Source: Bacillota bacterium (GTDB taxonomy: Bacteria; Bacillota; Sulfobacillia; Symbiobacteriales; ZC4RG38). From it: a stretch of DNA of 32,775 nt. The notes under the pieces are model-generated. The model saw only the letters and a program-made list of their open reading frames with translations. It did no database searches and had not been told where the DNA came from. Shown here one piece after another: positions 1 through 32,775 of the stretch. Both the position numbers and the translations under genes were made by a program. Position 1 is the stretch's first letter; each line of letters opens with the position of its first letter. The stretch spans positions 1 through 32,775 of the forward strand of contig JAKKUO010000023.1 of NCBI GenBank assembly GCA_021890795.1. Direction: 5' to 3'.

Positions 1-54
1 CCGCATGTCCGGTGGTGTGAGAGGACGGGGGTTAGCCACCCCCTCCTACTCGAT
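1..54 (+). mobile_element. 3' end of a group II intron (domain V tail and domain VI)
   Basis: Bases 1-15 read like the 3' strand of bacterial intron domain V (CATGTCCGG core). Bases 20-51 fold as domain VI: GAG (21-23), GGA and GGGGG pair with CCCCC, TCC and CTC, leaving an unpaired A at 48 that sits where the branch-point A belongs. The element ends CGAT at 51-54, giving the usual AY 3' end about 6 nt after the branch A. The rest of the intron and any reverse transcriptase lie upstream of the window. The call rests on structure and remembered consensus, not an alignment. Confidence 0.7.
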
Positions 55-120
55 TTCCATCCGCTCCGGACTTTTTTCCGGACCCCGTGCGGGCCCGGTG
101 GCGGTCGGGAATCAGGACGG

Positions 121-207
121 GGAAGGAGGCCTCAGTGCCGGTCTGAGGGGCGAAAAGCCGAAACGGACCGGCTGCCGGCTCCGTCTCATACGTGAACGGA
201 GATTTTT
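121..207 (+). promoter_or_regulatory. Structured 5' leader with attenuator-like alternative hairpins
   Basis: CCTCAG/CTGAGG (about 130-148) and GGC/GCC around GAAAA form two small stems. Hairpin ACGGACCGG (163-171)/CCGG and TCCGT (175-184) shares the CTCCGT segment with a second hairpin, CTCCGT (179-184)/ACGGAG (196-201), which is followed directly by ATTTTT (202-207). The two are mutually exclusive, as in a riboswitch-type antiterminator/terminator pair. GGGGCGAA and GGCTGCCGG recall pieces of the c-di-GMP-I and c-di-AMP motifs, but neither consensus is complete, so no ligand is assigned. It could also simply be the terminator of an upstream unit. Confidence 0.45.
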
Positions 208-227
208 CATGTTTGCAACGGTCCCAC

Positions 228-257
228 TTAACCTGTTAGCCATGGTATCATTACAAT
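228..257 (+). promoter_or_regulatory. Candidate sigma-A promoter
   Basis: TTAACC (228-233), an 18-nt spacer and TACAAT (252-257), 26 nt before the GTG start of the lipoprotein gene. The -10 is 5/6, the -35 only 4/6. The stretch is conspicuously AT-rich for this genome. Confidence 0.45.
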
Positions 258-283
258 ACGTACTACTACTGGGAGGATCTAGC

Positions 284-1891
284 GTGCGCAGGTGGATGGT
301 GGTCAGTGCGCTGGTCAGCAGCCTGGTGCTGACCGGGTGTGGTGCCGCCCAGGTGCCGGGCGCTGCCGCACCGCAGGTTCCGCAGGGCCAGGAGGACCCG
401 GCTGCAGGGTGGGCCCCTGAACCGGGGGCAGCGCCAGCGGCGGGCGAGGAGGAGCCAGGCGGCTCCGGTTCCGGCGGTTCTCCCGATGCCGGGCATCCGG
501 ATCCAGGCGCCCCGGGCCCCGCAGCGGGCGGGGGCAGTTCGGGTCCTGGGGGTCCCAGCGCCGTTCCCGGCGGGGGACCTGGGCAGGGGCCGCAGACCGT
601 GCCGGCCGACAATCCGACGCCCCGGCGCCGGCAACATGTCGATGTCCGGGGGATCTACATGACCGGCTGGACGGCCGGTTCAGACCGGTTCTACGAACTG
701 GTCGATTTCATGCTGGCCAAGGGACTCAACGCGGTGGTCATCGACATCAAGGATGACGACGGCCGGATCTCCTGGGACGTGGAGGTGCCCCTGGCGAGGG
801 AGATCGGGGCCAGCGCGAACAAGATTCGGGACATTGACGAGCGGATCCGGTACCTCAAGGAGCGGAACATCTACGTCATCGGCCGGCTGGTGGTCTATGC
901 CGATCCCCTCCTGGGGTCCAAGCGCCCTGACCTCGCCATCCACCACCCGGACGGCACCCCCTTTGTGGACCGCCGGGGCATCCGTTGGCCGGACCCCTAC
1001 AACCGCCAGGTCTGGGAGTACAACGTGGCCATCGCCAAGGCCGCAGCGGCGGTGGGGTTCGACGAGATCCAGTTCGACTACATCCGGTTCCCGGAGCACC
1101 GGATCGCGGGTTACAACTACGAGGTACCGGTGCGCCAGCGGGCCGACGCAATCCTGGGCTTCCTGAAGTACGCCAAGGAAGAACTGGCCCCCTACGGGGT
1201 CTTCGTGGCCGCGGACGTCTTCGGCCTCACCACCTCCGTGGCACTGGGGGACGACATGGAGATCGGACAGATCTACGAGGAGATCGCCGGGGTGGTGGAC
1301 TACATCTGCCCGATGGTCTACCCGTCCCACTACGCCCCTGGCACCTACGGGATTGCGAACCCCAACGCGGACCCGGGCCGGATCGTCTACGAGTCGATGG
1401 TCCGGGCCCAGAAACGTACCTGGGGGATGCCGGTGGAGAAGCATCGGCCCTGGATCCAGGATTTTGATGTAGGCAAGGACTACACCGCCGCAGACGTGGA
1501 GGCCCAGATCCGGGGGCTGGCGGAAGCCGGGATCTACCAGTGGCTCCTCTGGGACCCCAAAAACCGCTACACCCGTGACGCAAATTATGATGTCGCACCC
1601 CCGGAGAACGGGGAGCCCGAGTGGCGCCGGCAGTACCGGGCGGAGCTGGCGGCCCAGGCCGCCGAGGAGGGGGCGGGCAAGGACAGCCCCGCCGCCGGCA
1701 ACGGACAAGCCCTCGCGGGGACAGGTTCCGCCGGGGCATCGGCTCCCAAGGGCGGCACCCGAGCGGCCGAGGGTTCCCCGCCGCCAGCCGGGGCGGCGCC
1801 TGCCGCCACCGGCGCCTCCCCTGGCGGGGGTATGGCCCCCGCGGGCCCGCAATCCGGTGCGGGGGGTGGGCCCGGGCGGGGCGACCGATAG
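284..1891 (+). CDS. DUF4015 putative glycoside-hydrolase lipoprotein
   Basis: A 535-residue exported lipoprotein. The GTG start at 284 is chosen because GGGAGG (271-276) sits 7 nt upstream and because it gives a typical lipoprotein signal with lipobox LTGC (Cys19). Residues about 20-115 are a low-complexity Pro/Gly/Ala spacer, as expected for a membrane-anchored protein crossing the cell wall. The folded part begins near VRGIYMTGW and carries the DUF4015 pattern (VVIDIKDDDG, then FDEIQFDYIRFP), a TIM-barrel family annotated as putative glycoside hydrolases; acidic residues in these motifs are the likely active-site candidates. The C-terminal 90 residues are again Gly/Pro/Ala-rich. The gene ends 24 nt before the amidase gene, so the pair is probably one cell-wall unit. 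The substrate is unknown. Confidence 0.85.
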   Translation: MRRWMVVSALVSSLVLTGCGAAQVPGAAAPQVPQGQEDPAAGWAPEPGAAPAAGEEEPGGSGSGGSPDAGHPDPGAPGPAAGGGSSGPGGPSAVPGGGPGQGPQTVPADNPTPRRRQHVDVRGIYMTGWTAGSDRFYELVDFMLAKGLNAVVIDIKDDDGRISWDVEVPLAREIGASANKIRDIDERIRYLKERNIYVIGRLVVYADPLLGSKRPDLAIHHPDGTPFVDRRGIRWPDPYNRQVWEYNVAIAKAAAAVGFDEIQFDYIRFPEHRIAGYNYEVPVRQRADAILGFLKYAKEELAPYGVFVAADVFGLTTSVALGDDMEIGQIYEEIAGVVDYICPMVYPSHYAPGTYGIANPNADPGRIVYESMVRAQKRTWGMPVEKHRPWIQDFDVGKDYTAADVEAQIRGLAEAGIYQWLLWDPKNRYTRDANYDVAPPENGEPEWRRQYRAELAAQAAEEGAGKDSPAAGNGQALAGTGSAGASAPKGGTRAAEGSPPPAGAAPAATGASPGGGMAPAGPQSGAGGGPGRGDR

Positions 1892-1915
1892 AGAGAAGGA
1901 GCGGGACGGGCCTCC

Positions 1916-4177
1916 ATGCGTCGTTTCCTCATCGGCATCGTGGCCTCCCTGACGGTGAGCCAGGCGACCGCGGCCGCCACCCTCTATCCCATCGATTCCG
2001 ACGGCCTCAACCTCCGGGCGGCCCCGACTACCGCCGCACCGGTCCTCCGGGTGCTGCCAGCGGGGGAGGGGGTTCCAGTCGTCGGTTTGGAGGGAAAATG
2101 GCTGCAGGTGCGGCTGCCAGACGGCCGGCCCGCTTGGGCCGCGGGGTGGGTCGCCCGGGTGGAGTTTGCCCCCAGCGAGGCGGAAGCGGTGGTGACCACC
2201 GACCGGCTGAACGTCCGGGCGGGTCCGGGCCTCGACCACCCGATCCGGACCCAGGTGGCCACCGGCGACCGGTTCCCACTTCTGGAGATCCGGGGGCAGT
2301 GGTGGCGGATCCGGCTCCCGGACGGCCAGGAGGGCTGGGTCTTCAGTGAATACCTCCAGGCCGAACTCAGGCCTGCTCCGGGCCCATCTTCCGCCCCGGC
2401 GCCTGCCAGTCCAGGCCCCTCCCCGACCCCGACCGGCTCGCCGCCGGCGCCGGATGCCGGACCTCCGTCCTGGCTGCCGGTGTCGTCTCCGGCGCCAGCC
2501 CCCGCCCCGGCGTCCGGGCCGACCTCGGGGCCGGGGGCGGCCCTGCCGGAGCTGCCCAAGCAGGTGACCCTGGTGGTGGACGGGGAGCCGGTGCGGCTGG
2601 GCCGGCACGTGGCCTACGGGTCCGTGGACGTGGCCCGGGCCGGGGAGCCGCTGGCCTACCTGGGGGCTGCAGAGGGCTGGGTGCTGGTGGAGACCGCCCG
2701 GGGCGCCCGGGGATGGGTTCCCGGCCCCCAGGTGAACCTTCAGGACCAGGGGGCGGACTGGGACCGGGCTCCCCTCTACACCCTGGCGGAGGGGGAGTGG
2801 AGCATCGGCTTCCTCCCCGTCCGGGTGGTGAGCGACCCCGACGGCCTCAACCTCCGCACCGGGACCGGGCTGGACCACCGGGTCCAGGCGGTGCTTCCCC
2901 AGGGAACCGCCCTGAAGGTCCTGGGCCGGCAGGGGGACTGGCTGGAGGTGGCGCTGAAGGATGGCCGGCGGGGCTGGGTGGCCGGAGCCTACACCGCCCC
3001 GGTGGCGGATCACAGCGCCCGGATCGAGCGGGTCCGGCTCCACTCCCCCGGGCCGGGGCTCCTCCGGCTGGAGCTGACCGGCGACCTCCGGGGAGTTCAG
3101 GTGGATAGCGAGGCCCCCGAGGGGCTGCTCATCCGCCTCCCGGACCCGGCCGGGCCCGTGGCCCATCTCCCGGTGGAGGCCCACGGGGTCCGAGACCTCG
3201 CCGTCACCCCGGCCGGGGTGGTGGTCCGGTTCCACGCGCCGCCGGCGTACTCGGTGCGGGAGCAGACCTCGGGGCGGCTGGTGCTGGAGTTCCGGCCCAG
3301 GGTCCTGGGGGTGGAGAGCCGGACCGAGGGCGACGCGGTGGTCTACCGGTTCCAGGTGGCCGGGGCCGTCCGGCCCCGGGTGGACCACGCGGGGGGCGAC
3401 GTCCGGGTGGACCTCCCCGGCGCCGCGGTGGCGGCGGTCCCCCTGCCCCCGGGGGTTTCGGCGGAGCAGACCGAGACGGGGCATCTCCGGTTCCACATCC
3501 CTTCAGCCCGGCCCTATGCGGTGAAGCAGGTTCCGGGAGGGTTTGAGGTCTGGTTCTACGGCCCGGGGCTTCAGGGCAAGCGGATCTTGGTGGACCCCGG
3601 CCACGGGGGCGATGACACCGGGGCGGTGAACCGTGCCCTGGGCCTGGAGGAGAAGGCGATCAACCTGCAGGTGGCCCTGTTGCTCAAGGAGGAGCTGGAG
3701 CGCCGGGGGGCGGAGGTGCTCCTCACCCGGAGCGACGACCGGCGCCCGCTGCCGCCGGAGGCCCCGGTGCCCGCCGAACTGGGGAGCCGCACCCGGGCGG
3801 ACCTGCACTACCGGACCGTGCTGGCCAACCAGGCCGGGGTCGACCTCTTCATCTCCATCCACGCCAACGCCGGCGGCACCAGCCACCAGGGGACCGAGGT
3901 CTACTACAGCTGGGACAACCTGAACGCCCCCCGGAGCCAGTACCTGGCGAGCCTCATCCAGAGCCGGCTGGTCGGCGCCCTGGGCCGGCCGGACCGGGGC
4001 GTCCGGGAGGAGATGTTCTACGTCATCAAGTTCAGCGAGGCGCCGGCGGTGCTGGTGGAACTGGCCTTCATCACCCATCCGGAGGAGGCGGTGCTGCTGG
4101 CCAGCCCCGACTGGCAGCGCCGGGCCGCGGCGGCCATCGCCGATGCGGTGGTGGACTTCTACGCCGGCCGGCCGTGA
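1916..4177 (+). CDS. N-acetylmuramoyl-L-alanine amidase with SH3 repeats and AMIN domain
   Basis: A 753-residue secreted peptidoglycan amidase that should cleave the MurNAc-L-Ala bond. Residues 1-20 are a signal peptide. Bacterial SH3 domains lie near 24-82 and 90-150 (DGLNLRAAPT and DRLNVRAGPG motifs), then a Pro-rich linker (155-215), a degenerate SH3-like unit (216-285) and another SH3 domain (about 300-362, DGLNLRTGTG). An AMIN-like beta-rich region spans about 367-550. The C-terminal amidase_3 domain shows VDPGHGG with His563, then Glu579, His649 (SIHANA) and Glu715 (LVELAF), the expected zinc ligands and catalytic Glu. All key residues are present, so it should be active. The RBS GAGAAGGAG lies 14 nt before ATG, a long spacing. 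It is probably co-transcribed with the DUF4015 lipoprotein. A role in spore or vegetative wall remodelling is possible but not shown. Confidence 0.93.
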   Translation: MRRFLIGIVASLTVSQATAAATLYPIDSDGLNLRAAPTTAAPVLRVLPAGEGVPVVGLEGKWLQVRLPDGRPAWAAGWVARVEFAPSEAEAVVTTDRLNVRAGPGLDHPIRTQVATGDRFPLLEIRGQWWRIRLPDGQEGWVFSEYLQAELRPAPGPSSAPAPASPGPSPTPTGSPPAPDAGPPSWLPVSSPAPAPAPASGPTSGPGAALPELPKQVTLVVDGEPVRLGRHVAYGSVDVARAGEPLAYLGAAEGWVLVETARGARGWVPGPQVNLQDQGADWDRAPLYTLAEGEWSIGFLPVRVVSDPDGLNLRTGTGLDHRVQAVLPQGTALKVLGRQGDWLEVALKDGRRGWVAGAYTAPVADHSARIERVRLHSPGPGLLRLELTGDLRGVQVDSEAPEGLLIRLPDPAGPVAHLPVEAHGVRDLAVTPAGVVVRFHAPPAYSVREQTSGRLVLEFRPRVLGVESRTEGDAVVYRFQVAGAVRPRVDHAGGDVRVDLPGAAVAAVPLPPGVSAEQTETGHLRFHIPSARPYAVKQVPGGFEVWFYGPGLQGKRILVDPGHGGDDTGAVNRALGLEEKAINLQVALLLKEELERRGAEVLLTRSDDRRPLPPEAPVPAELGSRTRADLHYRTVLANQAGVDLFISIHANAGGTSHQGTEVYYSWDNLNAPRSQYLASLIQSRLVGALGRPDRGVREEMFYVIKFSEAPAVLVELAFITHPEEAVLLASPDWQRRAAAAIADAVVDFYAGRP

Positions 4178-4207
4178 GTCGGGCGCCAGGGTGAGTCGGG
4201 CGCCAGG
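4174..4207 (+). repeat. 17-bp perfect tandem repeat across the amidase stop codon
   Basis: GTGAGTCGGGCGCCAGG occurs at 4174-4190 and again at 4191-4207, followed by a partial GTGAGG. The first copy contains the TGA stop of the amidase gene (4175-4177). Confidence 0.9.
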
Positions 4208-4224
4208 GTGAGGTGGGAAAGAGC

Positions 4225-4253
4225 GGGGCCCGCGGGCTCAGCCCGCGGGCCCC
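4225..4253. terminator. Perfect 13-bp hairpin between convergent genes
   Basis: GGGGCCCGCGGGC (4225-4237), loop TCA, GCCCGCGGGCCCC (4241-4253). It separates the amidase gene (+) from the SIMPL gene (-) and could stop transcription from both sides. Neither side has a true T-run, so efficient intrinsic termination is uncertain. Confidence 0.55.
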
Positions 4254-4277
4254 GAGGGTTGTGGGCGCTCCTCCCCG

Positions 4278-5030
4278 CTACTCCAGGCCAAAGACCACCT
4301 GGACCTCCACCTGGTAGCGGCTGGTCCCGGGGAGAACCGGCATCCCCGCCCGGGCGCCGGCGTCCGCCGCAACCGCCGCCTCCCTCACCAGGACGGGCAT
4401 GGAGGAGCCCATGTCGTGGACCTGAACCTGCACCGGCCGGCCGACCTTGACTCCCATGGCCCTGGCCACCTGTTCCGCCTTGTGCCTGGCGTCCGCCACC
4501 GCCTGCTCCAGGGCCGCGTCGAGGTGCCGGGCCTCCTCCCGGACCAGGAACTGGATGCCCTGGACCTCGTTCGCCCCTGCGGCCACCCCGGCGTCGATGA
4601 TCGCCCCCACCCGGTCCAGGTTCCGGGTGGTGACGGTGACGGTGGCGGTGGTCCGGTACCCCACGAGCCGCCGCTCTTCCCTGTTCCACTCGTATTCTGG
4701 GTAGATAGAGAGGCCGCTGGTCCGGATCTCGGACTCGGCGATCCCCTGCTCCCGGATGGCTGCCACCAGCCGCTGCATGGCGTTGGCGGCCCGGTTGTAC
4801 GACTCCGCGGCGGTCGGGGCCACCTGGCTCACCCCGAGGGTGACCTGGGCGGTGTCCGGGGAGACCTCCAGGACCGCCCGGCCGGTAACCGAGATGGTCT
4901 TCTGGTCGCCTTCCGCCGCGGGGGCTGCCAGGGCCTGGTCCACCGGCGCGATGGGGGACGCCCCGGAGACCAGGAAGAGGACACTGGCGAGGGCGAGGAC
5001 CCGGAGCCAGCGAACATCCTTCAACAGCAT
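4278..5030 (-). CDS. SIMPL domain (DUF541) secreted protein
   Basis: A 250-residue exported protein of the SIMPL/DUF541 family, found in periplasmic or extracellular proteins of poorly defined role (oxidative-stress and outer-surface contexts are reported for some members). The ATG at 5030 is preferred: AGGAGG lies 7 nt upstream, while the two more upstream in-frame ATGs are too close to or ahead of it. The N terminus is a signal peptide with a hydrophobic core (VLALASVLFLVSG). The SIMPL domain runs from about residue 45 (ISVTGRAVLEVSPDTAQVTLGV) to the end, with the family pattern of repeated beta-alpha-beta units and a closing beta strand (YQVEVQVVFGLE). It is transcribed divergently from the GNAT gene; the gap holds an inverted repeat AGACG/CGTCT at 5063-5077 that might be an operator. 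Function unknown. Confidence 0.85.
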   Translation of the reverse strand: MLLKDVRWLRVLALASVLFLVSGASPIAPVDQALAAPAAEGDQKTISVTGRAVLEVSPDTAQVTLGVSQVAPTAAESYNRAANAMQRLVAAIREQGIAESEIRTSGLSIYPEYEWNREERRLVGYRTTATVTVTTRNLDRVGAIIDAGVAAGANEVQGIQFLVREEARHLDAALEQAVADARHKAEQVARAMGVKVGRPVQVQVHDMGSSMPVLVREAAVAADAGARAGMPVLPGTSRYQVEVQVVFGLE

Positions 5031-5124
5031 GAACATCCCTCCTGGCGAATACTTCACTGGTTAGACGAAGTACGTCTCCGCCAGGTTACGGCAGCGCAGG
5101 TTGTAAGGAGGGCGATGGGCTGAC

Positions 5125-5922
5125 ATGTCGGATCCCGCTGGCGAGTCCAACGACCCCGGCGCCGCCAGTCGGGCGGCCGCCCGGAAGGGTGAGGAGCACC
5201 GGGCCCGGTTCCAGCGGCTTCTCGGCGCGGAGGTGGCGGAGTGGCCGGGCTGGCTGCTGGTGGCCCACCCCCGGCTCCGGTGGCCCCTCTTCAACTACGC
5301 GGTTCCCCTGGCCGAGCCGGACCCAGCCGGCGCGGCCCGGGCCGCGGCCTGGCTGGAGGCCCGGGACCGGCTCCCCTGCTTCCTGGTGACTCCCGCCGCC
5401 GGCCGCTGGCGGCCCCAGGGCCTTGCCCTCCGGGAGCGGCAGGTGGTACTGGGCCTGGCCCCCGGGGCTCCGGCTCCTGCCCCGCAACCGCTGCCCCCGG
5501 AGGCCCGGGTCTGGGCCCTGCCGGCCGGAGCCGAGGCCGACTGGGCCGACCTGCTGCTCTCCGCCCTCGGGGTGCCGGCACAGCTGCAGCCGCCCCTCCG
5601 GGAGGCCTATGCCGGAATGGGGCAGCGGCTTGCTCCCGGGGAGCGGCTGCACCTCTACCTGGCCGAGTGGGACGGGCAGCCGGTGGGCACGGGGATGCTG
5701 TTCCTGGACGGGGAGGGGCTAGCCGGACTGTACGGCGCGGCGGTGCTGCCCCCCTGGCGGGGCCGGGGGCTGGGCCGGTTTCTCACCCGCCGGCGGCTGG
5801 AGGATGCCTGGCGCCTTGGCGCCCGGGAGGCGTTGGTCCAGACCGGCCCCGGCACCCCGGTGGCCGCCCTCTGGCGGCGGCTGGGAGCCCGGGTCTGGTA
5901 CGGGGTGGAGGTGTACTACTAG
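5125..5922 (+). CDS. GNAT-family N-acetyltransferase
   Basis: A 265-residue protein with a C-terminal GNAT fold of about residues 130-265. The acetyl-CoA binding motif A is visible as LPPWRGRGLGRFL, with R212-G213-R214-G215-L216-G217 matching the R/Q-x-x-G-x-G/A signature, preceded by the strand GTGMLFLDGEGLAGLYGAAV. The N-terminal 120 residues resemble the extra domain seen in GNATs that act on proteins or small amines, but I cannot name the substrate. The ATG at 5125 has AAGGAGG 13 nt upstream. A two-codon ORF (ATG GGC TGA, 5115-5123) lies between that RBS and the start, which may be chance. The gene converges on the HAD gene downstream. Confidence 0.8.
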   Translation: MSDPAGESNDPGAASRAAARKGEEHRARFQRLLGAEVAEWPGWLLVAHPRLRWPLFNYAVPLAEPDPAGAARAAAWLEARDRLPCFLVTPAAGRWRPQGLALRERQVVLGLAPGAPAPAPQPLPPEARVWALPAGAEADWADLLLSALGVPAQLQPPLREAYAGMGQRLAPGERLHLYLAEWDGQPVGTGMLFLDGEGLAGLYGAAVLPPWRGRGLGRFLTRRRLEDAWRLGAREALVQTGPGTPVAALWRRLGARVWYGVEVYY

Positions 5923-5948
5923 GGCCAGGGGCCGCCGCACCCCTTGGT

Positions 5949-5998
5949 GGGGGAGAGCCCCCGGCCTTCTCACAGGGCTCCCCGGCCTCTTCACAGGG
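5949..5998. repeat. Small hairpin and 17-nt imperfect direct repeats between convergent genes
   Basis: GGGGG/CCCCC (5949-5962) forms a short stem, then CCGGCCTTCTCACAGGG (5961-5977) is repeated as CCGGCCTCTTCACAGGG (5982-5998). The second copy contains the stop codon of the minus-strand HAD gene. No T-run is present. Confidence 0.55.
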
Positions 5999-6605
5999 GG
6001 AGCCGGTGCTGGGGGCTCGCCGGCGGCCGCTCCCCTGCCGCCATGGCGTCCAGGAGCCGGTCCATCAGCTGGTGGAACTCCGCCCAGGAGTGGACCCGGT
6101 AGCAGTCGTGGAAGTTTCGATTGTACGGGTAGTCCATCAGGATCCGGATCCCCGGGAAGTTCCGGAGGTTCCGGGGCGCGTCGTCGAAGAGAAAGTCCCC
6201 CCGGACCAGGTCCTTCCGGTAGGTGATGACGATGTTCTCCCGGGGGATAAAGGGCAGGTGGCGCCGGACCCACTGCACCTTGTCCCGCATCGCCTCTTTG
6301 GGCGAGGCGGTGACCACCACCACCTCCACCCGCTCCGAAAGCGCCGCCAGGGTCTCCGCCGCGCCGGGGATCGGCCGGAGGTCGGCAAAGAACCCGGGGC
6401 GGCTGAGGTAGTGGTAGATCCGGGTGCCGCACTCGGGCTTGACGAACCGGTGCCACTCCCACTCGGTGATCCGGTCCAGGGTGAGGTTGTCGTTCCAGTC
6501 CCGGTTGTAGTGCTCCAGCCACTTGCTGGCCAGGTCTGCACAGATGCCGTCCAGGTCACAGAGCAGAATGGGTCTGCCCTTGGACCCGATCCCGGTTTCA
6601 GCCAA
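5991..6605 (-). CDS. HAD-superfamily 5'(3')-deoxyribonucleotidase-like hydrolase
   Basis: A 204-residue HAD hydrolase resembling the NT5C 5' nucleotidase family, which dephosphorylates (deoxy)nucleoside monophosphates. Motif I is ILLCDLDG with the nucleophile Asp17 and acid/base Asp19; motif II is VVVTASPK; a lysine-rich stretch follows (ITYRKDLVRG); motif IV is FLFDDAPRNL. The open frame continues far upstream, but the TTG at 6605 is the likely start because GGAGG lies 7 nt before it and homology begins only a few residues later. It lies 119 nt downstream of the thioesterase gene on the same strand, so the two may share a transcript. Substrate range cannot be read from sequence. Confidence 0.82.
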   Translation of the reverse strand: MAETGIGSKGRPILLCDLDGICADLASKWLEHYNRDWNDNLTLDRITEWEWHRFVKPECGTRIYHYLSRPGFFADLRPIPGAAETLAALSERVEVVVVTASPKEAMRDKVQWVRRHLPFIPRENIVITYRKDLVRGDFLFDDAPRNLRNFPGIRILMDYPYNRNFHDCYRVHSWAEFHQLMDRLLDAMAAGERPPASPQHRLPL

Positions 6606-6642
6606 GCCGTCTCCTCCTTTCCCTGGGCGGGGTGCACCCGCG

Positions 6643-6712
6643 CCCTTCCCCTGCTGGGGCCCGTGGTCCCCTTTTCCCTGCTGAGGCCCATGGCCCTTTT
6701 TCCCTGCAGGGG
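6643..6712. repeat. About 26-bp imperfect tandem repeats, nearly three copies
   Basis: CCCTTCCCCTGCTGGGGCCC (from 6643), CCCCTTTTCCCTGCTGAGGC (from 6668) and CCCTTTTTCCCTGCAGGGG (6694-6712) are successive variants of one unit. They fill most of the gap between the thioesterase and HAD genes. Confidence 0.7.
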
Positions 6713-6724
6713 AGCGGCAAACGG

Positions 6725-7204
6725 CTACTCCTCCCGCCGGCGGCGGCGCGCCGCGGCCCGGGCCTCGGCCTGCCGGTAACGCTCCTCCTCTTCGGGAGTG
6801 GTGGGGATTACCGGCGGCACCGGCGTCGGCCGGCCCTCGTCGTCCACCGCCACGTAAGTGAGGATGGCCTCGCAGGTCTTGCGCCGCTCCCCGCCGCCCA
6901 CCCGCTCGGCGTAGACCTGGACCCCGACCTCGATGGAAGTCCGGCCGGCCCAGTGGACCCGGGCTTCGAGGACGATCACATCCCCCACCCGAATGGGGTG
7001 GAGGAAATCGAGCCGCTCCATCGACGCGGTGACGCAGACCCGGCCGGCATGCCGGGCCGCGGCCAGGGCGCCGGCGATGTCGATATAGTGCATCACCCGG
7101 CCGCCGAGCATGTTTCCCAGGATGTTGGCATCGTTGGGCAGTACCAGTTCCGTCATCTGCACCGCCGATTCGGCGGGGGTCTTCCCTGGTAGTCCTTCTG
7201 CCAT
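6725..7204 (-). CDS. Hotdog-fold acyl-CoA thioesterase
   Basis: A 159-residue single-hotdog acyl-CoA thioesterase of the YkhA/BACH type, hydrolysing acyl-CoA to free fatty acid and CoA in the cytosol. Family marks are LPNDANILGNMLGGRVMHYID, with the conserved Asn/Asp-rich start and Gly-Gly turn, then SMERLDFLHPIRVGD and the long strand VHWAGRTSIEVGVQVYAE. The final 25 residues are a charged Glu/Arg tail. ATG at 7204 has AAAGGAG 9 nt upstream. It is transcribed away from the cobalamin riboswitch unit and probably precedes the HAD gene in a short operon. The physiological acyl chain length is not evident. Confidence 0.9.
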   Translation of the reverse strand: MAEGLPGKTPAESAVQMTELVLPNDANILGNMLGGRVMHYIDIAGALAAARHAGRVCVTASMERLDFLHPIRVGDVIVLEARVHWAGRTSIEVGVQVYAERVGGGERRKTCEAILTYVAVDDEGRPTPVPPVIPTTPEEEERYRQAEARAAARRRRREE

Positions 7205-7270
7205 CGGTTCCGACTCCTTTCCGCACTCTGTGCTGTGTGGGGCTCCGGGGGCAGGCCGGCCGGAAGGTCC

Positions 7271-7299
7271 TTGCCAGCCCCCGGACCCGGGGGTATAAT
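7271..7299 (+). promoter_or_regulatory. Sigma-A promoter for the cobalamin riboswitch transcript
   Basis: TTGCCA (7271-7276), 17-nt spacer, TATAAT (7294-7299). This is a near-consensus promoter about 70 nt ahead of the conserved riboswitch core; the start site is expected near 7306. Confidence 0.8.
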
Positions 7300-7344
7300 C
7301 GGGGCAAGGGCGGCCCCCATCTGGAGGCCCTGCTGTTACTGCGT

Positions 7345-7545
7345 TGCCACAACTGCATATGGGCGGGGACAGGTGCCCGCTCTTTGCGGGTGAAAAGGGA
7401 AGTCCGGTGCGCGAGCCTCCTCGCAAGTCCGGCGCGGTCCCGCCACTGTGACCGGGGAATCCCCCTGCAGGATCCCACTGCCGGCCAGGGCCGGTGGGAA
7501 GGGGCAGGGGGGTGAGGATCCGGGAGCCAGGAGACCTGCCTGTCC
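7345..7545 (+). ncRNA. Cobalamin (adenosylcobalamin-type) riboswitch
   Basis: The conserved order is present: AGGTGCCCGC (7371-7380), GGGTGAAAAGGGAA (7388-7401), then GTCCGGTG, GCGGTCCCGCCACTGTGA and finally the B12 box AGCCAGGAGACCTGCC (7525-7540). It lies in the leader of a B12-type ABC importer, the classic target. Binding of coenzyme B12 normally lowers expression. Boundaries are approximate. Confidence 0.95.
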
Positions 7546-7589
7546 CCTCTGCATCGAGCCTCTCGCGGAAGGGGGGAGATGCCAGCGCC

Positions 7590-7658
7590 GTGCCGCGGCT
7601 GCCGCGGCACCCTATGGCATATTGTACCGAAACCCCGGTCGGAGGCGACCGGGGTTTT
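7590..7658 (+). terminator. Riboswitch expression platform: hairpin and intrinsic terminator
   Basis: Hairpin GTGCCGCGG/CCGCGGCAC (7590-7610) is followed by AACCCCGGTC (7631-7640)/GACCGGGGTT (7647-7656) ending in TTTTCC. It sits between the riboswitch and btuF and should halt transcription when cobalamin is bound. Confidence 0.85.
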
Positions 7659-7802
7659 CCGATCGGATGACGGGTGTTTGCTACCAGGGTCCGGGCCCGG
7701 CGGGCGGGCCGGGCCGATGGGCCCGCTGGGCGCGGCACCGGCGCGCCGGGTCAAGGTCGGACCGGGCCCTGGGGAACCGGGTGAACGGAGGGATCGAGAG
7801 CG

Positions 7803-8870
7803 ATGCGGCTCCCCGTTGCAAGCTTAGGACCTTTCGGATCTTTTCCCCGCCTGGCCCGGCTCCTGTCCCGGCTGCTCCTCACTCTGGCCGCCGCGGCCCT
7901 GGTGGCCGGCTGCGCCGCTGGCCCGGGCAGGGGTGCGGCGGACGCCCCGGGAGATGCCGGCGGGTCGGCGGCTCCGGAGCAGGCAGCGCCGGGCACCGGC
8001 GATCAGGGCCCATCCGGCTCCTCCGGCGGGACCGGGGCTGATGAGGCCACCTGGCCGATGACGGTGACCGATGACGCGGGCCGGACGGTGACCATCCCCG
8101 CCGAGCCACGGCGGATCCTCTCCCTCGCCCCATCCAACACCGAGATCCTCTTCGCCCTGGGGCTGGGGGACCGGGTGGTGGGGGTGGACAACTTCAGCGA
8201 CTACCCGCCGGAAGCCGCGGCTCTGCCCCGGATCGGGGACCTGATGAATCCTAACTACGAGGCGATGGCGGCCCTGGCGCCGGACCTGGCCCTGGCCATC
8301 GGCGGCAGCGATGAGGTGTGGAAGAAGCTGGAGGAGCTGGGGGTACCGGTATTGGTGATCCAGCCGCGCACGGTCGCGGAGGTGATCGACTCCATCCGGC
8401 TGGTCGGCCGGATCACCGGGGCTCAGGAGGCGGCCGAGGCCCTGGCCCGGTCGATGGCCGAGCGGGTGGAGGCGGTCCAGCGGCAAGCCGCCGCGCTTTC
8501 CCACCGGCCTCGGGTCTTCTGGGAGGTCTGGGACGATCCCCTGATGTCCGCCGGTCCGGGGTCTTTCTTTGACGACATGATTCGGCTGGCCGGCGGCATC
8601 AACGTGGCCGGCGACGCCCAGAGCCCCTGGCCCCAGGTCAGCCCCGAGGCGATCATCGCCCGGGATCCGGAGGTGATCCTCACCACCCAGGCCGAGTGGG
8701 CGGAGCGGCTCCGGTCCGGTGCCCTGCCCGCCTGGGCCGGAACCACCGCGGTGCGCCAGGGGCGGATCCACGTGGTGGAGGACAACCTGGTCTCCCGGCC
8801 CGGCCCACGGATCGTCGAGGGGCTGGAGCAGGTGGCCCGGGCGATCCAGTCCCAGGGGGCGGGCCGGTGA
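7803..8870 (+). CDS. btuF: Cobalamin ABC transporter substrate-binding lipoprotein (BtuF-like)
   Basis: A 355-residue class III (Fe/B12-type) substrate-binding protein tethered to the outer face of the membrane. The signal peptide ends in lipobox LVAGC with Cys37. A Gly/Ala-rich spacer is followed by the binding fold: VTDDAGRTVTIPAEPRRILSLAPS, then FALGLGDRVVGVDNFSDYP and the long helix linking the two lobes, and near the end VRQGRIHVVEDNLVSRPGPRIVEGLE. The RBS GGAGGG is 10 nt before ATG. The cobalamin riboswitch directly upstream argues for B12 or another corrinoid as ligand rather than iron-siderophore. The stop overlaps the GTG start of the permease gene by 4 bp, so the genes are translationally coupled. 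Confidence 0.92.
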   Translation: MRLPVASLGPFGSFPRLARLLSRLLLTLAAAALVAGCAAGPGRGAADAPGDAGGSAAPEQAAPGTGDQGPSGSSGGTGADEATWPMTVTDDAGRTVTIPAEPRRILSLAPSNTEILFALGLGDRVVGVDNFSDYPPEAAALPRIGDLMNPNYEAMAALAPDLALAIGGSDEVWKKLEELGVPVLVIQPRTVAEVIDSIRLVGRITGAQEAAEALARSMAERVEAVQRQAAALSHRPRVFWEVWDDPLMSAGPGSFFDDMIRLAGGINVAGDAQSPWPQVSPEAIIARDPEVILTTQAEWAERLRSGALPAWAGTTAVRQGRIHVVEDNLVSRPGPRIVEGLEQVARAIQSQGAGR

Positions 8871-9958
8871 GGACCCCGGGTGAGAAGCTCCGGCCCCTGG
8901 CCTTCCTCCCGGCCCGGCTCCGGACGGGTCTCCCGGTCCGGCCCCGGCCCCAGACCCGGCCCCGGACGGTGCTGCTCCTCCTGGCCGGCGCCCTGGTCGC
9001 CGCCGCGGTGGTCGCCGCCTGGGTGGGGCCGGTGCCGGTGCCGCCAAGGCAGATCCTGGCGGGGCTCCTGGGCCAGCCGGTGCCCGCGGCCGTTCATTCG
9101 ATCCTCTGGCGGATCCGGCTGCCCCGGATTCTGCTGGCGGTCCTGGTGGGCGGGGGGCTCGCGGTGAGCGGGGCCGCCCTCCAGGGGCTCCTCCGCAACC
9201 CCCTGGCCGATCCTTACCTCCTCGGGGTCTCCGGCGGGGCCTCGGTGGGAGCGGCCCTGGCCCTCTGGCTCGACCTGCGCTGGGAGTGGGCCGGGGTGGG
9301 GCTGGTGCCGATCCTGGCCTTCGCCGGCGCCCTGGCGGCGGTGGCCCTGATCTGGGGGCTCTCCCGGACCGGGGGGCGGGTGGCGGCCAGCCACCTGGTG
9401 CTGGCCGGGGTGGCGGTGGGGGCGGTCTGCGCCGCGGTCATCTCGTACCTCCAGTCCGTCGGCGACGAGCGGCTGACCAAGGCCCTCCTGTACTGGCTCG
9501 CCGGCGGCCTGGGCTCCGCCACCTGGCAGCACCTGCGCCTCGCCGCACCCTACGTGCTCCTGGGGACGGCGGTGCTCATCTACTTCGCCCGGGACCTGGA
9601 CCTGATGCTCATGGGAGAGGAGGCGGCGGCCCAGGCCGGGGTGAACGTGGAGGCCACCAAGACCTGGGTCTGGCTCGGGGCTTCCCTGGCCACCGCCGCC
9701 ACGGTGGCGGTGGCGGGGCTGATCGGCTTTGTCGGCCTGGTGGTTCCCCACATCCTCCGGCTGGCTCTCGGCCCCAGCCACCGGGTGCTCCTGCCCGCCA
9801 GCGCGCTGGGGGGCGGGCTCCTCCTGCTGGTGGCCGATACCCTGGGCCGGAGCCTCTGGGCCCCCCAGGAGCTGCCCGTCGGGATCCTCACCGGCCTGAT
9901 GGGCGGACCCTTCTTCCTCTGGCTCTTGCGCCGGGAACTGGGGCGGTTCTCCGGGTGA
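8867..9958 (+). CDS. btuC: Cobalamin ABC transporter permease (BtuC/FecCD family)
   Basis: A 363-residue FecCD-family permease forming the homodimeric channel of the importer. The GTG at 8867 overlaps the btuF stop as GTGA, which gives a compact start and a protein of typical length apart from a 30-residue Arg/Pro-rich N-terminal extension. About ten membrane segments are visible, starting with LLLLAGALVAAAVVAAW. Family landmarks are IRLPRILLAVLVGGGLAVSGA, the NPLADPYLLGVSGGAS motif, and the coupling helix region GLIGFVGLVVPHILR near the C terminus, followed by RELPVG-like PQELPVGILTGLMGGPFFLWLL. It works with the ATPase encoded 71 nt downstream. Confidence 0.93.
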   Translation: MRTPGEKLRPLAFLPARLRTGLPVRPRPQTRPRTVLLLLAGALVAAAVVAAWVGPVPVPPRQILAGLLGQPVPAAVHSILWRIRLPRILLAVLVGGGLAVSGAALQGLLRNPLADPYLLGVSGGASVGAALALWLDLRWEWAGVGLVPILAFAGALAAVALIWGLSRTGGRVAASHLVLAGVAVGAVCAAVISYLQSVGDERLTKALLYWLAGGLGSATWQHLRLAAPYVLLGTAVLIYFARDLDLMLMGEEAAAQAGVNVEATKTWVWLGASLATAATVAVAGLIGFVGLVVPHILRLALGPSHRVLLPASALGGGLLLLVADTLGRSLWAPQELPVGILTGLMGGPFFLWLLRRELGRFSG

Positions 9959-10029
9959 CGGTACCCGTTTGGCGGGGGGCCGGGTCCGTGCCCGCGGCTG
10001 ACGGCACCCCCCACCGAGGAGGTGACGGT

Positions 10030-10881
10030 ATGGCGGAACTGGTGGCCCAGGGGCTGACGGTGGATCTGGGGGGACGGCCGGTGCTCCGGGAGGTCTCCTT
10101 CCGGCTGGCCCCCGGCGAGGTGGTCGCACTGGTGGGGCCCAACGGGGCGGGCAAGAGTACCCTCCTCCGCTGCCTGAGCGGCACCCTGCGCCCCGGGGCC
10201 GGGGAGGTGCGGCTGGGCGGGGTGCCGGTCCACCGGCTGCCCCCCGCCTACCGGGCCCGCCGGATCGCGGTGGTGGCCCAGGAACTCCCCGGGGGTTTCG
10301 ACTTCCCGGTGGTAGAGGTGGTGGCCATGGGCCGGTACCCCTACCTCGGCCGGTGGCGCCGGGAGGGCCCCGGGGACCGGGCGGTGGTGGCGGCGGCCAT
10401 GGCGGCCACCGGGGTGGCCCATCTGGCGGAGCGGCCCTTCACCGCCCTTTCCGGCGGCGAACGGCAGCGGGTGGCCATCGCCCGGGCCCTGGCCCAGGAG
10501 CCGGAGTGGCTCCTCCTGGATGAGCCCGCCAACCACCTGGACCTGCACCACCAGGCGGAACTCTTCGACCTCCTGGTCCGGCTGAGTCAGGAGCGGGGCC
10601 TCGGGGTGGTGGCGGTGCTCCACGACCTGAACCTGGCCGCCCTTTACAGCCGCCGCATCCTGATGCTCCATGGGGGGCGTCTGCTCGCCGACGGCCCCCC
10701 CGCCGCCGTCCTCACCCCCCGGCTCCTCCGGGAGGTCTACGGCGACCGGCTGGCGGTGGGCCGCCACCCGGTCCTGGACCGGCCCCTGGTGGCCTTGCTG
10801 CCCGGAACGGGGCCGGAGGCGGTGACGGGTCCCGCCGGCGGGCTCCCGGCGGCCGGGGGCATCGGCACGGGACGGCGTTAG
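10030..10881 (+). CDS. btuD: Cobalamin ABC transporter ATP-binding protein (BtuD-like)
   Basis: A 283-residue ABC ATPase that powers the importer from the cytosolic side. Walker A is GPNGAGKST at residues 36-44, the Q-loop is VVAQEL, the signature is LSGGERQRVAIARAL, Walker B is WLLLDEPANHLD, and the switch His is in AVLHDLNLAA. The family-specific segment VVEVVAMGRYPYLGRW matches Fe/B12-type ATPases. The C-terminal 30 residues are a Gly/Ala-rich tail. ATG at 10030 follows GAGGAGGTG by 6 nt. It is the last gene of the riboswitch-controlled operon and is followed by a strong intrinsic terminator. Confidence 0.93.
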   Translation: MAELVAQGLTVDLGGRPVLREVSFRLAPGEVVALVGPNGAGKSTLLRCLSGTLRPGAGEVRLGGVPVHRLPPAYRARRIAVVAQELPGGFDFPVVEVVAMGRYPYLGRWRREGPGDRAVVAAAMAATGVAHLAERPFTALSGGERQRVAIARALAQEPEWLLLDEPANHLDLHHQAELFDLLVRLSQERGLGVVAVLHDLNLAALYSRRILMLHGGRLLADGPPAAVLTPRLLREVYGDRLAVGRHPVLDRPLVALLPGTGPEAVTGPAGGLPAAGGIGTGRR

Positions 10882-10891
10882 GGCGGAAAAG

Positions 10892-10931
10892 GGCCCTGGG
10901 ATGGGCTGGAGGCCATCCCAGGGCCTCTTTC
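10892..10931 (+). terminator. Intrinsic terminator of the btu operon
   Basis: GGCCCTGGGATGG (10892-10904) pairs perfectly with CCATCCCAGGGCC (10913-10925) around an 8-nt loop, then TCTTTC. Confidence 0.85.
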
Positions 10932-11079
10932 GCGCCGGAGCGCCCCTGGCCCCGGCCAGGGGAGAACCCCCCGGCCACGGGCACGCCACGGGCCATTCAC
11001 GGGCAGAGGGAGAACTCGGCCCAGGCAGAGGGAAATCCTCGCCCCAACAGCGAAAGATTCTATCAGGTGATGACTTGCC

Positions 11080-11919
11080 ATGCGGGTTGCCCTCTTTGCC
11101 ACGTGCCTTGTGGACATCTTCTTCCCCGAAGTGGGGGAGAGCACCGTCCGGCTCCTTCGCCGGCTTGGGTGTGAGGTGGCGTTCCCGCCCCAGGGCTGCT
11201 GCGGCCAGCCGGCCTGGAACGCCGGCCACCGGGAGGCCGCCGCGGCCATGGCCGAGGGGCTGGTCCGGTCCCTCGGGGGCTACGACTACGTGGTCACCCC
11301 CTCGGGCTCCTGTGCGGCCATGATCCGTCACCACTACCCGGAACTCTTCGCTGACCGGCCTGACCTGGCGGAGGAGGCCCGAGCCCTGGCCGCCCGGACC
11401 TATGAGCTCAGTGAGTTCCTGGTCCGGGTGCTGGGGGCGGACCTCCGGGCCCTGGGCGCCCGGTTCCCGGGGACCGTGGTCTACCACCGGTCCTGCCACC
11501 TGACCCGGGAGCTCGGGGTGCAGGAAGAGCCCCTGGCCCTCCTGGACCAGGTGGAGGGGGTCGAGCGCCGGGAGCTGGAGCGGGCCGATCTTTGCTGTGG
11601 CTTCGGCGGGACCTTCTCGGTGAAGCTCCCCGAGGTGGCGGTGGCCATGGCCGACGACAAGCTGGCGGACGTCCGGGCCACCGGGGCCGAGTACCTGGTG
11701 GGCTCTGATTGCAGTTGCCTGATGCACCTGGCGGGCCGGCTCCGGCGGACCGGCGGCGGCCCCCGGGTGCTCCACCTGGCCGAGCTTCTAGAGATGGCTA
11801 CCCGGCCCGGGGCGTCGCCGCCGGGCTCCGGCGAAGCCAGGGGACGGGCGGCGGCCGGGAGCGTTCCGACCCAGCCCGGGCCAGGGGCCGCCGCGGTCCG
11901 GGAGGGGGATGGCCGATGA
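11080..11919 (+). CDS. lutA: LutA-type lactate oxidation Fe-S subunit (CCG domain protein)
   Basis: A 279-residue member of the LutA/YkgE family, a subunit of the LutABC complex that oxidises L-lactate to pyruvate. Two CCG-type cysteine modules are intact: GCCGQPAWNAGH after ATCLVD, and LCCGFGGTFSVK with a later DCSCLMHL cysteine pair; these ligate an iron-sulfur cluster. About 40 C-terminal residues form a Pro/Ala/Gly tail absent from shorter homologues. The ATG at 11080 has CAGGTGA 9 nt upstream. It overlaps lutB by 4 bp (ATGA). The 198-nt leader holds the btu terminator and a CCCCTGGC/GCCAGGGG hairpin at 10943-10962; I see no convincing promoter. A glycolate or other 2-hydroxyacid role is the main alternative. 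Confidence 0.9.
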   Translation: MRVALFATCLVDIFFPEVGESTVRLLRRLGCEVAFPPQGCCGQPAWNAGHREAAAAMAEGLVRSLGGYDYVVTPSGSCAAMIRHHYPELFADRPDLAEEARALAARTYELSEFLVRVLGADLRALGARFPGTVVYHRSCHLTRELGVQEEPLALLDQVEGVERRELERADLCCGFGGTFSVKLPEVAVAMADDKLADVRATGAEYLVGSDCSCLMHLAGRLRRTGGGPRVLHLAELLEMATRPGASPPGSGEARGRAAAGSVPTQPGPGAAAVREGDGR

Positions 11920-13370
11920 CGTCCCCGGTGCGGGAGCGGACCCGGCGGGAGCTGGCCCAGGAGGCCAAGCGCCGGGCCCTGGCCCAGGCCACCCGGTCCA
12001 GCTACCTCCGGCGCCTCGGCCAGTGGGACCGGCTCCGCCGGGAGGGGAGGCTGCAGCCCCTCCGGGACTGGGCCCGGGACGCCAAGGATCGGGTCCTCTC
12101 GGACCACCGGCGGCACCTGGAGCAGTTCGTTCGGGCGGTCCGGGAGCGGGGCGGCTTTGTGCACGTTGCTGCCACCCCGGAGGAGGCGGTGGCCCGCGTG
12201 GTGGCCATCGCCCGGCGGCACGGGGCCCGGTTGGCGGTCAAGTCCAAGTCCATGGCCACCGAGGAGATCCACCTGAACGCCGGGCTGGAAGCCGCCGGGG
12301 TGGAGGTGGTGGAGACCGACCTGGGGGAGTACATCATCCAGCTGGCCGGGGAGCGGCCGGTGCACATCGTCGGCCCGTCGATCCACTACGACCGGGAGGC
12401 GGTGGCGCGGCTTTTTAGCCGGCACCTGGGTGAGCCGATGCCCCCGGACCCCGAGGCCCTCACCCAGGTGGCTCGCCGGGTGCTGCGGGAGAAGTTCCTC
12501 GCCGCGGAGATCGGCATCACCGGGGCCAACTTCGGGGTGGCGGAGACCGGTACCGTGGTCCTGGTGACCAACGAGGGGAACGGCCGGATGGTCACCACCC
12601 TGCCCCGGGTGCTGATCACAATCATGGGCCTCGAGAAGCTGGTGGGCACCTGGGCGGACCTGGAGCCCCTCCTCACCCTCCTGCCCCGGAGCGCCACCGG
12701 CCAGACCCTCACCAGCTACGTCACCGCGATCACCGGGCCCCGCCGGCCGGGGGAGGCCGACGGCCCGGAGGAGTTCCACGTGGTGATCCTGGATGCCGGC
12801 CGCTCCCGGCTCCTCGGCACTCCCTTCCAGCCGGCCCTCCGGTGCCTCCGGTGCGGGGCCTGCCTCGACGCCTGCCCGGTCTTCCGGCAGGTGGGCGGCC
12901 ACGCCTACCTGCCCCCGTACAGCGGGCCCATCGGCGTGGTGATCACCCCGCTCCTCAAGGGGATGGAGGCCGCGGGGGAGGTGCTGGACCTCTGCAGCCT
13001 CTGCGGCGCGTGTACCGAGGCCTGCCCGGTGCAGATTCCCCTGCACCGCTTCATCCTGGACCTCCGCCATCAGCGGATGGCCTCGCCCCGGGCCTCCCGG
13101 TGGGAGCGGCTTCTCTTCCGGTTTTGGGCCTGGGCCTGGCGAACCCCGGGCCGGTACCGGTGGACCGTCCGGCTCCTCCGGGCCCTCGCCCGCCCCTTTG
13201 TCCGGGACGGGCGCCTCCGCTGGCTGCCAGGGCCCCTGGCCGCCTGGGGGGAAGGCCGGGACTTCCCGGCCCCCGCGGCCCGGCCCTTCCATGAGCGGTG
13301 GGCGGACCTGGCCCGGGAGGCGGAGCCGGAGCGCAACACCGGGGAGGTGGCAGACGGTGGACGGCGCTAG
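11916..13370 (+). CDS. lutB: LutB-type lactate utilization ferredoxin-like protein
   Basis: A 484-residue LutB/YkgF family protein. The N-terminal two thirds are the LUD domain (KSKSMATEEIHLNAGLEAAGVEVVETDLGEYIIQLA, ITGANFGVAETGTVVLVTNEGNGRM in family order). Two 4Fe-4S clusters are supplied by Cys310, 313, 316 and 320 (CLRCGACLDACPV) and Cys360, 363, 366 and 370 (CSLCGACTEACPV). The C-terminal 100 residues are basic and helical. ATG at 11916 overlaps the lutA stop and has GGAGGGGG about 8 nt upstream; longer upstream frame was rejected for this reason. It should pass electrons from lactate oxidation toward the respiratory chain. Confidence 0.93.
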   Translation: MTSPVRERTRRELAQEAKRRALAQATRSSYLRRLGQWDRLRREGRLQPLRDWARDAKDRVLSDHRRHLEQFVRAVRERGGFVHVAATPEEAVARVVAIARRHGARLAVKSKSMATEEIHLNAGLEAAGVEVVETDLGEYIIQLAGERPVHIVGPSIHYDREAVARLFSRHLGEPMPPDPEALTQVARRVLREKFLAAEIGITGANFGVAETGTVVLVTNEGNGRMVTTLPRVLITIMGLEKLVGTWADLEPLLTLLPRSATGQTLTSYVTAITGPRRPGEADGPEEFHVVILDAGRSRLLGTPFQPALRCLRCGACLDACPVFRQVGGHAYLPPYSGPIGVVITPLLKGMEAAGEVLDLCSLCGACTEACPVQIPLHRFILDLRHQRMASPRASRWERLLFRFWAWAWRTPGRYRWTVRLLRALARPFVRDGRLRWLPGPLAAWGEGRDFPAPAARPFHERWADLAREAEPERNTGEVADGGRR

Positions 13371-13962
13371 ATCGGTGCGCCCCCCGGCCTCCGGGGACCT
13401 CGCGGACCGGTTTGTGGCGGCCCTGGGGGAGGTCCAGGGCATCGGCATCCGGGCCCGGGACCCGGGTGAGGCGGTCGCGGCCGTCGTCCAGGCTCTACGG
13501 GAGCGGGGGGTGACGGAGGTGGTGGCCGCGGCCGACCCGATCCTCAGGGCCATCGGGCTGCCGGGCGCGGTCCGGGCGGCGGGGATCGGCTGGTGGGAGG
13601 CGACGCCGGGGGTCGATCCCCAGGCCCTCCGGGCCGCGGCGGCCCAGGCCGGGGCGGGGATCACCGGGGTGGACTGGGCCTTGGCGGCCACCGGCACCCT
13701 GGTGCTCATGAGCCGGCCGGGCCGGCCCCGGAGCCTCAGCCTCCTGCCGCCCCTGCACGTGGCGGTGCTCACCGAGGACCAGCTCTTGCCGGACCTGCCG
13801 GACCTCTTCCGGCACCTGAGCCGGATGGCGTCCGCCGGGGAGATGCCCGGGAGCCTCAATCTTATCACCGGGCCCAGCCGCACCGCGGACATCGAGCATA
13901 CCCTGGTCCGGCGGGTCCACGGGCCGGGGGAACTCCTGGCGGTGGTCCTGCCGGCCCGGTGA
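13357..13962 (+). CDS. lutC: LutC-type LUD-domain protein
   Basis: A 201-residue LutC/YkgG family protein, the third subunit of the lactate oxidation complex. The LUD fold is recognised by GITGVDWALAATGTLVLMSRPGRPRSLSLLPPLHVAVL followed by the C-terminal NLITGPSRTADIEHTLVRRVHGPGEL signature. The GTG at 13357 has GGGGAGGTGG about 7 nt upstream and overlaps the end of lutB by 14 bp; a further GTG at 13375 is possible. The order lutA-lutB-lutC is canonical. No LutR-type regulator or lactate permease gene is seen in the window. Confidence 0.9.
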   Translation: MDGARSVRPPASGDLADRFVAALGEVQGIGIRARDPGEAVAAVVQALRERGVTEVVAAADPILRAIGLPGAVRAAGIGWWEATPGVDPQALRAAAAQAGAGITGVDWALAATGTLVLMSRPGRPRSLSLLPPLHVAVLTEDQLLPDLPDLFRHLSRMASAGEMPGSLNLITGPSRTADIEHTLVRRVHGPGELLAVVLPAR

Positions 13963-13988
13963 GGGCGTCGGGCCGGCCTGACTGGGCC

Positions 13989-14016
13989 CGGGCCGTCGGA
14001 AGGTCCGGGCGGCCCG
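13989..14016 (+). terminator. Hairpin after lutC
   Basis: CGGGCCG (13989-13995) and CGGA pair with TCCG and CGGCCCG (14010-14016). It lies 27 nt past the lutC stop. No T-run follows, so function as a terminator is only plausible. Confidence 0.4.
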
Positions 14017-14069
14017 TTGACCCCAAGCCAGTTACATGTCAACCGACAACTTTGCCGCCAAAATTGGAG

Positions 14070-14098
14070 TTGATGATTGCGCGGCGGGCTGGTATCAT
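14070..14098 (+). promoter_or_regulatory. Sigma-A promoter for the c-di-AMP riboswitch operon
   Basis: TTGATG (14070-14075), exactly 17 nt, TATCAT (14093-14098), in a locally AT-rich stretch. The transcript would start near 14105, leaving room for the whole riboswitch in the leader. Confidence 0.75.
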
Positions 14099-14167
14099 CA
14101 GAGTGTAGAGAGGGGTGGGAAAAGTCCGCATACGAGCGGCGCCCATCCTGCCGCACACGGAGTCGGG

Positions 14168-14197
14168 GGCGGCTGCCCCTCCGGGGGGGCAGCCGCC
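14168..14197 (+). other. Very stable 12-bp hairpin at the 5' end of the leader
   Basis: GGCGGCTGCCCC (14168-14179), loop TCCGGG, GGGGCAGCCGCC (14186-14197), perfectly paired, just upstream of the riboswitch P1 stem. No T-run follows, so it is not a standard terminator; it may protect the RNA 5' end. Confidence 0.6.
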
Positions 14198-14204
14198 GGT
14201 CAGT

Positions 14205-14404
14205 GGCCGCCTGGAATCGCCGAATCCCCTGGTGCCGGGGGAGCGGGGGACCCACACGAATGGGGCGAATTCGGCTCCGGGGCCGAGCCGCCCGGCGCCC
14301 AATGCCCAGGCCAGCCGGTCGGGCGCAGGGTGCCGGGACGAGGCCCGGTGCCGATAGGGCAACCTCCGGTGCCCGAGCCCGTCAGCTAACCTCGCAGGCG
14401 TTGC
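14205..14404 (+). ncRNA. c-di-AMP riboswitch (ydaO/yuaA class)
   Basis: Nearly invariant blocks of the class are present in order: GCGGGGGACCCA (14243-14254), GGGGCGAAT (14262-14270), a long GC-rich variable arm, then CCGTCAGCTAACCTCG (14379-14394). The closing P1 stem is CGCCT (14208-14212) with AGGCG (14396-14400). These match what I recall of the Bacillus subtilis ydaO element. Such switches normally reduce expression when c-di-AMP is bound, and a terminator follows directly. Confidence 0.93.
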
Positions 14405-14429
14405 GGAGGAGGTAGAGGCCGCGGGTGAG

Positions 14430-14455
14430 GCCCCGCGGGTGCCGCGGGGCTTTTT
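14430..14455 (+). terminator. Intrinsic terminator of the c-di-AMP riboswitch
   Basis: GCCCCGCGG (14430-14438), loop GTG, CCGCGGGGC (14442-14450), TTTTT (14451-14455). It lies 88 nt before the first operon gene and is the likely OFF-state structure. GAGGTAG near 14410 can pair with CTAACCTC of the aptamer, a plausible antiterminator. Confidence 0.88.
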
Positions 14456-14543
14456 CTGTCCCCGTGGCCGGGCGTCCGCCTCCCTCCCGGGAGCCCGGTC
14501 GCTGCCCGCTCCCGTGTGCAGGGGCAAGAGGGAGGGAAGTGCC

Positions 14544-15782
14544 ATGGCGGTCGTGCGTTCCGCCCGGGGGCTGCGCCCCCACCCGTTGCGCCCCCTGGAG
14601 CCCCGGGCCGGTGCCGGCCCCGTTGCGGTCCTGGGGGCCGGCCACGGGGGGCTCGCCCTGGCCGGGTACCTGGCTGCCCGGGGGGTGCCGGTGCGCCTGT
14701 GGAACCGGTCACCGGCTCCCTTGGCGGCGGTCGAGGCCCAGGGCGGGATCCTGCTGGAGGTCCCGGAGGAGGACGGCCCCGTCCGGGTCCGGCCCCGCCG
14801 GGTCTCCTGCGACCTGGGGGAGGTGGTCCGGGGCGCGGAGGCGATTCTGGTGGCGGTGCCGGCCAGCGCCCACCGAGAACTGGCCCGGCGGCTGGCCGGC
14901 CATCTCCAGGACGGCCAGGCGGTGCTGCTGCTGCCCGGCCGCACCGGCGGCGCCCTGGAGTTCGTCCGGGAGCTGGACGCGGCGGGGTGTTCCGCCCGGG
15001 TGCTGGTGGGGGAGGCCCAGACCTTCCCCTTCGCCAGCCGGACCCTGGGGCCCGGGGTGGCGGCGATCCTGGGGGTGAAGCGGACCGTGCCTGTCGCGGC
15101 CCTGCCAGCCCGGCGCACCCCGGAGCTCATCGCCCTTTTCCGGCCGCTGCTGCCGATGCTGGAGCCGGCCCCGTCGGTTCTCCACACTTCCCTGGAGAAC
15201 ATGGGCGCGGTCCTGCACCCGGCCATCACCCTGCTGAACGCAGGTCGGATCGAAGCGGGACCCGGCTTCCGGTTCTACGCCGAGGGAGTCACCCCCGGGG
15301 TCGCCCGGGCTGTGGCCACGGTGGACGGGGAACGGCTGGCGGTGGCCCGGGCCTTCGGCACCCCGGTCCGCTCCCTGCTGGAGTGGCTGCGGGATGCCTA
15401 CGGAGGGGCTCCCCCTGACCCCTGGGGCGAGGAGCCGGCGGGCGGGCTGGCGGAGGCGTGGGGAGCAGAAGCCGCGGCCTTGCAGGCCGCGCTCGCCCGC
15501 AACCCCGCCTATGCCGACATCCTCGCTCCCCTGAGCCTGGACCACCGGTACCTCTGGGAAGACGTCCCCACCGGGCTCGTGCCCCTTGCCGCCCTGGGCG
15601 CGGCGGCCGGGGTGGAGACGCCGGCCATCTCCGGGCTGGTGCACCTCGCCGCCAGCCTCCACGGCCGGGACTACGCAGCCCAGGGCCGGACTCTTGCCCG
15701 GATGGGGCTGAGCGGCCTCGGGCCCGACGAGATCCTTACTTTTGTGATGGAGGGGAGTGTGGCCGGTTGCGCGACCGCCTGA
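14544..15782 (+). CDS. NAD(P)-dependent opine dehydrogenase family protein
   Basis: A 412-residue member of the octopine/nopaline dehydrogenase family. The N-terminal Rossmann fold carries VLGAGHGG (Gly31, Gly33, Gly36). The C-terminal helical domain shows the opine-dehydrogenase signature ENMGAVLHPAITLLNAGRIE, whose His-Pro is the family catalytic region. Opine dehydrogenases reductively couple an amino group to an alpha-keto acid, or run the reverse; related proteins also act on other imines and hydroxyacids, so the substrate is unknown. ATG at 14544 has GAGGGAGGG about 8 nt upstream. It is the first gene behind the c-di-AMP riboswitch, and its end overlaps the next gene by 16 bp, so it should be produced together with the B12-dependent and AsnB-like proteins. 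Confidence 0.82.
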   Translation: MAVVRSARGLRPHPLRPLEPRAGAGPVAVLGAGHGGLALAGYLAARGVPVRLWNRSPAPLAAVEAQGGILLEVPEEDGPVRVRPRRVSCDLGEVVRGAEAILVAVPASAHRELARRLAGHLQDGQAVLLLPGRTGGALEFVRELDAAGCSARVLVGEAQTFPFASRTLGPGVAAILGVKRTVPVAALPARRTPELIALFRPLLPMLEPAPSVLHTSLENMGAVLHPAITLLNAGRIEAGPGFRFYAEGVTPGVARAVATVDGERLAVARAFGTPVRSLLEWLRDAYGGAPPDPWGEEPAGGLAEAWGAEAAALQAALARNPAYADILAPLSLDHRYLWEDVPTGLVPLAALGAAAGVETPAISGLVHLAASLHGRDYAAQGRTLARMGLSGLGPDEILTFVMEGSVAGCATA

Positions 15783-17491
15783 TCCTGGGTGCGGCCATCG
15801 GGGACTGCGTCCACGTGGCCGGTGTGGTCAACTTCCTCCGGCTGGCCGAGGAGGTCGGCTTCCAGACGGTGATGCTGGGGCCGGCGGTGCCGGTGGCGGA
15901 CCTGATGGCGGCCATCGATCAGTATGACCCCCGGGTGGTGGCCGTGGGCTACCGGCTCACCCCGGAGGCGGCCCGGGGGGTCCTGGCAGAACTGAAGGCG
16001 GCCCTGGCGGCCCGGGGAGAGGTGGATCCGGCCACCGGCCTTGGCCGGCGGGTCTGGCTTTTCGGAGGCACGGGCCCCACCGCGGCGGTGGCCCGGGAGG
16101 CCGGCCTCTTCCACCACGTCTTCGAGAGCGCCGATGGTCCCCGGGAGGCCCTGGCCTGCCTCCGGCGGCTGGCCGGCGGCGAGGGGGAGGAGACGGACCG
16201 GGCGGAGGGGATCCCGCCCCAGACCCTGGTGGAGCGGATCCTCTGGAAGGCGCCGTACCCGCTCCTCCGGCATCACTACGGCCGGCCCACCGTGGCTGAA
16301 ACCGTGGCCGGGGTGGTGGAGATCGCCCGGTCGGGGGTGCTGGACGTCATCTCCCTGGGGACCGACCAGAACGCCCAGGAGCACTTCTTCCGGCCGGAGG
16401 AGATGGACCCGTCCCAGGACGGGGCGGGCGGGGTGCCGGTCCGGACCCGGGAAGACCTGGAGCAGATCTACGCCCACAGCCGGCTGGGGAACTACCCCCT
16501 CATGCGGTGCTACAGCGGCACCCGGGACCGCTTGATGTGGGCCCCGCTGCTCCTGGAGACCATCCGGAACGCCTGGCTGGCCACCCCCCTCTTCTGGTAC
16601 AGCCAGCTGGACAACCGCAGCCGGGTGCCCCTGCGGGAGTCGATCCCCGAGGCCCAGCAGGTGATGGCCTGGCACGCGGAGCGGGGGATCCCGGTGGAGA
16701 TGAACGAGTCCCACCACTGGAGCCTCCGGGATGCGCCGGACGTGGTGGCGGTGGTCGCGGCCTACCTGGCGGCGTACAACGCCCGGGCCGCGGGGGTGCG
16801 GGACTACGTGCAGCAGCTGATGTTCAACAACCCGCCGGGCACCTCGCCCACCATGGACCTGGCCAAGATGCTCGCCAAGCTGGAACTGGTGGAGTCCCTG
16901 GCCGGGCCGGACTTCCGGGTCTGGCGGGAGACCCGGGGAGGTCTCACCTCCTTCCCTGCGGACCTGGACGTGGCCCGGGGCCACCTGGCGGCTACCACGT
17001 ACCTGCAGATGCAGCTCCGGCCCCACATCGTCCACGTGGTGGCGGCGGTGGAGGCCCACCACGCCGCCACCCACGAGGACGTCATCGAGAACTGCAAGAT
17101 CGCCGACGGGGCCATCCGCCAGGCCCTGTTGGGCATGCCGGATATGACCCGGGACCCGGCGGTCCAGGAGCGGAAGCGGCAGCTGCTGGAGGAGGCCAGG
17201 GTGCTCTTGGCCGCGATCCGGCGCATCGCCCCGCCGGGGACGCCCGACCCCTACACCGACCCCGAGACCCTGGCCCGGGCGGTGGAGATCGGCCTTCTCG
17301 ATGCCCCCCACCTCCGGGGAAACCCCGCGGCCTGCGGGCGGGTCGTCACCCGGATGGTGGACGGCGCCTGCGTGGCGGTGGACCCGGCGACCGGCCGGCC
17401 GCTCCGGGAGGAGGAGCGGGTGGGCCGGATCCTCCGGGAGCACGGCTACCCGCCGGTCGCCGACAGCACGCCGGTGGAGGTGGGGGTCTGA
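15767..17491 (+). CDS. Cobalamin-dependent mutase-like protein (N-terminal B12 domain, C-terminal barrel)
   Basis: A 574-residue protein. The TTG at 15767 is chosen because GGAGGGG lies about 11 nt upstream and the B12 domain begins at once. Residues 1-135 look like a cobalamin-binding Rossmann domain similar in style to glutamate mutase S: LGAAIGDCVHVAGVVNFL, GFQTVMLGPAVPVADLMAAI, VAVGYRLTPE. The ligand motif reads D13-C-V-H16-V-A-G19, one residue longer than the usual D-x-H-x-x-G. Residues about 165-480 look like a TIM-barrel catalytic domain (GVLDVISLGTDQNAQEHFF, PLMRCYSGTRDRLMWA, VEMNESHHWSL, FNNPPGTSP), distantly like the GlmE and lysine/ornithine aminomutase alpha barrels. A carbon-skeleton or amino-group migration is inferred, not shown. 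It is translationally coupled on both sides. Confidence 0.7.
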   Translation: MRDRLILGAAIGDCVHVAGVVNFLRLAEEVGFQTVMLGPAVPVADLMAAIDQYDPRVVAVGYRLTPEAARGVLAELKAALAARGEVDPATGLGRRVWLFGGTGPTAAVAREAGLFHHVFESADGPREALACLRRLAGGEGEETDRAEGIPPQTLVERILWKAPYPLLRHHYGRPTVAETVAGVVEIARSGVLDVISLGTDQNAQEHFFRPEEMDPSQDGAGGVPVRTREDLEQIYAHSRLGNYPLMRCYSGTRDRLMWAPLLLETIRNAWLATPLFWYSQLDNRSRVPLRESIPEAQQVMAWHAERGIPVEMNESHHWSLRDAPDVVAVVAAYLAAYNARAAGVRDYVQQLMFNNPPGTSPTMDLAKMLAKLELVESLAGPDFRVWRETRGGLTSFPADLDVARGHLAATTYLQMQLRPHIVHVVAAVEAHHAATHEDVIENCKIADGAIRQALLGMPDMTRDPAVQERKRQLLEEARVLLAAIRRIAPPGTPDPYTDPETLARAVEIGLLDAPHLRGNPAACGRVVTRMVDGACVAVDPATGRPLREEERVGRILREHGYPPVADSTPVEVGV

Positions 17492-19038
17492 TGGGCGGCA
17501 TCGCCGGCGCCGTGGTGGAGGCGGAGGGGGCGGCGCCGCCCGTTCGGGTCTCCGTCGATGCCCTCCTGGACGCCATGCCCTGGCGGGGGCCTGCCGGCCG
17601 GGGCCGGTTCGAGGGCCCCGGGGGCGGCCTCGGCCATCTGCTGGTGGCGGCGGACGGCCTGCCGGCGGGCCATCCGCCGGTCTCCAACGAAGACGGGACT
17701 CTCTGGGCCGTCCTCGACGGCAGGCTTCTCAACCGTGGGGAGCTACAGGCCCGGCTCCGGGGCCACCGGCTGCGCACGGGCGCCGACGCCGAGGTGGTCC
17801 TGCACCTCTACGAGGAGGAAGGCCCCCGGTGCCTCCGGTGGCTCCGGGGCACCTTCGCCTTGGCCGTCTGGGACCGCCGGGGGCGGATCTTCCTCGCCCG
17901 GGACCCCCTGGGGGTAAAGCCCCTCTACTGGGCCCGGGGGCCCGGGGGGCAGGTGCTGTTCGCCTCGGAGATGAAGGCCCTCCTGGGGGTCACGGACCAG
18001 GTGGAGGAGTTTCCGCCGGGCCACTGGTACCGGACCGGGGCGGGGCTCCACCGCTGGTACCGGTGGCCCCGGAGCCCGGGGCAGCTCCGGGACCCGGCGG
18101 CGGCCATCGCCCTGGTGCGCCGGCGGCTGGTGGAGGCGGTGGACCGGTGCCTCGCCGCCCCGGTGCCCGTGGGGGTCTTCCTCTCCGGCGGCCTGGACTC
18201 CAGCCTGGTGGCGGCGGTGGCCCGGCGGCTTGCCGGGCCGGGGCTGAAGACCTTCGCCGTGGGCATGGCGGGATCGCCGGACCTGGCCATGGCCCGGCGG
18301 GTCGCGGCCTACCTCGGCACCGACCACTACGAGTACGCCTACACCCCGGCAGAGGTCCGGGCGGCGCTGCCCCGGGTGATCGACCACCTGGAAAGCTTTG
18401 ACGTGCCCCTGGTGCGGAGTGCCGTCGGCACCTACTTCGCCGCGGCCCTGGCCAGCCGGCATGTGCAGGTGGTCCTCACCGGGGAGGGGGCCGACGAGCT
18501 CTTCGCGGGCTACCACTACCTGAAGGGGCTGCCGGGCCCGGCGGACCTGGGGGCGGAACTGCGGCGGATCACCCGGGGGATGCACAACACAGGCCTGCAG
18601 CGGGTGGACCGGGAGACCATGGCCCACGGCCTGGAGGCCCGGGTGCCCTTCTTGGACCTGCCGCTGGTGGAGGCCGCAGCGGCCATCGACCCAGCCATCC
18701 TGCTGGGCCCTGACGGGCAGACGGAGAAGTGGCTCCTGCGCCGGGTGGCTGAGGAGTTCCTCCCGCCGGAGATCACCGGCCGGCGGAAGGAGAAGTTCTC
18801 CCTGGGCACCGGCACCGGCCAGTACCTGGAGCGGCTGGCGGAGGAGCTTATCTCCGACGGGGACCTGGAGCGGGAAGGGGCGCTGCCCTCCGGCGGCCGG
18901 GTCGGAAGCAAGGAGGAACTCCTTTACTGGCGGTACTTCCGGGACCGGTACGGCCGGCCCGGGGTGGTCCGGAGTATGGGCCGGAGCCGGACTATCGGCG
19001 ACCTGGACCCCAATCCGGCCGGGTGGCGGTCCGCCTGA
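17491..19038 (+). CDS. Asparagine-synthetase-like amide ligase with inactive glutaminase domain
   Basis: A 515-residue AsnB homologue. The synthetase domain is intact: PP-loop SGGLDSS at residues 232-238, ESFDVPLVRSAVGTYFAAAL, LTGEGADELFAGY at 329-341, and VDRETMAHGLEARVPFLD. It should activate a carboxylate as acyl-AMP. The N-terminal Ntn-hydrolase fold is still recognisable (LARDPLGVKPLYW), but it begins MGGIAG, so the catalytic Cys after Met is Gly, and the glutamine-binding NGEIYN is replaced by DGRLLN. It therefore probably uses free ammonia or another amine, or closes a ring as beta-lactam synthetase and CarA do. Its ATG overlaps the previous stop by one base (TGATG), with GGAGGTGGGGG upstream. 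It is the last gene of the riboswitch operon. Confidence 0.88.
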   Translation: MGGIAGAVVEAEGAAPPVRVSVDALLDAMPWRGPAGRGRFEGPGGGLGHLLVAADGLPAGHPPVSNEDGTLWAVLDGRLLNRGELQARLRGHRLRTGADAEVVLHLYEEEGPRCLRWLRGTFALAVWDRRGRIFLARDPLGVKPLYWARGPGGQVLFASEMKALLGVTDQVEEFPPGHWYRTGAGLHRWYRWPRSPGQLRDPAAAIALVRRRLVEAVDRCLAAPVPVGVFLSGGLDSSLVAAVARRLAGPGLKTFAVGMAGSPDLAMARRVAAYLGTDHYEYAYTPAEVRAALPRVIDHLESFDVPLVRSAVGTYFAAALASRHVQVVLTGEGADELFAGYHYLKGLPGPADLGAELRRITRGMHNTGLQRVDRETMAHGLEARVPFLDLPLVEAAAAIDPAILLGPDGQTEKWLLRRVAEEFLPPEITGRRKEKFSLGTGTGQYLERLAEELISDGDLEREGALPSGGRVGSKEELLYWRYFRDRYGRPGVVRSMGRSRTIGDLDPNPAGWRSA

Positions 19039-19339
19039 GCCGGGTTGGGTTCCCCCGGCCCGGCTCTGCGGCGCCCTGGGGCGGAGGGTACGGATCCTAT
19101 CGGGCCCACCGCACACCTTCCGGAAAGGTGGCGGTGGGCCCGAATGCTGTGTGCGGACCCGGGTCGGAAGCCATGGCACCGGCGCTGTAGCACTGGCGCC
19201 GGCTCTGGAGCCTGCGCGGCTCCCTCCCTGGAAAGGGGTCGCCGGGCGGGGCGGCAGGGACGCGCCGGTCGGCGGCGCGGCAGGGATTCGCCGGCAGGCG
19301 GGGAAATTGTCATTTTGTATCGCTAATGAGGTGATCCGG
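19039..19339 (+). other. 301-nt intergenic region between the AsnB-like and methyltransferase genes
   Basis: It holds the large hairpin at 19101-19142, smaller stems such as GGAGCC/GGCTCC near 19205, and an AT-rich stretch (19303-19327) just before the methyltransferase. TTGTCA at 19305 might be a -35, but I see no matching -10. No coding sequence is supported. Confidence 0.5.
19101..19142 (+). terminator. Long hairpin after the c-di-AMP operon
   Basis: CGGGCCCACCGC (19101-19112) plus CACCTT pair with AAGGTG and GCGGTGGGCCCG (19131-19142): 18 pairs with a single bulged A and a CCGGA loop. It ends without a T-run, so it may block read-through or stabilise the mRNA 3' end. Confidence 0.55.
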
Positions 19340-20188
19340 TTGCGCCTGGCCACGCGGTTCTTGCTCTTGCTCAATCGGCTGTTTCCGCTCCCGGACCATC
19401 CCTTTAACCGGGCTCTCCAGGGCCGGGGCACCTACGCCGACTGGCAACTCGAGCAAGCGCCCCGCACTCTGCAGGTCTTCCGTTTCTACACCGACCCCCA
19501 GACGATGGTGGCCGGGCGTCGGGTCCTGGACCTTGGCTGCGGTGCCGGCGGCAAGGCGGTCTACTGCGCCACCCTGGGCGCTGCCCACGTGGTAGGGGTG
19601 GACATCGTTCCCCACTACCGGGAAGAGGGGGAGGCACTGGCCCGGCGGCTCGGGGTGGCCGACCGGGTCCGGTTCCTCACCGCGGATGCCCGGTCCCTGC
19701 CCCTGCCCGACGGCAGCGTCGACACGGTGCTGATGTCCGACGTGGTGGAGCACCTCGCGGACCCCGAGGCGGTATTCCGCGAGGTGTACCGGGTGTTGGC
19801 CCCCGGGGGGCGGGTCTACATCAGCTTTCCGCCCTACTACCACCCCTACGGTGCGCACCTCTCGGATGCCATCGGCATCCCCTGGGTCCACCGGTTCTTC
19901 CCGGAACCGGTCCTTGGCGAGGCGTATCAGGCCCTGGTGGCCCACCTGCCCGACGGCGACCGGCGGCTCAGCCTCCGGTTTGGCAACCCCCGGGACGGGG
20001 AGTGGCGGCTCACCTACATCAACCGCATGACCATCCGGCGCTTCCGGGAACTCTTGAACCGGCTGCCGCTCCGGGTGGCGTACTACTACCAATCCCCGCT
20101 CCGGCCCTATCTCCGGCCCCTGGCCTGGCTCGCCCCGGAGTACTTCACCCGGCTGGTGATCTGTGTGCTCGAGAAGGACCGGACGTGA
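19340..20188 (+). CDS. Class I SAM-dependent methyltransferase
   Basis: A 282-residue methyltransferase. The TTG at 19340 is preferred: GAGGTGA ends 5 nt before it, whereas the in-frame GTG at 19331 lies within that site. Motif I is RRVLDLGCGAGGKAVYCA, followed by an acidic residue in VVGVDI, motif II-like FLTADARSLPLPDGSVDTVLMSDVVEHL, and motif III PEAVFREVYRVLAPGGRVYISFPPYYHPYG. The post-motif pattern is that of methyltransferase_11/25 proteins acting on small molecules, quinones or sugars, but the substrate cannot be named. The N-terminal 60 residues are hydrophobic and helical. The gene stands alone after the riboswitch operon, and the intervening hairpin argues against co-transcription. 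Confidence 0.85.
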   Translation: MRLATRFLLLLNRLFPLPDHPFNRALQGRGTYADWQLEQAPRTLQVFRFYTDPQTMVAGRRVLDLGCGAGGKAVYCATLGAAHVVGVDIVPHYREEGEALARRLGVADRVRFLTADARSLPLPDGSVDTVLMSDVVEHLADPEAVFREVYRVLAPGGRVYISFPPYYHPYGAHLSDAIGIPWVHRFFPEPVLGEAYQALVAHLPDGDRRLSLRFGNPRDGEWRLTYINRMTIRRFRELLNRLPLRVAYYYQSPLRPYLRPLAWLAPEYFTRLVICVLEKDRT

Positions 20189-20274
20189 CCCGGGTCGGCT
20201 CCGGGAATACGGGAGCCGGCATCGGGGATACGGGGCCGGCTCCGGGCGGTCGCCACCGCCTGGCGGCCGGGATC

Positions 20275-20368
20275 ACCGGCCGGCGGTGGAATGAACCGGC
20301 CCCCGAGCGAGCGAACCGCCCCCCGAATGAGCGAACCAGCCCACCGAGCGCGCAAACCGGCCGGCGGT
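20275..20368. repeat. Three 20-bp tandem repeats flanked by a 13-bp direct repeat
   Basis: Units GAACCGGCCCCCGAGCGAGC (20293-20312), GAACCGCCCCCCGAATGAGC (20313-20332) and GAACCAGCCCACCGAGCGCG (20333-20352) lie between two identical copies of ACCGGCCGGCGGT (20275-20287 and 20356-20368). The array sits between the convergent methyltransferase and YceI-like genes. Confidence 0.8.
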
Positions 20369-20372
20369 CAGG

Positions 20373-21116
20373 CTAACCGGCCGGCCGGGCGACCAGGTCC
20401 CCTTCCAGGACCAGGGGGTCGTCCACCTTCAGAAAGCCTGCGATGTTCGGGGGTTCGATGCCGAAGTCCGTCATCTTCACCTGGGCCCGGGCCTGAATCC
20501 GCAAGCTCTCCCCCGTGCGGGTGACGGTGCCGGTGAAGGTCACCCGGCGCCGGACCTCCTTCACGGTCAGGTCCCCGACGATGGTCACCTCTGCGGGCTG
20601 GCCGTCCGCAGCCGCCAGGGAGACGGGTTCGGCCAGGGTGAACTCCGCCCAGGGGTACCGGTCCGACTCGAGCCACTGGGTCCGCAGCCGGCTGTCCCGG
20701 CGGGCGGAGTCGCTCTTGAGCTGCCGCAGGTCCACCCGGACCGTCCCGGCCTGGAGGGTCCCGTCCGGGCTGACGAGGAACTCGCCCTCCACCGCGGTGC
20801 TGACCCCCACCGCCTCATTGGGCAGCTCCCGGTTCACGAACTTCTCGGTGGCCCGGTACGCCGCCTTGGACTCCCCGGCCACCACCTGGTACCGGGTAGC
20901 CCCGGGCTGGGCAGTGCCGACTTCCGGTCCCGCCGTACCGGCCTGGGGCTGCTCCGGCCCGGTCGCGGCGGCTGGTGCGGGCTCAGGGTGCTCCGTGGGC
21001 TGCTGCCGGCCGCACCCGGCGCCGAGGATCAGGATGGCAATCAGGAACCAGGCCAGCGGGCTGGGGTGGGACGGGCGCAAGGAAGAAGAGCGTCCCGGGA
21101 AAAGCGGCCTTGCCAT
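20373..21116 (-). CDS. YceI-like domain protein, probable lipoprotein
   Basis: A 247-residue exported protein with a C-terminal YceI domain, a lipocalin-like barrel that binds polyisoprenoid or other amphiphilic molecules in characterised relatives. The N terminus is basic, then hydrophobic (WFLIAILILGAGC); the Cys after LGAG is a possible but atypical lipobox. A Pro/Ala-rich spacer (about 38-75) follows. The YceI core runs from YQVVAGESKAAYRATEKF, through GTVRVDLRQLKSDSARRDSRL and WAEFTLAEP, to TVKEVRRRVTFTGTV and VKMTDFGIEPPNI, all in family order. ATG at 21116 has GGGAGG about 12 nt upstream. Ligand unknown. Confidence 0.87.
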   Translation of the reverse strand: MARPLFPGRSSSLRPSHPSPLAWFLIAILILGAGCGRQQPTEHPEPAPAAATGPEQPQAGTAGPEVGTAQPGATRYQVVAGESKAAYRATEKFVNRELPNEAVGVSTAVEGEFLVSPDGTLQAGTVRVDLRQLKSDSARRDSRLRTQWLESDRYPWAEFTLAEPVSLAAADGQPAEVTIVGDLTVKEVRRRVTFTGTVTRTGESLRIQARAQVKMTDFGIEPPNIAGFLKVDDPLVLEGDLVARPAG

Positions 21117-21373
21117 CTTCGTACCGACCTCCCGACTCCGTCTTCCCCGACCGGTTCACCCGGGCCGGCCCCGGCCGCCACCGGTAGGCGGGTTCCATCC
21201 GGTTCCCGGGCGGGGCGACCGGGCAGGCGCCTGGGGTCGTCTCCCTTGGAGCGCCCGGCTCCGGCCGCGGGGCTGGTTCTTTCGTACCAGTTTGTCCAGG
21301 AGGCCAGTTTTTCCTTCTCATCGAAAATCGGGCGCCTGGGAGGTCGGGCACCCAGAGGAGATCGGTCGGCGCC

Positions 21374-21535
21374 GTGAGCGGTGACGGTCCGCCGCAGCGG
21401 CTGGGCTGCCGGGTCCGGGCCTCCGACCTGGCGGTGGCCGGGAAACGGGCCGGGGAACTGATCTTGGTGGCGGCGACCCCAGGGCCTGACAGCGGTTCCA
21501 TACTTGTTCATGCCAGCCCTGTTGTGCTAAACTAG
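21374..21535 (+). CDS. Possible small protein (53 codons), uncertain
   Basis: GTG at 21374 opens a frame ending TAG at 21533-21535. The first 36 codons have the strong G/C third-base bias of real genes here, and the product reads [20 protein letters not shown] then [14 protein letters not shown]. The last part runs through the aroQ promoter and loses the bias. The nearest purine-rich site, GAGGAG, is 13 nt before the GTG. I do not recognise the sequence. It may be a small gene or chance. Confidence 0.25.
21504..21533 (+). promoter_or_regulatory. Candidate sigma-A promoter for aroQ
   Basis: TTGTTC (21504-21509), 18-nt spacer, TAAACT (21528-21533) with an extended -10 TG two bases upstream. 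It is placed 33 nt before the chosen aroQ start. Confidence 0.6.
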
Positions 21536-21566
21536 TTCGGGTATTGCTGACACGGAGGGCGTGGAC

Positions 21567-22019
21567 TTGGCAAGGGTGCTGGTGTTGCACGGTCCGAATC
21601 TCAACCTCCTGGGCACCCGGGAGCCGGAGGTCTACGGGACCGTCACCCTAGCGGAGATCGACCGGATGCTGGTGGAGCGGGGGAAGGCCTTGGGGCTGGA
21701 AGTGGACTGCTTCCAGTCCAACCACGAGGGGGATCTGATCGACCGGCTCCACGCCGCCCGGGGGGTCTACGACGCGGTCGTGCTGAACCCCGGCGCGCTG
21801 ACCCACTACAGCTACGCGCTCCGGGATGCGGTGGCCGCGGTCGGGATCCCGACGGTGGAGGTACACCTCTCCAACATCCACGCCCGGGAGCCTTTCCGGC
21901 ACCGCTCGGTCATCGCCCCGGTGGCGGTGGGCCAGATCTGTGGCTTTGGCCCCCTGAGCTACCTCCTGGGGCTGGAGGCAGTGGCCGGCCTCCTGCGGGG
22001 TGGACGGGGCAAAGAATAG
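21567..22019 (+). CDS. aroQ: Type II 3-dehydroquinate dehydratase
   Basis: A 150-residue enzyme converting 3-dehydroquinate to 3-dehydroshikimate in the shikimate pathway. The TTG at 21567 is preferred over the GTG at 21561 because GGAGG (21554-21558) is then 8 nt away and the protein begins like known AroQ proteins ([15 protein letters not shown]). The flexible lid contains Arg18 and the catalytic Tyr23 (TREPEVYG); Asn74 lies in [10 protein letters not shown] and the catalytic His100 in [12 protein letters not shown]. Length is typical for the dodecameric type II family. It heads the aroQ-pepP-efp block common next to spoIIIA in clostridia and is followed by its own terminator-like stem. Confidence 0.95.
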
Positions 22020-22021
22020 GC

Positions 22022-22056
22022 GCGGGCCCAGGTCGGCCCGCTTCCTTTGATTTTTG
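22022..22056 (+). terminator. Intrinsic terminator or attenuator after aroQ
   Basis: GCGGGCC (22022-22028), loop CAGGTC, GGCCCGC (22035-22041), then TTCCTTTGATTTTTG, a clear T-rich tail between aroQ and the peptidase gene. Confidence 0.75.
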
Positions 22057-22116
22057 TTCGATCGCCGTGTGGCGGGGCCCCACAGGCGCCTGGGAAAAGG
22101 GGGAGGAGACGGGAGC

Positions 22117-23193
22117 ATGAATCGCCTGCAGCGGCTGCGGGCAACCCTGGCGGAGAAGGGACTGGACGGCCTGCTGGTCCAGAAGCCGGAGAACCGGCGC
22201 TACCTGAGCGGTTTCACCGGCAGCGCCGGGGTGCTGCTGGTGACCGCGCGGGGTGCGCACCTGCTCACCGACTTCCGGTACACCGAGCAGGCAGCGGCCC
22301 AGGCGCCGGATTTTCAGATCCACCGGACCGGCGACGGCGGGTATGTGGAGACCCTGGTGCCTCTGCTCCAACAGGAGGGGGTACGCCGGCTGGGCTTCGA
22401 ATCGGATTACGTCACCGTCGATGCCCACGCCGCCTACCAGAAGGCCCTCGGGGACGCCGGGGTGGAACTGGTGCCCGCCGCGGGCCTGGTGGAGCGCCTG
22501 CGGCAGATCAAGGATCCCGAGGAGGTGGCGGCGATCCGCCGGGCCGCGGCCATCGCCGACGCCGCCTTCCAGCACATCCTCGGCTACATCCGGCCCGGGG
22601 TGACGGAGCGGGAGGTGGCCCTGGAGCTGGAGTTCTTCATGAAGCGCCAGGGGGCGAGCGCCCTCGCCTTCGACACCATTGTCGCCTCCGGACCCCGGTC
22701 CTCCCTCCCCCACGGGGTGGCTTCGGACCGGGTGATCGGCCGGGGGGAGTTCGTGACCCTGGACTTCGGCTGCGTCTACCAGGGCTACTGCTCGGACATG
22801 ACCCGGACGGTGATGGTCGGCGAGCCCGACGAGAAGCAGCGGGAGATCTACGAGATCGTCCTCACGGCCCAGCGACTGGGGGTGGAGGCCGCCCGGCCCG
22901 GGATCACCGGCCGGGAACTCGATGCCGTCTGCCGGGACTACATCGCCCAGCGGGGCTACGGCGAGTACTTCGGCCATGGCACCGGCCACGGGGTCGGGCT
23001 CTACATCCACGAGGAGCCCCGGGTCTCCCAGCGGGGAGAGACGGTCCTGGAGCCCGGCCACGTGGTGACCATTGAGCCCGGCATCTACCTGCCCGGCTGG
23101 GGCGGGGTGCGGATCGAGGACCTGGTGGTCATCACGGAGACCGGAGCGGAAGTCCTCAGCCAGTCGCCCAAGGACCTGATCATCCTCGAATAG
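22117..23193 (+). CDS. pepP: Xaa-Pro aminopeptidase/dipeptidase (M24 family)
   Basis: A 358-residue M24B metallopeptidase that removes residues next to proline. ATG at 22117 has GGGGGAGGAG about 8 nt upstream; the frame extending 21 codons further lacks a start signal. Residues 1-125 form the creatinase-like N-terminal domain (YLSGFTGSAGVLLVT). The pita-bread catalytic domain holds all five metal ligands: Asp216 (TLDFG), Asp227 (YCSDMTRT), His291 (GHGTGHGVG), Glu320 (TIEPGIYLPG) and Glu334 (VRIEDLV). Its placement before efp is conserved in many Firmicutes. Whether it acts on X-Pro peptides or X-Pro dipeptides is not settled by sequence. Confidence 0.93.
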   Translation: MNRLQRLRATLAEKGLDGLLVQKPENRRYLSGFTGSAGVLLVTARGAHLLTDFRYTEQAAAQAPDFQIHRTGDGGYVETLVPLLQQEGVRRLGFESDYVTVDAHAAYQKALGDAGVELVPAAGLVERLRQIKDPEEVAAIRRAAAIADAAFQHILGYIRPGVTEREVALELEFFMKRQGASALAFDTIVASGPRSSLPHGVASDRVIGRGEFVTLDFGCVYQGYCSDMTRTVMVGEPDEKQREIYEIVLTAQRLGVEAARPGITGRELDAVCRDYIAQRGYGEYFGHGTGHGVGLYIHEEPRVSQRGETVLEPGHVVTIEPGIYLPGWGGVRIEDLVVITETGAEVLSQSPKDLIILE

Positions 23194-23235
23194 CCAACGC
23201 ACTCTTGTCGGATCCTTTGCAGGGGGTAGAGGTGC

Positions 23236-23793
23236 GTGATCAACGTCAACGACTTCCGGCGCGGCGTGGTCATCGAGTACGAAGGCGGCGTCTATGAGGT
23301 GATCGAGTTCCTGCACGTCAAGCCCGGCAAGGGCGCAGCCTTCGTGCGGGCCAAGCTCAAGAACGTCATGACCGGGGCCGTGATCGAGACCACCTTCAAC
23401 GCGGGCATCAAGGTGCCCCGGGCCAACGTCCACCGCTCCGAGTACCAGTTCCTCTATGAGGCCGACGGCATGTACACCTTCATGAACACCGAGACCTATG
23501 ACCAGGTGACCCTCACCCGGGAGCAGGTGGGGGAGGCGGCCAACTTCCTCCTGGAGAACATGAACGTCAACCTGGTGGAGTGGAACGGCCGCATCATCGG
23601 CATCGAACTGCCCAACACCGTGGAGCTGGAGGTCGTGGAGACCGAGCCCGGCTTCAAGGGCGACACCGCGACCGGGGCCACCAAGCCGGCGAAGGTCCAG
23701 ACCGGCTATGTCCTTCAGGTGCCGCTGTTTATCAACGTCGGCGACAAGATCCGGGTCGATACCCGCACCGGCGAGTACCTCGGCCGGGCGTAA
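23236..23793 (+). CDS. efp: Translation elongation factor P
   Basis: A 185-residue EF-P that relieves ribosome stalling at polyproline. GTG at 23236 gives the standard N terminus (INVNDFRRGVVIEYEGGVYEVIEF), 42 nt after the peptidase stop. Domain I holds the loop VKPGKGAAF with Lys32, the residue modified or contacting the peptidyl-transferase centre. The KOW-like domain is followed by two OB domains, and the C-terminal signature GDTATGATKPAKVQTG then VPLFINVGDKIRVDTRTGEYL is complete. No genes for EpmA/B-type modification are seen nearby. The many Pro-rich exported proteins in this window would make EF-P useful. Confidence 0.97.
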   Translation: MINVNDFRRGVVIEYEGGVYEVIEFLHVKPGKGAAFVRAKLKNVMTGAVIETTFNAGIKVPRANVHRSEYQFLYEADGMYTFMNTETYDQVTLTREQVGEAANFLLENMNVNLVEWNGRIIGIELPNTVELEVVETEPGFKGDTATGATKPAKVQTGYVLQVPLFINVGDKIRVDTRTGEYLGRA

Positions 23794-23868
23794 GGGCGGG
23801 CGCCGGGGCGCCCGGCGGCGCTGCCGCCGGCTGCCGGACCGGTGCCGCTTCTGGCTTTGGGTCGGTCC

Positions 23869-23910
23869 CGGGCAGGGCTGGCAACGCCGGCCCTGCCCGG
23901 GGCTTGTCTT
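23869..23910 (+). terminator. Terminator-like hairpin after efp
   Basis: CGGGCAGGGC (23869-23878) pairs with GCCCTGCCCG (23890-23899) around TGGCAACGCCG, followed by GGGCTTGTCTTT, a weak T-rich tail. Two shorter GC hairpins precede it (about 23795-23830). Confidence 0.5.
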
Positions 23911-23983
23911 TCGCATGAAGACGACCCCGGTCCGGGCACCCTATAACAGGCCCCAAGGCTTTTCCTGCTAGGGGGGCTCAGCG

Positions 23984-24391
23984 GTGGAAGGTCTGCGTTC
24001 CCGGGTCGCCTACCTGAGCGGTCTTGTAGAGGGTCTGGCCATCGAGGACGGCTCCGCCCACGGGCGGGTGCTCGCGGAGGTGGTCGGCATCCTGGGGGAG
24101 ATGGCGGAGGCCATCGACGAGGTCCGGGAGGCCCAGGACGAGCTGGCAGATTACATCGACGAGGTGGATGAAGACCTCACCGACCTGGCCGGCGATGTCT
24201 ACATCCCGGACGGGGAGGATGAGGAGGACGACGAGGACGATGACGACGCCGGCCTCGCCGAGCTCCACTGCCCCAACTGCGGCCAGCTTCTGGCCCTGGC
24301 CGCCGGGGCCCTGGCGGACCGGAACCAGGGCGTGAGCGTGGTCTGCCCGGGCTGCGGCACCCTGGTGGGGGTCGTGGCGGAGGAGGACTGA
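23984..24391 (+). CDS. CD1247 N-terminal-domain zinc-ribbon protein
   Basis: A 135-residue protein resembling the CD1247-type family found beside efp and spoIIIA in many spore formers. Residues 1-65 are helical (RVAYLSGLVEGLAIEDGSAH, then a coiled-coil-like segment with heptad-spaced Leu, Ile and Val). Residues 70-90 are an extreme acidic run of Asp and Glu. The C terminus carries two CxxC pairs, Cys96/Cys99 (CPNCG) and Cys121/Cys124 (CPGCG), which should bind one zinc. GTG at 23984 follows GGGGGG by 7 nt. TATAAC at 23942 could be a -10, without a clear -35. Function unknown; the location suggests a sporulation or translation-linked role. Confidence 0.75.
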   Translation: MEGLRSRVAYLSGLVEGLAIEDGSAHGRVLAEVVGILGEMAEAIDEVREAQDELADYIDEVDEDLTDLAGDVYIPDGEDEEDDEDDDDAGLAELHCPNCGQLLALAAGALADRNQGVSVVCPGCGTLVGVVAEED

Positions 24392-24404
24392 GGACGGGTA
24401 CCGG

Positions 24405-24439
24405 GGCGGAGGCTACTCCCGGGGCCTCCGCCGTCTTTT
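24405..24439 (+). terminator. Intrinsic terminator after the CD1247-type gene
   Basis: GGCGGAGGC (24405-24413) pairs with GCCTCCGCC (24424-24432), then GTCTTTTTC. It cleanly separates the upstream block from the TPP riboswitch transcript. Confidence 0.88.
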
Positions 24440-24459
24440 TCGAGATGAGCCCCGGGGGC

Positions 24460-24489
24460 TTGCCACCGGCCGGGGAAAAGGGGTATAAG
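24460..24489 (+). promoter_or_regulatory. Sigma-A promoter of the TPP riboswitch transcript
   Basis: TTGCCA (24460-24465), 18-nt spacer, TATAAG (24484-24489). The -35 is identical to that of the cobalamin riboswitch promoter. Confidence 0.72.
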
Positions 24490-24530
24490 TAAGAGCAGGA
24501 CAATTTCATCCTGCATAACAGATCCCGTGA

Positions 24531-24633
24531 CCGCTGGGGGAGTCGCGAGCCCTTCGGGGCAGGGCGGCTGAGAACCGGGGCCAACCCCGGGACCCCTGAA
24601 CCTGATCCGGGTCATGCCGGCGTAGGGAAGCGG
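24531..24633 (+). ncRNA. TPP (thiamine pyrophosphate) riboswitch
   Basis: The closing stem is CCGCT (24531-24535) with AGCGG (24629-24633). Conserved blocks are CTGAGA (24568-24573), CTGAACCTGAT (24596-24606) and CATGCCGGCGTAGGGAA (24613-24629). Elevated TPP normally turns the downstream gene off, and a terminator follows. Confidence 0.97.
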
Positions 24634-24671
24634 CGAGCGGAGAACACCTTCCGAACGAATGAAGGGAGACC

Positions 24672-24701
24672 CGCACCGCGGCCCGGCCGCGGTGCGTTTT
24701 T
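24672..24701 (+). terminator. Intrinsic terminator of the TPP riboswitch
   Basis: CGCACCGCGGC (24672-24682), loop CCG, GCCGCGGTGCG (24686-24696), TTTTT (24697-24701). It is 102 nt before thiT and completes the transcriptional OFF switch. Confidence 0.92.
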
Positions 24702-24802
24702 GCTACCGGCCCGCGGCTTGCGGCGCGCCCCTCGGCCACCGGTGCCCCCGGGTCGCTCCTGACCCCCGTGGCGGCCACCTGGGAACAAAGGAGGTCGGTC
24801 CC

Positions 24803-25333
24803 ATGGCGCTGCGCCTCAACACCCGGGCCGTCGTCGAGTCCGGCGTCGCCCTGGCCCTGGCCTATGTGCTTTCGGAGATTAAGGTCTACCAGATGCCCCA
24901 GGGCGGCGATGTGACCGCCGGCGGCATGCTTCCCATCATCTTCATCGCCCTTCGCCACGGCACCGCGGCCGGGGTCCTGGCGGGGCTGGGCCTGGGCCTT
25001 CTGAAGCAATTCCTCGGTGGCTACGTGGTCCATCCCGTCCAGGCGATCCTGGACTACCCTCTGGCTTTTGCCCTGCTGGGCCTGGCGGGTCTTACCCCCC
25101 GGCACCCGTGGCTGGGCACCTTCATCGGGATGTTCGGCCGCTTTGTCTCCCACGTCATCTCCGGGGTGATCTTCTTCACAGAGTACGCCGGCGGCCAGAA
25201 TGTCTGGGTCTACTCGATCTTGTACAACGGTACCTTCATGCTGCCCGAGCTGATCGTGGGCATGGTGCTCCTCACCCTGCTCTTCCGCCACCCGGCGCTG
25301 CGGAGCCTCGCCCAGCGGCAGCGGGAGGCCTGA
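24803..25333 (+). CDS. thiT: Thiamine ECF transporter S component (ThiT-like)
   Basis: A 176-residue membrane protein of the ThiT family, the substrate-capture subunit that binds thiamine and docks on a shared ECF energy-coupling module (EcfA/A'/T, not in this window). About six hydrophobic segments are visible, from VVESGVALALAYVLSEIKVY to ELIVGMVLLTLLF. Family marks are the N-terminal YQMPQGGDVTAGGMLPIIFIALRHG stretch (membrane loop 1) and the conserved GRFVSHVISGVIFFTEYAGG with VWVYSILYNGTFMLPE near the C terminus, which form the thiamine pocket. ATG at 24803 has AAAGGAGGT 7 nt upstream. The TPP riboswitch in the leader supports thiamine as ligand. Confidence 0.93.
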   Translation: MALRLNTRAVVESGVALALAYVLSEIKVYQMPQGGDVTAGGMLPIIFIALRHGTAAGVLAGLGLGLLKQFLGGYVVHPVQAILDYPLAFALLGLAGLTPRHPWLGTFIGMFGRFVSHVISGVIFFTEYAGGQNVWVYSILYNGTFMLPELIVGMVLLTLLFRHPALRSLAQRQREA

Positions 25334-25341
25334 GCCCTGGC

Positions 25342-25386
25342 GAGCGCCCCGGACCGGCGGGTCCATCCCGCCGGCCCGGGGCGCTC
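25342..25386 (+). terminator. Long hairpin after thiT
   Basis: GAGCGCCCCGG (25342-25352) and CCGGCGGG pair with CCCGCCGG and CCGGGGCGCTC (25376-25386) with a single A/C mismatch and a TCCAT loop. No T-run follows. It separates thiT from the sporulation operon. Confidence 0.6.
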
Positions 25387-25495
25387 CGCGTCTCGGGCTC
25401 CGTCGCATCCCTGCCGCCTCTGCCCTTTCCCCGGCCAGGAGGCATAACCTGTCCCCTGCCGCGTACCCATGTGAATGCGGACAGGGGGTGAGGCG

Positions 25496-26509
25496 GTGAC
25501 GGACTGGTTGCGCTACCTGGCGGCGGGGCTCAGGGAGCCGGTGGGGACTGCCGCCGGGCTTCTCCTCCCCGGCCCCGAGGAGATCCGGCTCCGGGCCGGG
25601 CGGCCGGTGGAACTCATCGGCCCGGGTCGGTCCGGCTTTGTCACCCCCGCCGGGGAGTTGACGGAGGAACCCGGCCGGGCGCTCAGAGCGACTCCTTCCG
25701 ATGTGGCCACCACCTTTCAACTGGTCTGCCAGGGGTCGGTGTACGCCTGGGAGGAGGAGCTTCGGGGCGGCTTTGTCACCCTGCCCGGCGGCCACCGGGT
25801 GGGTGTCGCCGGCCGCGCGGTGGTGGAAGGGGGGCGGCTCCGGACGGTGCGGCCGGTGGCCAGCCTCAGCCTCCGCATCGCCCGGGCGCTCCCCGGCGCC
25901 GCCCGGGGGCTTCTGCCCCACCTGGTGACCGGCGGCCGGCTCCTCTCTACCCTCCTGATCTCCCCGCCCCAGGCGGGGAAGACCACGCTCCTTCGGGACC
26001 TGGTCCGGCTCGCCTCCACCGGGGACCCCGCCGCCGGGCTGCGGCCCCAGAAGGTGGCGGTGGTGGACGAGCGGTCGGAGATCGGCGGCTCCGCCGGCGG
26101 GGTCCCGACCCTGGACCTCGGCCCCCGGACCGACGTCCTGGACGGCTGCCCCAAAGCGGAGGGGATGCTCCTGGTGATCCGGGCCCTCTCCCCGGAGGTG
26201 GTGGCGGTGGATGAGCTGGGCCGGGACGAGGACGCGGGGGCGGTGCTGGAAGGGCTCCTGGCCGGGGTGACGGTCCTGGCCACCGCCCATGCCGGCTCCC
26301 TCGACGAAGCCCGGCGCCGGCCCTCCCTCCGCCGGCTGCTGGCCCAGGGTGCCTTCGCCCGCGCGGTGCTCCTCAGCCGGCGGCTCGGCCCGGGCACCGT
26401 GGAGCAGGTCTGGCGGCTGCCCGAGGGGGAGCCCCTGCTCCGGGGGACCCTGGCCCCGAGGGACCGGAGGGGCAGCCGGCAGGAGGGGTGGGCATGTGGG
26501 CCAAGGTGA
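25496..26509 (+). CDS. spoIIIAA: Stage III sporulation protein AA (ATPase)
   Basis: A 337-residue ATPase of the SpoIIIA-SpoIIQ channel that links mother cell and forespore; it resembles type II/IV secretion ATPases. The GTG at 25496 is preferred because GGGGGTGAGG lies just upstream; the in-frame ATG at 25475 lacks such a site. The N-terminal domain has EEIRLRAGRPVEL; the Walker A is PPQAGKTT with Lys162 (Ser in place of the usual leading Gly), followed by KVAVVDERSEIGG and the Walker B-like VVAVDELGRDED, then TAHAGSLDEARRRPS with the conserved His. It is the first of eight tightly packed genes. A sigma-E promoter is expected, but only a poor -10-like CATAACCT near 25443 is visible. Confidence 0.93.
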   Translation: MTDWLRYLAAGLREPVGTAAGLLLPGPEEIRLRAGRPVELIGPGRSGFVTPAGELTEEPGRALRATPSDVATTFQLVCQGSVYAWEEELRGGFVTLPGGHRVGVAGRAVVEGGRLRTVRPVASLSLRIARALPGAARGLLPHLVTGGRLLSTLLISPPQAGKTTLLRDLVRLASTGDPAAGLRPQKVAVVDERSEIGGSAGGVPTLDLGPRTDVLDGCPKAEGMLLVIRALSPEVVAVDELGRDEDAGAVLEGLLAGVTVLATAHAGSLDEARRRPSLRRLLAQGAFARAVLLSRRLGPGTVEQVWRLPEGEPLLRGTLAPRDRRGSRQEGWACGPR

Positions 26510-27006
26510 TCGGGGCCCTGCTGGTCACCGGCGCAGGGGCCGGGGTGGGGTGGCAGCTGGCCCAGCCCCTCTCCCGGCGGCCGGAGGAGCTACGGCAGAT
26601 CCAGGCGGGCCTCAGCCTCTTGGAGACGGAGATTGGCTACGGGGCAGTGCCCCTGCCCGAGGCCCTGGGCCGGGCCGCAGCCGCCGGCGGGGCTGCCCGG
26701 CGGCTCTTCGGCCGGGCCGCCGCGGCCTGCGACCGGGCGGAGACCCCGGCGGCGGCCCTGCAGATGGCCCTTGGGGCCTTCTGGGCCGGATCCGCCCTGG
26801 CTCCCCCGGATCGGGAGGCCCTGGCCGGACTCGCCGCGGTGCTGGGGGCTTCGGACCGGCAGGACCAGATCCGGCACCTCCGGCTCTGCCGGGAGCGGCT
26901 CCGGGCGGCGGAGGCCGCCGCGGAGGCGGACCGCCTGCGGTACGAGCGGCTTTACCGGCACCTGGGACTGCTGGGAGGGCTGGCGGCGGCCATTCTGCTG
27001 CTGTAG
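26494..27006 (+). CDS. spoIIIAB: Stage III sporulation protein AB
   Basis: A 170-residue membrane-linked protein, GspF-like in the channel model. ATG at 26494 is 5-6 nt after AGGAGGGG and overlaps the spoIIIAA end by 16 bp. One N-terminal membrane segment (VIGALLVTGAGAGVGWQLA) and one at the C terminus (LGGLAAAILLL) flank a helical cytosolic region with RPEELRQIQAGLSLLETEIGYGAVPLPEAL, the family hallmark. Position between AA and AC is canonical. Confidence 0.9.
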   Translation: MWAKVIGALLVTGAGAGVGWQLAQPLSRRPEELRQIQAGLSLLETEIGYGAVPLPEALGRAAAAGGAARRLFGRAAAACDRAETPAAALQMALGAFWAGSALAPPDREALAGLAAVLGASDRQDQIRHLRLCRERLRAAEAAAEADRLRYERLYRHLGLLGGLAAAILLL

Positions 27007-27078
27007 GGTTTCTGCCTGCTACCGGGAGGCTGCCCGGAGGATCCCGGGGCGGGATCCGGCGAGGGGGGAGGCGGGCCG

Positions 27079-27276
27079 GTGGACGTCTCGGTCATCATGC
27101 GCATCGGGGCGGTGGGCATCCTGGTGGCCGCGCTGGTGGTGGTGCTGAAGCAGGCCGGCCGGGAGGAGCACGGGCTGATGGTCACCATTGCCGGGGTGGT
27201 GGTGGTGCTCCTGATGGTGATGTCCATGGTCGCCCGGTTCTTCGAGACGATGAAGACCATCTTCTTTCTCTACTAG
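27079..27276 (+). CDS. spoIIIAC: Stage III sporulation protein AC
   Basis: A 65-residue integral membrane protein. GTG at 27079 follows the purine-rich GAGGGGGGAGG. Two hydrophobic helices (IGAVGILVAALVVVLKQAG and the VTIAGVVVVLLMVMSMVARF segment) are separated by the polar REEHGLM turn, the typical AC layout. It pairs with AD as small membrane subunits of the channel base. Confidence 0.92.
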   Translation: MDVSVIMRIGAVGILVAALVVVLKQAGREEHGLMVTIAGVVVVLLMVMSMVARFFETMKTIFFLY

Positions 27277-27290
27277 CGGGAGGGACCGCG

Positions 27291-27677
27291 GTGGAGATCC
27301 TCCAGGTGGTGGGGCTGGGGCTGGTGGCGGGGAGCATCCTCCTGGTCCTCCGGCAGCAGCGGCCGGAACTGGCGATGCTGCTCTCCCTGGCCGCCGGGGC
27401 GGTGATCTTCCTGGCCATGCTGGACCGGGTCCTGGCGGTGGTGGAGACCCTGGAGAGCCTGGGGCAGCGGGCCCGGGTCGAGACCCCGTACCTGGCCACG
27501 GTGCTCCGGATCATCGGCATCGCGTACCTGGCGGACTTTGGCAGCCAGGTGCTGAGCGACGCCGGGGAGAAGGCGGTCGCGGCCAAGGTGGAGATGGCGG
27601 GCAAGGTGCTGATCCTGATCCTGGCCCTGCCGGTCCTGCTCGCCATCCTCGACACCCTGCTGCAGATGCTGGCGTGA
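27291..27677 (+). CDS. spoIIIAD: Stage III sporulation protein AD
   Basis: A 128-residue membrane protein, homologous in style to AC over its first half. GTG at 27291 has GGGAGGG 6 nt upstream, only 14 nt after spoIIIAC. Hydrophobic segments at about 5-20, 28-50 and 100-125 surround the soluble stretch LGQRARVETPYLATVLRIIGIAYLADFGSQVLSDAGEKAVAAKVEMAGK, the family signature. Its stop overlaps the spoIIIAE region. Confidence 0.92.
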   Translation: MEILQVVGLGLVAGSILLVLRQQRPELAMLLSLAAGAVIFLAMLDRVLAVVETLESLGQRARVETPYLATVLRIIGIAYLADFGSQVLSDAGEKAVAAKVEMAGKVLILILALPVLLAILDTLLQMLA

Positions 27678-27688
27678 GGAGGGTGGCC

Positions 27689-29020
27689 GTGGCGCGGATC
27701 CGCACCGGTCCCGATCGGCCGGCCCACCTCCGGCAAGCCCGACCGGCACTGGCCCTGTTGGCGGCCCTGGGGCTGCTGGCGGCCCTAGGCCTGGCCTTTC
27801 CCGCCGGCCGGGCCCGGGCGGAGACCACCGGGTCGCCGGCGGCAGGCGACCCCCAGACCCCGGGGGGTCTGCCGGCGGGGGCGCCGCCCGGGGCCGGCCC
27901 CGGCTGGCCGCAGCAGCCCTTCGACCCTGCCCGGCTGGCCCAGGAGCAGCTCCGGGCTCTGGAGACCGGCCCCCTGGAGCAGATGCTGGCGGAGCTGAGC
28001 CGCACCTGGGCGGGGTACGCCCCGGAACTCCGGCTCCAGGAGGTCCTGCGGTTCTACGCCGGCGGGGAGGAAAGCCCCTGGCAGCCCGCGGCCCTGGCCC
28101 GGGGGCTCGCCCACTACCTCCTTCGGGAAGTGATGGCCAACTCGGGCCTCCTGGTCCGGCTCCTGGTGATGGCCATGCTGGCCGCGGTGCTCCAGAACCT
28201 CTCCGGGGCCTTCGCCCACGAAGGCGCGGCCCAGGTGGCCCACCTGGTGGTCTACCTGGTCCTCAGCCTGATGGTCCTCGCCGGGTTCCGGCTGGCGGTG
28301 GGCGCAGCCCAGGGGGCGATGGAACAGCTGCAGAGTTTTCTCCTGGCCCTGCTGCCCATGCTCCTGACGGTGCTGGTGGCCATGGGCAGCGTCACCACCG
28401 CGGCGGTGCTGCAGCCCATCTTCCCGGCCCTGCTGGCCGCGGTGGTGGGGGTGGTGACCCGGGTGGTCTTCCCCCTGATCTTCTTCAGCGTGGTCCTGGA
28501 GATCGCCGGGGGGCTGAACGAGAAGCTGAAGGTGAGCCACCTCGCCGGCCTCCTGCGCCAGGGGGCGCTGGTGACCATGGGCCTCCTCTTCACCCTCTTC
28601 TTCGGCTTCAGCGCCGTCCGGGCAGCAGCCGGAGCGGTGGGGGACTCGGTGGCCATGCGGACGGCCAAGTACCTCACCGGCGCCCTGGTGCCGGTGGTGG
28701 GGAAGATCTTTTCGGACGCGACGGAACTGGTCTGGTCCGCCGGGATCCTCGTCAAGAACGGCCTGGGGCTCCTGGGGCTCGCTGCAATCTTCCTGATTGC
28801 CGTCTTCCCTTGTCTGAAGATCCTCTCCCTGGTGCTGATCTACCGGGCGGCGGCCGCGCTGGTCCAGCCCGTCGGCCAGGGGCCTGTAGCCGCCACCCTA
28901 AACGCGGTGGCCTCGAGCCTGGTGCTCATCGGCGGCACCCTCGGGGTGGTGGCGATGATGTTCTTCCTCACCGTGGCGGTGGTGGTGGGCATGGGGAACC
29001 TGACGGTCATGATGCGCTGA
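27689..29020 (+). CDS. spoIIIAE: Stage III sporulation protein AE
   Basis: A 443-residue polytopic membrane protein. Three in-frame GTGs are possible (27674, 27683, 27689); 27689 is chosen for its 5-nt spacing from AGGAGGG. A cleavable-looking signal (ALALLAALGLLAALGLAFPAGRARA) is followed by a 130-residue extracytoplasmic region and then about eight membrane segments, with the conserved SHLAGLLRQGALVTMGLLFTLFFG and AVGDSVAMRTAKYLTGALVPVVGKIFSDATELV blocks. It is thought to act as a permease-like part of the SpoIIIA channel. Confidence 0.93.
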   Translation: MARIRTGPDRPAHLRQARPALALLAALGLLAALGLAFPAGRARAETTGSPAAGDPQTPGGLPAGAPPGAGPGWPQQPFDPARLAQEQLRALETGPLEQMLAELSRTWAGYAPELRLQEVLRFYAGGEESPWQPAALARGLAHYLLREVMANSGLLVRLLVMAMLAAVLQNLSGAFAHEGAAQVAHLVVYLVLSLMVLAGFRLAVGAAQGAMEQLQSFLLALLPMLLTVLVAMGSVTTAAVLQPIFPALLAAVVGVVTRVVFPLIFFSVVLEIAGGLNEKLKVSHLAGLLRQGALVTMGLLFTLFFGFSAVRAAAGAVGDSVAMRTAKYLTGALVPVVGKIFSDATELVWSAGILVKNGLGLLGLAAIFLIAVFPCLKILSLVLIYRAAAALVQPVGQGPVAATLNAVASSLVLIGGTLGVVAMMFFLTVAVVVGMGNLTVMMR

Positions 29021-29065
29021 GGGGACCGGCGCTCCCGGGGCGGTCACCCCGACGGCGGAGGGGGG

Positions 29066-29959
29066 ATGCCGGTGGAAGGGCTGAAGGAGATGGTCCGGTC
29101 CCTGGTCGCCCTGATCCTGGTGGGGACCGCCCTGGACCTCGCCCTGCCCCAGGGCTCCATGCGAGGCTTCGTCCGGGTGGTGGTGGGACTCCTCCTGGTG
29201 CAGACCGTGCTGGAGCCTGCCTTCGCGCTGGTCCGGCGGCCCCTGGACCCCGGAGCGGCGGCTTTCTCCCTGGGGGATGACGCCCCCTTCCCCGCCCCGG
29301 AAGAGATCTCCCGGCGGGCCCGGACCCTCCGGGAGCGGGTCCAGGACCAGGCCTTAGCGGAGATGCGGCAGCGGGTGGCGGAGGCAGCGGCCGGCCTCGC
29401 CAGGGGTGTACCGGGGGTGGGAGCGGCCACTGCGGAAGCGGTGCTCTCGCCGCCGGGGCCCCGGGGGGAACCGCCCCGGGTGGTGGAAGTCCGGGTGCGG
29501 GTGACCCCGGCCCCCACCCAGGGTCTGCCGCCGGGGGAGCCGGGGAGCTCCTGGAGCACCCTGGCCGGGGACCGGAGCCCTGCCGGCGTCCCCGGGGGGA
29601 GCGGGGACCAGGGCCCGGCCCCTGGGGGGAGTCGGGAACCGGGCCCGCCAGTGGACCCGGTAGCGCCGGTGGCACCGGTCGATCCCGTGGCGCCGGTGCA
29701 GGTGGCACCCGAAGACCCCGCCGGCGGGCCGGTGCGGGGCCAGGGAGGCGCTCCGGCCGGTGGGCCGGCTCCCGCTCCGGGAGGCTCCCCGGCGCCGGCC
29801 CACGGGAACGGGCCGTCCCCACGGGAGGGTGGCCTCCATCCCCTGGCCGCGGCGGTTCAGGCGGAGGTCGCCCGAGGGCTCGGCCTCCGGCCGGAGCAGG
29901 TGGTGGTGCTGGTGGCCGGATCGGCCCCGGCCGGATCGGAAAGGGAGGATGGGCCGTGA
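29066..29959 (+). CDS. spoIIIAF: Stage III sporulation protein AF, enlarged
   Basis: A 297-residue protein, clearly longer than the roughly 200-residue norm. Two N-terminal membrane helices (MVRSLVALILVGTALDLALP and GFVRVVVGLLLVQTVLEPAF) and a helical segment (EEISRRARTLRERVQDQALAEMRQRV) match SpoIIIAF. The ring-building domain is split: a beta strand with VVEVRVRVTPAP near 135-147 is separated from the C-terminal LHPLAAAVQAEVARGLGLRPEQVVV helix-strand by about 115 residues of Pro/Gly/Ala, including PVAPVAPVDPVAPVQVAP. ATG 29066 is used; GTG 29072 is possible. It overlaps spoIIIAG by 4 bp. Confidence 0.9.
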   Translation: MPVEGLKEMVRSLVALILVGTALDLALPQGSMRGFVRVVVGLLLVQTVLEPAFALVRRPLDPGAAAFSLGDDAPFPAPEEISRRARTLRERVQDQALAEMRQRVAEAAAGLARGVPGVGAATAEAVLSPPGPRGEPPRVVEVRVRVTPAPTQGLPPGEPGSSWSTLAGDRSPAGVPGGSGDQGPAPGGSREPGPPVDPVAPVAPVDPVAPVQVAPEDPAGGPVRGQGGAPAGGPAPAPGGSPAPAHGNGPSPREGGLHPLAAAVQAEVARGLGLRPEQVVVLVAGSAPAGSEREDGP

Positions 29960-30672
29960 CGGATCGGCCGGAGAATACCGAACAGGAGGGGCTCCTGGCC
30001 AGGCTTGGCCGACTGCTGGGGCTCAAGGAGTCCCAGGCGCGCAGCATTGCCCTGATCCTGGTCATCGGGCTCCTGGGCCTGTGGCTCCTGGGCTGGGACC
30101 CTGCCGGGACCGCGGACCGGCGGCAGCGGCGGCCTCCCGGGACCTACGTCCAGGCGGACCTGCCCTGGGACACCGGCGAGCAGCAGCCGCAGACCGCCGC
30201 GGCCGCCGGGGGACCCGAAGGGGCGGGGGCGGACAGCCTGAGCAGCTACGAGGCCCGCCTCGCCCGGGAACTGGAGGGGATCCTATCCATGGTCGAGGGA
30301 GCTGGCCAGGTGCGGGTCCTGGTGCGGCTGGCCGCCGGCCCGACCCGGGTACCGGCCATGGAACAGCGGACCACCACCCGGTCGATCCGGGAGCAGGACG
30401 CCGGGGGCGGCACCCGGCAGACCACCGACGCGGACACCGACAGCCGGCCGGCCATGGCCACCGCGGCCGGCGGTGGCGCCGCCCCCTTTGTCCTCCGGGA
30501 GGAGGGGCCCCGGGTGGAGGGGGTCGTGGTGGTGGCCGAAGGGGCCCGGTACCCGCTGGTGCGGGCCGAACTCGCCCAGGCGGCCGCCCTGGCTCTGGGG
30601 GTCCCCCCCAACCGGGTGGCGGTGCTGGCGATGACCCCGGGAGCGCAGGGAGCAGGAGGTGGCGGGCGGTGA
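29956..30672 (+). CDS. spoIIIAG: Stage III sporulation protein AG
   Basis: A 238-residue single-pass protein that forms the large ring of the mother-cell-forespore channel. GTG at 29956 overlaps the previous stop as GTGA. One membrane helix (SIALILVIGLLGLWLLG) is followed by a variable linker, then the ring-building motif: YEARLARELEGILSMVEGAGQVRVLVRL, a long insertion (about 135-175, rich in Thr, Gly and Asp) that corresponds to the beta-triangle region, and VEGVVVVAEGARYPLVRAELAQAAALALGVPPNRVAVLAM. All segments of the family are present. Confidence 0.93.
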   Translation: MTDRPENTEQEGLLARLGRLLGLKESQARSIALILVIGLLGLWLLGWDPAGTADRRQRRPPGTYVQADLPWDTGEQQPQTAAAAGGPEGAGADSLSSYEARLARELEGILSMVEGAGQVRVLVRLAAGPTRVPAMEQRTTTRSIREQDAGGGTRQTTDADTDSRPAMATAAGGGAAPFVLREEGPRVEGVVVVAEGARYPLVRAELAQAAALALGVPPNRVAVLAMTPGAQGAGGGGR

Positions 30673-31334
30673 GGCAGATTCCCGACCGGTCTGCGTGGCT
30701 GAGGCTGGGGCTCTTTCTCCTTCTGGTGGCGGCGATGACGGCTTTTGTGACAGCCCGGGTGCGGATCTTCCTCCAGAGTCGGACAGGCCCCGGGCCGGCG
30801 GCCCCGCCGGCCCTCCCGGCCCTCGAACCCGTCGGCGGCCTCTCTGGAGGACCGGCGGCCGGGCCGGCTCCTGCAGAAGGCGCCGGAGTTCCGGCCCTGG
30901 CGCCACCGGCAGGGGCGGCACCGGGGCTGGCGGCCGGCAGCCTGGCAGCCACCGGGCCGGCCGTGGCGCAGCCCGAGCCGGCAGCCGCCCTGGCCCTGGT
31001 CCGGTTGGACCGGGACCGGGCCCGGGCCCAGGAGCGGGAGATGCTCCGGGAGGTGCTCGAGGGGCAGGGCACCGGCGAGGCCGAGCGGAGCCAGGCCGCC
31101 CGGCGGTACCTGGAGCTGGGAGAGCGGATGGCCCTGGAGATGACCCTGGAGAGCCTCCTCCGGGGCCGGGGCTACCCGGACGCGGTGGTCATCCTCGGCG
31201 CCGAAGGAGGCGCCCAGGTGATCCTGGGGACGGAGGGCATCACCGGGGAGCAGGCTGCGGCGGTGGCGGACCTGGTGAGCGGCCTGGCCCAGGTGCCGCC
31301 GGAGGAGATCCGGATCGTCACCCGGGGACGGTGA
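30669..31334 (+). CDS. spoIIIAH: Stage III sporulation protein AH
   Basis: A 221-residue single-pass protein that binds forespore SpoIIQ in homologous systems. GTG at 30669 overlaps the spoIIIAG stop (GTGA) with AGGAGGTGG about 6 nt upstream. One membrane helix (LGLFLLLVAAMTAFVTARV) precedes an Ala/Pro/Gly linker (about 38-105) and the AH fold: DRARAQEREMLREVLEGQGT, ALEMTLESLLRGRGYPDAVVILGAEGGAQVIL, ITGEQAAAVADLVSGLAQVPPEEIRIV. It ends the operon. No SpoIIQ gene is in the window. Confidence 0.92.
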   Translation: MRQIPDRSAWLRLGLFLLLVAAMTAFVTARVRIFLQSRTGPGPAAPPALPALEPVGGLSGGPAAGPAPAEGAGVPALAPPAGAAPGLAAGSLAATGPAVAQPEPAAALALVRLDRDRARAQEREMLREVLEGQGTGEAERSQAARRYLELGERMALEMTLESLLRGRGYPDAVVILGAEGGAQVILGTEGITGEQAAAVADLVSGLAQVPPEEIRIVTRGR

Positions 31335-31420
31335 CCGCAGGCGCCACGTGGAACCGAGGACGGGGGTTTGCGGCGTCAAATGCAAGAAAAGGATGACCAT
31401 AAGCACAGGAGTGAGGTCCG

Positions 31421-32599
31421 ATGGGCTCCCGCCCCCTTGCCACCGCCCTCCTGGTCGCCGGGGTGGCGGTCGCGACCCTTACCGCTGGCCTTCTCGGCGC
31501 CGGCGCACTCTTGGCGGTGGTGGCCGCTCCCGTCGCCAGTCCGGGCTCTGCAAGAGAAGTTCGTGTCACCACCGTGCCGGTTGCGCCCTCCGCCTCGGTC
31601 TGCCGGCCGGAGGAGTCGGCCACCGGCCTCTGCCTGGAGACCCTGCCCCGGCTTTACTGCTGCTCCGCGGCCTACCTCGGCTGGTCTCAGATCACCGTGG
31701 GGGACCGGCTGCCCCTGGCCGGCGCGGTCGCCCAGGACCCCGACGCGCCCCATCCGACCACCGCCCTGCGCCTCGTCTACCCTTCGGGGCGGACGGTGGA
31801 GATCCCGGTGGGACCGGACGGGTCCTTCCACCAGGAGATCGCCTATGACGAGGAAGGCGACTACCGGCTCTACCGGGCCAACCCGGTCCGGCAGTGGGTG
31901 GCGGAGTTGCCCCTGGCCAGCTTTGCCGTCCCGTACCGGGCGGAGGTCCTGAGCCATCCCCTGGAGGCCGACCGGTTCCGGCAGCCCCGGCGCCCGGACC
32001 TGACCCTGGCCGCGGTGCCCCACGGTCCGGAAGTCCGGCTCCGGGTCCGGTTCACCGACGCGGCGGGGCGGCCGGCCGCGGGCCGGACCCTCGCCCTGGC
32101 GGACGGTCGGAAGATCCGGACCGACGCTGCCGGCGTGGCGGAGATTCCCTTCGCCCCCCGGCCCGACGGCCCGGGGTACGAACTGGTGCGGCTCTATCCG
32201 GGCCTGGGGGTCCTCACGTACCGGGAGATCCGGGTCGGAGCCGGTGGAGAGGCCCAGGGCCTCCCCGGCGGGCCCGTCCGGGGGGTTCGGGTGGGGGATA
32301 CGTGGGTCTTCCCCCTCCGGGAGTTCCTGGTCCGGGCGACTCCGGCCCTGGTGCCCTCCGGCGAGGAACTGGCGTGGGAGGAGCGGACCCGGTCCGTCCG
32401 TTTCGGCGACACCCGCCTCCAGCTGGACACCGGGGTCTTCTCGGGTCCGGAGGCGCTCTCCCGGGTCCGGCCGCACCTGGTCGGCGGCCGGCTCCACCTG
32501 AGCCTCGGGGACCTCGCCCGGCTGCTCCAGGCCTGGGGGGCCTGGGCGGAGGTGGACGCCGACGGGACCTTGCGGCTGGCGGCGCCCGCACTCCCCTGA
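31421..32599 (+). CDS. Secreted Cys-containing protein with C-terminal stalk-like (copper amine oxidase N-type) domain
   Basis: A 392-residue exported protein of unknown function. The N terminus is a long signal peptide or anchor (ATALLVAGVAVATLTAGLLG). Residues 60-80 hold four cysteines, ending in a CC pair (VCRPEE, GLCLE, YCCSA). Beta-rich, Ig-like modules follow (LRLVYPSGRTVEIPVGPDGSF; VRLRVRFTDAAGRPAAGRTLALADGRKIRTDAAGVAEIPF, the latter like a carboxypeptidase-regulatory repeat). The last 100 residues resemble the stalk/Cu_amine_oxidN1 domain of Firmicutes surface proteins (TWVFPLREFLVRA, WEERTRSVRFGD). ATG at 31421 has AGGAGTGAGG upstream. CATAAGCA at 31398 resembles a sporulation sigma-factor -10, but the -35 is weak. 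Confidence 0.65.
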   Translation: MGSRPLATALLVAGVAVATLTAGLLGAGALLAVVAAPVASPGSAREVRVTTVPVAPSASVCRPEESATGLCLETLPRLYCCSAAYLGWSQITVGDRLPLAGAVAQDPDAPHPTTALRLVYPSGRTVEIPVGPDGSFHQEIAYDEEGDYRLYRANPVRQWVAELPLASFAVPYRAEVLSHPLEADRFRQPRRPDLTLAAVPHGPEVRLRVRFTDAAGRPAAGRTLALADGRKIRTDAAGVAEIPFAPRPDGPGYELVRLYPGLGVLTYREIRVGAGGEAQGLPGGPVRGVRVGDTWVFPLREFLVRATPALVPSGEELAWEERTRSVRFGDTRLQLDTGVFSGPEALSRVRPHLVGGRLHLSLGDLARLLQAWGAWAEVDADGTLRLAAPALP

Positions 32600-32775
32600 G
32601 GCCGGCACCTTTGGCCCCCGGATGCGGCCCCTTCTGGAGAAACCAACTCCCGTTCCCCCCGGCCGTGGCGCTCCCGGCGCCGCGCGGCGCGGCCCGGCGG
32701 CGCAGCCGAAGCGAACGGGAGCACCGCGTAACATTTTAGTGGGGCGGGGCAGCAGGAAAAGGCTGGGCAAATAAA

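Follow-up and report, generated by a model that had tools for sequence, protein, structure and literature searches.

A three-gene operon located behind a c-di-AMP (ydaO/yuaA) riboswitch was analysed in the genome of a Bacillota bacterium (assembly GCA_021890795.1), within a stretch of 32,775 nucleotides of contig JAKKUO010000023.1 which is referred to as the window. The operon encodes an opine-dehydrogenase family protein (ODH), a glutamate-mutase-like adenosylcobalamin mutase (MUT), and an AsnB-like amide ligase (ASN). It is likely to direct the biosynthesis of a small organic compatible solute under repression by c-di-AMP, with the chemistry proposed below. What can be read from sequence only is that the cassette lies under a riboswitch for an osmotic signal, c-di-AMP, and that it is linked to osmotic-stress genes. 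On these grounds, a role of the product as a solute for osmotic adaptation appears quite likely, and the exact ODH/MUT/ligase chemistry is put forward tentatively. Somewhat favored, at a lower confidence than the solute role, is the broader reading that the product represents a new class of compatible solutes, opine-derived, B12-rearranged, and often amidated, made by an old multiphylum and archaeal cassette which is c-di-AMP-gated in Bacillota.

The Operon and Its Leader

The features of the operon are collected in Table 1. ODH and MUT share 16 nt, the start codon of MUT is TTG, and MUT and ASN overlap by 1 nt, in agreement with the three overlapping genes of the original prediction. The inverted repeat 3′ of the operon lies near the end (19142) of the region marked at that time.

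Table 1: Features of the riboswitch-controlled operon (positions in the window).
Feature	Position	Strand	Evidence
Sigma-A type promoter-like site, TTGATG-17-TATCAT, extended -10	14070..14098	+	Consensus match only
c-di-AMP (ydaO/yuaA) riboswitch aptamer	14208..14415	+	RF00379, 65.6 bits, gathering threshold 38
CCUCGC on the 3′ side of the aptamer, candidate antiterminator partner of GUGAGG (14425-14430)	14390..14395	+	By eye
Intrinsic terminator of the riboswitch	14427..14455	+	12-bp hairpin, then T5, -23.4 kcal/mol
ODH, opine-dehydrogenase family protein, 412 aa	14544..15782	+	PF02317, 140 bits; CENDH 1bg6, E 3.5e-73
MUT, glutamate-mutase-like adenosylcobalamin mutase with fused N-terminal B12 domain, 574 aa	15767..17491	+	Pfam, conservation, AlphaFold2 model
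ASN, AsnB-like amide ligase, Cys2 to Gly, 515 aa	17491..19038	+	Pfam Asn_synthase; Cys2 survey
Long inverted repeat (TCGGGCCCACCGC ... GCGGTGGGCCCGA) without T-run, 3′ of the operon	19100..19143 (about)	+	Read from sequence

The match to RF00379, obtained by Rfam covariance search, is full length (E 3e-13) and contains a long variable insert. Its score is well above the gathering threshold, like those of known ydaO/yuaA switches, and the ydaO-class aptamer originally claimed is therefore upheld. A further covariance model (R1) gives 100.2 bits for the same aptamer, which is itself one of the sequences from which R1 was built. The sigma-A promoter claimed upstream was also recovered, with 9 of 12 consensus positions matched and TG ahead of the second hexamer; one such site was found against a shuffle mean of 0.0. 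The terminator, too, is present as predicted, the hairpin spanning 14427-14453 and the T-run 14451-14455. A simple terminator scan overlooked it, the probable reason being that part of the U-tract is paired in the stem. Hairpins with a T-run occur in 14 of 19 related leaders.

An intrinsic terminator downstream of the aptamer is a feature shared with OFF switches. Since ydaO/yuaA is known as an OFF-switch class and a terminator is present, the same OFF logic would be expected in the host, and the window operon would be read through when c-di-AMP drops. The candidate antiterminator pairing between CCUCGC and GUGAGG was drawn by eye and is not the minimum-energy fold; it may act in a manner similar to the mechanism described in PMC9337991. 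The host genome contains three matches to DAC-domain c-di-AMP cyclase genes, one of them weak. Its second ydaO element precedes a CAP/SCP-domain-like protein (identified by eye), which looks like a conventional kind of ydaO target. The window operon differs from known ydaO/yuaA switches in its target, as ODH-MUT-ligase operons are absent from the literature searched, the original target surveys being outside that search.

Conservation of the Cassette

A MUT search yielded 80 loci from many bacterial phyla and from archaea. Phyla carrying the cassette are Bacillota, Bacteroidota, Ignavibacteriota, Planctomycetota, Armatimonadota, Acidobacteriota, Gemmatimonadota, Spirochaetota, Actinomycetota, Deinococcota, and Myxococcota, together with two archaea of the methanogen group; phyla were assigned from record titles and relationships from a quick MUT tree. 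ODH adjoins MUT in 77 of the 80 loci, so that the expected conservation of the cluster is confirmed; the two genes are on the same strand in 76 loci and overlap or are at most 10 nt apart in 51. Of 398 evenly drawn genomes of the host's phylum, 85 contain MUT, and the neighborhoods of 78 canonical loci of this phylum were examined. ODH adjoins MUT in 74 of them, and one of the remaining four has the order ODH-ligase-MUT on one strand within ~3 kb. The two locus sets partly overlap, some genomes having been sampled by both. Gene calls in the relatives are mechanical open reading frames, and neighbor families are profile matches only. Because the same arrangement is repeated in dozens of other genomes, that of the window is far beyond chance. 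ODH and MUT form a near-invariant core, with an amide ligase as a frequent but variable third step.

The riboswitch is likewise a recurrent companion of the cassette. Rfam scans placed ydaO upstream of it in 13 of 18 loci. A covariance model built from 14 elements and run on the phylum loci detected 38 elements at 36 of the 78 loci, and the first cassette gene behind them is ODH in 32 cases, an ATP-grasp gene in 4, and ASN in 2. As the background is only 76 elements in 61 phylum genomes (about 1.25 per genome), about 0.01 elements within 600 nt upstream would be expected by chance across the 78 loci, against the 36 loci observed. In two related genomes, L078 and L134 (both Tepidanaerobacteraceae-like), ASN and ODH-MUT are each preceded by a ydaO leader of their own, and ASN is therefore tied to the same regulon; at L134, a hairpin with a T-run follows each leader. 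Neither ydaO nor a detected ligase is near the cassette in 31 of the 78 phylum loci, some of which are obscured by contig ends. In the cassette loci scanned outside Bacillota, no ydaO was found nearby except in one unclassified MAG. On the quick MUT tree, the ydaO label changes at least three times on well-supported branches.

A tandem pair of ydaO aptamers precedes ODH at L076 (6503-6893, on the contig of L147), an arrangement which could possibly form a cooperative or digital c-di-AMP switch.

Enzymes of the Core

The Octopine_DH score of ODH is above the family cut-off of 30 bits. ODH shares this domain with the octopine/CENDH-type opine dehydrogenases (1bg6, 3c7a), and when cassette relatives and CENDH are aligned, the His-Pro at H225 shows no variation and is found in CENDH as well. 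The cassette family differs in carrying a PGRT motif where CENDH has PGAT and in its partnership with MUT.

MUT matches the Pfam B12-binding domain and, weakly, Met_asp_mut_E (17.8 bits, below the cut-off of 26.6, which a few relatives exceed). In an AlphaFold2 model obtained from 51 relatives (mean pLDDT 91), the TIM barrel is best matched by glutamate mutase E (1cb7_B, Z 33.3, rmsd 3.2, 377 residues), followed by lysine 5,6- and ornithine 4,5-aminomutase and then by methylmalonyl-CoA mutase. The B12 domain retains the cobalt-ligand His16 in 50 of the 51 sequences and Gly19 in 49, as in glutamate (methylaspartate) mutase MutE/MutS (GlmE/GlmS). In contrast to that enzyme, the B12 domain of MUT is in the same chain, the identity is about 14%, the partner is an opine dehydrogenase, and Cys replaces the usual Asp of the lower-ligand motif in 48 of 51, giving CxHxxG instead of DxHxxG. 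The substrate-binding arginines are also apparently replaced, since matching of strands in order by hand, on the predicted model, places H170, Q204, and Y278 at the arginine claw of glutamate mutase (R66, R100, and R149). An hhalign alignment of MUT with GlmE was weak (probability 11%), probably misregistered, and was dropped for this mapping. Five other arginines of MUT (R168, R247, R284, R321, and R390) show little or no variation, and together with the hand mapping this would suggest an acidic substrate, probably not plain glutamate.

An aminomutase-type PLP lysine was looked for in residues 1-150, where no lysine is present in more than half of the 51 sequences. The absence of a conserved PLP lysine favors a carbon-skeleton rearrangement. 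The assignment of MUT as a PLP aminomutase of the lysine 5,6- or ornithine 4,5-type was rejected given a B12 domain without that lysine, and its assignment as an ordinary glutamate mutase was rejected because of the weak Pfam score and the apparently changed binding residues. A diverged paralogue of MUT provides one more likeness to glutamate mutase, as it is fused to the reactivase of that enzyme, MutL/GlmL, in proteins of 1214-1233 aa (L202 1739-5383 and L203 3862-7563). These fusion genes adjoin distant opine dehydrogenases and constitute a second, uncharacterized ODH-mutase system.

The Amide Ligase

The synthetase domain of ASN contains an SGGLDSS loop, as does asparagine synthetase B (1ct9), and has E. 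coli AsnB as its closest match (E 2e-73). ASN scores above the cut-off of TIGR01536 (336.9 versus 267.1) and below that of PRK09431 (455.7 versus 499). It differs from asparagine synthetase B at the catalytic Cys2, which in the N-terminus MGGIAG is Gly. The original prediction of a glutaminase-dead AsnB accordingly holds for the window protein but not as a general trait, since cassette relatives either keep Cys2 (e.g., Thermoanaerobacter) or have Ala, Ser, or Gly in its place. Outside Bacillota, the glutaminase domain is shortened in many members. Judging by the loss of Cys2 in several lineages, glutamine may not be the essential donor, and ammonia or another amine probably takes this part.

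In the pathway of N-acetylglutaminylglutamine amide (NAGGN), an AsnB-like ligase produces an amide osmolyte. The NCBIfam model trio_amidotrans scores ASN at 211.9, under its cut-off of 570, and that pathway involves neither ODH nor MUT.

Nor is AsnB a universal member of the gene set, as it is absent from some loci or apparently replaced by an ATP-grasp ligase. In such loci, a protein resembling D-Ala-D-Ala ligase (Ddl-like), below the NCBIfam Ddl cut-offs, takes the place in the operon. Its gene is first at L022, L039, L055, L071, L158, L164, L167, and L174, some of which are the same genomes sampled twice, and last at L182 and L195. The two ligases were not found together in any phylum-sample locus, where about 1.8 joint cases would be expected by chance, and mutual exclusion of ASN and the ATP-grasp protein is therefore suggestive only. 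Only divergent operon members were counted; the Tepidanaerobacter ddl at L128 is a true Ddl (450 bits versus 262) and was discarded. Of nine genomes checked, six encode another full-length AsnB, so that ASN is an extra copy there; in the window's genome, ASN is the sole full-length AsnB found. The view that ASN is a housekeeping AsnB which merely happens to be nearby was rejected as a general reading in light of these six genomes and of its own ydaO leader in L078 and L134.

In Methanoculleus (L074, 9629-10873, minus strand), a different ATP-grasp protein (ATPgrasp_Ter), convergent with ODH-MUT, is possibly another ligase substitute.

Osmotic Neighbors in Lineages without ydaO

Where the riboswitch is absent, several cassettes adjoin genes of osmotic stress. 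Trehalose-6-phosphate synthase genes are present as full OtsAB at L047, OtsA domains at L030 and L079, and an OtsAB relative at L065. MscS channels occur at L044, L047, L049, and L065, MscS-like membrane proteins at L070 and L073, and a K-Cl cotransporter homologue at L044, L047, and L049. A P-type cation ATPase is near MUT in 11 loci, including L006, L008, L021, and L030. These loci are partly dependent, several of the Bacteroidota with MscS and the K-Cl cotransporter being related and several of the ATPase loci belonging to one genus. Separate lineages with osmotic neighbors are Myxococcota (L030), Ignavibacteriota (L079), Vermiphilus (L070), and Spirochaetota (L073). Many non-Bacillota cassette loci have no osmotic gene adjoining. 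The idea of a compatible solute advanced in the original prediction gains support from these ydaO-less lineages, but the suggested product (an amidated beta-amino acid or opine-like molecule) and the order of the steps found no such support.

Two unannotated multipass membrane genes by the cassette (P0004 and P0007) resembled cation:proton antiporters by eye only and, having no family match, were not counted. A MarC-family membrane protein is encoded downstream on the same strand at L027, L030, L052, L062, L068, L069, and L081, which belong to different phyla, and in most of these seven loci its gene is directly 3′ of ASN. We know of no established function of MarC; the protein could serve to export the cassette product or provide a channel for it.

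Proposed Pathway and Alternative Explanations

Best supported is an osmolyte pathway under the control of an OFF switch. In the proposed mechanism, high c-di-AMP, when there is no osmotic distress, would let the aptamer permit the terminator, and transcription would stop; a fall in c-di-AMP would lead to read-through. ODH would then reductively couple an amino acid and a 2-oxo acid to an imino-diacid (opine), and MUT, as an adenosylcobalamin radical mutase of glutamate-mutase fold, would catalyze a carbon-skeleton rearrangement of either the amino acid or the opine. The AsnB-like ligase, or elsewhere the Ddl-like ATP-grasp protein, would amidate a carboxylate. An opine is a net-negative imino-diacid, so that amidation of one carboxylate would give a net-neutral zwitterion, as compatible solutes usually are. 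The reactions, the sequence in which they occur, and the role of the product as a solute are all deduced, and we know of no compound needing all three activities.

An alternative product would be an unusual amino acid or cross-link block for the wall or envelope, with c-di-AMP control serving wall homeostasis. The ydaO class also controls wall proteins, the other element of the host precedes the CAP/SCP-domain-like protein, and the Ddl-like partner in several loci leaves a wall role possible. This alternative is nevertheless considered unlikely, as the two archaeal loci and Bacteroidota carry the cassette without muropeptide genes alongside, the neighbors are trehalose synthase, MscS, and ion transporters, the Ddl-like proteins fall under the Ddl cut-offs, and the window ligase is AsnB-like.

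The genes could also serve amino-acid catabolism, with MUT as a variant of glutamate mutase, which is classically fermentative and closest to it in fold, ODH acting oxidatively on an opine or amino acid, and AsnB handling the released ammonia. The genes were, however, assigned to no known unrelated catabolic pathway, and the conserved core was seen to contain neither methylaspartase nor any other gene of fermentation. Opine dehydrogenases are biosynthetic as a rule, the glutamate-binding arginines are apparently not kept according to the hand mapping, and shut-off by c-di-AMP together with a separate ydaO before ASN is ill-suited to catabolism, which makes this explanation quite improbable. 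In other bacteria, opine metallophores (e.g., staphylopine) are products of opine dehydrogenases, and it might be envisaged that the cassette yields a metallophore, a signalling molecule, or another secondary metabolite under incidental c-di-AMP control. The lack of any further biosynthetic gene or exporter recurrent in the conserved core and the distribution over many phyla and archaea, in about one-fifth of the phylum's genomes, are more like primary metabolism and render this reading very improbable.

The compatible-solute reading has a partial precedent in the ablA/eam osmolyte genes. Their route uses radical-SAM/PLP 2,3-aminomutases, unlike the B12 mutase and opine dehydrogenase of the cassette. 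The common element, proposed in the case of the cassette, is riboswitch control over a rearrangement that turns an amino acid into an osmolyte or its precursor, ablA being under c-di-AMP and Na+ riboswitches (PMC9337991). In the literature searched, the original ydaO target surveys being outside its scope, no paper linked the ODH, MUT, and ligase genes to each other or to osmolytes, and nothing relevant connected opine dehydrogenase with a compatible solute, methylaspartate mutase, or a c-di-AMP riboswitch. It is unlikely that the pathway has been characterized elsewhere, and a prior mention of the gene association in the ydaO surveys is possible. To our knowledge, neither an opine dehydrogenase nor a coenzyme-B12 radical mutase belongs to any other osmolyte route. 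If the solute reading is true, an undescribed osmolyte pathway is present in roughly one-fifth of the genomes of one phylum and in representatives of many others, c-di-AMP gains a direct biosynthetic target, the glutamate-mutase superfamily gains a new substrate, and a new natural stabilizing solute is added. Named sequenced strains with the cassette, such as Thermoanaerobacter wiegelii Rt8.B1, make the question testable at once; Caldanaerobacter subterraneus is another laboratory organism that carries it.

Other Features of the Window

A Cobalamin riboswitch (7354-7557, plus strand, 117.6 bits) lies upstream of a Peripla_BP_2 binding protein (7803-8870), and an ABC-transporter ATPase frame (9286-10881) is found in the same region. 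Together these probably make up an operon for the uptake of B12 or a corrinoid, located a few kb away from the B12-dependent MUT. Directly upstream of the ydaO operon, genes for CCG-domain, LUD/4Fe-4S, and LUD-domain proteins (11080-13962, plus strand) form a LutABC-like lactate-utilization operon. Farther downstream, a TPP riboswitch (24526-24645, plus strand) precedes a YuaJ-family thiamine transporter (24659-25333), and spoIIIAA and spoIIIAE (25475-29020, plus strand) represent stage III sporulation genes in the host.
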